A program made the position numbers and the translations under genes. DNA of 46,058 nucleotides, taken from the IMG/VR virus record IMGVR_UViG_3300025652_000135, positions 1 through 46,058 of that record. The stretch is one strand, 5' to 3'. The notes beneath the pieces are model-generated. The model was given only the letters and a program-made list of their open reading frames with translations. It searched no databases and was not told where the DNA came from. The stretch is from a virus. Of this stretch, positions 1 through 46,058 are shown in pieces (position 1 is the stretch's first letter; every line of letters starts with the position of its first letter).

Positions 1-3000
1 GATGATAGATATAGTCTTACTGGACATACTCATATTGGTTTATCAGATGATTATTTAACAGGTGGTACATTTAATGTAAGTACTGGTGATTTAGATTTAA
101 ACCTTCAATCAGGAAGTACAGTTACAATAAACCTTGATGATAGATATTTAACTGGATTTACTGAAACACCAAATACAGATGATTATTTAACAGGTGGTAC
201 ATTTAATGTAAGTACTGGTGATTTAGATTTAAACCTTCAATCAGGAAGTACAGTTTCTATTAATTTAGATGATAGATATTTGACTGGATTTACTGAAACA
301 CCAAATACAGATGATTATTTAACAGGTGGTACATTTAATGAATTAACTGGTGATTTAGATTTAAATCTTCAGTCAGGTAGTACAGTTACCATAAACCTTG
401 ATGATAGATATTTGACTGGGTTTACTGAAACACCAAATACAGATGATTATTTAAGTGGGGTAACATTCAACACAACAAATGGTGATTTAACCCTTACTAG
501 GGTCTCAGGTGGAACTATTGTTGAAAACCTTGATGGAAGGTATTTAACTGGGTTTACTGAATCACCAAATACAGATGATTATTTAACTGACCATACATTT
601 AACACTTCAAATGGTTTATTTGAAAGTACCTTACAATCAGGTTCAACGGTTTCAGTTAATTTAGATGGAAGATATTTACCATTATCAGCTACAACTGATG
701 ATGATTATACTACTGGAACTACATTTAATGCAAATACTGGTGAATTAGAATTTACTAGGTTAAGTGGTGATACATATAGTGTTAATTTAGATGATAGATA
801 TTCATTAACAGGACATACTCATATTGGTTTATCTGATGATTACTTAACAGGTGGTACATTTAATACAAGTACTGGTGATTTAGATTTAAACCTTCAATCA
901 GGTTCAACTGTTACCATAAACCTTGATGATAGATATTTAACTGGTTTTACTGAAACACCAAATACAGATGATTACATAACAGGTCATACATTTAATACAA
1001 GTACTGGTTTATTTGAAAGTACATTACAATCAGGTGGTACAGTAAGTGTTAATTTAGATGGTAGGTATTTAACTGGGTTTACTGAAACAGTAGAGTCAGT
1101 AATAAACCCTTTAAATTCTTATTTTGGAAATCGAGTTAAACCTGTTTCAGATAATGAAGGATTTTATGTAGAGAGTTCTAATAATAAGGCAACAGGATAT
1201 CTTGTAAATAATACAGATACGGTAGGTAATGCTGCAATATCAGGTTATAGAGCAACTGTTAATGGAGATGCATTCAATGAGGGTGTCTATATAGGTATTC
1301 CAAATGATTCTTATTTTGCACCATGGTTAAGAGCGCATGGTCTTATTACAGGTAAGAACCTAAATATAATGGTTGGTGATAATACTGGGGATATAGTATT
1401 CTCATTAGGGAACACAGCAACTAATCAAATAACTGAAGGTCAACAAGATAAAGTTCTTTTATTGAATACCGATAGAACAATAGTGGTACCAAGTTTAACA
1501 ACAACCTTAATTAGTAATGAAACTACTGGTAGGGTATTAATTACTAGGGAATACTTAACAGATAACTACACGGCAAGTTCAGGGGATACTATTAATACTG
1601 ATGATTACATCACTGGAACTACATTTAATGTAAGTACTGGTGATTTAACATTAACTAGATTATCAGGTGGAACTATTGTTGAAAACCTTGATGGTAGATA
1701 TAGTCTTACTGGACACACTCATATCGGCTTATCAGATGATTACACCACTGGGGCTACATTTAACACCTCTGATGGTATTATTGAATTTACTAGATTAAGT
1801 GGTGATACATATAACGTTGATTTAGATGGTAGATATTTAACTATCTCAGCTTCAACCATATTAAATACAGATGATTATTTAACAGGTGGTACATTTAATG
1901 AATTAACTGGTGATTTAGATTTAAATTTATTATCTGGAAGTACAGTTACAATAAACCTTGACGACAGATACGCTCTAACGGGGCATACTCATATTGGTTT
2001 ATCAGATGATTATTTAACTGACCATACATTTAACACTTCAAATGGTTTATTTGAAAGTACATTACAATCAGGTGGTACAGTTTCAGTTAACCTTGATGGT
2101 AGGTATTTGCCATTATCAGCTACAACTGGTGATGATTATACTACTGGAACTACATTTAACCCTTCAAGTGGTATTATTGAATTTACTAGGTTAAGTGGTG
2201 GAACATATAATACTGATTTAGGTTTCACTTCTGGTGATACAAGTAATTGGGATACAGCATACAATGATTCAATTACTGGGATGACTGTTACGGGTAGTGC
2301 AACTAAAACTATAACTCTTCAACAAAAAGATGGTAGTACCTTAACAGCTAATTTCACTGATAGTACAGGTGGTGTAGGTGGTTCAGGTGACGTAGTTACA
2401 GGAATGACATTTAACACTTTAAATGGTGAATTAACGTTAAGAACATTATCAGGTGATACAATAACCGAAGATTTAGATGGTAGATATTTAACTGGATTTA
2501 CTGAAACACCAAATACAGATGATTATTTAGTTTCTGGTGATTTTGATGAATTAACTGGTGATTTAGATTTAAATTTATTATCTGGAAGTACAGTTACAAT
2601 AAACCTTGATGATAGATATAGCCTAACAGGACATACTCATATTGGTTTATCAGATGATTATTTAACAGGTGGTACATTTAATGAATTAACTGGTGATTTA
2701 GATTTAAATCTTCAATCAGGCTCAACGGTTACTATTAATTTAGATGATAGATATTTAACTGGGTTTACTGAAACACCAAATACAGATGATTATTTAACAG
2801 GTGGTACATTTAATGTAAGTACTGGGGATTTAGATTTAAACCTTCAATCAGGTTCAACGGTTACAATTAATTTAGATGATAGATACAGCCTTACTGGGCA
2901 TACTCATACAATATCTGAAATAACTGATTACATACCAACGGATGATTATACTACTGGAACTACATTTAATACAAATACTGGTGAATTAGAATTTACTAGG

Positions 3001-6000
3001 TTAAGCGGTAATACGTATAGTGTTAATTTAGATGATAGATATAGTCTTACGGGGCATACTCATATTGGTTTATCAGATGATTACTTAACAGGTCATACAT
3101 TTAATACTTCAACTGGTTTATTTGAAAGTACACTTCAAAGTGGAAGCACTGTTTCGGTCAACCTTGATGGAAGATATTCATTAACTGGACATACACATGT
3201 AGGTTTATCTGATGATTATTTAACTGGCGGTACTTTTAATACAAGTACTGGTGAATTGGATTTAAATTTATTATCTGGTAGTACAGTTACAATTAATTTA
3301 GATGATAGGTACAGTCTTACGGGACATACGCATGAGATATCTGATATAACTGATTTTACTGATAATTCAACTAATTGGGATATAGCTTATGATAACTCAA
3401 TTACAGGTGCGACATTTAATACGGGTGACGGTGTTTTAACATTACATGATGTTGGTGATGATAATAATATTACCGTTGATTTAGATGGTAGATATTTAAC
3501 TGGGTTTACTGAAACGCCAAATACAGATGATTATTTAACAAGTGGTACATTTAATGAATTAACTGGTGATTTAGATTTAAATCTTCAGTCAGGTTCAACT
3601 GTTTCTATTAATTTAGATGATAGATATTCATTAACAGGTCATACTCATATTGGTTTATCTGATGATTATTTAGTTTCTGGTGATTTTGATGTAAATACTG
3701 GTGATTTAGATTTAAATCTTCAGTCAGGTAGTACAGTTACCATTAATTTAGATGATAGATATAGCCTAACTGGACATACTCATATTGGTTTATCAGATGA
3801 TTATTTAGTTTCTGGTGATTTTGATGTAAATACTGGTAATTTAGATTTAAATCTTCAATCAGGTAGTACAGTTACTATTAATTTAGATGATAGATATTTA
3901 ACTGGGTTTACTGAAACGCCAAATACAGATGATTATTTAGTTTCTGGTGATTTTAATGAATTAACTGGTAATTTAGATTTAAATTTATTAAGTGGAAGTA
4001 CAGTTTCTATTAATTTAGATGATAGATATAGTCTTACTGGACATACACATATTGGTTTATCTGATGATTATTTAACTGGTGGTACATTTAATGAATTAAC
4101 TGGTGATTTAGATTTAAACCTTCAATCAGGTAGTACAGTTACCATAAACCTTGACGACAGATACGCTCTAACGGGGCATACACATATTGGTTTATCAGAT
4201 GATTATGTATCAAATAGTGATTTCAACACAACAAATGGTGATTTAACCCTTACTAGGGTCTCAGGTGGAACTATTGTTGAAAACCTTGATGGAAGGTACA
4301 GTCTTACGGGGCATACTCATGATTTTAATGAAATAACTAACACAGGTCATACTCATACAATATCCGAAATAACTGATTATATACCAACAGATGATTATGT
4401 ATCAAATGGTGATTTTAATACTGGAACTGGAGAAGTGACTTTAACTAGATTATCAGGTGGAACTGTTGTTTATGATTTAGATGGTAGATATTCATTAACA
4501 GGTCATACTCATATTGGTTTATCAGATGATTATTTAATAACTCATACATTTAATACTTCAACTGGTTTATTTGAAAGTACCTTACAATCAGGTTCAACTG
4601 TTTCAGTTAACCTTGATGGAAGATATAGCCTAACTGGACATACTCACATTGGTTTATCTGATGATTATTTAGTTTCTGGTGATTTTGATGTAAATACTGG
4701 GGATTTAGATTTAAACCTTCAATCAGGTTCAACAGTTACAATTAATTTAGATGATAGATACAGCCTTACTGGGCATACTCATACAATATCTGAAATAACT
4801 GATTACATACCAACGGATGATTATACTACTGGAACTACATTTAATACAAATACTGGTGAATTAGAATTTACTAGGTTAAGTGGAAGTACGTATAGTGTTA
4901 ATTTAGATGATAGATATTCATTAACTGGGCATACACATATAGGTTTATCAGATGATTATATTACTTCAGGTAATTTTAATACAGCAAATGGGGAGGTAAC
5001 TCTTACTAGGGTCTCAGGTGGAACTGTTGTTTATGATTTAGATGGTAGGTATTTAAATACTTCGGCCTATACGGATACTTTTGTAACTGGATTTACTTAT
5101 AATGGTTTAACTAATACGTTTGATATTGAACGAAATGAAGATTTACCTGATTTAAGTGTTACATTAACCACTGTTAGTGGTTTAACTGTTAATGGTGACA
5201 TTACTGTAACAGGTACTGGTATTTTTAATGAAGTTGTGGCGGTTAATGTTTCAGCAACAACAATAAACCCTGTTGATTTTATACAATTTAACACTGGATA
5301 TACTGGTAATACTATTGTTGAAGGTAGAATATATTGGGATGAAGATAATGGTACTTTAAGTTTGGGTATGCATGGCTCTAATGTACAACAACAAATTGGT
5401 GAAGAACTTTTTTATTACGTTAAAAATCAAAGTGGGGCCACTATTGAGAATGGTAGAGTTGTTTATGCAGCTGGAACTTTAGGTTCTAGTGGTAAAATTC
5501 TTGGTGAATATATGATTGCTGATGGCACAATTCCAGTTAAATATACCTTGGGAATTGCAACTGAAGATATTATTAATGGAGATGATGGATATGTAACTGA
5601 TTTCGGTTTAGTTCGTGGTATAAACGCAACTGGTGCGCCTTATGGTGAAACTTGGAATGATGGTGATTTATTATGGGTTTCCCCAACAATTGTTGGTGGT
5701 TTAACTAACATCGAACCTATATCGCCTAACTTAAAAATTGAACTCGCAATTGTAATTCATAATGATGCTAACGGTAGTGTATTTGTTAGACCACATAGAT
5801 ACCCACACTTTTATGATTTACAAGAAACTACTTGGAGTGGTGGTAGTGAAAGTAATTTAGATATTATCCAATGGGATAGCACGCTTTCAGGTTGGACCAT
5901 AACAAACACCCCATCATTTATATCAATCAGTGCTACTTCAATAAGTGGTGACACAATATATAGTGGTGATACAAATTTAACTGAAATATTTAGTACAACA

Positions 6001-9000
6001 GGTCATACTCATATCGGTTTATCAGATGATTACTTAACTGGCCATACATTTAATACAAGCACTGGATTATTTGAAAGCACACTTCAAAGTGGTAGTACAG
6101 TTTCAGTTAATTTAGATGGGAGATATTCATTAACAGGTCATACACATGATTTTAATGAAATAACTAATACTGGTCATACACATACAATATCTGAAATAAC
6201 TGATTATATACCAACAGATGATTATTTAACAGGTGGTACATTTAATGAATTAACTGGGGATTTAGATTTAAATTTATTAAGTGGAAGTACAGTTTCCATT
6301 AATTTAGATGATAGATACAGTCTTACGGGTCATACTCATAATATGATAAGTAAAACCATTGACATTTACCCAACTGACTTGATTGGTTCTGGGTCAACAA
6401 AAGACCAAGTAATTCAATACATCAATGCTTTATCACATGTTAAAACTGACGATAATTCAGATTTATGGTTTAAAGTCATCCCTAATTATATGTTAGATTT
6501 TGGTAGTGAGGGTGATTTTACTGGTAGCCCTATGGCCTTGTCAATGTCAAGTGATGGGACTATATTATATTTAGGGTTACATAATAGTAATTGTACACAA
6601 TATATATTATCAACGCCTTGGGATGTTACAACCGCAACTTTAACTGCTAGTACAGCAACTTTAGGTCAAGGTGGGGGTCTTCATGTATCACCTGATGGGT
6701 TACACATAACATATACTAATGGTGATGTAACTGATGGTACTGTTGAGATTTATAGTATGAGTACACCCCATGATTTAAGTTCGTTAACGTTAGTTAGTAC
6801 AACTGCGTTCACACAAAATTTATTTCGTAATGAATTATTCATGACGGATGATGGGTTAAATTTATATACTAGCACTGGGTCAAATGTAAGGAGATATACA
6901 TTAGCAACACCTTATAATTTTTCAGGTGTAATATTATCGGATAGTTGGAATTTTAACACGACTCATGGATTTACATTCTCTAATGATTTAAAAACTTTTT
7001 TTGTGTTTCAATCGGGTGAAAATTTAAGGCAATATAATTTAACTGTTGCTGGTGATTTAACCCCTGTAACATTGGGTAATTATAGTGCTGAAGTTGATTT
7101 TGATTTTGTTAGTGGTAATTTCTTGAAATGTCAAATTTCACCAAATGGTAAAAGATTTGTTGTTACCACGTATCTATCAGCCCCAGATGTTTTTTCATTT
7201 GGGTTATCAACGGCAGATAATATTGGAGCGATAATTGAAGCGACTAACGCTGATATTGTAATTTATAGTGATTATTATAGATTGAAAAATTACCCTTTAG
7301 GTTTAATATCTGGGGTAACAAGTAATGACATTGATGAAATCACTCAAATAAAAAATAATGATGTTACAACTTTAATTAACTTAGAAGAAATATCTAGGAA
7401 TGATTACGTAACTGATGGGTCATTTAATCCAGCAAATGGGGAAGTAACCCTTACTAGGTTAAGTGGTGGAACTATTGTTTATGATTTAGATGGAAGGTAT
7501 TCATTAACTGGACATACTCATACAATATCTGAAATAACTGATTATATACCAACTGATGATTATTTAACTTCTGGTACATTTAATGAATTAACTGGGGATT
7601 TAGACTTAAATTTATTAAGTGGAAGTACAGTTTCTATTAATTTAGATGATAGATACAGTCTTAATGACCACACACACATTGGTTTATCAGATGATTACTT
7701 AATAACTCATACATTTAATACAAGTACTGGTTTATTTGAAAGCACACTTCAAAGTGGTAGTACAGTTTCAGTTAACCTTGATGGAAGGTATTCATTAACT
7801 GGACATACTCATACAATATCTGAAATAACTGATTATATACCAACTGATGATTATGTATCAAGTGGGTCATTTAACACATCAAATGGAGAAGTAACTTTAA
7901 CTAGATTAAGTGGTGGAACTATTGTTTATGATTTAGATGGAAGATATAGTCTTGATGACCACACTCACATTGGTTTATCTGATGATTACTTAGTTTCTGG
8001 TGATTTTGATGTAAATACTGGTGATTTAGATTTAAATCTTAAGTCAGGTTCAACTGTTACAATTAATTTAGATGATAGATATAGTCTTACGGGGCATACT
8101 CATATAGGTTTATCGGATGATTACTTAACAACTCATACGTTTAATACAAGTACTGGTTTATTTGAAAGTACCTTACAATCAGGTTCAACTGTTTCAGTTA
8201 ACCTTGATGGAAGATATAGTCTTACAACTCATACACACATTGGTTTATCAGATGATTATTTAACTAGCGGTACGTTTAATGAATTAACTGGTGATTTAGA
8301 TTTAAATTTATTAAGTGGAAGTACAGTTACCATTAATTTAGATGATAGATATTTGACTGATAGTACACTTCAAAGCGTATATGAAGCGTCTACACCTTCA
8401 ACGATAACAACTGATGCAACTAGAGGTTCATTAAAACTTAAAAGAGGCGTTGGGGCTAGTGTGTACCCCCTAGAGATACAAAATAGTGCTGGTAATAGTA
8501 ATTTTATAGTTAGAGATGATGGGTATTTTTCAGGTAATGGAGATATGTTTGTACTTGGAAATATAACTGCCCAAAATAGTTTAATAACTACGAGTGTCAG
8601 TGGTTTTGGCGCAAATATAACTACTTTATTTATAAATGGAGGTGCTGGTGATTTAACTAGAGGTGGTGGTATAGGATTTAAAAATAATGACGGTTCAATT
8701 TTTGGTGCAAATTACATTTTAAATAATAAATTCAGAATGGGTACCGTTACCGCTCACGATTGGGAATTTGTTAGGACAAATGTTGCTGTTGGTGGTATTG
8801 ATACTAATGGACTCTATTTAACTGGTAATATAAGAGCTAGTGGTGCAACACTATCTTCGTTGTCAACTCAAAATGATGAATTAATCACATTGATGATTGA
8901 TGGGAGTGGGGTTGTTGGTACAAGGGAGTTAGGTACTGGAGCTTTTGTAGCTAGTGGGGCAAGTAATACAGATAATTATGTTATTTCTGGTGATTTTAAC

Positions 9001-9430
9001 CCAGCAAATGGGGAAGTGACTTTAACAAGACTATCAGGTGGAACTGTTGTTTATGATTTAGATGGTAGGTATAGTCTTACGGGACATACACATGATTTTA
9101 ATGAAATAACTAACACAGGTCACACTCATACAATATCCGAAATAACTGATTATGTACCAACAGATGATTATTTAACTTCTGGTACGTTTAATGAATTAAC
9201 TGGTGATTTAGATTTAAATTTATTAAGTGGAAGTACAGTTTCTATTAATTTAGATGATAGGTATTCATTAACTGGTCATACACATACAATATCTGAAATA
9301 ACTGATTACATACCAACTGACGATTATTTAGTTTCTGGTACATTTAATGAGTTAACTGGAGATTTAGATTTAAATCTTCAATCAGGTTCAACAGTTTCAA
9401 TTAATTTAGATGATAGATATTTAACTGGGT
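1..9430 (+). repeat. In-frame ~132-bp tandem repeat array inside the giant fibre gene
   Basis: About 43 units of roughly 130-135 bp are seen, all in one reading frame and interrupted by four unrelated inserts. The protein repeat is tightly conserved, but the DNA uses alternating synonymous forms. LDDRY is written as aaccttgatgatagat or aatttagatgatagat, and SLTGH as agtcttacgggacat, tcattaacaggtcat or agcctaactggacat. The array is coding, not CRISPR. Confidence 0.85.
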
Positions 9431-10326
9431 TTACTGAAATCGTAGAGTCAGTAATAAACCCTTTAGATTCTTATTTTGGAAATCGAGTTAAACCTGTTTC
9501 AGATAATGAAGGGTTTTATGTAGAAAGTGCTCTCAACAAAGCAACAGGATACCTTGTAAATAACACAGATACGGTTGGAAATGCCGCTTTATCAGGATTC
9601 AGAGCAGTTATTAATAATGACGCATTTGGAAAAGGTATTTATGTAGGAGTACAGAATAGTAATTATTACGCACCTTGGTTAAGAGAACGTGGTCATATTA
9701 ACGGTAATGCTATAAATATTACAACTGGTGATAATACTGGTGATATAGTATTTTCATTAGGAAATACAGCTAGTGATAATATCACAGAAGCAGCCCAAGA
9801 TAAAGTACTTTTATTAAACACGGATAGAACAATTGTAGTTCCGAGTTTAACAACAACCTTAATTAGTAATGAAACTACTGGTAGGGTATTAATTACTAGG
9901 GAATACTTAACAGATAACTACACAGCAAATTCGGGTATTGATGGTGTCTATTTACCATTATCAGGTGGGACGCTAACTGGACCAGTAACAGGTACCACTT
10001 TCAATGTATCTAACGCATTGTTAGATTACCAGGAAAATGTAAATGTTGATACTGGCTCACCTAAAGTTATAGGTATAATTTCTAAGTTAAGTTATGATGC
10101 AGTATTTTTTGATTATGTGGTTAAAAATGGTAGTAATCTTAGAGCTGGTATTGTTATGGCAGTCCATGATGGAACATCTGTGACTTATACTGACACATCA
10201 ACCTCAGATTTAGGTGATACTTCAGGTGTAAGCTTTACAGTTGATATCTCAGGTAATGATTTAAGATTAAATGCCACCGTAACTACTGATAATTGGATAA
10301 TAAAAGCATTGATAAGAGGAATTTAA
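1..10326 (+). CDS. Giant repetitive tail fibre/adhesin protein, 5'-truncated
   Basis: The frame is open from base 1, so the gene starts outside the window; the first internal ATG at 280 is not a start. At least 3,441 aa are visible. By hand count about 43 copies of a ~44-aa unit end in NLD[DG]RY, joined by linkers such as SLTGHTHIGLSDDY or LTGFTETPNTDDY. Non-repeat inserts are: a module at about 1081-1578 with a second copy at 9430-9927; a phage fibre domain at about 5220-5930; a WD40/YVTN-like propeller at about 6475-7260; a GGGI-type domain at about 8600-8970; and LPLSGGTLTGPVTG at about 9950. The C-terminal domain (about 10010-10323, AFFDYVVKNGSNLRAG) is of a type recurrent at tail-fibre ends. 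The HTH motifs could bind metal as in T4 gp37. The product is expected to be a trimeric virion adhesin; the receptor is unknown. Confidence 0.85.
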   Translation, partial: DDRYSLTGHTHIGLSDDYLTGGTFNVSTGDLDLNLQSGSTVTINLDDRYLTGFTETPNTDDYLTGGTFNVSTGDLDLNLQSGSTVSINLDDRYLTGFTETPNTDDYLTGGTFNELTGDLDLNLQSGSTVTINLDDRYLTGFTETPNTDDYLSGVTFNTTNGDLTLTRVSGGTIVENLDGRYLTGFTESPNTDDYLTDHTFNTSNGLFESTLQSGSTVSVNLDGRYLPLSATTDDDYTTGTTFNANTGELEFTRLSGDTYSVNLDDRYSLTGHTHIGLSDDYLTGGTFNTSTGDLDLNLQSGSTVTINLDDRYLTGFTETPNTDDYITGHTFNTSTGLFESTLQSGGTVSVNLDGRYLTGFTETVESVINPLNSYFGNRVKPVSDNEGFYVESSNNKATGYLVNNTDTVGNAAISGYRATVNGDAFNEGVYIGIPNDSYFAPWLRAHGLITGKNLNIMVGDNTGDIVFSLGNTATNQITEGQQDKVLLLNTDRTIVVPSLTTTLISNETTGRVLITREYLTDNYTASSGDTINTDDYITGTTFNVSTGDLTLTRLSGGTIVENLDGRYSLTGHTHIGLSDDYTTGATFNTSDGIIEFTRLSGDTYNVDLDGRYLTISASTILNTDDYLTGGTFNELTGDLDLNLLSGSTVTINLDDRYALTGHTHIGLSDDYLTDHTFNTSNGLFESTLQSGGTVSVNLDGRYLPLSATTGDDYTTGTTFNPSSGIIEFTRLSGGTYNTDLGFTSGDTSNWDTAYNDSITGMTVTGSATKTITLQQKDGSTLTANFTDSTGGVGGSGDVVTGMTFNTLNGELTLRTLSGDTITEDLDGRYLTGFTETPNTDDYLVSGDFDELTGDLDLNLLSGSTVTINLDDRYSLTGHTHIGLSDDYLTGGTFNELTGDLDLNLQSGSTVTINLDDRYLTGFTETPNTDDYLTGGTFNVSTGDLDLNLQSGSTVTINLDDRYSLTGHTHTISEITDYIPTDDYTTGTTFNTNTGELEFTRLSGNTYSVNLDDRYSLTGHTHIGLSDDYLTGHTFNTSTGLFESTLQSGSTVSVNLDGRYSLTGHTHVGLSDDYLTGGTFNTSTGELDLNLLSGSTVTINLDDRYSLTGHTHEISDITDFTDNSTNWDIAYDNSITGATFNTGDGVLTLHDVGDDNNITVDLDGRYLTGFTETPNTDDYLTSGTFNELTGDLDLNLQSGSTVSINLDDRYSLTGHTHIGLSDDYLVSGDFDVNTGDLDLNLQSGSTVTINLDDRYSLTGHTHIGLSDDYLVSGDFDVNTGNLDLNLQSGSTVTINLDDRYLTGFTETPNTDDYLVSGDFNELTGNLDLNLLSGSTVSINLDDRYSLTGHTHIGLSDDYLTGGTFNELTGDLDLNLQSGSTVTINLDDRYALTGHTHIGLSDDYVSNSDFNTTNGDLTLTRVSGGTIVENLDGRYSLTGHTHDFNEITNTGHTHTISEITDYIPTDDYVSNGDFNTGTGEVTLTRLSGGTVVYDLDGRYSLTGHTHIGLSDDYLITHTFNTSTGLFESTLQSGSTVSVNLDGRYSLTGHTHIGLSDDYLVSGDFDVNTGDLDLNLQSGSTVTINLDDRYSLTGHTHTISEITDYIPTDDYTTGTTFNTNTGELEFTRLSGSTYSVNLDDRYSLTGHTHIGLSDDYITSGNFNTANGEVTLTRVSGGTVVYDLDGRYLNTSAYTDTFVTGFTYNGLTNTFDIERNEDLPDLSVTLTTVSGLTVNGDITVTGTGIFNEVVAVNVSATTINPVDFIQFNTGYTGNTIVEGRIYWDEDNGTLSLGMHGSNVQQQIGEELFYYVKNQSGATIENGRVVYAAGTLGSSGKILGEYMIADGTIPVKYTLGIATEDIINGDDGYVTDFGLVRGINATGAPYGETWNDGDLLWVSPTIVGGLTNIEPISPNLKIELAIVIHNDANGSVFVRPHRYPHFYDLQETTWSGGSESNLDIIQWDSTLSGWTITNTPSFISISATSISGDTIYSGDTNLTEIFSTTGHTHIGLSDDYLTGHTFNTSTGLFESTLQSGSTVSVNLDGRYSLTGHTHDFNEITNTGHTHTISEITDYIPTDDYLTGGTFNELTGDLDLNLLSGSTVSINLDDRYSLTGHTHNMISKTIDIYPTDLIGSGSTKDQVIQYINALSHVKTDDNSDLWFKVIPNYMLDFGSEGDFTGSPMALSMSSDGTILYLGLHNSNCTQYILSTPWDVTTATLTASTATLGQGGGLHVSPDGLHITYTNGDVTDGTVEIYSMSTPHDLSSLTLVSTTAFTQNLFRNELFMTDDGLNLYTSTGSNVRRYTLATPYNFSGVILSDSWNFNTTHGFTFSNDLKTFFVFQSGENLRQYNLTVAGDLTPVTLGNYSAEVDFDFVSGNFLKCQISPNGKRFVVTTYLSAPDVFSFGLSTADNIGAIIEATNADIVIYSDYYRLKNYPLGLISGVTSNDIDEITQIKNNDVTTLINLEEISRNDYVTDGSFNPANGEVTLTRLSGGTIVYDLDGRYSLTGHTHTISEITDYIPTDDYLTSGTFNELTGDLDLNLLSGSTVSINLDDRYSLNDHTHIGLSDDYLITHTFNTSTGLFESTLQSGSTVSVNLDGRYSLTGHTHTISEITDYIPTDDYVSSGSFNTSNGEVTLTRLSGGTIVYDLDGRYSLDDHTHIGLSDDYLVSGDFDVNTGDLDLNLKSGSTVTINLDDRYSLTGHTHIGLSDDYLTTHTFNTSTGLFESTLQSGSTVSVNLDGRYSLTTHTHIGLSDDYLTSGTFNELTGDLDLNLLSGSTVTINLDDRYLTDSTLQSVYEASTPSTITTDATRGSLKLKRGVGASVYPLEIQNSAGNSNFIVRDDGYFSGNGDMFVLGNITAQNSLITTSVSGFGANITTLFINGGAGDLTRGGGIGFKNNDGSIFGANYILNNKFRMGTVTAHDWEFVRTNVAVGGIDTNGLYLTGNIRASGATLSSLSTQNDELITLMIDGSGVVGTRELGTGAFVASGASNTDNYVISGDFNPANGEVTLTRLSGGTVVYDLDGRYSLTGHTHDFNEITNTGHTHTISEITDYVPTDDYLTSGTFNELTGDLDLNLLSGSTVSINLDDRYSLTGHTHTISEITDYIPTDDYLVSGTFNELTGDLDLNLQSGSTVSINLDDRYLTGFTEIVESVINPLDSYFGNRVKPVSDNEGFYVESALNKATGYLVNNTDTVGNAALSGFRAVINNDAFGKGIYVGVQNSNYYAPWLRERGHINGNAINITTGDNTGDIVFSLGNTASDNITEAAQDKVLLLNTDRTIVVPSLTTTLISNETTGRVLITREYLTDNYTANSGIDGVYLPLSGGTLTGPVTGTTFNVSNALLDYQENVNVDTGSPKVIGIISKLSYDAVFFDYVVKNGSNLRAGIVMAVHDGTSVTYTDTSTSDLGDTSGVSFTVDISGNDLRLNATVTTDNWIIKALIRGI
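1081..1578 (+). repeat. Mobile fibre module, copy A
   Basis: This is a non-repeat domain beginning TVESVINPL and ending near REYLTDNYTA. Its DNA is nearly identical to copy C (16570-17045) at both the 5' end and the centre. Its last ~85 bp nearly match copy B (9430-9927). Confidence 0.85.
9430..9927 (+). repeat. Mobile fibre module, copy B
   Basis: This is the second copy of the VESVINPL module in the same giant gene. The first ~100 bp and last ~85 bp are close to copy A, while the centre (about 9530-9840) has diverged at the protein level (for example GVQNSNYYAPWLRERG against GIPNDSYFAPWLRAHG). The mosaic suggests gene conversion. Confidence 0.8.
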
Positions 10327-10339
10327 ATAATAAAGTTTA

Positions 10340-10347
10340 TATTTATA
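10340..10347 (+). promoter_or_regulatory. Putative late promoter motif TATTTATA
   Basis: The sequence reads TATTTATATATAATA, 38 nt upstream of the ATG at 10386, between the two large fibre genes. It is one of fourteen such sites in the window. Confidence 0.5.
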
Positions 10348-10385
10348 TATAATACCTTTGGATAGTTGGAAAAAGGATTAAAAAT

Positions 10386-13300
10386 ATGGCAAACGAATTT
10401 AATATACGTAACGGATTTATATCTAAATCTGGTTCCACGGTACAGAGTTACTTAAATGTTAGTGGAAATACAACATCACCAGCATTTATAACAGTTGATG
10501 GTCTCGACAATCAATTTGTTAAAGGTGATGGTACTTTAGACTCAACAACATATATTAGTGGTTCCGCATCGAATCAAAGGTTAGCTTATGGTTCTACCAC
10601 TGCTAACCAAATTGAACATAATGAAGCTTTTAGTGTTCAGTTTGGTGCAATTGGGGCAAATATAAACAGTCTTTTAATTAAAGGAGGTTCAGGAGATAAC
10701 ACTAGAGGTGGTGGAATAAGATTTCAAAGTAATAACGCTACTTTAGATGGTGCTTTTTACTGGAATACAAGTATTTTAAAGATTGGTTCGGTAAGTAATA
10801 ATGAAGTGGATATGGTTGTTTCTAATATCCCTGTTGCAACTTTCACTTCTGCGGGAATGGAAACCCAAGATGAAATTTATGGTGCTTCTTGGATTGGTAA
10901 CTTAGAAGTCCCTACAAAAAACGCTATTTATAATAAAATACAAGCGTTTTCTGCCACCACAGACGGTAAATACTTATTAAATATAACAGATACACTTACT
11001 GGAACATTAACAGTAACTACTTCTATAAGAAATGATGAATATAGAAGAGAAGATAATAAAGCTATGCTCCTTTCTTGGGGTCTTGAAGGTGTTATACTTG
11101 GGAATAACGGGTCAACTGGTATTGGTGCTGGAGAGTGGTATGCTCAAATGTCAGCTAATGCTTCAAATTCATTAGAAGCTGTACAAGTGGGTGCAGAAGA
11201 AGGGCTTTATATTTACTCTAACACTGGAAGTAATGTAGCAAATTGGGCTACTAGACATACTATTATAATGAATGCTAATACATTCACATATGGTGGTAAT
11301 AATATTTTTCATGATGCATACCACCCTAATGCGGATACTTGGACAACACCTAGAATTTTAACAATCGGTAATACTGGTAAATCAGTGGATGGTAGTACTC
11401 CTGTTACTTGGACTTTAGCTGAAATAGGTTTAGGATATGGTACAGTTAGCCAAATTCCATTTATGAATGCTGGTGGAACTGATTTTGAATATAATGCAAA
11501 TTGGACTTTTGATAGTAGTACGGGAACTCTAAAAACCCCAACCTCTTTTACAATGGGACATGGGGTCGACGGCACTGTGAGTTCAACGTATAATTTATTT
11601 ACAGAAGCAAATACAACATCCACTAAAACTATAAATATTGGTACTGGAACACCTTCTAATGGGTCATTTACTATTAATTTAGGGTCATCAGCATCTACAA
11701 CAGGAGGTATAGCCCTCAATAACACAGTTACAATGTCAACTGTAGCTACTCAAGCCTCTGAAAACACATCTCTAATGATTAATGGCAGTGGAGTTGTTGG
11801 TACAAGAGAGTTAGGTAGCAATGCTTTTAATTCTACAGCTTTCTCTACAGGAACAGGAACTACGAACTATGTTTCTAAATGGACAAGTACAACTGCACAA
11901 GGTAATTCACTTATATATGATAATGGTACAAATGTAGGTATAGGAACCCCTATTCCTATACATAAACTACATGTTAAAGGAACTGCTGCTTCTGGAACTG
12001 AAGAAGTTGTTAAAATTGAAGGTGGTTCACAGTATAATGGATTAATACTTAACAATACTTCAAACAGGCAATCTAGTATTATCTTTTCACATAATAGTAC
12101 AGATAAGTGGACTACGGGTATAGATTTTGCGGGAGATGGTACATCCAACTTCTATTTATATGATAAAGTATCGCTTAAAGTACCTTTATTTTTTAAGGAT
12201 GATGGTGAAGTAAGAATTGGTGGAACTTCTGGGTATTTGGACACACAGGCTGTAACAATTGAACCAGGTGGTAATGTGGGTATAGGAACAACTAGTCCAA
12301 ACGCAAAATTATCTATATCAAGAGCTTCGGGATTTTCATCAATAAAAGCAATTAACGATGGCTATATGATGATTGATTCAAACGGTCAACAATTACGTTT
12401 AAATAATTACGTAGCTGATGATGTAGTAATTGCAATGGGCGGCGGAAATGTAGGAATAGGTACAACTGCTCCTAGTACTAAACTACATATAAAAGGATTT
12501 GGAACTGCTGGGAATACTGGACTACTGAGAATAGATTCAGGCAATACAGATGGTTCTGCTAAAATAGATTTTGTGGATGACGGCACTATTGTTGGAGCTA
12601 TAAATTTATTTGAATCAACTACTCTTTCATTAGCATCTCAAGGAGATATAGCATTTGTTACAAATTCTGTCGATACAACTGGAACTAATGTAAAAATGAC
12701 TATACTAGGAAACGGTAATGTAGGTATAGGAGTTACTGACCCTAGTTCTGAACTAGAAGTTTTTGGTAATATATTTACATCTCAAGCTAGTGGTGAAGTA
12801 ATGACATTAGGTAATAGTACTTATGCAACTAAGTACATAACAGTAAGAGAAGGAGCTAATTATGCAGCTAAATGGGGGTTACAAGCCAATACAAATCTTG
12901 ATGCTAATGGTACAGCATTAATGATTTCATCTAAACCAATAGCATTTACAGCTGGTGTAACAAGTGCAACTGCATTTGAAAATGTTACTGACTCACATTT
13001 AAAAATCACCTCAAGTGGGGATATAGGTATCGGAACTTCTATACCTAACTATAAGTTATCATTACAGGGACCTTCAACTTCATATGCTAGTGGGGAACAA
13101 CCAGTAGCAGAGTTTAAAGCAGGCTCTGACCAAAGGGCATTTTTAAAAATTAAAAATACAAATAGTAATCCATCAGCAGGGGCACCAAGAGCAGGTTTTG
13201 ATATAGATGTACCTAACCACTTTACAGGTGGAGGTGCTAGAGCAAGAACTTGGTTAGAGACATCACAAATTACAAGTTCTAATGGTGGTGGTGTAACATC

Positions 13301-14084
13301 ATTATCAGTACCAAAAAATTTTAGTATATATGTTAATAATGTAGCACAAACATCTGCTTCTGATGGGTTATTCTCTTCAAGTTCAGCAACTCCAGGAAGC
13401 TTAGCAATTACAGTAAATTCTAGTGGAATTAGTGTCCCTGATTTAGCCTATGGTGGGACTTGGAATGGTTCACCCCAAGTCCCAACAAGAAATGCGGTAT
13501 GGGATAAGATAGAATCATTAGTTATTGGTAGTGGTAACCCTGGTGGAGTTAATGGTGACATACAATATAACAATAACGGGTCTTTTGGTGGTTTTGGTCA
13601 AGTTAACACATATAATATTGACTTAGAGAAACCACTATTATTAGAGCCATGGACAGCTCATACAGTTACAAATGGAACGGGGGCTATTGGGTATGGAGAA
13701 CATAATAGACCAGAAATAATAATGAATACCACTGGCCACAATTTAAAAAGAAATTCATTTGAGGGACAAAAAGGTAACTCTCAATATGGTAGTCAGCAAA
13801 CAATAACAGCTAACATCACGCTTGATTGGAGGCTAGGTGGGTGTGCTTTTATCAACCTTAACTCTAGCGTTACTATTACCATTTCTAGTATACCTGACGG
13901 AGCCTCTGGTACAATTTTAATTATCAATGGCGGTAATAACACACCAACTATCGCTAGTACTGGATTAACCCCAAGAACTATTGGCTCCACAACAGCTATA
14001 AACTCAACTTCTGGGTCTTATAGCACAATAACATATAAAAGATTTGACACATCATTAGTATTAGTTTATGGACAAGGAAGTTAA
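10386..14084 (+). CDS. Tail fibre protein with GIGTT repeats
   Basis: This 1,232-aa fibre/appendage protein has an AAGGA sequence about 8 nt before its ATG, one of the few Shine-Dalgarno-like sites here. The N-terminus carries FVKGDGTLDSTTYI, a phage fibre motif. Residues ~88-150 resemble the GGGI domain of the upstream giant gene. Two VPT.NA..[DN]KI motifs lie near residues 177 and 1037. Five GIG[TV]-type repeats (NVGIGTTSPNAKLSI and relatives) start near residues 515, 629, 687, 777 and 878. Such repeats often precede an S74 self-cleaving chaperone, but no S74 domain is seen. Instead the protein ends in a beta-rich segment (LGGCAFINLNSSVTI to VLVYGQGS). The GSGVVGTRELG block at about residue 465 is shared with the giant fibre. 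It is probably a trimeric virion fibre. Confidence 0.85.
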   Translation: MANEFNIRNGFISKSGSTVQSYLNVSGNTTSPAFITVDGLDNQFVKGDGTLDSTTYISGSASNQRLAYGSTTANQIEHNEAFSVQFGAIGANINSLLIKGGSGDNTRGGGIRFQSNNATLDGAFYWNTSILKIGSVSNNEVDMVVSNIPVATFTSAGMETQDEIYGASWIGNLEVPTKNAIYNKIQAFSATTDGKYLLNITDTLTGTLTVTTSIRNDEYRREDNKAMLLSWGLEGVILGNNGSTGIGAGEWYAQMSANASNSLEAVQVGAEEGLYIYSNTGSNVANWATRHTIIMNANTFTYGGNNIFHDAYHPNADTWTTPRILTIGNTGKSVDGSTPVTWTLAEIGLGYGTVSQIPFMNAGGTDFEYNANWTFDSSTGTLKTPTSFTMGHGVDGTVSSTYNLFTEANTTSTKTINIGTGTPSNGSFTINLGSSASTTGGIALNNTVTMSTVATQASENTSLMINGSGVVGTRELGSNAFNSTAFSTGTGTTNYVSKWTSTTAQGNSLIYDNGTNVGIGTPIPIHKLHVKGTAASGTEEVVKIEGGSQYNGLILNNTSNRQSSIIFSHNSTDKWTTGIDFAGDGTSNFYLYDKVSLKVPLFFKDDGEVRIGGTSGYLDTQAVTIEPGGNVGIGTTSPNAKLSISRASGFSSIKAINDGYMMIDSNGQQLRLNNYVADDVVIAMGGGNVGIGTTAPSTKLHIKGFGTAGNTGLLRIDSGNTDGSAKIDFVDDGTIVGAINLFESTTLSLASQGDIAFVTNSVDTTGTNVKMTILGNGNVGIGVTDPSSELEVFGNIFTSQASGEVMTLGNSTYATKYITVREGANYAAKWGLQANTNLDANGTALMISSKPIAFTAGVTSATAFENVTDSHLKITSSGDIGIGTSIPNYKLSLQGPSTSYASGEQPVAEFKAGSDQRAFLKIKNTNSNPSAGAPRAGFDIDVPNHFTGGGARARTWLETSQITSSNGGGVTSLSVPKNFSIYVNNVAQTSASDGLFSSSSATPGSLAITVNSSGISVPDLAYGGTWNGSPQVPTRNAVWDKIESLVIGSGNPGGVNGDIQYNNNGSFGGFGQVNTYNIDLEKPLLLEPWTAHTVTNGTGAIGYGEHNRPEIIMNTTGHNLKRNSFEGQKGNSQYGSQQTITANITLDWRLGGCAFINLNSSVTITISSIPDGASGTILIINGGNNTPTIASTGLTPRTIGSTTAINSTSGSYSTITYKRFDTSLVLVYGQGS

Positions 14085-14712
14085 TTTTTATTTTGCAAGG
14101 TTGAACAAACTAAATGATTTCAACCTATTATCTATTTATTCTTTTCACAAGTTAGGGTATACTTGTGTCATGTGGTGTTATGAAGAGATTATTAATTTGC
14201 CAGAATATGTGATAGTGAAGGATGCAAACGAAATAATACCATACAACGGTAATACGTATGTGGCTTTTTTATCTGATGAGTTTAGAATGCTACTTTTAAA
14301 TAAATATGGAGGACTTTATAGTGATTTAGATAATATTATACTTAAATCACTACCCGAAACAGAGTACATACTAGCGGGTAGGCACTCTAACACTATAAAC
14401 AGTATAATAAGAACCCCTATCAACTCAGAACTAACTAACTATTTAGTAGATAATAGAGAGATTATTAATAACAATGTGAAATTACATCAAAAAATAGTAG
14501 ATTTTAACCTAGACAAGTGGGTTATACCTGTAAGGGATATAAATTATTTTAATGGTGACTTAACAGAAATAGCGGACAAAGAAATTGATTGGAGTAAAGT
14601 AGAATCATATATGGTTCATCTATTTCAATCAATGCACAGAGCGTGCTATAGGAGAAAAGATGTGTATAACTTAAATATTGCAAACCTTAAAAAGTTTGTT
14701 GAAGAACAATAG
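14068..14712 (+). CDS. GT32/Och1-like glycosyltransferase
   Basis: This 214-aa protein matches the compact core of sugar-binding DXD glycosyltransferases (Gly_transf_sug, GT32). It has an N-terminal strand-helix with SIYSFHKLGYTCVMW (~residues 22-36), SDEFRMLLLNKYGG (69-82), and the metal/nucleotide-sugar DXD in GGLYSDLD (81-88). The family moves a sugar from a nucleotide sugar to an acceptor. The ATG start overlaps the fibre gene by 17 nt; a later start would lose the conserved N-terminal strand, so I keep it. The placement directly after fibre genes suggests glycosylation of the fibre or of the host surface, but the acceptor cannot be read from sequence. The C-terminus (MVHLFQSMHRACYRR) may complete the fold. 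Confidence 0.75.
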   Translation: MDKEVNFYFARLNKLNDFNLLSIYSFHKLGYTCVMWCYEEIINLPEYVIVKDANEIIPYNGNTYVAFLSDEFRMLLLNKYGGLYSDLDNIILKSLPETEYILAGRHSNTINSIIRTPINSELTNYLVDNREIINNNVKLHQKIVDFNLDKWVIPVRDINYFNGDLTEIADKEIDWSKVESYMVHLFQSMHRACYRRKDVYNLNIANLKKFVEEQ

Positions 14713-14714
14713 AT

Positions 14715-15092
14715 ATGACAAAATTAAGAAGTGAAATAACAACTAACGGTAAGGCGGTATTTTATGCTACTATGTGGAGTGATTTTTTAAAAGCCGCTTG
14801 GGATTGTGGCTGGGAATTAGGGTTACACGGTAGTTTATCAAGCGACATGGATATAATGGCAATGCCTTGGACTAAAGAGGCTGTAAAGCCTGATACGTTA
14901 GTTAAGAACCTAGAGGCGTGTTTAAACATACCAGAAGACGGATTTAAGATACCTACAATAGTAGATTTTTTTAGAGCAAATAATAGAGTAGTGTATACTG
15001 TTCACATATGGGATGATTTTTATTTAGATATTAGTATCATAGAGACTGACTCTGAGTATTTATCAAAACAAACAGTACCCAAACTTATTTAA
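14715..15092 (+). CDS. Nucleotidyltransferase-fold phage protein
   Basis: This 125-aa protein has LGLHGSLSSDMDIMAMPW at about residues 36-53. This matches the nucleotidyltransferase signature, G-S followed by D-x-D on the next strand, with a shorter than usual spacer. A possible third acidic position lies in FYLDISIIE (~101-109). I recall similar small phage proteins (HGSLASDxDLxAxPW) that are annotated only as hypothetical or nucleotidyltransferase. It starts 3 nt after the glycosyltransferase stop, so the two are likely co-translated. A role in nucleotide-sugar supply or in modifying a virion component would fit the neighbour, but the substrate is unknown. Confidence 0.5.
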   Translation: MTKLRSEITTNGKAVFYATMWSDFLKAAWDCGWELGLHGSLSSDMDIMAMPWTKEAVKPDTLVKNLEACLNIPEDGFKIPTIVDFFRANNRVVYTVHIWDDFYLDISIIETDSEYLSKQTVPKLI

Positions 15093-15103
15093 AATTTATA
15101 ATT

Positions 15104-15670
15104 ATGAGTGATTTTATGAGCGCAATTTTAGCGAGTGAAAAAGAGTTAACGGCCTTTTACATGGGAACCCCTGTAATAAGCCAACTTGATGCTTGTGGTA
15201 GTTCTTCTACTTCGCTAAGGTGGCACAACGGGTCAAGTGCTTTACCTATTGTGGGTGACGTTGTGTGGGTTACAGAGGGTAAGTCTACTTTAGTAAATCC
15301 CGTCGCTAATTCTTGGTCACCAATGAGTCCGCAGACAGATTCAACTGCATTTGACACTGTTCAATTTGACTTCTCTAACGCAGGTCTTGTAGCCACTGTC
15401 ATGGGATGTTCAACTGTTACAGCAGTTTCTATGTCTTCAATTGGCAGAACCACATCTTTATTGGCTTGTGGGGAAGTTGTTACCACCACAAGATACATAT
15501 CAGGAGGTAATACATTCGCTAACAACGGAGAAATAGTATATATAGACTCAGGTGGGACTACCATTTTTAACGGGGCAGGTAAATGGTACCGAATTAGCAA
15601 CGATGCCTTTATTGTATCATCCCTTGGTGTTATAAGCTCGTTAATTTTCTGCGGTTTCCCGCCCGATTAA
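15104..15670 (+). CDS. Unknown beta-rich protein, possible fibre-tip or appendage component
   Basis: I do not recognise this 188-aa product. It is rich in Ser, Thr, Gly and Val, with no hydrophobic anchor. It has scattered cysteines (CGSSST, MGCSTV, LLACGE, IFCGFPPD) and a short helical start (MSDFMSAILASEKELTAFYMG). The middle looks like a beta-sheet domain (VGDVVWVTEGKS, GEIVYIDSGGTTIFNGAGKWYRI). It starts 11 nt after the nucleotidyltransferase gene and lies between fibre genes, so a virion appendage role is likely. A second in-frame ATG is present at codon 5. The stop codon forms the first base triplet of an 11-bp tandem repeat. Confidence 0.6.
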   Translation: MSDFMSAILASEKELTAFYMGTPVISQLDACGSSSTSLRWHNGSSALPIVGDVVWVTEGKSTLVNPVANSWSPMSPQTDSTAFDTVQFDFSNAGLVATVMGCSTVTAVSMSSIGRTTSLLACGEVVTTTRYISGGNTFANNGEIVYIDSGGTTIFNGAGKWYRISNDAFIVSSLGVISSLIFCGFPPD

Positions 15671-15700
15671 TAGTAAAATAATAGTAAAATAATAGTAAAA
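15668..15700. repeat. Three perfect 11-bp tandem repeats
   Basis: The unit taatagtaaaa occurs three times at 15668-15678, 15679-15689 and 15690-15700. The first copy supplies the stop codon of the upstream gene. Each unit carries TAATAG, so stop codons recur in several frames. Confidence 0.9.
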
Positions 15701-15717
15701 TAAAAACAAACAAAATT

Positions 15718-16107
15718 ATGGCAATTTCAATTAAAGAACAATTAGACATTTTAACTGGGGTAGAAGCCCCAACAAGTTACACTTTTGAAGAATATATCGG
15801 ACAAGTATCAGTAAATACTTGTGAAGATTTTTTCAAAAATACTAAAACAGCGGTTGATAACTTATCAACAACTTATGTATCTCGTGTTAGTAGCACATGT
15901 AGGGAGATACTTAATAAACCTGAAAGATATACAAGACCTCTTGCAAAAATATTAATAGCCACTTATGCTGACACAGGTAACATTGCTGAAGTTCAAGCCG
16001 CTAGTGATGATGCTTGGGTAGGTTTTATAGAGAATAATATACTTACGTCAATTGAAGCTATTTCTGCTGTATTGGCCCCTGAGAAATTAGCTTATGACGC
16101 TATATAA
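15718..16107 (+). CDS. Unknown small helical protein of the fibre locus
   Basis: This 129-aa protein is not recognised. It is predicted mostly helical: SIKEQLDILTG at the start, NTCEDFFKNTKTAVDNLST and ERYTRPLAKILIATYA in the middle, and NNILTSIEAISAVLAPEKLAYDAI at the end. It has two cysteines and no signal peptide or membrane segment. The ATG follows an A-rich leader (taaaaacaaacaaaatt) without a Shine-Dalgarno site. Its position between the cysteine-containing appendage candidate and the third fibre gene suggests a fibre chaperone or small virion protein, but nothing in the sequence proves it. Confidence 0.6.
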   Translation: MAISIKEQLDILTGVEAPTSYTFEEYIGQVSVNTCEDFFKNTKTAVDNLSTTYVSRVSSTCREILNKPERYTRPLAKILIATYADTGNIAEVQAASDDAWVGFIENNILTSIEAISAVLAPEKLAYDAI

Positions 16108-16152
16108 AAGTTACTTAATTAAAAAATAATAACTTACGAGGTTATATAAGAT

Positions 16153-17904
16153 ATGGCATTTACCACAAAAATAGATTATTCAAATAATAGACAAATAAAA
16201 CAATTTCAGTTAACCAATACACAATTATCTGGTACGACAACATTTGGTGTTACAGATAATTTAATACCTGAAAATGTTAGTGGTGATACTATTAATATCG
16301 ATGCTCTACAATATATTAGGGCTAGAGGGCTTATATTACCTAACGCTTTACCGAATATCGTTTCTGGTGGTACATATCAATTATTAGGTAGGGATAATAT
16401 AACTGGTAAAATTGTTGAAGTTGATGCACTTTCTGGTGGTACAACTGGTGGAACAACAAATGATTACACAACTAGTGCTACGTTTAACACAAGTACAGGT
16501 CAAGTTGATTTCAACAGATTATTAGGTGGTACATATAGCGTTAATTTAGATGGTAGATATTTAACTGGGTTTACTGAAACAGTAGAGTCAGTAATAAACC
16601 CTTTAAATTCTTATTTTGGAAATCGAGTTAAACCTGTTTCAGATAATGAAGGGTTTTATGTAGAGGGTTCTAATAATAAGGCAACAGGATATCTTGCAAA
16701 TAACACAGATACGGTTGGAAATGCAGCCATAGCTGGATTTAGAGCAACTATTAACGGAGATGCATTTGATGAAGGTGTTTATTTAGGTATACAAAACGAT
16801 TCTTATTACGCTCCATGGTTAAGAGCGCATGGTCTTATTACAGGTAAGAACCTAAATATAATGGTTGGTGATAATACTGGGGATATAGTATTCTCATTAG
16901 GGAACACAGCAACTAATCAAATAACTGAAGGTCAACAAGATAAAGTTCTTTTATTGAATACCGATAGAACGATAGTGGCACCAAGTTTAACAACAGCTTT
17001 AATTAATGCAGAAGCCACTGGAAGAGTTTTAATTACTAAAGAATGGTTTCAAGCACAAACGATAACTGGTGGAACAACAAATACAGATGATTATTTAACA
17101 ACTCATACATTTAATACAAGTACTGGTTTATTTGAAAGTACCTTACAATCGGGTTCAACAGTAAGTGTTAATTTAGACGGTAGGTATAGTCTTAATAACC
17201 ACACTCACATTGGTTTATCTGATGATTATTTAACTGGTGGTACATTTAATGAATTAACTGGGGATTTAGATTTAAATCTTAAGTCAGGTTCAACTGTCAC
17301 TATTAATTTAGATGATAGATATAGTCTTGATGACCATACACACATAGGTTTATCAGATGATTATTTAACAACTCATACATTTAACACCTCAAATGGATTA
17401 TTTGAAAGTACCTTACAATCGGGTTCAACAGTAAGTGTTGATTTAGATGGTAGATATAGTCTTACAACTCATACACATAATTTATCTAACTTAAATAATG
17501 ACATTGGATTTATAACTGCATCTTTTTTAGGTATACAAAAAATTAAAGTAACTTTATCAGCATCACAAATCGAAAATATAGGTCAAGGTCCAGTGCAATT
17601 GTTACCAGCAGCTGGTGTAGGTACTGTAATTAATATAATATCGGCTGTTGCTAGACTTAACTTTGGAACCATTCCCTTTGATGATAATACCTTAGATATA
17701 GCTGACGGTAGTTTTGGTACGGCTACCCCAGGTGGTTTTTTATCAGCAACCTCAGACCAAATTGAAAGGTTGGTACGCAATTTAGATTCTGGTGGGAGTT
17801 TATTAGCAGAGAATAGTGCTGTCATCGCATCAGGAACAAGTTCAATTGCAACTGGAGATGGTACAGTAGATATTTATTTAACTTATGAAATAATATCCCT
17901 ATAA
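16153..17904 (+). CDS. Tail fibre protein with shared repeats and tip domain
   Basis: This 583-aa fibre protein is built from the same parts as the giant gene. It has a unique N-terminus (~residues 1-95), then NLDGRY-ended repeats and HTH linkers, the VESVINPL module (copy C), and three further repeats. The C-terminal domain (~residues 455-583: KVTLSASQIENIGQGPVQLL to DIYLTYEIISL) is of a kind recurrent at phage fibre tips. GAGG lies about 12 nt before the ATG, and TATATAAG sits just upstream rather than the TATTTATA motif. The N-terminus probably attaches to the virion and the C-terminus is the tip. With three fibres sharing modules, alternate receptor-binding arms or layered branches are plausible. 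Confidence 0.8.
   Translation: MAFTTKIDYSNNRQIKQFQLTNTQLSGTTTFGVTDNLIPENVSGDTINIDALQYIRARGLILPNALPNIVSGGTYQLLGRDNITGKIVEVDALSGGTTGGTTNDYTTSATFNTSTGQVDFNRLLGGTYSVNLDGRYLTGFTETVESVINPLNSYFGNRVKPVSDNEGFYVEGSNNKATGYLANNTDTVGNAAIAGFRATINGDAFDEGVYLGIQNDSYYAPWLRAHGLITGKNLNIMVGDNTGDIVFSLGNTATNQITEGQQDKVLLLNTDRTIVAPSLTTALINAEATGRVLITKEWFQAQTITGGTTNTDDYLTTHTFNTSTGLFESTLQSGSTVSVNLDGRYSLNNHTHIGLSDDYLTGGTFNELTGDLDLNLKSGSTVTINLDDRYSLDDHTHIGLSDDYLTTHTFNTSNGLFESTLQSGSTVSVDLDGRYSLTTHTHNLSNLNNDIGFITASFLGIQKIKVTLSASQIENIGQGPVQLLPAAGVGTVINIISAVARLNFGTIPFDDNTLDIADGSFGTATPGGFLSATSDQIERLVRNLDSGGSLLAENSAVIASGTSSIATGDGTVDIYLTYEIISL
16570..17045 (+). repeat. Mobile fibre module, copy C
   Basis: This third copy of the VESVINPL module lies in a different gene. 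Long stretches are identical to copy A: about 16570-16660 against 1081-1171, and about 16824-16970 against 1335-1480. The last 60 bp differ (LINAEATGRVLITKEW against LISNETTGRVLITREY). Confidence 0.85.
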
Positions 17905-17969
17905 ATAATAAATATTCAAATTTAATTACACCTCATTTATTTAGTGTTATTTATTGACCATATTTTTTA

Positions 17970-17977
17970 TATTTATA
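17970..17977 (+). promoter_or_regulatory. Putative late promoter motif TATTTATA
   Basis: The sequence reads TATTTATAATAAATAAA, 13 nt before the ATG of the retropepsin-like gene, which would give a very short or absent leader. Confidence 0.55.
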
Positions 17978-17990
17978 ATAAATAAAGCTT

Positions 17991-18467
17991 ATGATAAAAA
18001 AAAACATAATGTTATTATTTACATTTATTGTAATTATAATTTCATACAACCATATTTTAAATGAAAAAAACAAAATTAATGATTCAATTTCTTTTGAAGT
18101 AAACACAAGCTTACCAATTATAACCGCAATTTTAAATGGTGTGGAAGGTAGGTTCTTATTGGATACAGGAGCGTCGATTTCAATTTTAAATTATGAATCA
18201 ATTGACGATTATAATTTCATTGTATTTCCATATTCAAATAAAACAGTTACTGGACTTGGCGGTAGTAAGTATTTATTCGATGTTACTAAAACTCAAATGA
18301 TGTATAATAATAAAATCATACCAATTAATTTTAAATGTACTGACATAACTAACTTATCTAATACTTTAAATATTATAGGTGTTATTGGTAGCGATTTTTT
18401 AATAGTTAATGATTTAGTTATTGATTATAAAAATAAAATACTTAGAAAGTCTGGTACGTTTGATTAA
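17991..18467 (+). CDS. Membrane-anchored retropepsin-like aspartic protease
   Basis: This 158-aa protein has an N-terminal hydrophobic segment (~residues 7-20) after MIKKN, consistent with a signal anchor. The catalytic motif FLLDTGASISIL has D58-T59-G60. A downstream flap-like VTGLGG (~87-92) and the closing hydrophobic-Gly strand IIGVIGSDFL (128-137) followed by DLVIDYKNKIL complete a retropepsin-type lobe. Only one catalytic Asp is present, so activity would need a homodimer. The domain would face the periplasm if the anchor is N-in. Retropepsin-like proteins are common in Bacteroidota cells but unexpected beside phage tail genes. It has its own promoter motif and lies between fibre and LamG-like genes. 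The substrate is unknown; envelope proteins or a virion precursor are possible. Confidence 0.75.
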   Translation: MIKKNIMLLFTFIVIIISYNHILNEKNKINDSISFEVNTSLPIITAILNGVEGRFLLDTGASISILNYESIDDYNFIVFPYSNKTVTGLGGSKYLFDVTKTQMMYNNKIIPINFKCTDITNLSNTLNIIGVIGSDFLIVNDLVIDYKNKILRKSGTFD

Positions 18468-18473
18468 AGTTAA

Positions 18474-18481
18474 TATTTATA
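18474..18481 (+). promoter_or_regulatory. Putative late promoter motif TATTTATA
   Basis: The sequence reads TATTTATATATAATAAA, 15 nt before the ATG at 18497, just after the protease stop codon. Confidence 0.55.
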
Positions 18482-18496
18482 TATAATAAAGAGCAA

Positions 18497-20221
18497 ATGG
18501 CAAATATAAAAATTTATAATTTTAGTGGTGTTGATTTTAGAATAAGTGGTAGTGACTATTTCGATTTTTACTTAAATGTAAATGGTATGACTACCGTAAT
18601 CAGTGATGTAAATGTTGATTTCTCCTACCAAGATTGGGGTTTTGATTGGGATATTACTGAAGAAACACCAAGTGATTATTTAACTGTTTCATTTGATTTT
18701 AATTTTTCTAACCCAAATAATCAAATTATAAGCACCTTATCAGGTGGGTGGGGTGGTTCAACGACAAGTAGTTTTACTGCAACTACATATGGTTTAACTG
18801 GGTTAGATAATGGTGCAATAACTTATTCACCAGAATTAGATACTTATGGCCATGACGCATTATTAAGTGCATTAACAGGTACTACATTGGTACATGTTTC
18901 AGGGGATACACAATTAAAATTAAATAAAGTCACTGGTTACACTGGTAATTATATTTACCCAATTGAATTAATAAGCACTACGGCCAGTACTGGTAATTAT
19001 GCTAATTTTTGTGGTGGGTTCTACCAAGGTTATTATAAACTTGATGGTTACGATTATGAATTACTACCAAATAGGTATGAGAGTGGGTGGACGATTGAAA
19101 CTTGGTTAAATCAAACTGTAACTGGTGATACATGTGGTAATATTACTGGAACAACTCTTAACGATACTTACCCAAATAATAAAGGATTCTTCTATTATAT
19201 TGGAACTAGGGCCGAAAATAAATTTTGGAATATATTCACTGGTAATACCACTGGTTGTACTAGTGGGTCTACCGATTTCTGTATGGATATTAAAGAAATA
19301 GATATTAATATCAATAATATTATTGTTGATGGAAGCGGAACTACTTTAAGCGTTCCGTTAAGTCCCCCACCAATTGATATTAAACGAATTAAAAACCAAT
19401 TTTTAATATTTGGTAGGTCAAATGGTTTAGTGTGTGACAATAAACAATCAAAGGATGGTTATGGGCAAGTTCGAGCTAATAAAGGTTATGATAAAAATTT
19501 ACCTCGTTATTCAACCATAGTTAGGGAAGAAACCACTAATTTCACTAATCCCTTTTTAATATTTGGTAGGTCAAATGGTTTAGTATGCGACAATGTACAA
19601 TCCGATGATGGTTATGGTCAAGAAAGGGTTGGTTCTTTTTCTGGCTTAACAGCACCTATAATTGAATTAGATAAAGATAGTGATTTAATTGACAACGCAA
19701 TTGGTTTTAGGATTAAAGATGATGGAAGTATTGGTTATAGATTATTAACTATTTCAGGTGATTGTAAATCTGTTGAAATGGTGGAAGAGTATTCAGCTAG
19801 TGGTACTGTTACTTCTGATAAATGGGAACATATTGTTGTTAAATGGGTTAATTCAGATAATTATAGTAAATGTGATTTGATTCATGGTGCACCAAGAAAA
19901 GGTAAATTAAAATTTTATATAAATTCTATGTTACGATGGAGTTCTAGTGAAATAGACGAAATGATATTTAAAAGGTTAGATGATTTTCAAGAAAAACAAG
20001 TTGGTGTCCCATACAATATTAGTATTGGTGGTGGAACACAAGGTTTATTAGAAAGTATGACCTTTGACGGTCAAGATGTTGATGACTTAGGTTTAATCAT
20101 AGAACGAAATTTTGCTGGAACCTTTATTGGTTCGATTTCTAAATTTAATATGTACAATAAGAATTTATCTTGGTGTCAAATTAAAGATACTTACAAAATC
20201 AATGTTAAAAAATATGTATAG
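18497..20221 (+). CDS. LamG/concanavalin-like virion structural protein
   Basis: This 574-aa protein has features of a LamG/concanavalin A-like sandwich. GWTIETWLNQ (~residues 199-208) is a typical LamG strand. A later half has SDKWEHIVVKW (~440-450), KGKLKFYINSMLRWSS and a closing ISIGGGTQG/GSISKFNMYNKNL block. A ~51-aa segment (FLIFGRSNGLVCDN..S.DGYGQ) occurs twice inside. The first ~90 residues resemble a beta-rich attachment domain. Cysteines are more numerous than in the fibre proteins. In large phages such proteins are usually carbohydrate-binding virion components. It ends 17-20 nt inside the next gene, so the two are probably coupled. Confidence 0.7.
   Translation: MANIKIYNFSGVDFRISGSDYFDFYLNVNGMTTVISDVNVDFSYQDWGFDWDITEETPSDYLTVSFDFNFSNPNNQIISTLSGGWGGSTTSSFTATTYGLTGLDNGAITYSPELDTYGHDALLSALTGTTLVHVSGDTQLKLNKVTGYTGNYIYPIELISTTASTGNYANFCGGFYQGYYKLDGYDYELLPNRYESGWTIETWLNQTVTGDTCGNITGTTLNDTYPNNKGFFYYIGTRAENKFWNIFTGNTTGCTSGSTDFCMDIKEIDININNIIVDGSGTTLSVPLSPPPIDIKRIKNQFLIFGRSNGLVCDNKQSKDGYGQVRANKGYDKNLPRYSTIVREETTNFTNPFLIFGRSNGLVCDNVQSDDGYGQERVGSFSGLTAPIIELDKDSDLIDNAIGFRIKDDGSIGYRLLTISGDCKSVEMVEEYSASGTVTSDKWEHIVVKWVNSDNYSKCDLIHGAPRKGKLKFYINSMLRWSSSEIDEMIFKRLDDFQEKQVGVPYNISIGGGTQGLLESMTFDGQDVDDLGLIIERNFAGTFIGSISKFNMYNKNLSWCQIKDTYKINVKKYV
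19400..19624 (+). repeat. Direct repeat of ~72 bp with a 153-bp period inside the LamG-like gene
   Basis: The first copy starts at 19400 and the second at 19553. Both begin tttttaatatttggtaggtc and encode FLIFGRSNGLVCDN. The start-to-start period is 153 bp (51 codons), so the duplication is in frame. Confidence 0.8.
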
Positions 20222-20723
20222 CGTGTTAAGAAATTTTATTTCATTATTCTTATTATCTACGATTTTAAGTTGTAGTACAGTTGATACAGTTTCTTTACAC
20301 CCTAAAAGAAGTGATATGATACACTACGTAAGTAATATTGCTGATTTAACTGAAGTTGAGAATGATTTATTGCTATTATTTAATCAATATCGAGTTAACT
20401 TAAAATTAAATGAATTAATAAACGATAAATTATGTCGAGATTTAAGTGAGAAACATATTAATTATATGATAGTTTTGGGTGAGCTTAACCACCATAATAC
20501 ATTCATCAGGAGGTTTGAGATTTTAAGGCGTGGGGGTGATAATTACGGTGAAATTGTGGGTAAATATTATTCCACAGCGGATGGTTTTTATAAAGCTTTT
20601 ATTAAAAGTGAATCTCATAGACAAATAATAATTGATAACCGTTATACTCACATCGGTGTTCGCTTAATTAAAGATACCAACGATAAATACTACGTTACGT
20701 GTATCTTTAGCAATTTTTTATAA
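20202..20723 (+). CDS. CAP-domain (SCP/YkwD-like) lipoprotein
   Basis: This 173-aa protein has a lipoprotein signal: a short basic start, the hydrophobic stretch FISLFLLSTIL, and lipobox STILSC with the lipidated Cys at residue 24. Residues ~55-170 follow the CAP fold: LLLLFNQYR, a first helix ending LSEKH (His85), NHHN (~96-99), GE at 116-117, the SESHRQIII segment (~136-144) and the closing THIGVRL strand. CAP proteins are secreted and bind lipids, act as toxins, or modify cell walls; the reaction is unknown for most. The frame is open further upstream to 20112, but that part lies inside the LamG gene, and the signal peptide starts at ATG 20202 (ATG 20214 also possible). A phage-encoded host-envelope lipoprotein suggests superinfection exclusion, lysis control or envelope change. 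Confidence 0.75.
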   Translation: MLKNMYSVLRNFISLFLLSTILSCSTVDTVSLHPKRSDMIHYVSNIADLTEVENDLLLLFNQYRVNLKLNELINDKLCRDLSEKHINYMIVLGELNHHNTFIRRFEILRRGGDNYGEIVGKYYSTADGFYKAFIKSESHRQIIIDNRYTHIGVRLIKDTNDKYYVTCIFSNFL

Positions 20724-20732
20724 TTTTTATAA

Positions 20733-20740
20733 TATTTATA
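20733..20740 (+). promoter_or_regulatory. Putative late promoter motif TATTTATA
   Basis: The sequence reads TATTTATAATAAAAGAC, 10 nt before the ATG at 20751. It is the strongest match to the extended form shared with the minus-strand site at 26077. Confidence 0.6.
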
Positions 20741-20750
20741 ATAAAAGACT

Positions 20751-21926
20751 ATGGCTGTATCAGATTTAGATAAAGAAAAAATATTCACACAATTTAAACA
20801 TTCATTAGGGGCACCTATTAGGGATATTGAATTATTAGATGAGATGTTATGTACATTTCTTCAAATAGCTACTGAGGATTACTCTATGCACGTTCAAAAT
20901 TGGTTAATAGAACATCAATGGCAATCGTTATTGGGGAAAAATATTGATACAACTGATATGGCGTTTGCAATGAGTGTTCGTGATTTCGATTTCGTAACAC
21001 AATATACTTACGCATATTCTAAACAAGTAGGTTTACAAGCTAGAGGTCCATGGGAACTTAAAAAAGATTACGTTGAAGTTGAGGCTGGAAGACAAGTGTA
21101 TGTTATACCAGCTGGTAGAGAGATTAATGAAGTATTGTGGGTTACCCCACCTACCACTGACGCAGCTTTATTCGCAAATTATGGTGGTTTTGACGCTGGA
21201 TATGGTGGTGGTTTTGCTCAAATGGGTATTGGTGCTAGTGCTAATGGTGCTTCAGGTGCTGGTGCTGGTGGTGGTTACTACGTTGCCCCTGCATTCGACG
21301 TGTTATTAACTGCATCTGATTTTAACCTTAAAAATAGGTTACTTAGAAGTGAATTAGCATATAAAGTAACAGCTGGGCCAGATGGAACTAGATTATTACA
21401 TTTAATGAGCACACCAGGTTCAAGATTATCTTTCGGTGGTGCTGGTGTAGGTGCTGGTGCTGGTGCTGGTGCTGGACCAACTGCGGTAGGTTTACAAGGT
21501 TGTAAAGTTTGGTATCACTATTATGACACTGGAACTGACCCAGAAGATATTGATGAGTGTAGAAAGTTAAATTCAGATATAATTACTTTACCAAATGAAG
21601 TTCCTTTAGCTGAATTAAAATTTGAGGATTTTAATTTCCCAACCAAAGTATTGGTGAGACAATTATTTATGGCTGAAGCTAAAAAAGCTTTAGGTAGGGT
21701 TAGAGGTAAATTTAGTGGTGTTCTTGGGCCACCAGAGGCTGAGAGAACTATGGATTACGAGTCGTTAGTTTCTGAAGGTAATGAAGAAAAAAGGGATGCA
21801 TTGGATAAATTAGATGAGCGGTTATTAAGGTTAGGTAGTCAACAACAATTAGAAAGAGCTGCTAACGAAGCTGAAAATTTAAATAAACACCTTCGTTATC
21901 GTCCCCTTGGATTTTATTTCCATTAA
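20751..21926 (+). CDS. Conserved large-phage structural protein with glycine-rich insertions
   Basis: This 391-aa protein is of a type I recall from T4-like marine phages (segments such as FDVLLTASDFNLKNRLLRSELAYKVTAGPDGTR), but I cannot place it exactly; a neck or virion structural role is likely. The N-terminal ~100 residues look helical with acidic patches. Two low-complexity glycine/alanine loops interrupt the fold: GYGGGFAQMGIGASANGA at ~residues 145-165 and GVGAGAGAGAGP at ~231-242. The C-terminal ~90 residues are a charged helix (EERTMDYESL-type region through QQQLERAANEAENL). It ends at a strong bidirectional terminator and faces the minus-strand polymerase. Confidence 0.65.
   Translation: MAVSDLDKEKIFTQFKHSLGAPIRDIELLDEMLCTFLQIATEDYSMHVQNWLIEHQWQSLLGKNIDTTDMAFAMSVRDFDFVTQYTYAYSKQVGLQARGPWELKKDYVEVEAGRQVYVIPAGREINEVLWVTPPTTDAALFANYGGFDAGYGGGFAQMGIGASANGASGAGAGGGYYVAPAFDVLLTASDFNLKNRLLRSELAYKVTAGPDGTRLLHLMSTPGSRLSFGGAGVGAGAGAGAGPTAVGLQGCKVWYHYYDTGTDPEDIDECRKLNSDIITLPNEVPLAELKFEDFNFPTKVLVRQLFMAEAKKALGRVRGKFSGVLGPPEAERTMDYESLVSEGNEEKRDALDKLDERLLRLGSQQQLERAANEAENLNKHLRYRPLGFYFH
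21437..21475 (+). repeat. GGTGCT hexamer microsatellite in coding sequence
   Basis: A run of GGTGCT-type hexamers (ggtgctggtgtaggtgctgg and on) encodes alternating Gly-Ala. It is in frame, so slippage would change loop length without a frameshift. Confidence 0.75.
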
Positions 21927-21930
21927 AACA

Positions 21931-21960
21931 AAAAGAGAGCTTAATAATAGCTCTCTTTTT
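21931..21960. terminator. Bidirectional intrinsic terminator between converging genes
   Basis: The stem AAAAGAGAGCT (21931-21941) pairs with AGCTCTCTTTT (21949-21959) around the loop TAATAAT. A T-run follows on the plus strand, and the A-run gives a T-run on the minus strand. It serves the structural gene ending at 21926 and the polymerase gene ending at 21962. Confidence 0.9.
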
Positions 21961-21961
21961 T

Positions 21962-24900
21962 TTATCCTCTAGAATCTCTACGTATTCCACCATGTTCTTC
22001 TATTTCAGAATCTAAACTCACTTTATGTTCTACACTTTCCCTTTCTAAAACTTCTTTTAACGAATCTTTATAATCATCTAAAACTAATGTGACACCAGCT
22101 AAATCTAATTCTTTTTTAATTTTTAATGCTTTATCATTATTACCTTCTTTTTTAGCTTCAACCCACACATGTGTTAACCAAGACTCAAATGTTTTTAACG
22201 CTTTATTATCAACTGTTTGATAATAAAGGTGACGTTGTTCAGCCCATGTCTCATATTTAAAGATGTCTTGAACTGAAGCTAAATCAACCTCCCATTTCTC
22301 AGATTTAATGAAAATATTTGGCTCTCCATTTTTATCATTATGTACTATAAATGAACCATATAAAGAAATCGATTTAGGTAATTCATTAGTAACTTTCATA
22401 TTAGCAATGTCACCAACCTCCATTCTTTTTATTAATTCTAGTACTTTAGATTTTTCAAATTTAATACCCTCAATTCTTTCAATTTTCATACGCTCATCAT
22501 AGTCAACTTTTATAGATTCCCAATCCATATTTAATTCCTCTAGATTATTAGGGGTTTTATCAACTCTAAGCCAAAATTCAATTTCCTTATCTTCCATATC
22601 CATCAACTCACCTAATGTATTTTGGTCACCATCTTTAAAAGCAACACCACGATGCATTTCACAATCTTTTTGACTAAAAACTTTCCTTTCAGTCAACTCC
22701 ATTTCTTTATTTTTTTTATTTTTAACCATATCCATTAAAATACCCTCCCTAATTTCAGGTTTAAAACAAACTAACAATGCGTGAATTCTTTTATTAAATG
22801 CGGCCAAATATTTTGGTACGTTATATTCATCAGTTGTTAAATTAGGGTTATTTTCTATTTGGTCAGTTGGTATTAATTTACAATTAAGTTTAATCTCGAA
22901 ATTAACTTCACTACCATAAGTGCCATAGGCTTTTTTATGGGCCTTTTGTTCATCTGTGGGGTGGTAAATTTTTTGCGCATCACCAACTGATTTAGTTGCA
23001 CCAATATTAACATAATAAACCGTATCACCCAAATTAGCATTAACATCATTAGCTATTAATAACTCCATATGCGCTTTTCTAGCTTTTAAACTACCAGATT
23101 TTGTTCTAGTTTTCATATCCTTTATATACGATGGCACGGTGTCCTTAACATTAGACTTACTAGCTATTTTAACCAATGGTATTCTAAAATTATAAATATC
23201 ATCAACGGTTTTATTATAAATTTTTATAAAACTATCCCCATCACCCTTTAATAGATAATCGATTGCTTCAGCTAAAAAATCCTCAATATAACCTGGCATT
23301 TTTGATGACTTAATCGTGTTACCAACTAATTTAATTTTACCACCAATTAAGTTAGCGTAGTTTTTTCTAGAGAAGTTAATTGTTGATTCACAAATATCGT
23401 CAATATCTAACCCCATTCTACCAATCATGTATAATTCATTAAATTCACCTACAACAGCATCTAAACCTACTAAAGTAACACCCTTATCTTTTTCAGTAAA
23501 TCTATGAGTACCTAAAGGTGTATAATAATTAGTATCAATATCTTTCGGAATTGCAAAGTTAAACCCATCTGTATCCCCTACAAGTGGTCTGAATTTTTTA
23601 TCCATAAAGAATTTAACCATTAACCTCAAGTATTGTCTACCTCTACAAGTAGTTTCTTCAGCGCAGTTGATATCACCCCAATTGAAAATGTTAGGCGCAC
23701 CTAATGAACCAAAGAATGAATTACCTAAAATTTTAATTGGTAATTGTTTCTTATCGTACATACTCGCTAACCCACTTTCTTTTTCAATTTCAGAGTTCAA
23801 TAATTCCAAATCTTCTTTAGAAATTTTATCAATGTTATTATTCTTAAGTTCTTTTAATTTACCTAATTTAGCTTTATGGTCATTCATCAAACCTTTAAAC
23901 TTATCCCTTGTTGATGCGATATAAATTAACATACCTCTCATCACACCACTTATATCAGTATCTGGGAATATATCGTGCGTAATCTCAATATTCGGGTATA
24001 AGGCAGCAAAATCCAATTTTGCAACGTCTTCAGCATACCCAACTTCAAGCAATCTTGATAACCCACCTGTGAATGTCTTTCTAGGTTTAACAGCTGGAAT
24101 TGCTAATCTATTTTCATATGACCACGCTAACATAATTAATTTCCAAATACCAGCAGTACCCATCGTTGTGGAGCGCATATATGATGTTGGGATGATTTTA
24201 GATAATAAAAAAGATGCTTGATTATAAACCCCATCAACTTTTTCAGTTTCCCATAAATCATCAAGTAAATAACGTCTAATAATCACATCACCCATAACTT
24301 CTTCATAACCATCTTCTAAGGACCTTTCTTCTGTTATTGGGTAGTAACTACCATCGGCATCATTAAAAGCGTAATTAGTGTCTTTATCAGCCCATATGGA
24401 GTATATTTTATTACCTTCAACATATACACGATTATCTTTATTAAGTTTTGAGTATTTAGTAATGTATTTTAATCCAGCACTTTTAATATTCGAGTTAATA
24501 GCTTTTGCCCTACGAACAGCATGATAAACATCAATAATGTTATAACCCCACATCATTGTTTGTTTATAAAATTCACTTTCACCACCAAATTTTATACTTT
24601 TATCAACCCGTCTAATATTACTTTTACCACTCTTATCTAAAGTTTTGGCAATTAATTCAATATCAATATTTAAAATTTCACATCTAGTAAAGATAAAGTC
24701 CCAATCAAAATTCTCGGAATTATAACCTGCAATTACATCGGGTCTTAAAGTATTTATTATGTCAAAGAATTTAAGTATTGAATACGCTTCTAAGTCCCTT
24801 AATTCCTTTCTACTCCCAGTTTGTGGTACTTCTATAATCTCTTCGAAACCTTTATTATCTCTAATACCAACTTGGAATATTCTAGCATCTTTATGTCTAG

Positions 24901-25537
24901 TTGGGTTATTACCAGCGTCAAATTCGTATAATTTTGTTAAATCTTCACCAGTGGACATCCTTGATTTAATATCATTAATTTCTTCTGGGGATAATAAACC
25001 TCCCTTTGGTTTTAATCCCGTTGTTTCTAAATCAAATTGAAGTCTATGAACATCATTATAATCATCCATTCCCTTGAATAATCTTTTACCAGATGCAATT
25101 AGATATTGTTCAATTGGGTTTATAGCAATGAAGTAACTCTTAGTTGATTCACCATACACATCAACACCACCTTCTTTAAAGAATTTTAATAATCTGGTGT
25201 TAGAACCTTTGGTTTTTGCCATGTATTTGAAACCATCACCCATTCTGAAGGTTTCAGCCTCCCCACCTATGGAAGTTTTTAACTTTGTTATGGTGATACC
25301 ATATTTTTCGATGGCTTTTTTAATTAAATTTCTTTTACCCCCATACATAATTTTAGTAACTTCTTCTTTAAACCATAAAAAGGATGTTACGTGGTCTTTT
25401 GAAATATATTTACCCCTTACTGGGTCATTAATTATAAGTGAAACTTCAGGACTACCATAAGGAATTTCAACACCTACGATATATTTTTTTTGATTTCTAC
25501 CTTCTAGGAATCTAGATATTACTTCTTCATTAACCAT
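21962..25537 (-). CDS. Family B DNA polymerase (T4 gp43-like)
   Basis: This 1,191-aa replicative polymerase has a 3'-5' exonuclease with Exo I QFDLETTGL (D169/E171), Exo II GYNSENFDWDF (~271-281) and a likely Exo III YLLDD (423-427). The polymerase domain has motif A KLDFAALYPNIEI (D509), motif B KILGNSFFGSLG (K602, N606, G610) and motif C VGDTDGF (D655, D657). Both catalytic pairs are intact, so it should be active. Motif C reads DTDG where DTDS is usual. It is about 290 aa longer than T4 gp43 (898 aa), with extra sequence at the N-terminus, between exo and palm, and at a lysine-rich C-terminus. The upstream sequence has TATATAAG close to the ATG, not the TATTTATA motif, consistent with early or middle expression. 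No intein is seen. Confidence 0.95.
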   Translation of the reverse strand: MVNEEVISRFLEGRNQKKYIVGVEIPYGSPEVSLIINDPVRGKYISKDHVTSFLWFKEEVTKIMYGGKRNLIKKAIEKYGITITKLKTSIGGEAETFRMGDGFKYMAKTKGSNTRLLKFFKEGGVDVYGESTKSYFIAINPIEQYLIASGKRLFKGMDDYNDVHRLQFDLETTGLKPKGGLLSPEEINDIKSRMSTGEDLTKLYEFDAGNNPTRHKDARIFQVGIRDNKGFEEIIEVPQTGSRKELRDLEAYSILKFFDIINTLRPDVIAGYNSENFDWDFIFTRCEILNIDIELIAKTLDKSGKSNIRRVDKSIKFGGESEFYKQTMMWGYNIIDVYHAVRRAKAINSNIKSAGLKYITKYSKLNKDNRVYVEGNKIYSIWADKDTNYAFNDADGSYYPITEERSLEDGYEEVMGDVIIRRYLLDDLWETEKVDGVYNQASFLLSKIIPTSYMRSTTMGTAGIWKLIMLAWSYENRLAIPAVKPRKTFTGGLSRLLEVGYAEDVAKLDFAALYPNIEITHDIFPDTDISGVMRGMLIYIASTRDKFKGLMNDHKAKLGKLKELKNNNIDKISKEDLELLNSEIEKESGLASMYDKKQLPIKILGNSFFGSLGAPNIFNWGDINCAEETTCRGRQYLRLMVKFFMDKKFRPLVGDTDGFNFAIPKDIDTNYYTPLGTHRFTEKDKGVTLVGLDAVVGEFNELYMIGRMGLDIDDICESTINFSRKNYANLIGGKIKLVGNTIKSSKMPGYIEDFLAEAIDYLLKGDGDSFIKIYNKTVDDIYNFRIPLVKIASKSNVKDTVPSYIKDMKTRTKSGSLKARKAHMELLIANDVNANLGDTVYYVNIGATKSVGDAQKIYHPTDEQKAHKKAYGTYGSEVNFEIKLNCKLIPTDQIENNPNLTTDEYNVPKYLAAFNKRIHALLVCFKPEIREGILMDMVKNKKNKEMELTERKVFSQKDCEMHRGVAFKDGDQNTLGELMDMEDKEIEFWLRVDKTPNNLEELNMDWESIKVDYDERMKIERIEGIKFEKSKVLELIKRMEVGDIANMKVTNELPKSISLYGSFIVHNDKNGEPNIFIKSEKWEVDLASVQDIFKYETWAEQRHLYYQTVDNKALKTFESWLTHVWVEAKKEGNNDKALKIKKELDLAGVTLVLDDYKDSLKEVLERESVEHKVSLDSEIEEHGGIRRDSRG

Positions 25538-25636
25538 AAAACTTATATACTTTTACGCAAAAAAACACAATTTTAACCAAAAATCAAAGTTTTTATTGCT
25601 TTTTTTTAAAATAATTCGTTCTTTACCAGGGCTTTA

Positions 25637-25667
25637 TCTTCTTTATTTGTATAGCAAATAAAGGAGA
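25637..25667. promoter_or_regulatory. Long hairpin upstream of the DNA polymerase gene
   Basis: The core stem CTTTATTTG (25641-25649) pairs with CAAATAAAG (25655-25663) around TATAG. Four more outer pairs, one a G-U, extend it to about 13 bp. There is no T-run on either side. It lies ~100-130 nt upstream of the polymerase start, in the 163-nt gap to the next gene. It could be an RNA operator or a processing site. Confidence 0.5.
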
Positions 25668-25700
25668 TTGTATTACAGATATCAATAAATTTATAGGGAT

Positions 25701-26063
25701 TTAATTCTCAAGGACATGGATATTTAACTCATTTTTAATTGGCACTATAAGAGTACCTGAACCATCATTAAAAACTATTTTGAATTCACCAACAAATGTA
25801 CCAGCTTTTTTAGTTTCCTTAGATGTGAATTGATAACCAATAAAATATTCTTCACCGTTACAATCACTTGAAGGTCCTTTAAGTATGCACAAACCCTCTT
25901 TATCACCAATCCTTTTAACACCTGTATTTGTGTCAACCATACAAAAAGTGATTTGTGAATTTTGAATCATATCATAGAATTTATTAAAATCATTTCTCCC
26001 ATCATTTATTAATTCCATCTTTAAGATAGGTAAAGTTGCAGTTCTATTTATATAAAAATCCAT
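25701..26063 (-). CDS. Small Ig-like/BppU-N-like structural protein
   Basis: This 120-aa protein looks all-beta: a start INRTATLPILKMELINDG, then ITFCMVDTNTG, and an end GEFKIVFNDGSGTLIVPI. The pattern (a strand ending in DG, a middle 'KAGTFVGEFKI' turn) resembles small Ig-fold phage proteins such as BppU N-terminal domains, where it describes a baseplate or fibre joint. The match is by eye and moderate. The gene sits inside the minus-strand replication block but carries its own TATTTATAATAAAAG motif 13 nt before the ATG, the only late-type motif on this strand. That is consistent with a virion protein rather than a replication protein. Confidence 0.55.
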   Translation of the reverse strand: MDFYINRTATLPILKMELINDGRNDFNKFYDMIQNSQITFCMVDTNTGVKRIGDKEGLCILKGPSSDCNGEEYFIGYQFTSKETKKAGTFVGEFKIVFNDGSGTLIVPIKNELNIHVLEN

Positions 26064-26076
26064 TAGTTTCTTTTAT

Positions 26077-26084
26077 TATAAATA
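26077..26084 (-). promoter_or_regulatory. Putative late promoter motif TATTTATA on the minus strand
   Basis: Read on the minus strand, the site is TATTTATAATAAAAGAA, 13 nt before the ATG at 26063. The first 15 bases are identical to the plus-strand site at 20733. Confidence 0.6.
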
Positions 26085-26086
26085 TA

Positions 26087-26344
26087 TTAATCTTCAATTA
26101 AAGATAATATTAATTTTACAGCTTCATCAATTGTATTGAAACTTCTTTTGGGTGCTAATATATGTGGTTTTAAAATTATGATAGGAATTACAGGTTCACC
26201 GATGAATTCAAAGACACTTTCCACATTAATTTCATTAATTTTATCATCAATATCAATTTTGGTGAATTTAATATCTAATTCCGTTAATTTTTTTTGTAAT
26301 TCATTGCAATAACCACAATTTTCACTTGTATATATTTGTATCAT
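26087..26344 (-). CDS. Glutaredoxin
   Basis: This 85-aa protein has the compact thioredoxin fold of glutaredoxins. The active site ENCGYC is at residues 8-13 (redox Cys10 and Cys13), and the cis-proline loop is GEPVIPIIIL (~49-58). The final helix is DEAVKLILSLIED. Phage glutaredoxins supply electrons to ribonucleotide reductase or reduce disulphides; no reductase gene is in the window. The start codon overlaps the helicase stop by 4 nt (ATGA), so translation is probably coupled. The common GG pair near the C-terminus is replaced by KPHILAPKRSF, so glutathione contacts may differ. Confidence 0.9.
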   Translation of the reverse strand: MIQIYTSENCGYCNELQKKLTELDIKFTKIDIDDKINEINVESVFEFIGEPVIPIIILKPHILAPKRSFNTIDEAVKLILSLIED

Positions 26345-28194
26345 AATTCTAATCCATTTTCTTCTAAATCATCCAATAACATTTTCAATCTATCCCCATG
26401 TTCATCTTTTTTATTGATGATTTTATTAATTATTTCTTGTTTTCTCATTAGTGTATACCACATTACTAATGAAATTGTACCAGTAAATAGTTGGTAATAT
26501 ACCGAAACATTAGATTTCTGCCCTATTCGATAACATCTATCCTCAGCTTGCTCATTATCACCTGGTACCCAACTAAATGAATTAAAGATAACTACAGTAC
26601 CTTCAGTTAATGTAATACCAACACCAGCAGATGTTATATTACCAATAAAAACTTTACATTTTTTATTATTTTGAAAACTATCAACTGATTTTTGTTTGGC
26701 GTTTGCTGTCATTTTGCCATTATGTATAACACACTCACTATTAGTGAAATTATCGGCTATTTCATTCAATTCGTCTGTAAATGTGGTGAAAATAACCACT
26801 TTTTGACCTTGTTCTATAGCATCTTTAGCTAATTCGATTGTATTTGGGATTGTTTCCATTGCTATAAATTTCCTAAGAAGTCCCAATTCAACAATATCTT
26901 TAGATAAATCACTAATTTTGCGTTTACCTTCTTCGGCTCGTTTCTCCATGTATTCATCCCAAATACTTTCATATTCTCTTTCACCACGTTTACTTAATTT
27001 ATGGTAAATAGTTGAGACTGTCTTATCTGGCATATCTAACACCTCAGTTTTCAATCTTCTAAGAAGTGAGTTTTTGGTTCTAATTGCCAATTCATCAAGA
27101 TTAGACGCACCATTGGTAATCCAAATTTGTCTTCTTTGACCATTCTTAAGTGTTTTATGAAATCGTTTAGCATCACAATACCTTTGAGCAAAGAATTTCC
27201 AATTGTCAGCCAAAGGTGATTTAATCATTTTTAATATATTAAAGAAATCCATTGGTCTGTTAGCGATTGGCGTACCTGTAAGCTCCCAAACTCTTTCAAT
27301 TCCATAAGTCAACGCAATTTCGTTAGCTATTTGACCTCTTTGGGTTTTATGGTCTTTAATTTTATGTGCCTCATCAATTATCACCAAATCATATTTCTCA
27401 TTAACTATATTCCTATTATGTGGGTTAAAGTTACCGTTTTTATCCTTCGTTGGTTCACCAATTGTATGAAAATTTTTGAGTATGTCAAAGTTAATAACAG
27501 TAAACCTACCAACTTCTGGCCATTTACTACCACTTACTATGATTGCTTTTTGGTCAAAACTTTCAATTTCTCTTTGCCAAGATATTTTAACACTAGCTGG
27601 ACAAATAACTAAAACTTTTTTAGCATCAACTTCTAAAGCGGCCACAATTGACTGATATGTTTTACCTAATCCCATGTCATCAGCTAATATAGCACCTTTC
27701 CTACATACTAAAAATTTAATACCTTCTTTTTGGTGTTCGTAAGGGTGTCTACCCATTACATCCATTTCCTCATATTTCTCCCAATTAACTTCAACTTCAC
27801 ATTCAGTAAAATATGGGTCATCTAAAACTAATGTTTTTGGTAACCAATACATCTCCGCATTCTTTTGATTTTTTTTTAGTTTTCCATATACATGGTATGT
27901 CTTTTCTTGGTCGGCAAGCATAGCCTGTATAAGCATTTTTTCAGGTAAAAAAGAAAGTTTGTGTTTGTCTTTAAGTGATTCACCTAACAAGGGGTTTATA
28001 GAGACTACACGATTTATAACTTGGGGTTCTACATCATAGAACTTATTAATGTATTCAACCTGACCCTCAGTTAACGCAACTTTATCATTATTAATGAGTT
28101 TTTTCTTCAACGCTTTTAGGTATGGATTAATTCCATTATATGTTTGTAGTAGGGTTATTGCACCTCTACTTTTAATGTCTTCTAAATTTATCAA
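26341..28194 (-). CDS. SNF2-family DNA helicase/translocase
   Basis: This 617-aa protein has a complete SNF2-type motor: motif I LADDMGLGKT (~170-179), motif II DEAH (274-277), motif III LTGTP (305-309), motif V GNITSAGVGITLT (518-530) and motif VI QAEDRCYRIGQ (549-559). The second lobe includes VVIFTTFTDE (~467-475). This looks nearest to SMARCAL1/ZRANB3-like or phage SNF2 proteins, which act on branched or forked DNA in recombination-dependent replication. About 150 residues precede the motor and are of unknown function. The start read here is TTG; no in-frame ATG occurs before Met87, so the exact start is uncertain. It leads the minus-strand block (helicase, glutaredoxin, small protein, polymerase). 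Confidence 0.9.
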   Translation of the reverse strand: MINLEDIKSRGAITLLQTYNGINPYLKALKKKLINNDKVALTEGQVEYINKFYDVEPQVINRVVSINPLLGESLKDKHKLSFLPEKMLIQAMLADQEKTYHVYGKLKKNQKNAEMYWLPKTLVLDDPYFTECEVEVNWEKYEEMDVMGRHPYEHQKEGIKFLVCRKGAILADDMGLGKTYQSIVAALEVDAKKVLVICPASVKISWQREIESFDQKAIIVSGSKWPEVGRFTVINFDILKNFHTIGEPTKDKNGNFNPHNRNIVNEKYDLVIIDEAHKIKDHKTQRGQIANEIALTYGIERVWELTGTPIANRPMDFFNILKMIKSPLADNWKFFAQRYCDAKRFHKTLKNGQRRQIWITNGASNLDELAIRTKNSLLRRLKTEVLDMPDKTVSTIYHKLSKRGEREYESIWDEYMEKRAEEGKRKISDLSKDIVELGLLRKFIAMETIPNTIELAKDAIEQGQKVVIFTTFTDELNEIADNFTNSECVIHNGKMTANAKQKSVDSFQNNKKCKVFIGNITSAGVGITLTEGTVVIFNSFSWVPGDNEQAEDRCYRIGQKSNVSVYYQLFTGTISLVMWYTLMRKQEIINKIINKKDEHGDRLKMLLDDLEENGLEL

Positions 28195-28215
28195 AATGGT
28201 ATATTTTTTTGAACT

Positions 28216-28238
28216 TTAACAATATATTATATTGTTAA
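28216..28238. promoter_or_regulatory. Near-perfect palindrome in a divergent intergenic region
   Basis: TTAACAATATA and TATATTGTTAA form 11-bp arms around a single central T. The site lies ~20 nt upstream of the helicase start and ~85 nt upstream of the plus-strand gene at 28321. It could bind a dimeric regulator or form a cruciform. Confidence 0.6.
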
Positions 28239-28294
28239 TATACTTTATTTTCATGAAAAAGTGAATAGCTTAGAACTATTTAGTGATTATTAAA

Positions 28295-28302
28295 TATTTA
28301 TC
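28295..28302 (+). promoter_or_regulatory. Putative late promoter motif (variant TATTTATC)
   Basis: The sequence reads TATTTATCATTATATAG, 18 nt before the ATG at 28321; it differs from the common form at one position. Confidence 0.4.
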
Positions 28303-28320
28303 ATTATATAGTTAATTAAT

Positions 28321-28842
28321 ATGGAGTCAAATAAAAGGAGAATACCAATTAAAAGAATAAATAAATTCTTTTCTAGTAGGGATTATGATTTAGAAATACA
28401 AATGGGTCGTGAAGCCATAGAAGGTGATGGTAATTTTACCGTTATATTATATAGAATTGATAGAGAAACTACGCAATCCGATGATATTTATAATGAAGCT
28501 AGTGCTAGTGAAATAAACTTCCTACCACCAATTGAGTTGTATGTTATGCCAATTATTGAAAAGGCTGAAAATAAAACTTATAATTCAAGTTCAATGCGTT
28601 ATTTAGAAGATGGTAATTTAAAATTTATTGTTTATTCTCAACATTTAAATGAACTTAGAGTTGATGTTTCGCTTGGTGATTATGTTGGCTATTATATTAA
28701 TGAAACCGATGTTGTTTACTATAACGTGACTGATGCTGGCGAAAAAAACTATGATAATGCACATACAATAATAGGTTACAAGGGTGCTTATAGAATAATA
28801 AATTGCACAATTGCTAACGAAGATGAATTTAACGGGATTTAA
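28321..28842 (+). CDS. Conserved large-myophage virion-associated protein
   Basis: This 173-aa protein resembles one I recall in T4-like marine phages, with the phrases MGRE..EGD.N.TV.LYR.DR (~residues 28-48), DDIY.EA, LPPIEL.V, and a closing GYKG.YR.I.C....DEFNGI. That is family memory, not a search. It is probably all-beta with no membrane segment. In the relatives it is expected to be a virion component of unknown position. It leads a plus-strand operon that continues through the duplicated pair at 28873 and 29623. Confidence 0.65.
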   Translation: MESNKRRIPIKRINKFFSSRDYDLEIQMGREAIEGDGNFTVILYRIDRETTQSDDIYNEASASEINFLPPIELYVMPIIEKAENKTYNSSSMRYLEDGNLKFIVYSQHLNELRVDVSLGDYVGYYINETDVVYYNVTDAGEKNYDNAHTIIGYKGAYRIINCTIANEDEFNGI

Positions 28843-28872
28843 GAGTTAAATTATAAAAATTAAAATTATATT

Positions 28873-29616
28873 ATGGGATTACCTAAAGGTTTTATTAAGA
28901 AAGTAAAATTTATAAATCAGAATGTTGGACCTGAAAAGAGACAAGATTATCTTGATGATATAGATTATAAAGGGAGTTATTTACCAAAAAGTGTTGGTTA
29001 TGAGGATATTGATAGAACTTTTATTGAATTTGTTGATAAAGAGATGATAATATCTATCGATGGTGAATCAGTCCCAGTTCTTTTTCTAACAATTCAAAGG
29101 TGGGCTGAATTTTCTAAAACATGGACTTTTTCAGATAAATTTAAAAATACTAAAATGCCCTTCATTACTATAGTTAGAAAACCTGATATTCAAGTTGGTA
29201 CTAACCAAGCTGGTATATGGAATATACCTGGTAAGCAATTATATACATATATGAAAGTACCTACGTTCATCGATGGTCGTAAAGGTATGGACACTTATAA
29301 AATACCACAACCTACATCAGTTGATGTTACATATGAAGTTAGATTCTTTTGTAATAGAATGAAAGATTTAAATAAATTACATAAAGTGGTTCAAACTACT
29401 TTCAATTCCAGACAATTTTATATTAATGTGAATGGACATCCAATGCCTATTCATTTAGAAAGTATTGGTGATGAAAGTCAAATAAACGATTTTGATAGAA
29501 GAAGGTTTTATGTTCAAAATTTCGAAATGAAAGTGTTGGGATATATTTTAGATGAAAATGATTATGAACACATTCCAACAATTAATAGAGGTAATGTTAA
29601 GTTTAAAGAAGAATAA
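28873..29616 (+). CDS. Virion structural protein, first of a tandem pair
   Basis: This 247-aa protein is closely related to the next gene over its whole length. Shared landmarks are KFINQNVGPEKRQDYLDDID, TIQRWAEFSK, FITIVRKPDIQVGTNQ, NIPG..LYTYMKVPTF, QPTSVDVTYEVRFFCNRMKD, NVNGHPMPIHLE and DFDRRRFYVQNFEMKVLG. The aromatic and charged pattern suggests a beta-rich virion protein such as a neck, tail-terminator or baseplate component; I cannot place it further. It ends near ENDYEHIPTINRGNVKFKEE without the C-terminal domain of its twin. Confidence 0.7.
   Translation: MGLPKGFIKKVKFINQNVGPEKRQDYLDDIDYKGSYLPKSVGYEDIDRTFIEFVDKEMIISIDGESVPVLFLTIQRWAEFSKTWTFSDKFKNTKMPFITIVRKPDIQVGTNQAGIWNIPGKQLYTYMKVPTFIDGRKGMDTYKIPQPTSVDVTYEVRFFCNRMKDLNKLHKVVQTTFNSRQFYINVNGHPMPIHLESIGDESQINDFDRRRFYVQNFEMKVLGYILDENDYEHIPTINRGNVKFKEE
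28906..28972 (+). repeat. Near-identical DNA block between duplicated structural genes
   Basis: This block is repeated at 29650-29716 with at most one change. Both encode the KFINQNVGPEKRQDYLDDID segment. A second high-identity block surrounds about 29463-29510 and 30212-30260. Confidence 0.75.
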
Positions 29617-29622
29617 TATTGT

Positions 29623-30654
29623 ATGTCACAAGGATATAAAAAAAATGTAAAATTTATAAATCAGAATGTTGGACCTGAAAAGAGACAAGATTATCTTGAT
29701 GATATAGATTATAAAGGAAGTTATTTACCAAAAAGTATCTATTATGAGGATATTGACAAGACTTTTATTGAATTTGTTGATGATATTTTAGAAATAGAGG
29801 TTAATGGAGTGAAAGTCCCAGTCATTTTTCTAACAATTCAAAGGTGGGCTGAATTTTCTAAATTATGGGATACTTCAGATAAATTTAAAAATGTTAAAAT
29901 ACCCTTCATTACTATAGTCAGAAAACCTGACATCCAAGTTGGTACTAACCAAGCTGGTATATGGAATATACCAGGTAATAAGTTATATACATATATGAAA
30001 GTACCTACTTTTAACGGGGGTCGTAAGGGTGGTGATTTATATAAAATTCCACAACCTACGTCAGTTGACGTTACATATGAAGTTAGATTCTTTTGTAATA
30101 GAATGAAAGATTTGAATATGTTTAATCGAAAGTCTCAATTAACATTTCAATCAAGGCAATACTATATCAATGTGAATGGACATCCAATGCCTATTCATTT
30201 AGAAAAAATTGGTGATGAAAGTCAAATAAACGATTTTGATAGAAGAAGGTTTTACGTTCAAAATTTCGAAATGAAAGTATTGGGATATATTTTAGATGAA
30301 GATGATTATGAATTCGTTCCAACAATTAATAGAGCTATCATATTTACTGAAATAATAGATAAAGTAATTAAACCTAAAGTGGTTATTAGGTCATTTAAAG
30401 ATATTGATGAGATATCTTTAAATGTGATTATAAAAGCGAATCATTTTACTGATGAGTTTATTATTAATTGTGCATATGACGCACTTATAACATCAATAAA
30501 TTATGTGATAAATGTCACAAATGTAAATATAGCAATTAATGGTATCCAACAAACATTTCCATTTAACATCTCAGCTAATGAAGAAATGGTGTTAACTGTT
30601 GATAGAGATGATACAAAAGAAGCTAAATTTGAAATTAAAGGATTAGTTAAATAA
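29623..30654 (+). CDS. Virion structural protein, second of a tandem pair with extra C-terminal domain
   Basis: This 343-aa protein matches its upstream twin through residue ~240 and then adds about 95 residues (FTEIIDKVIKPKVVIRSF to EAKFEIKGLVK), which look like an Ig-like beta domain. Blocks of ~68 bp are identical or nearly so between the two genes (for example near 28906 and 29650), which suggests recent duplication or gene conversion. It begins 6 nt after the twin and its stop overlaps the next start by one base (TAATG). The two may form a heteromeric ring or be alternatives for the same virion position. Confidence 0.7.
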   Translation: MSQGYKKNVKFINQNVGPEKRQDYLDDIDYKGSYLPKSIYYEDIDKTFIEFVDDILEIEVNGVKVPVIFLTIQRWAEFSKLWDTSDKFKNVKIPFITIVRKPDIQVGTNQAGIWNIPGNKLYTYMKVPTFNGGRKGGDLYKIPQPTSVDVTYEVRFFCNRMKDLNMFNRKSQLTFQSRQYYINVNGHPMPIHLEKIGDESQINDFDRRRFYVQNFEMKVLGYILDEDDYEFVPTINRAIIFTEIIDKVIKPKVVIRSFKDIDEISLNVIIKANHFTDEFIINCAYDALITSINYVINVTNVNIAINGIQQTFPFNISANEEMVLTVDRDDTKEAKFEIKGLVK

Positions 30655-32024
30655 TGAGTAATATTAATAAGACATTTGTATTTGAGACTGTATTAATTAG
30701 TGGTGGTACAACTGGGACAACAGTTGAGTTCATAACAGGTGCTACATTTAATACTGGGTCTGGTGACTTAATTTTAGAAACTGTTTCTGGAAATACAATT
30801 AACGTACCTTTAGATGGTAGATACACTTTAACAGGTCACACACATAATATATCTGAAATAACTGGATTCACAGATAATTCAATTAATTGGGATATAGCTT
30901 ATGACGACTCAATTACTGGTATAACTGTAAGTGGTACTAACACAAAAACAATTACTCTTCAACAAAGAGACGGTAATATATTAACCACTAATTTCACCGA
31001 TAATTCAAATGATTCTAGTGACGTAGTTACGGGAATGACATTTAATACTGCAACAGGAGTGTTGGCATTAACAACGTTATCAGGTGATACAATAACCGAA
31101 GATTTAGATGGTAGATATGCTTTATCAGGTGATACAAGTACAAACACCGATGATTATGTTACAGGGGTTTCTTTTAACACTTCAAATGGGTTATTAGAAT
31201 TCACTAGATTATCTGGCGGTACATTTAACGTAGATTTAGATGATAGATATAGCCTAACAGGACATACACATGACTTATCATCATTAAATAATGACACAGG
31301 TTTTATAACAGGATTTACAGACACTAATAATAACGATTATTTAACTGGAGCCACATTTAACCCAAATGATGGGGTATTGAGTTTAAATTTATTATCAGGT
31401 TCAACAGTTCAAGTTGATTTAGATAATAGATATGCTTTATCAGGTGATACAAGTACAAATACCGATGATTATGTAACTTCAGCATCATTTAATGCCTTAA
31501 ACGGTATTCTTGAATTGACTAGAATTTCAGGTTCGACAGTTCAAGTTGATTTAGATAATAGATATACTTTATCAGGTGATACAAGTACAAATACCGATGA
31601 TTATGTAACTAGTGGTGATTTTAATATAACTACTGGTGATGTAACTTTGACTATGTTATCAGGTGGTACTGTTGTTTATAATTTAGATAATAGATATGCG
31701 TTATCAGGTGATACAAGTGCTAATACTGATGATTATTTAACTGGGGCTACCTTTAATACATCTGATGGTGTATTAGAATTTAATAGATTATCAGGTGGTA
31801 CCGTTCAAGTAAATTTAGATGATAGGTATTTTATTGGTGGACCAATAACATTTTCATGTGAAACCTCTGGCACTACAACTTACATTGGTTATGGTGAAAT
31901 TAATGCTTGTAAGATAAGAAAAATGGACACTATTTCTGGGTCCACATATACAGCATTTTGGTCAAATGGAGAAGAGACGTTAGATAAATTATGGTCAAAT
32001 AGGTTAAGTTATTTGTATTTTTAA
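30654..32024 (+). CDS. Tail fibre protein with shared repeats
   Basis: This 456-aa protein is built from the same NLD[DG]RY-ended repeats as the giant fibre, with linkers of type YALSGDTSTNTDDYVT and HTHN/HTHD motifs. A segment at about 31015-31110 (VVTGMTFNTATGVLALTTLSG) parallels the giant gene near 2393-2480. The C-terminal ~60 residues (FSCETSGTTTYIGYGEINAC to WSNRLSYLYF) are a small tip domain with two cysteines. The start overlaps the structural gene by one base (TAATG), so the fibre is co-translated with virion genes rather than sitting in the fibre locus. Confidence 0.75.
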   Translation: MSNINKTFVFETVLISGGTTGTTVEFITGATFNTGSGDLILETVSGNTINVPLDGRYTLTGHTHNISEITGFTDNSINWDIAYDDSITGITVSGTNTKTITLQQRDGNILTTNFTDNSNDSSDVVTGMTFNTATGVLALTTLSGDTITEDLDGRYALSGDTSTNTDDYVTGVSFNTSNGLLEFTRLSGGTFNVDLDDRYSLTGHTHDLSSLNNDTGFITGFTDTNNNDYLTGATFNPNDGVLSLNLLSGSTVQVDLDNRYALSGDTSTNTDDYVTSASFNALNGILELTRISGSTVQVDLDNRYTLSGDTSTNTDDYVTSGDFNITTGDVTLTMLSGGTVVYNLDNRYALSGDTSANTDDYLTGATFNTSDGVLEFNRLSGGTVQVNLDDRYFIGGPITFSCETSGTTTYIGYGEINACKIRKMDTISGSTYTAFWSNGEETLDKLWSNRLSYLYF

Positions 32025-32035
32025 TAAATATTACA

Positions 32036-32043
32036 TATTTATA
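32036..32043 (+). promoter_or_regulatory. Putative late promoter motif TATTTATA
   Basis: The sequence reads TTACATATTTATAATAAAC, 38 nt before the ATG at 32082. The leader is A-rich without a Shine-Dalgarno site. The prefix TTACA recurs at 38713 and 41210. Confidence 0.6.
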
Positions 32044-32081
32044 ATAAACATAAAAAAGTAAAAATTAAAAACAATTAAAAC

Positions 32082-33758
32082 ATGGCAATATTAGACACGG
32101 ACGTATCGATTGCATCAAATGGTGACATTAGATGGACGGGTGGTGCGACTACAAATTACACAGTACTTGAGTTACACAGATTTTTAGGCGCATTAGCGGA
32201 TGATGCTTCTTCAATAAACGATGATTTTGTGGATATCACAAGTGATACACCTTCTGATAGAAGTACGGATAATATTATCACACTTCTTGGAAATTATAAC
32301 ATCGATGATACGATGGGCGAACATTTATTTGATGGTTCTATTTCTCAAGCTTCTGGTGCTGAATTATATTCAGGATTAAGAGTGTTAGGTGCTGTAAATA
32401 ACATCAATACACAAATAATGGTAATCCAAAATAACGATTTATACCAATTTACCACTACTGATACAGCTCCTTTCTGGGGTGACCAATCAACTGGTGGTTT
32501 TAATGGTGATGCCCCATCGGGTATCTTATTCCGTTGTTTAATTAAATCAAGAACTGGTGGTAGTGATATTGATGGTAAAAGAATTAGAGTGCAAGCGAGA
32601 CATTGGGGAGATACTTATGATTTCTTCAACGTGACACTTGGACAAGGTGAGTCGGTGGCTGCCCTAGGTACAACACCAGATGCACAAAATACAACTGCTT
32701 ATTCAGGTGTAACAGGTTATACACACACAACAAACTTAAACGAAGGTTACAACCTTATTGATTTAAATAACGGTGCGGGTGACCAACCTTATTACTCATT
32801 ATGGACTTATGGTGCTGACACTTCAGGTGATGGGCTTAAAGGACTTTGGGAATATATTAAATACTCTTCTGGTAATGGAACTACTGAAACTCTTTATGGA
32901 CAACCAGGTGAATTATTCTTAGGTGTAACTCACGAAATCCTTATAAACACAGTAACAGGAATATGGCAAGAACCAGAAGTGGTTGGATGGGCTACAGGTA
33001 CTGCAAACTTATTAGCAATTGATAGTACGACTAGTGGTACAATTATGTGGGTACAACTTTTAACTGGTATACTTCCATCTACTGAATCAATTTCAGGTGT
33101 AACATCAACAGCAACGGCAATTTCAAGTACAACCGCAGCTAAAACGGTTCCTAAGACTTTCTTAGGTTCATATACAGGTTCACTTATTGGTGCATTTGGT
33201 GTGGGTGTTGATGATGGAGATTTAGTAGCGACTGATACAATTCAAGATTTATCAGGTAGTACACAAATTCCACCTAACAACGTTACATTTACTGTTTCAA
33301 GTCTTGAAATAGCTGAAGATAGAATCTTGGTAGGACCAAGAAGTGGTGGTGTACTTCAAATAGACCAAATGGCTTCAACTGCTGCTTCTTCTGGAGCTGG
33401 TACAATTGTTATGCAAGCTTCAATCCCTATTGATACTCCAGCTATTGGTACTATCAGAGTATTAGGTGATTTAGGTGTTTATAATAGAATACCATATACT
33501 TCATATGCAGGTTCAACATTTACATTGACTGGGACACTTCCTGATGACGTAACTAACGGTGCTAATGCATATGTATCATATATTGATAAAGATGTTGCTG
33601 CGACCTCTGAATCCTTCACAACGGTATTCGATGCTCCAAGAGATTTATTTGTTAGAGTTAGAGATGGTAAGGTAACGCCAATTAAAACGTTTGAATCAGC
33701 GGGTACTTTGGGTGCTGCGGGTGGTTCAACGGTAGCTTCTAGGATTACGGATGAGTAA
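32082..33758 (+). CDS. Conserved phage virion structural protein
   Basis: This 558-aa protein matches a widespread phage structural family by its N-terminus: NGDIRWTGGATTNYTVLELHRFLGALADD, then DITSDTPSDRSTDNIITLLGNYNIDD and HLFDGSISQ (~residues 13-90; recalled, not searched). The middle is beta-rich, with GKRIRVQARHWGDTYDFF (~residues 165-182). The C-terminal ~130 residues look like a separate beta domain. It carries its own promoter motif and a strong terminator follows, so it is a single-gene high-output unit. This suggests an abundant virion protein; the location in the particle is unknown. Confidence 0.75.
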   Translation: MAILDTDVSIASNGDIRWTGGATTNYTVLELHRFLGALADDASSINDDFVDITSDTPSDRSTDNIITLLGNYNIDDTMGEHLFDGSISQASGAELYSGLRVLGAVNNINTQIMVIQNNDLYQFTTTDTAPFWGDQSTGGFNGDAPSGILFRCLIKSRTGGSDIDGKRIRVQARHWGDTYDFFNVTLGQGESVAALGTTPDAQNTTAYSGVTGYTHTTNLNEGYNLIDLNNGAGDQPYYSLWTYGADTSGDGLKGLWEYIKYSSGNGTTETLYGQPGELFLGVTHEILINTVTGIWQEPEVVGWATGTANLLAIDSTTSGTIMWVQLLTGILPSTESISGVTSTATAISSTTAAKTVPKTFLGSYTGSLIGAFGVGVDDGDLVATDTIQDLSGSTQIPPNNVTFTVSSLEIAEDRILVGPRSGGVLQIDQMASTAASSGAGTIVMQASIPIDTPAIGTIRVLGDLGVYNRIPYTSYAGSTFTLTGTLPDDVTNGANAYVSYIDKDVAATSESFTTVFDAPRDLFVRVRDGKVTPIKTFESAGTLGAAGGSTVASRITDE

Positions 33759-33787
33759 TTAGAGATTAAATTAAAATACTTTACAAT

Positions 33788-33833
33788 TATCCTTATCTTA
33801 TTATATTTATTAATAAGATAAGGATATTTTTTT
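33788..33833 (+). terminator. Perfect 16-bp hairpin terminator that overlaps a promoter and a ribosome site
   Basis: TATCCTTATCTTATTA (33788-33803) pairs perfectly with TAATAAGATAAGGATA (33811-33826), loop TATTTAT, followed by seven T. The ATG of the next gene follows immediately at 33834. The AAGGA ribosome-like site is in the 3' arm. The promoter motif TATTTATT occupies the loop (33804-33811). Confidence 0.9.
33804..33811 (+). promoter_or_regulatory. Putative late promoter motif inside a hairpin loop
   Basis: TATTTATT lies in the loop of the 33788-33826 hairpin. A start some nucleotides downstream would drop the 5' arm and leave the AAGGA at about 33820-33824 unpaired, 9-10 nt before the ATG. 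Confidence 0.55.
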
Positions 33834-34292
33834 ATGGAAAAATCAAATAAAAGTAAAGAATGTGGGGATTGCACGTTATGTTGTGAGTTATTACCAATAC
33901 CAGAGATAAATAAACCAGCGAGTGTTATGTGTGGTGATTGTATCTTAAGTAAAGGTTGTGGTATTTATAATAGTAGACCTAATTCTTGTAGAAATTTTAA
34001 TTGTCTATATTTAGACTCAGATGATATGGATATAAGTTTACGACCTAACGAATGTAGGGTGACTTTTGAAAAAGTAACCACTAAAATATATTTTGGGATT
34101 GAATTACCAAAAGATATAGGTTCTTGTAAAACTCCAATTGTAAGTCAATACATTAAGAGTTTGAATGAAAGTGGTATATCGGTAGTAATTTCATCTTTTA
34201 CAAATACACCAAATGAATACTTTTTAGCTGAAGGTCATAAAAAGGAAATCATAGAAAAAATAATAATGAACGAATATAATAAAGTTAACTAA
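33834..34292 (+). CDS. YkgJ-like CxxCxxCC metal-binding protein
   Basis: This 152-aa protein has the YkgJ/zinc- or iron-chelating cysteine pattern: C10-x2-C13-x2-CC (16-17), then CGDC (~33-36), KGCGIY, and RPNSCRNFNC (~49-58), about ten cysteines in the first 60 residues. The family binds Zn or an Fe-S cluster; its cellular job is not established. The second half has no recognisable motif. It uses an ATG directly after a terminator T-run, and its stop overlaps the next start by one base (TAATG), so it is coupled to the structural gene at 34292. Such proteins occur in tail operons of some phages (recalled). An assembly or redox role is only speculation. Confidence 0.75.
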   Translation: MEKSNKSKECGDCTLCCELLPIPEINKPASVMCGDCILSKGCGIYNSRPNSCRNFNCLYLDSDDMDISLRPNECRVTFEKVTTKIYFGIELPKDIGSCKTPIVSQYIKSLNESGISVVISSFTNTPNEYFLAEGHKKEIIEKIIMNEYNKVN

Positions 34293-36121
34293 TGGCAGCA
34301 GCAGTATACGCAACAGATTTGTTGACATATAAAGATATGACAACCGTAACGGGTATAGTCGAACCAACTGGAATGCTACAATTAAATGGTTCTGGTGAAG
34401 TTGATTCGGATTTAGCAATTTACGGTACTGTGTGTGTATCCGAGGCTATGAGAAAATCAGGTTTAGGTGCTTTGGTTTATACGGGAACACAACCAACTTG
34501 GACTGCTGGTGAAACTTGTTATTTTGTGTGGTTTAAATGGTTCGCACCAAACGCATTGGGTACAAAAGCACAAGGTGGTTTACGAATGTTGGTTGGTAAT
34601 ACGAGTGCAAATTACAGAGGATGGTACGTGGGTGGTTCAGGGACTTATGCATATGGTGGTTGGTTAAACTTTGTAGTAGACCCAACAGAAACGGGATTAG
34701 CGACTCAAACACAGGGTTCACCAAACACAACATATAATACCATTGGTGTGGGTGTTAACTGCCCAACACAATCACCAGCAAAGGGTAACTCATATACAAT
34801 AGATATAATCAGATATGGTAGGGGTGAAGTACGATTTACCAACGGAGATTTGGCAAATGGGTATGCAACTTTCGATGAAATGGCGGTAGTAAATGATAAT
34901 CCAACAACTGGGCGTTGGGGATTGTTTCAAGATGTAGGTGGTTCATATTTATGGAAAGGGTTGATGAGTTTAGGGTTGTCAGGTACTTTGGTAGATATGA
35001 GAGATTCCAACGTTGTAATAAATATTGAAGATACCGAAATGGTTTCAACTTCATTTAATAGAATAGAAGTTAATAACGCATCATCAAATGTATTATGGGA
35101 ATCCATAAATATATCAGCTTTAGGTACTCGTTCTAAAGGTGAGTTTGAAATGATTGATAACGCTGGATTTACTGTTGACACTTGCACTTTTACTGATATG
35201 AGTACTTTTATATTTCAATCTAATGCGGTAATTAATAACGTATCATTTATTAGATGTGAGTTAGTTACCCAAGGTGGGTCAACAATAGACCAGTCAACTT
35301 TCGATAATTGTACTGCATCTGCGTCAGTATTATCAACCGATTTAGGGCTAATTACCGATTGTTCATTTATTAGTGATGGTTCTAATCACGCTGTAGAATT
35401 GAATACTGTTGGTGATGGTACAATGGATTGGGATAATACATTAGAAGGTTATGTGGTTGGAGTTTCAGCTTCGCCAGCTTCTACAAGTTCAACAGGAAAT
35501 GAAGCGATATACGTAAACGTGGGTTCTGGTACATTAACTATTAATGTTGGAGCTGGATATACTATACCATCAATTAGAACTGCTGGGGCGACTGTAAATG
35601 TGGTTGCGGGGCAAGTTACAACAACAATAACTGTAACAGATATTTCAACTGGATTGGCAGTTAATGCAGCTAGAGTGGCTGTCGGAGCTTTTTCTGGTGG
35701 TTCAGAGAATTATCGAGAAAGTGTGACAATCACCAATGCGGCTACAACAGCAACAGTAACACATACAGCACATGGTTTAACAACTGGTGATAAAGTTAAT
35801 ATAATAGGTGCTACCTTAGATGAATATAACGGAATTAAAACGATTACGGTCACAACGGTAAATGCTTATACATACACAACATCTGGTAGTCCAACATCTC
35901 CAGCAGTTGGGACAATCACATCTACCACTATATTTGTAGATGGGGTTACTAACGCTTCTGGTGTGATAACAGATACTAGGTCAATAGCTTCGTCTCAACC
36001 CATTAGAGGTAGGGTAAGAAGAGCAACAACGGGTGATTTATATAAAACGTCACCAATAAGTGCTACAATAGATAATATATCAGGGTTGAACCTAAATGTT
36101 CAAATGATTCCTGATGAGTAA
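34292..36121 (+). CDS. Beta-helix-like virion structural protein with FCCH-like domain
   Basis: This 609-aa protein looks entirely beta. Residues ~1-190 form a sandwich-like domain (LNGSGEVDSDLAIYG, WTAGETCYFVWFKW). Residues ~230-390 show short strands with repeated N, T, S and F, as in a right-handed beta-helix (SFNRIEVNNASSNV, INNVSFIRCE). Residues ~490-535 read ATVTHTAHGLTTGDKVNIIGA with LDEYNGIKTITV, the FCCH-like domain seen in phage tail proteins. The C-terminus is SGLNLNVQMIPDE. It is probably a baseplate or appendage component. It is coupled to the YkgJ-like gene by a one-base overlap. Confidence 0.7.
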   Translation: MAAAVYATDLLTYKDMTTVTGIVEPTGMLQLNGSGEVDSDLAIYGTVCVSEAMRKSGLGALVYTGTQPTWTAGETCYFVWFKWFAPNALGTKAQGGLRMLVGNTSANYRGWYVGGSGTYAYGGWLNFVVDPTETGLATQTQGSPNTTYNTIGVGVNCPTQSPAKGNSYTIDIIRYGRGEVRFTNGDLANGYATFDEMAVVNDNPTTGRWGLFQDVGGSYLWKGLMSLGLSGTLVDMRDSNVVINIEDTEMVSTSFNRIEVNNASSNVLWESINISALGTRSKGEFEMIDNAGFTVDTCTFTDMSTFIFQSNAVINNVSFIRCELVTQGGSTIDQSTFDNCTASASVLSTDLGLITDCSFISDGSNHAVELNTVGDGTMDWDNTLEGYVVGVSASPASTSSTGNEAIYVNVGSGTLTINVGAGYTIPSIRTAGATVNVVAGQVTTTITVTDISTGLAVNAARVAVGAFSGGSENYRESVTITNAATTATVTHTAHGLTTGDKVNIIGATLDEYNGIKTITVTTVNAYTYTTSGSPTSPAVGTITSTTIFVDGVTNASGVITDTRSIASSQPIRGRVRRATTGDLYKTSPISATIDNISGLNLNVQMIPDE

Positions 36122-36135
36122 AAAATTAAAAAATT

Positions 36136-36477
36136 ATGGAAGATAAAAATATGGAACATTTAATTAAATCAGAACATATCGAAGATGATATCAAAGATGA
36201 TTTATTATTGGATATTGAAGAATTAAGGTATAAGCATATCGTACTTAGAAATTTACAAAAAACTGCAATATTAGCGATTGAAAAATTAGAAGTTAAAGAA
36301 GTCGATTTAACAAACGAGATTATTAAGTTAAAGGAATCTATAACATCCTTAACTGAAACTAATATCATTAACCAAAAGTTAATGATTGGTGCATTAACTA
36401 ACAATAATGATATGAAAGAAGATTATAGGAATAGAATACAAAATTTAGAACAAGAATTATTAAAATTCAAACAATAA
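36136..36477 (+). CDS. Coiled-coil protein
   Basis: This 113-aa protein is nearly all helix, with long heptad-like stretches: LLLDIEELRYKHIVLRNLQKTAILAIEKLEVKEVDLTNEI and MKEDYRNRIQNLEQELLKFKQ. It is highly charged and has no cysteine or signal. I do not recognise the family. It sits between two beta-rich structural genes with gaps of 14 and 10 nt, so it is likely cotranscribed, and may be an assembly chaperone or a minor virion protein. Confidence 0.65.
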   Translation: MEDKNMEHLIKSEHIEDDIKDDLLLDIEELRYKHIVLRNLQKTAILAIEKLEVKEVDLTNEIIKLKESITSLTETNIINQKLMIGALTNNNDMKEDYRNRIQNLEQELLKFKQ

Positions 36478-36487
36478 TAAAAAGTAA

Positions 36488-38446
36488 ATGGCAATAACAA
36501 TAACTTGGTCAACTAGAGTAATTAATATTCCTAAAGCTGATTTAACTCTAAAGCAAACAACACCGATTGAAATTAGAGAATTAAATATCAACGATTTTAG
36601 GTTAACATTAAAGGCTTTAGAAGATAATGAAGATGGAATAGCGTACCCTAATACCCATGTACATAATACTGAGGTATTATTGGGTGGTATTGTATATGCT
36701 AGAGTTATTGAAATTATTAATGGTTATACCATGACATTTGAAGATGGTCAATATGCTGTTAATTTAATTGGGGCAAATAGTAATCTTGGTGATGTGGTTA
36801 ATTTAAATCAAGTTTCTATTCGTTCAGCGAATGCTGCTGGTCTTATTTCCAATCAAGCGATTGAATTTTCTTCATATAACGGTGGGGTAACACTAGATTT
36901 TATTAACGGAACGAATGGAACTGTTTTCCCTAGAGGTACACCGCAATTACCTGTTAATAACGTACCTGATGCCGTATTGATTGCCGAGTTAAGGGGGTTT
37001 AATACAATTTACGTAAGGGGTGATTATACTTTTGATACTGGAGATAATTTAGAGGGTTATATTATTATTGGTCAATCAGCAGAAAAAACTTTTCTAACGT
37101 TTAATACGGGTGCATTAATAAGTGAAATTAATTTATTCAACGCAACAATTACTGGTGTATTCGATAATTCAGCCAACTTTAATGATTCACATATCATCGA
37201 TGTCGAGACCGTTGAGGGGACGTTTCAACGTTGTATATTAGAGGGTATAATTACTTTAGGTAGTCTTAGTGGTCTTACGTCATTCATAGATTGTAATGAT
37301 GGGTTGGTTCTTGATGGGAATTCACCTGCAATTGATTTTAATGGTGGTGGAAATAGTTTAGCTATCAGAAATTATTCTGGTGATATCCATTTAAGAAATA
37401 AAAGTGGTCTTGAAAATGTTGAGATTAATATTGCCACTGGTGGGCATATTACGCTAGAGAATACGATTACTGGCGGTAATATTAGAATTACTGGGATAGC
37501 CGAAGTAACGGACAATTCAACAGGTACTACTTTGGTAGATGTGACACATGTAATTTTTCCTGACCAATTACAATTAGCAGCATTCAATGGTCATATCACC
37601 CTAAATACCAATAGTAGCGAAAGTGGTACTAAATTCCCCCTTGGAACGATTCAGCACCCAGTTAATAATATAGTTGATGCATTAACAATATTAAATACTC
37701 GTGGGTTACATGAAATATTATTTGAAGGTACGCTATCTCTTACAGATATAGATGTCTCTGATATAACATTAATTGGTGAAAATAATTTAAATAGCTTTGT
37801 ATTGTTTGTATCAGGTAATACTACCAATAGGACCACCATTAAAAATACCATAGTATCTGGTGAGTTTGGTGGTTATTTATTTATTGACGGTTGTGCCTTG
37901 CAAAACATATCGAATGTTGGTTCTACAGTTTTCCCAACAATATTTAGGGATTGTATAGTTAGGGGTGATGTGGGCGTTACACCAGCGATTCAATTAAATA
38001 ACATTGTTGGTGGTCAAAATATACATCTCATTAATTGTGTTAGTGGTGTACCAGGTCAGGGTACTGTGACATTGGATGTTAACAATTCAGATATACCAAT
38101 AGCATTTAGAAAATATGGTGGTGGTGTTAAATTGATAAATATTACGGGGGCACAAGATAACACATTTGAATTCGACCAAGGGCAAATCGTGATAGATAGT
38201 TCTTGTACTAGTGGTAAAGTTAGGTTAGGTGGTATTTATAAATTAACTGATAATGGAGCCCTAACAATAGAAGAAAGAAATAAAAGTATCTCGGATGCAG
38301 TTTGGGATGAAAACGTTATAAGTGGTCACACTACTACAGATTCAGCTGGGAAAGTATTATCTGATATCACATCAAAAAGTGATGATATTCAACATTCAGT
38401 TAATGTTAATTCTGAATTATTAAAACTCAAACCAAATAACCCATAA
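36488..38446 (+). CDS. Conserved phage minor tail/appendage protein
   Basis: This 652-aa protein begins with a conserved phage block: INIPKADLTL, RELNINDFRLTLKALEDNEDGI, then THVHNTEVLLGG, RVIEIINGYTMTFEDGQYAVNLIGANSN (~residues 11-105; recalled family, not a search). The body (~150-590) has short repeating strands as in a beta-helix, with two related halves (TVFPRGTPQLPVNNVPDAV at ~140 and TKFPLGTIQHPVNNIVDAL at ~380). The C-terminus SISDAVWDENVISGHTTTDSAGKVL is a common phage trimerisation end, followed by a helix. It is probably a trimeric tail or appendage protein. The next downstream element is a plus-strand late-type promoter at 38455. Confidence 0.75.
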   Translation: MAITITWSTRVINIPKADLTLKQTTPIEIRELNINDFRLTLKALEDNEDGIAYPNTHVHNTEVLLGGIVYARVIEIINGYTMTFEDGQYAVNLIGANSNLGDVVNLNQVSIRSANAAGLISNQAIEFSSYNGGVTLDFINGTNGTVFPRGTPQLPVNNVPDAVLIAELRGFNTIYVRGDYTFDTGDNLEGYIIIGQSAEKTFLTFNTGALISEINLFNATITGVFDNSANFNDSHIIDVETVEGTFQRCILEGIITLGSLSGLTSFIDCNDGLVLDGNSPAIDFNGGGNSLAIRNYSGDIHLRNKSGLENVEINIATGGHITLENTITGGNIRITGIAEVTDNSTGTTLVDVTHVIFPDQLQLAAFNGHITLNTNSSESGTKFPLGTIQHPVNNIVDALTILNTRGLHEILFEGTLSLTDIDVSDITLIGENNLNSFVLFVSGNTTNRTTIKNTIVSGEFGGYLFIDGCALQNISNVGSTVFPTIFRDCIVRGDVGVTPAIQLNNIVGGQNIHLINCVSGVPGQGTVTLDVNNSDIPIAFRKYGGGVKLINITGAQDNTFEFDQGQIVIDSSCTSGKVRLGGIYKLTDNGALTIEERNKSISDAVWDENVISGHTTTDSAGKVLSDITSKSDDIQHSVNVNSELLKLKPNNP

Positions 38447-38454
38447 TTATTTCA

Positions 38455-38462
38455 TATTTATA
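38455..38462 (+). promoter_or_regulatory. Late-type motif pointing antisense into the small regulator
   Basis: TATTTATATAAGTGAGG lies 9 nt after the stop of the 652-aa gene. It reads into the minus-strand gene at 38472-38621 rather than into a plus-strand start. Confidence 0.45.
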
Positions 38463-38471
38463 TAAGTGAGG

Positions 38472-38621
38472 TTATTCACCGTATAAGTCAGTTGGTTTTT
38501 TACAAGTATCTTTAATTATTTTCTCAACAAAGCCGAACATTTTTAATCCATGTTCTTCACAATAATCTTTTAATATTTTGTGAGTTGTAGGAGTTATTTT
38601 TAAGTTTTTAGACCGCTTCAT
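38472..38621 (-). CDS. Small ribbon-helix-helix-like DNA-binding protein
   Basis: This is a 49-aa protein. Its sequence, MKRSKNLKITPTTHKILKDY then CEEHGLKMFGFVEKIIKDTC, has the short basic strand, helix, turn, helix order of ribbon-helix-helix repressors: KNLKITP as strand, THKILKDYCEEHG as helix 1 and MFGFVEKIIKDTC as helix 2. Similar small phage proteins are recalled (KITPETHKKLKEYCDENGLKM-type). It would dimerise on DNA. It faces opposite to the tail genes, and sits between a likely late antisense promoter and its own early-type promoter. A palindrome and a tandem repeat lie directly upstream, which fits an autoregulator. It is the only gene found in the 321-nt gap before the sheath. Confidence 0.65.
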   Translation of the reverse strand: MKRSKNLKITPTTHKILKDYCEEHGLKMFGFVEKIIKDTCKKPTDLYGE

Positions 38622-38638
38622 AAGGCTTTTCTATATAA

Positions 38639-38660
38639 GTATGACAAAAGTATGACAAAA
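38639..38660. promoter_or_regulatory. Two perfect 11-bp tandem repeats upstream of the small regulator
   Basis: The unit gtatgacaaaa occurs at 38639-38649 and 38650-38660. In the direction of the minus-strand gene it precedes TATATAG (about 38630-38636), where an early -35/-10 region would be. The repeat spacing suits tandem dimer binding. Confidence 0.65.
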
Positions 38661-38671
38661 AACCTACTAAT

Positions 38672-38694
38672 TATGATGTATTACATACATCATA
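38672..38694. promoter_or_regulatory. Inverted repeat upstream of small regulator and sheath
   Basis: TATGATGTA (38672-38680) and TACATCATA (38686-38694) form 9-bp arms around TTACA. There is no T-run. It lies 24 nt upstream of the sheath late motif, so it could be an operator for both directions. Confidence 0.55.
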
Positions 38695-38717
38695 AAAACT
38701 TTTGGTAAAAAATTACA

Positions 38718-38725
38718 TATTTATT
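38718..38725 (+). promoter_or_regulatory. Putative late promoter motif for the tail sheath
   Basis: ATTACATATTTATTTAGAAAT ends 42 nt before the ATG at 38768; the leader is long, A-rich and without a Shine-Dalgarno site. Confidence 0.55.
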
Positions 38726-38767
38726 TAGAAATAAGTAATTACAACAAAAAAAATAAAAATAATTTAA

Positions 38768-41173
38768 ATGAGTTCTAACAATAGAGTATTCGTAAGCCCA
38801 GGAGTTTATACTTCAGAAAAAGATTTATCATTCGTAACACGTCAAGTTGGTGTAACAACATTGGGGTTAGTTGGTGAGACCACAAAAGGTCCAGCTTTCC
38901 AACCAATATTTGTTTCTGACTTTAACGAGTTCAAATCATTCTTTGGTGGGTTAAACGCAACAAAAGTTACCGACACTGGTTACCCAAAATATGAATTGCC
39001 ATATATAGCAAAATCATATTTTACAAAATCAAATCAACTTTATGTAACAAGAGTTTTAGGTTTTTCAGGATATGATGCTGGACAATCTTGGGCTATAACA
39101 GCCGATAATAACCAAGTAATAGCACTTTTAAGAAGTAGAGCTTCTTATGACGCTTCTGAAAACCTAATTTGGGGTACAAGTGATTTATCAATTGACCCAA
39201 CTTTAACTGGTTCAACAACTGACGCTAAAGCAGATTTCACTCTTAGTGGTTCTGGGTTTTCTTATACAGTTTCACTTGATTCTACAAAGAAAAGTTTCAT
39301 TACTAGAGTATTAGGAACTAAAGCTGATGTTGGTCAAGCCCCTATTTATGTTGAAGAAATTTATTCTAATATGTTAGAAGAATTAATCACTAATGTAGAA
39401 ATAACTGGATTAAGTACAACTTTGGTTGATAATGGAACTACATTTTCTGATTACAAAACTGAATATTTACCAGCTGTTACACCATGGGTTATCTCAGAGG
39501 TTAATGGTGAGGTTATTAAAAAATTATTTAGATTAATTACAATTTCTGATGGTACTTCTGCAAATTCAGAAGTTAAAATTTCTATCGAAAATATTAAACC
39601 TGACGCTAGAGAATTCGATGTTAGAGTTAGAGCATTTTACGATACTGACGCAAATCCAATTACATTAGAAAGATATTCTAGATGTACTATGGACCCAACT
39701 TCTGATAATTTTATTGGTAGAAGAATCGGTACGTTAGATGGTTTTTACGCATCTAATTCAAATTACGTATTACTTGAATTGGATATTGATGAAGATACAT
39801 CAACTTCATTTCCAGCTGGTTTCACAGGTTTACCTGCAAGGGTTTACAGTGGTGGTGAATTAGCACCTTCAATTAACTATAATACCGAATACTTACCTTA
39901 CTCTAAAATTAGAAAAATCTATTTAGGTTTATCTGATACTGTAGGTATTGACCAAAATTTCTTTAACTACTTAGGTACTGATATTACGGTAACAAGTGGT
40001 ATGACTAATGGATTCCATATGGATATCGATGCGAGTGGATTGACAGTCAATGGTTCTATATTAGACGCTGGTCTTTATCCATTTAAAACTGACGATGATT
40101 TAGATTTAACTGGCACTACTTATAATAAAATTTATTCAAGAAAATTCACGATGGCACCTTACGGTGGTTTTGATGGATGGGATATATATAGAGATGGTAG
40201 AACTAATACCGACACTTACGCTAAAGGTCAAACTAAAAGTGATTTAGCTGAATCTAGTGGTGCGATTGATATAAAAATAACAAGTACTGGTGACGAAGGA
40301 ACTACTTCTGATTACTATGCTTATTTTGAAGCAATTAACACTTTCAATAACCCTGAAGCAATTAACATTAATGTATTAGCAACACCAGGTATTGATACTT
40401 TAAATAATACAAATTTAGTTGACGCTACTATTGAAATGGTAGAAGAAAAAAGATGTGATTCAATATATATTGCAACAACACCAGATTATGAAAATGAAGC
40501 GGTGATTGAGGTTGATGATTTAGTTAATAGATTAGATAACACAGGAATAGATAGTAACTATACTGCAACATACTGGCCTTGGATACAAGTAAAAGATAGT
40601 GATAATGAAGTATTAGTTTACTTACCACCAACTAGAGATGTTGTTAGAAACATTGCATTAACTGATAATGTATCATTCCCATGGTTTGCTGTGGCGGGTG
40701 TTCAAAGAGGTGTTGTAAGTGGTATCAAAGCAAGAAAAAAATTAACTTTAGATGAAAGAGATACATTGTATGAGGGTAGAATTAACCCAATCGCAACGTT
40801 TGCTTCTGAAGGTTTAATTATATTTGGTAATAAAAACTTACAAGTTAAAGAAACTGCATTAAACAGACTTAACGTTAGAAGATTATTATTACAAGCTAGA
40901 AAATTAATTTCTGCTGTATCAATAAGATTATTATTTGAACAAAATGATGAGGTAGTAAGAAATCAATTCAAGTCATTGGTTAACCCAATTCTTGAAAACA
41001 TTAGAAGTGAAAGAGGTCTTACAGATTTCCGTGTGGAAGTTGATACTTCACCAGAATCAATTGATAGAGGTGAGTTAAATGGTAGAATTTTCATCAAACC
41101 AACTAGAGCTTTAGAGTTCATAACTGTTGAATTTGTTGTAATGAATACTGGTGCTTCTTTTGAAGACGTATAA
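38768..41173 (+). CDS. Tail sheath protein (T4 gp18-like)
   Basis: This 801-aa protein is the contractile sheath subunit. The N-terminus FVSPGVYTSEKDLS (~residues 8-21), LGLVGETTKGPAFQP (~residues 32-46) and a Phe-rich turn FNEFKSFFGG are standard sheath features. Domain III follows the usual order: EEKRCDSIYIATTP (~residues 557-570), the PWIQVKD...VYLPPTRDVV block (~605-630) and VSFPWFAVAGVQRGVVSG (~635-652). The C-terminal handshake region is VRRLLLQARKLISAVS to ALEFITVEFVV (~710-790). It is longer than T4 gp18 (659 aa); extra sequence at ~130-330 is probably a surface domain. A hairpin follows before the tube gene. Confidence 0.95.
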   Translation: MSSNNRVFVSPGVYTSEKDLSFVTRQVGVTTLGLVGETTKGPAFQPIFVSDFNEFKSFFGGLNATKVTDTGYPKYELPYIAKSYFTKSNQLYVTRVLGFSGYDAGQSWAITADNNQVIALLRSRASYDASENLIWGTSDLSIDPTLTGSTTDAKADFTLSGSGFSYTVSLDSTKKSFITRVLGTKADVGQAPIYVEEIYSNMLEELITNVEITGLSTTLVDNGTTFSDYKTEYLPAVTPWVISEVNGEVIKKLFRLITISDGTSANSEVKISIENIKPDAREFDVRVRAFYDTDANPITLERYSRCTMDPTSDNFIGRRIGTLDGFYASNSNYVLLELDIDEDTSTSFPAGFTGLPARVYSGGELAPSINYNTEYLPYSKIRKIYLGLSDTVGIDQNFFNYLGTDITVTSGMTNGFHMDIDASGLTVNGSILDAGLYPFKTDDDLDLTGTTYNKIYSRKFTMAPYGGFDGWDIYRDGRTNTDTYAKGQTKSDLAESSGAIDIKITSTGDEGTTSDYYAYFEAINTFNNPEAININVLATPGIDTLNNTNLVDATIEMVEEKRCDSIYIATTPDYENEAVIEVDDLVNRLDNTGIDSNYTATYWPWIQVKDSDNEVLVYLPPTRDVVRNIALTDNVSFPWFAVAGVQRGVVSGIKARKKLTLDERDTLYEGRINPIATFASEGLIIFGNKNLQVKETALNRLNVRRLLLQARKLISAVSIRLLFEQNDEVVRNQFKSLVNPILENIRSERGLTDFRVEVDTSPESIDRGELNGRIFIKPTRALEFITVEFVVMNTGASFEDV

Positions 41174-41182
41174 AAAAAATAT

Positions 41183-41218
41183 AATATGTAAGGGAAAATA
41201 AATCTTTCCTTACATATT
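41183..41218 (+). terminator. Hairpin between sheath and tube genes
   Basis: AATATGTAAGGGAAA (41183-41197) pairs with TTTCCTTACATATT (41205-41218) with one bulged G and loop TAAATC-like. The following T-run is short, so it is a weak terminator or an mRNA stabiliser. Its 3' arm merges with the TATTTATT motif. Confidence 0.65.
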
Positions 41219-41222
41219 TATT
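41215..41222 (+). promoter_or_regulatory. Putative late promoter motif for the tail tube
   Basis: CTTACATATTTATTATTAAAT ends 37 nt before the tube ATG. The first four bases lie in the 3' arm of the 41183-41218 hairpin. Confidence 0.55.
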
Positions 41223-41259
41223 ATTAAATAAACAATTTAAAAATTAAAACAAAAATATT

Positions 41260-41748
41260 ATGAGTGATTTACTAATGAAAATGCCAGTACCTTATGAGCC
41301 AAAGAAAAAGAATAGATGGTTAATGAGATTTCCAGCTGAATTAGGTATTCAACAATGGTGGTTATCTAGCGCATCACGTCCTTCAATTACGCAAGGCGAA
41401 GTTGAAATACCATTCTTAAACACATCAACGTGGGTTATTGGTAGATTTACATGGGAAACTATTGAAGTAGTGTTTAGAGACGCTATTGGACCATCTACAT
41501 CTCAAGCTATTATGGAATGGGTTAGATTACAATCTGAATCTGTAACAGGTAGACAAGGTTATGCTGCTGGATATAAAAAAGATGTTGAAATAGAAATGTT
41601 AGACCCAACTGGAGTTGTTGTTGAGAAATGGCAATTACAAGGGACTATGTTAACCAACGTTGGATTTGGTGATTTATCAATGGAAGATGATGGGATAGCT
41701 GAAGTTAACGCAACATTAAGATTTGATAGAGCAATTTTATTATTCTAA
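41260..41748 (+). CDS. Tail tube protein (T4 gp19-like)
   Basis: This 162-aa protein is the inner tube subunit, close to T4 gp19 (163 aa) in length. Landmarks are KNRWLMRFPAELGIQQWWLSS (~residues 17-37), RPSITQGEVEIPFLNTSTWV, FTWETIEVVFRDAIGPSTSQ (~68-87), MEWVRLQSESVTGRQGYAAGYK (~89-110), and the strands EIEMLDPTGVVVEKWQLQG and GIAEVNATLRFDRAIL. Sequence and position after the sheath agree. It should polymerise inside the sheath onto the baseplate hub. It has its own promoter motif, as expected for a high-copy protein. Confidence 0.95.
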   Translation: MSDLLMKMPVPYEPKKKNRWLMRFPAELGIQQWWLSSASRPSITQGEVEIPFLNTSTWVIGRFTWETIEVVFRDAIGPSTSQAIMEWVRLQSESVTGRQGYAAGYKKDVEIEMLDPTGVVVEKWQLQGTMLTNVGFGDLSMEDDGIAEVNATLRFDRAILLF

Positions 41749-41775
41749 ATAATTATAAAAATTAAATAAAGATAA

Positions 41776-41925
41776 ATGGAGATACAAAATATTTTAGGAA
41801 TAGCATGTATAGCACTAGTACTTGGGGTTATAATTTATAAAAGGGTCACTAGAGGTGAAACTTTAAAAGATATATATGAAGATATTGATAATCAAGAAAT
41901 TGAAGAACAAGAAAAATTAAAATAA
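41776..41925 (+). CDS. Small single-pass membrane protein
   Basis: This 49-aa protein is below the usual length cut-off. Residues ~6-21 (ILGIACIALVLGVIIY) form a transmembrane helix, then KRVTRGE and an acidic/charged C-terminus (DIYEDIDNQEIEEQEKLK). The N-terminus is outside if the positive-inside rule holds for KR at 22-23. It starts 27 nt after the tube gene and ends just before a terminator, so it shares the tube transcript. Function is unknown; a holin-like or assembly-site anchor is possible. Codon use is like its neighbours. Confidence 0.6.
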   Translation: MEIQNILGIACIALVLGVIIYKRVTRGETLKDIYEDIDNQEIEEQEKLK

Positions 41926-41959
41926 ACGGTTTAGGACCGATTATAGTCTAACGGCTATT

Positions 41960-41998
41960 AAAACCACTTAAGTTTCGCTACTAAAGTGGTTTTTTTTA
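41960..41998 (+). terminator. Intrinsic terminator after the tube operon
   Basis: AAAACCACTT (41960-41969) pairs with AAGTGGTTTT (41984-41993); an A-A mismatch then AGT/ACT extend the stem around TTCGCT. A T-run follows. A weaker bulged hairpin (TTAGGAC...GTCTAA) precedes it at about 41931-41953. Confidence 0.85.
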
Positions 41999-42008
41999 TT
42001 TAATAAAC

Positions 42009-42016
42009 TATTTATA
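42009..42016 (+). promoter_or_regulatory. Putative late promoter motif TATTTATA almost abutting a start codon
   Basis: TATTTATAATTATG: only 3 nt separate the motif from the ATG at 42020. If used, the message would be leaderless, or the real start would be downstream. Confidence 0.45.
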
Positions 42017-42019
42017 ATT

Positions 42020-42364
42020 ATGAAGATACCAATAATTAAATACAACGACAACTTTTTAAAAAACCTTAGCATTTTTATGTCAATAGGTGGAATTACATTA
42101 TTCCCATTTATAATCTTACGTGAGAAGTATAAAAATAACCCAAAAAATATAATTAGACATGAAAGTATTCATATAAAACAACAAATTGAAATGTTGGTAA
42201 TACCATTTTATGTTTTTTATACATTAGAGTGGTTTATTAAATTATTTATATTTGGTACTAAAGCATATCAAAACCTTTCTTTTGAAAGAGAGGCTAAAAC
42301 AAATGAAGGAAACCCAGATTATCTTAAAACTAGAAAATTCTGGGCATGGGTTAAATATTTATAA
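42020..42364 (+). CDS. Membrane-associated HExxH zinc metalloprotease-like protein
   Basis: This 114-aa protein has HESIH (47-51), the HExxH zinc-binding motif, in IIRHESIHIKQQIEM. A likely third ligand, Glu, lies in LSFEREAKTNEG (89 or 91). Two hydrophobic segments are present: ISI..FPFIIL (~residues 17-32) and MLVIPFYVFYTLEWFIKLFIF (~58-78). The set (HExxH, Q-x2-EM, aromatic TM helix, FE.EA..NE, YLK.RKFWAW) matches a small protein type I associate with Bacteroidota chromosomes and their phages; substrates are unknown. It opens the operon of the tagged genes at 42370-43254, 5 nt upstream of the first tag gene. Confidence 0.65.
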   Translation: MKIPIIKYNDNFLKNLSIFMSIGGITLFPFIILREKYKNNPKNIIRHESIHIKQQIEMLVIPFYVFYTLEWFIKLFIFGTKAYQNLSFEREAKTNEGNPDYLKTRKFWAWVKYL

Positions 42365-42369
42365 AAGTT

Positions 42370-42522
42370 ATGAGAAGACAAGATAAAAAAACGGCTATGG
42401 TGGAAGCTAATAAGCGTTTTCAAGAAAGGGTTAATGCCGAAGACCCAACGATTCAGGAGAAAAAAATAGAGTATACATATGTTCCAGACATATTTCCTGA
42501 ATTATCTAGAATGTTAAAATAA
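42370..42522 (+). CDS. Small tagged protein 1 (MRRQDKK N-terminus)
   Basis: This 50-aa protein has the N-terminal tag MRRQDKKTAMVEANKRFQER shared with the next two genes. After the tag only ~30 residues follow (VNAEDPTIQEKKIEYTYVPDIFPELSRMLK), acidic and without recognised fold. The ATG-to-AAA 21-bp DNA at the start is identical to that of tag gene 3. Its stop overlaps the next start (TAATG). It is too short for most gene finders but is supported by the shared tag and tight packing. Confidence 0.7.
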   Translation: MRRQDKKTAMVEANKRFQERVNAEDPTIQEKKIEYTYVPDIFPELSRMLK

Positions 42523-42989
42523 TGAGAAGGTACGATAAAAAAATACACATGAAGAAGGTAAACCTTCTTTTTGAACAAAGATATTTAAATGAAACAATTA
42601 GTGCTAGTGACGCTCACACTGATTGGGGTGCCATGATGTCCGTTTTAAAAGGGGATAGAAATGTGGCATTTCTTCTTGGCCCATTTATTGAAAAATGGTT
42701 CAATAAATACATTAAAGATAATAGTAGTGTTGATTTGATGGTTGTTAAGCGAGATGGTAATGGTATTTATGGTGATGCCTATATATTATACAGTGATTTA
42801 GAAAAAGCAAAACACTTACATAGTATCACATCAAAACATGGTGGTTATTTAGCAGATTATTCACCAGAAGAAGCTATTGAAAATGGGGAAGCGTTAGAAT
42901 ATAATGATAATGATATCAAAACTTTTGTTGATGACCATTATGGGTTTGAAGCTTATGATAAAGTAAAAAACAATGAGAAGACAAGATAA
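42522..42989 (+). CDS. Tagged protein 2 (MRRYDKK N-terminus)
   Basis: This 155-aa protein begins MRRYDKKIHMKKVNLLFEQR, the same tag, followed by YLNE. The body (~residues 25-150) is unlike the other two. It looks alpha/beta with FLLGPFIEKWFNKYIKD and SVDLMVVKRDGNG, then IYGDAYILYSDLEKAKHLHS, which may be a small adaptor or enzyme domain. No catalytic motif is clear. Its last residues (NNEKTR) are coded, out of frame, by the start of tag gene 3. A tagged cargo or internal protein is one reading. Confidence 0.7.
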   Translation: MRRYDKKIHMKKVNLLFEQRYLNETISASDAHTDWGAMMSVLKGDRNVAFLLGPFIEKWFNKYIKDNSSVDLMVVKRDGNGIYGDAYILYSDLEKAKHLHSITSKHGGYLADYSPEEAIENGEALEYNDNDIKTFVDDHYGFEAYDKVKNNEKTR

Positions 42990-43254
42990 AAAAATTGCAA
43001 TGAAAAAAGCTAATATGCTTTTTGAACAAAGATGTAATGAAAGTGCATTTAGTTGGGATGGGAAGTATGCCAATGAAGAAGATATTGATGAAGCGATGTT
43101 TTTAGGTGATGATATGGAAACTATTGAGGAAACTGAAGAAATTGAAGAAGATTGTGGGTGTCTATTAAATCAACCAGAACCAACTGATGTTGAAAGTAGT
43201 CAATGGTTTTCTGATGAAGATGGTGAAAGAATCACCGATATGGAATTAGATTAG
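42973..43254 (+). CDS. Tagged protein 3 (MRRQDKK N-terminus), acidic
   Basis: This 93-aa protein begins MRRQDKKIAMKKANMLFEQR. The rest is strongly acidic, with a run of Glu/Asp at ~residues 35-63 (DDMETIEETEEIEEDCGC), a CGC motif, and a WFSDEDGE.ITDMELD end. It overlaps tag gene 2 by 17 nt. No fold is recognised; it may be disordered. The basic tag with an acidic body resembles scaffold-like or DNA-mimic proteins, but this is speculative. Confidence 0.7.
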   Translation: MRRQDKKIAMKKANMLFEQRCNESAFSWDGKYANEEDIDEAMFLGDDMETIEETEEIEEDCGCLLNQPEPTDVESSQWFSDEDGERITDMELD

Positions 43255-43276
43255 TAAAAAAAAACTTTACTTTAAG

Positions 43277-43284
43277 TATTTATA
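43277..43284 (+). promoter_or_regulatory. Putative late promoter motif TATTTATA
   Basis: TATTTATAGTATATAATATA ends 31 nt before the ATG at 43316. Confidence 0.5.
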
Positions 43285-43315
43285 GTATATAATATATTTA
43301 AACAAGTTTTTTAAA

Positions 43316-44428
43316 ATGGAAAATAAACCACAAGTATTTCCAGCATCAGATAAAATGTCTGACGCTATGAAAGAGGCTAACGAAACGGGCACTAAAATTG
43401 CTGCCCAAGCCAGTAATGAAATAGGTGTTATCGAAAAGAATAAACCTAATGGTGAGTTAGATGCTCAAGCCCAAATGACTAAAGATAGTCTTGATAAGTT
43501 ATCTGAACAGCTAAGATTAAGAGACGAATTAGTTGCTAAGAAAAAAGCAGAGTCTCAAGGTATTGAATCGGATTTTATCGATGAAAGTAAAGCTAAAATC
43601 ACTTATTCACAACCCGAAGTTAAATCACACAAAAATTTTGAGTTACCTGATGAGGATAAATATGCCGAATTAAGTAGACCACAAGAAAACGTACCGTTTG
43701 ACCTAATAAAATTGCCAAGTGAAGGGTTATTATACAAAAACTGTAAAAGTTCATTAAAAGTAGCTTATTTAAACGCTATGGATGAGAATATCATCACAAA
43801 CCCAAACCTTTTAAAGTCAGGAAAATTTTTAGAAATTCTAATTAATAGAAAAATGTTAGATTCTTCAATTAAATATAAAGATTTACATGTTGGAGACAGG
43901 AATGCAATCATGATTTGGTTACGTGCTACTGGTTATGGTGCAATGTACAATATTAAATTATCAGACCCTGAAAATGAGTATAAACAATTTGATGCTGAAA
44001 TAGATTTGTCTAAATTGGGTATTAAGTATTTAACTGAAAAACCTAATGAAGATGGTCACTTTACATATAAATTACCTATTAGTCAAAGTACAGTTACTTA
44101 TAGATTATTAAATGTTGGTGATGTTGATGAGATTGAAGAGCATATTGAAAAAATGACTGAAGAATCTGGCCCCGAATTTAATGATGCATCAACATATACT
44201 TTGAAAAGGCAAATTATTGCAATTGATGGTAATTATGATAAAGAAATCGTTAGTGATTTCATTGATAAGAAAATGAGAATTGGTGACGTTAGGACTTTTA
44301 GAAAAAAAGTTAATGAAATTGAATCTGGCATTGATATGAATATCACTGTTCAGACTCCTGGGGGTGGGTCAATCGACACGTTTCTTCCCCTTAACCTATC
44401 ATTTTTTTGGCCTGAACTTGGAGTATAA
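43316..44428 (+). CDS. Baseplate protein, T4 gp26-like family
   Basis: This 370-aa protein has the T4 baseplate (gp26-type) core at ~residues 120-360. Landmarks are FDLIKLPSEGLLYKN, VAYLNAMDENIITNPNLLKSG, LHVGDRNAIMIWLRATGYGAMY, a thermodynamic tail with YLTEKPNEDGHF, and the C-terminal DTFLPLNLSFFWPELGV, where FFWP is a family end. The first ~115 residues are charged and helical (AQAQMTKDSLDKLSEQLRLRDELVAKKKAESQ) and probably an added coiled coil. The gene ends inside the next, in a different frame. In T4, gp26 acts in baseplate hub assembly. Confidence 0.85.
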   Translation: MENKPQVFPASDKMSDAMKEANETGTKIAAQASNEIGVIEKNKPNGELDAQAQMTKDSLDKLSEQLRLRDELVAKKKAESQGIESDFIDESKAKITYSQPEVKSHKNFELPDEDKYAELSRPQENVPFDLIKLPSEGLLYKNCKSSLKVAYLNAMDENIITNPNLLKSGKFLEILINRKMLDSSIKYKDLHVGDRNAIMIWLRATGYGAMYNIKLSDPENEYKQFDAEIDLSKLGIKYLTEKPNEDGHFTYKLPISQSTVTYRLLNVGDVDEIEEHIEKMTEESGPEFNDASTYTLKRQIIAIDGNYDKEIVSDFIDKKMRIGDVRTFRKKVNEIESGIDMNITVQTPGGGSIDTFLPLNLSFFWPELGV

Positions 44429-44636
44429 ACGTCATTTACTTGAGGAAATCTATATTTGTAAAAAGCATTTAGGGTTTTCTTATGACGATGTAATGAAAAT
44501 GCCGACTTACGAAAGAAGGTTCTTTATTATTACATTACAAAACGAACACTTAGATTCAGAAGAAAAACAATCTTCTGGTGCTAAAGTAGTTAAAACAGGT
44601 AAAAATAGCCAAACAAGGACATTTACACCAAGATAG
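44418..44636 (+). CDS. Small baseplate hub assembly protein downstream of gp26-like gene
   Basis: This ~72-aa product reads YKRHLLEEIYICKKHLGFSYDDVMKMPTYERRFFIITLQ, a phrase I recall in short proteins next to gp26 homologues of T4-like phages. No ATG precedes the conserved part in this frame. The choices are a TTG at 44418 (used here, overlap 11 nt), a GTG at 44364 (overlap 65 nt), or +1 frameshifting from the gp26-like gene. The latter would join FFWPEL to EYKRHLL. It ends at a terminator. It may be the partner that helps the gp26-like protein assemble the hub. Confidence 0.65.
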   Translation: MEYKRHLLEEIYICKKHLGFSYDDVMKMPTYERRFFIITLQNEHLDSEEKQSSGAKVVKTGKNSQTRTFTPR

Positions 44637-44665
44637 AAAAAACCCCTAAATTTTAGGGGTTTTAT
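44637..44665 (+). terminator. Intrinsic terminator after baseplate assembly genes
   Basis: AAAACCCCTAA pairs with TTAGGGGTTTT around ATT; the flank continues TTTATTATTATT. The late motif at 44676 follows 11 nt later. Confidence 0.8.
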
Positions 44666-44675
44666 TATTATTAGA

Positions 44676-44683
44676 TATTTATA
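44676..44683 (+). promoter_or_regulatory. Putative late promoter motif TATTTATA
   Basis: TATTTATATAAAAAGAA ends 15 nt before the ATG at 44699 and follows a terminator. Confidence 0.55.
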
Positions 44684-44698
44684 TAAAAAGAATTTATT

Positions 44699-45904
44699 AT
44701 GGTTGATATAACGAAAGCTTTTAGTATTCTCAATTCATTATTGATTGAAGCTCAGTTAAAGGATAGTTTTTCATCAATGGCTGATGGCAATATGGTTAGA
44801 CTTGTTTTAAAGGATGGGTCTGAAAGGGCATTTGAGATAGTTGAAAATTTAGCTGGTAGGATTGTTATGGTGGATAAACAAAGTGAAATCTGGTATACTT
44901 TTACTAAAGATGCTATGGTAGATAGTATACTCACTTTACATGAATATGATAGTGATAAAAAAAGCTCTAAATTTGAAGGTAAAGAAGAGAAATTATCTGT
45001 AAAAGAATTTTTAACTGGTAAAAGTGGTGGTGATATTGAAGTAATTGATGTACATGACCCAGAAAATGTTCAAAGAATAGATGATATGAACTCTGAATTA
45101 AAGACTACAGGGGAAGGTGATGTTATTTATATTTCATCGGAAGAAAATAAAGGTAAAAATGTGGTTTTAGTGAATACTATCTTATTGAAGGTTGTTGGGG
45201 TTGAACCTAAACGGTTGACTTGTACGTTAGAAGATATTGAAACTGAAAGTGAAAGTGGTAATGCTAATAGTGGTAGAATGGATAAATTAGCTAATATTTT
45301 TAGAAATCGTAACATTTATTTAGATTTTAATGATTTAGTTAAATTTAAAAATAATGATTTAGTATTGAATCTGTATTCAAATAATAAATTATTACCAATA
45401 AATAATATAATAGCAATTGAGGTTCATAAAGGTGATGAAGATTTAGAAAGTGATGAAGAAAGAGAACTCACTAAAAAAGAGTTAATTGATAAGATTGAAG
45501 TTAGCCCTGAATTCTTACAGGCTATTGAAAAAACACCAAGTTTTTGGGATACATTAACAAACGCATCCCCTAAAGGTGTTAATCAAATTAATAAAATTTT
45601 AAATCAGAAATCAACCAGCGACTCTTACTTAACTAAAGGAAATGACGTTAGATTTAAATTATTAACGAATAGTGTTATTGTTAACGCTTCACATAAATTA
45701 ATTAAAAATAATAAATTATACACTGGTAAAATTCAAAAAGGTAATATAATTAAAATTGGCACTAAAAAACAAGGTCATTGGGAATTAGAAATATTAAAAG
45801 AGTTAGAACCATCAATTTATAATGTAAAAATAAATTTTTGTAATAAAGACCTTAGTTGTAAACTATATGGTAAAGGTGCGATAAAAATAGTAAAGAATGG
45901 CTAA
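44699..45904 (+). CDS. Unknown tail-module protein, possible baseplate hub component
   Basis: I do not recognise this 401-aa protein. The first ~80 residues (MVRLVLKDGSERAFEIVENLAGRIVMVDKQSEIWYTF) are beta-rich. Residues ~85-130 are charged. The middle holds NIYLDFNDLVKFKNNDLVLNLYSNNKLLPINNIIAIEVHKG, and the end (~320-400) is lysine-rich beta (NVKINFCNKDLSCKLYGKGAIKIV). It is cotranscribed with the next gene, whose start overlaps by 8 nt, and follows the baseplate assembly genes. A hub, plug or lytic accessory role is inferred from place only. It has its own late-type promoter. Confidence 0.6.
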   Translation: MVDITKAFSILNSLLIEAQLKDSFSSMADGNMVRLVLKDGSERAFEIVENLAGRIVMVDKQSEIWYTFTKDAMVDSILTLHEYDSDKKSSKFEGKEEKLSVKEFLTGKSGGDIEVIDVHDPENVQRIDDMNSELKTTGEGDVIYISSEENKGKNVVLVNTILLKVVGVEPKRLTCTLEDIETESESGNANSGRMDKLANIFRNRNIYLDFNDLVKFKNNDLVLNLYSNNKLLPINNIIAIEVHKGDEDLESDEERELTKKELIDKIEVSPEFLQAIEKTPSFWDTLTNASPKGVNQINKILNQKSTSDSYLTKGNDVRFKLLTNSVIVNASHKLIKNNKLYTGKIQKGNIIKIGTKKQGHWELEILKELEPSIYNVKINFCNKDLSCKLYGKGAIKIVKNG

Positions 45905-46058
45905 GAAAGACGATGACATTAATGCACATGTTGAGAAAGTTAAATTAATTCGTGAAGCTTCTAAAAGTTTAAGTGATTACAATAAACTTTTAAACGAAAC
46001 TAAAGAATTACAATCTAATATAAATTTTATTACAGGGAAACGTACTGCTTTAAATGAA
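45897..46058 (+). CDS. Coiled-coil protein, 3'-truncated; possible tape measure or hub protein
   Basis: The 54 visible residues run to the window edge with no stop: MAKKDDDINAHVEKVKLIRE then ASKSLSDYNKLLNETKELQS. They are helical and charged, like the N-terminus of a long coiled-coil tail protein. The start overlaps the 401-aa gene by 8 nt. The gene continues beyond the window, so identity cannot be decided; a tape measure protein would fit the order. Confidence 0.55.
   Translation, partial: MAKKDDDINAHVEKVKLIREASKSLSDYNKLLNETKELQSNINFITGKRTALNE

Follow-up and report, generated by a model that had tools for sequence, protein, structure and literature searches.

A modular N-terminal tag on unrelated small proteins of uncultured T4-like phages, probably a head-targeting propeptide

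The window (the whole stretch of DNA analysed, 46,058 nucleotides) is a 46 kb virus record with a tail sheath gene, a tail tube gene and a baseplate-hub-like gene, and it is a fragment of an uncultured T4-like phage (Table 1). The best matches of the tail tube are uncultured LR756508, Microcystis Mel-JY01, Rhodothermus RM378 and Flavobacterium immuto, and the hub-like gene shares 30% identity with the baseplate hub of Flavobacterium phage immuto (E=3e-25). A Shine-Dalgarno-like motif lies upstream of just 4 of 31 starts. Judged from the nearest tail-tube matches and the scarce Shine-Dalgarno motifs, the lineage probably resembles the Far-T4 phages of Bacteroidota (PMC7198788). A probable tail fibre, a repetitive open reading frame (ORF) of 3348 aa with dozens of GFTETPNTDDYL..FN..TGDLDLNLQSGSTVTINLDDRY-like repeats, lies elsewhere in the window at positions 280-10326. 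Repeats related to these are also seen in the ORFs at 16153-17904 and 30654-32024, and two adjacent paralogues (28873-29616 and 29623-30654) have a common N-terminal region of ~240 aa, with a C-terminal extension on the second.

The gap between the tube and hub-like genes holds a 49-aa ORF, an HExxH zincin-like gene and three consecutive small genes on the plus strand, whose products start with versions of one sequence: MRRQDKKTAMVEANKRFQER in gene 1, MRRYDKKIHMKKVNLLFEQR in gene 2 and MRRQDKKIAMKKANMLFEQR in gene 3. A preliminary description of this DNA had pointed out these three ORFs and their shared start, the identity of the first 21 bp of genes 1 and 3 and the lack of resemblance between the bodies, all of which we confirm. 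When the gene 3 tag is used as a query against the window, exactly three places are found (E = 8.8e-13, 3.4e-7 and 2.6e-5), so the common start is not due to chance. The length of the tag had been given as ~20 aa; the shared start stands, while a fixed length of 20 does not, since the actual tags span 20-30 residues (e.g. borders at E30 in gene 1 and E24 in gene 2). Genes 2 and 3 carry a short form (..LFEQRxLNE) and gene 1 a divergent form of the long length; the tag of gene 3 retains an internal L-F-E at residues 16-18. Genes 1 and 2 overlap by 1 nt and genes 2 and 3 by 17 nt, so that the final codons of gene 2 are read from the tag DNA of gene 3. The three bodies gave no Pfam or PHROG match worth naming. 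For gene 2, an AlphaFold model built from three sequences was uninformative (pLDDT 54), Foldseek returned no match at E<=0.001, and matches among PDB sequences had E values of 0.06 or worse.

Table 1. Features of the tail module and tagged genes (positions in the window unless a locus is named) and ORFs of related loci that hold a piece of the capsid protein
Feature	Position	Strand	Remarks
Tail sheath (gp18-like)	38768..41173	+	
Tail tube (gp19-like)	41260..41748	+	Upstream border of insertion site
HExxH zincin-like gene	42020..42364	+	PHROG 15610, annotated 'protease'
Tagged gene 1	42370..42522	+	50 aa; predicted mature part about 20 aa (KKIEYTYVPDIFPELSRMLK)
Tag of gene 1, residues 1-30	42370..42459	+	I-Q-E at 28-30, same position as in long-form tags
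Tagged gene 2	42522..42989	+	155 aa; no fold assigned to body
Tag of gene 2, residues 1-24	42522..42593	+	Border L22-N23-E24
Tagged gene 3	42973..43254	+	93 aa, acidic body
Tag of gene 3, residues 1-23	42973..43041	+	Degenerate border C-N-E
Baseplate-hub-like gene	43316..44428	+	Downstream border of insertion site; PHROG 150, E=9e-4
ORF with capsid piece, L237	792-1262	-	
ORF with capsid piece, L238	522-1157		
ORF with capsid piece, L239	474-1037		
ORF with capsid piece, L240	432-1016	-	
ORF with capsid piece, L241	502-939		

Beyond the window, the tag is a widespread modular start on at least 38 unrelated body families. The first two relatives, both divergent, were found by a search with gene 2, whose homologues there show 68% (L007) and 64% (L008) identity; well over a hundred further loci were recovered with an alignment of tags and by scanning IMG/VR for the tail tube. 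Iteration gave 96 distinct tagged ORFs, the bodies of which fall into 38 clusters, and the tag always begins at residue 1 of the protein. The preliminary description held that its reading would fall if no related phage had more such genes; the window has only the three, and its relatives have many more, on unrelated bodies. The consensus in relatives is MRRxDKKxNxxKxNLLxEQRxL(ESKGLI)NE, with the border after the last glutamate, and the common long form reads MRRFDKKxNIxKVNLLAEQRYLESKGLINE. L007 has four consecutive tagged genes at the same site as the window. In L008, three ORFs have a clear or shortened tag and a fourth resembles gene 1. Relatives of gene 1 that match it in the tag and have a short body like its own occur in L008, L010, L011, L012, L017-L020 and L028, and bodies related to gene 3 in L007, L010 and L011. 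In one locus (L142:1775-3055), a single uninterrupted 427-aa ORF has a tag at residue 1 and another at residue 238, which would suit either a fusion of two tagged genes without a stop or a sequencing error. None of 50,697 cultured phage records has the tag at E<=10, and it was not found in bacterial or archaeal genome contigs either, so a tag search gives no link to a host. Among open-licence papers, we found no description of it.

The codons of the tags bear on how they came to be shared. In L007, one pair of tags is identical over 22 aa and has 8 synonymous codon differences and 0 amino-acid-changing ones, and another pair has 9 synonymous versus 2 amino-acid differences. Differences that are mostly synonymous indicate that the peptide is under selection. 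The same codon comparison rules out, in L007, 'one recent tandem duplication' as the source of the tags, an origin that the preliminary description had named as fatal to its reading. Near-identical tag DNA within a contig is found as well (21 of 22 codons in L073, 19 of 22 in L138 and L180), so tags have also spread recently. This near identity, together with the 21 identical nucleotides of genes 1 and 3, would suit a shared start that is a by-product of recombination, that is, a patch of DNA homology for cassette swapping with a functionless encoded peptide. We regard this as very unlikely, given the synonymous pattern in L007 and given that conservation is positional and stops at a glutamate. 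Spread of the tag may be helped by the DNA patch, but selection keeps the peptide. An ordinary gene family, in which one gene was duplicated in tandem, the tails diverged and the start is residual homology, is extremely unlikely: the genes are adjacent and on the same strand and related bodies recur in neighbouring contigs, but the bodies belong to different known families (ADP-ribosyltransferase (ART), Dps-like, kinase), body families also occur under a different tag, and no body comes near the conservation of the start, which ends in a sharp cliff.

The position of this cliff is the glutamate of an L/I/V-x-E motif. Across 72 long tags, column information is 3.48 bits at E30 and then 1.32 and 0.55, and an exact [LIV]28-x-E30 is present in 59 of them. 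With V allowed beside L and I, a [LIV]-x-E ending at residues 22-32 occurs in 77 of 85 tags versus 158 of 1157 (14%) equal-sized windows of the bodies; for the subset of loci reached mainly by way of the tail tube, with L007 and the window added, the counts are 28/31 tags versus 42/347 body windows. The conservation of residues 12-20 is partly ascertainment, since this stretch was used as the search query, and the border lies outside it. In 13 of 87 tags, the border motif is missing at either expected position. An internal L16-x-E18 is retained in 84 of 87 tags and is possibly a second site. The tag-closing triplets include INE, ITE, ISE and LNE. In T4, gp21 cuts after L/I-X-E, which frees internal proteins from their capsid targeting sequence (CTS; PMC9026906). 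At the level of sequence, the abrupt end of conservation in the tag matches this cleavage rule of the T4 prohead protease.

Head genes are absent from the window and the short-tag relatives, which are fragments, and the protease is known from other tag-bearing relatives. Large relatives show the gene order terminase, portal, Peptidase_S77, gp22-like gene and gp23; one S77 gene of the lineage lies at L117:2068-2787. Peptidase_S77 scores above the cut-off in 10 of 21 tag-bearing records and gp23-type capsid matches are found in 13 of the 21, with a Gp23 Pfam match at 1e-72 in the lineage; G001, without S77, breaks off within the capsid gene. Among capsid proteins sampled from the lineage, all 80 have an [LIM]-x-E (INE, LTE, LNE, LSE and others) preceding SGSFET or GAFET, and this motif aligns with the T4 gp23 cleavage site, where the cut falls between FLTE and A. 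The triplets INE and LNE are found at both the capsid and the tag borders. A contig with S77 (G037) comes from the same metagenome as L016, a near-identical copy of the window, and its tetranucleotide profile correlates with that of the window (r=0.965); the two share no 25-mers and little gene content. Joining them was dropped as there is no sequence overlap, so the S77 of G037 is only a hint for the window phage. G037 also has a tail-tube-like paralogue outside the tail module (L343, 27449-27913, minus strand; 38% identity to the window gp19), and at other loci tube-like paralogues lie inside the tube-hub gap (e.g. L058, L080). Gp23 Pfam matches further revealed small ORFs (~150-210 aa) by an IF3-like gene that contain ~50 aa of major capsid protein sequence (MPIVRRVMAATVGQDLVAVQPL-like; Table 1), and L238 apparently has further rearranged capsid pieces.

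Tagged genes are found on the head side of these genomes as well. Immediately 3' of the capsid gene, L243 has three consecutive MRR-tagged genes and L248 has one; a single tagged gene also follows the capsid gene at a distance of 86 nt in L266 and of 237 nt in L283. A second N-terminal tag, MKxLIKxLLRE, is carried by other genes of the same genomes, many of them beside the capsid gene. There are two body families that come with either tag (E=9e-27 to 5e-43), and their tag-2 copies lie next to the capsid gene as well. One is a 'GLWYxI..WIDWV' family with 38-45% identity across tags (E down to 5e-43), and the other is a 140-aa family with 48% identity (E=2e-38) that lies 3' of the capsid gene under tag 1 in L248 and under tag 2 in L247. 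Since the bodies of two families can be found under either tag, which comes close to a natural swap experiment, we argue that both tags do one job. Within G001, positions 48-62 kb (L100, L101) form a mixed island of MRR-tagged and MKxLIKxLLRE-tagged genes with tRNA nucleotidyltransferase and kinase/phosphodiesterase genes among them. Two genes in the head gene cluster of G022 (L243, 7592-7912 and 13543-13947) possibly share a third N-terminal tag (KINESQLEYLVKKVIKEE-like).

The location of the window cassette could suggest a different destination. If the tag sent proteins to the tail or baseplate (tube filling or baseplate decoration) and not to the head, a cassette between tube and hub would be expected, and this is where tags lie in the window and in 31 of the 64 loci that hold both borders. 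The remaining gaps, however, house homing-endonuclease-like genes, other untagged genes or nothing, and the hub directly follows the tube in the nearest cultured phages, immuto and Mel-JY01; because untagged genes are also housed there, the gap looks like a general insertion site. Moreover, the tag is also seen right behind the major capsid gene and in the G001 island, far from both the tube-hub and capsid sites, its border matches the prohead-protease rule, and the enzyme-like bodies are swapped with the tag found beside the capsid gene. On balance, a tail address is unlikely.

Several cargo families could be named. An ART-PolyVal domain (PF18760) lies behind the tag in L007 (E=1.9e-13; 51.8 bits vs the curated cut-off of 31.2), with a homologue in L011. 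ART-like YHGT proteins, assigned from weak Pfam matches and alignment, follow the tag in L030, L073 and L197; H33 of YHGT is invariant in five homologues, and bodies starting with YHGT/YHS are also found behind tag 2. The AlphaFold model of the ART cargo (5 sequences) was too poor to use (pLDDT 45). In L155, the body is Dps-like and its PHROG 858 match starts at residue 29, where the tag ends, and in L165 it is an AAA_33 (P-loop) kinase. The cargo of tag 2 includes a tRNA nucleotidyltransferase and an AAA_33/phosphodiesterase protein.

The neighbouring HExxH gene belongs to a family (PHROG 15610) common in crAss-like phages and adjoins the tags in the window and in L008. The preliminary description thought it potentially relevant; no HExxH gene lies beside the tags of L007, and we rejected it as the tag-processing enzyme and judge it incidental to the tag. 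A membrane role, also raised there, finds no support, as the tag has no hydrophobic stretch for insertion. An amphipathic helix was discarded too, the hydrophobic moment being no better than that of shuffles. More broadly, the tag might act within the infected cell, as a signal for sorting (to the membrane or the phage factory) or for regulation (translational coupling), with or without HExxH processing. The basic K/R-rich start, the overlapping genes and the HExxH neighbour would fit such a role, but with the hydrophobic segment absent, no HExxH gene at L007 and tags far from it in other records, we give it next to no weight.

Taken together, we assign a probability of about 0.77 to the shared start being a cleavable head-targeting propeptide, like the T4 capsid targeting sequence but unrelated to it in sequence. 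The preliminary description had likened the layout to T4 internal proteins, and this likeness has gained from the unrelated tagged bodies, the protease-type border, the relatives with S77 and gp23, the capsid-side genes and the ART cargo. Cargo would carry at its N-terminus a label of about 20-30 residues that binds the internal scaffold of the prohead, and would in this way become part of the immature head. Peptidase_S77, the gp21-type prohead protease, presumably present in the window phage too, would cut after the glutamate of the label-closing L/I/V-x-E, and the freed bodies would stay in the head and travel into the host with the DNA. Points against a propeptide are the place of the window cassette in the tail module and the C-N-E border of gene 3; furthermore, tag 2 is also on enzymes that possibly work in the cytoplasm. 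We see even odds for a broader claim, namely that a widespread uncultured lineage fills its heads with dozens of effector families (ADP-ribosyltransferases, Dps-like proteins, kinases, tRNA-repair enzymes) by means of a general virion-loading code, whose N-terminal labels, at least two and interchangeable, are unrelated to those of T4.

Phage-injected proteins are known for few phages because they are small and fast-evolving. If the tag is a head-loading label, injected effectors could be listed from their first 30 residues, and the label alone would identify them in metagenomes, where the phage group concerned, hardly cultured so far, is common. Such labels would also be short natural means of loading chosen proteins into phage heads, and they would show the T4 principle arrived at anew, or recast, with labels of unrelated sequence. 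ADP-ribosyltransferases recur as cargo of both tags, which turns the take-over of the host at entry into an idea that can be tested.

T4 Alt is the classic head-packaged, injected ADP-ribosyltransferase. Like it, the MRR-tagged ART is predicted to be packaged in the head and to have an N-terminal part that can be removed, but it is far smaller and belongs to ART-PolyVal (PF18760), not to the Alt/VIP2 clade; the former is described with an H-Y-D active site and the latter with R-S-E (PMC5512222). Another parallel is offered by the T4 internal proteins IPI, IPII and IPIII, whose CTS is likewise a short N-terminal sequence on proteins with unrelated mature parts and ends in L/I-x-E (PMC9026906, PMC3012670). 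The cargo of the T-even CTS consists of diverse defence proteins with only the CTS in common (PMC3012670). As in T4, clustered small variable genes and a T4-type protease with a gp23-type capsid are found in the tagged lineage. In contrast, the MRR tag has about 20-30 residues versus 10 in T4 IPII/IPIII, is on at least 38 cargo families, coexists with a second interchangeable tag in the same phages and lies beside the tail tube or capsid gene; the starts of T4 IPII/IPIII and IPI (NC_000866) show no resemblance to it. Our best reading is that the tag would work like the T4 CTS without being homologous to it, as there is no sequence similarity and the two are not of the same length. A further parallel is found in giant phages, where SPN3US gp245 and phiKZ gp175 remove propeptides from the N-termini of head-packaged proteins in a glutamate-specific way, with propeptides of 20-24 residues in two SPN3US proteins; in phiKZ, however, the motif is S/A-x-E, and the parts of that source consulted describe no shared modular tag on unrelated cargo (PMC10052503). 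Lastly, tag 2 is like the MRR tag in being N-terminal, in ending in L-x-E, in lying beside the capsid gene and in having two cargo families in common, whereas its length of about 11 residues and its pattern place it nearer to the T4 CTS.
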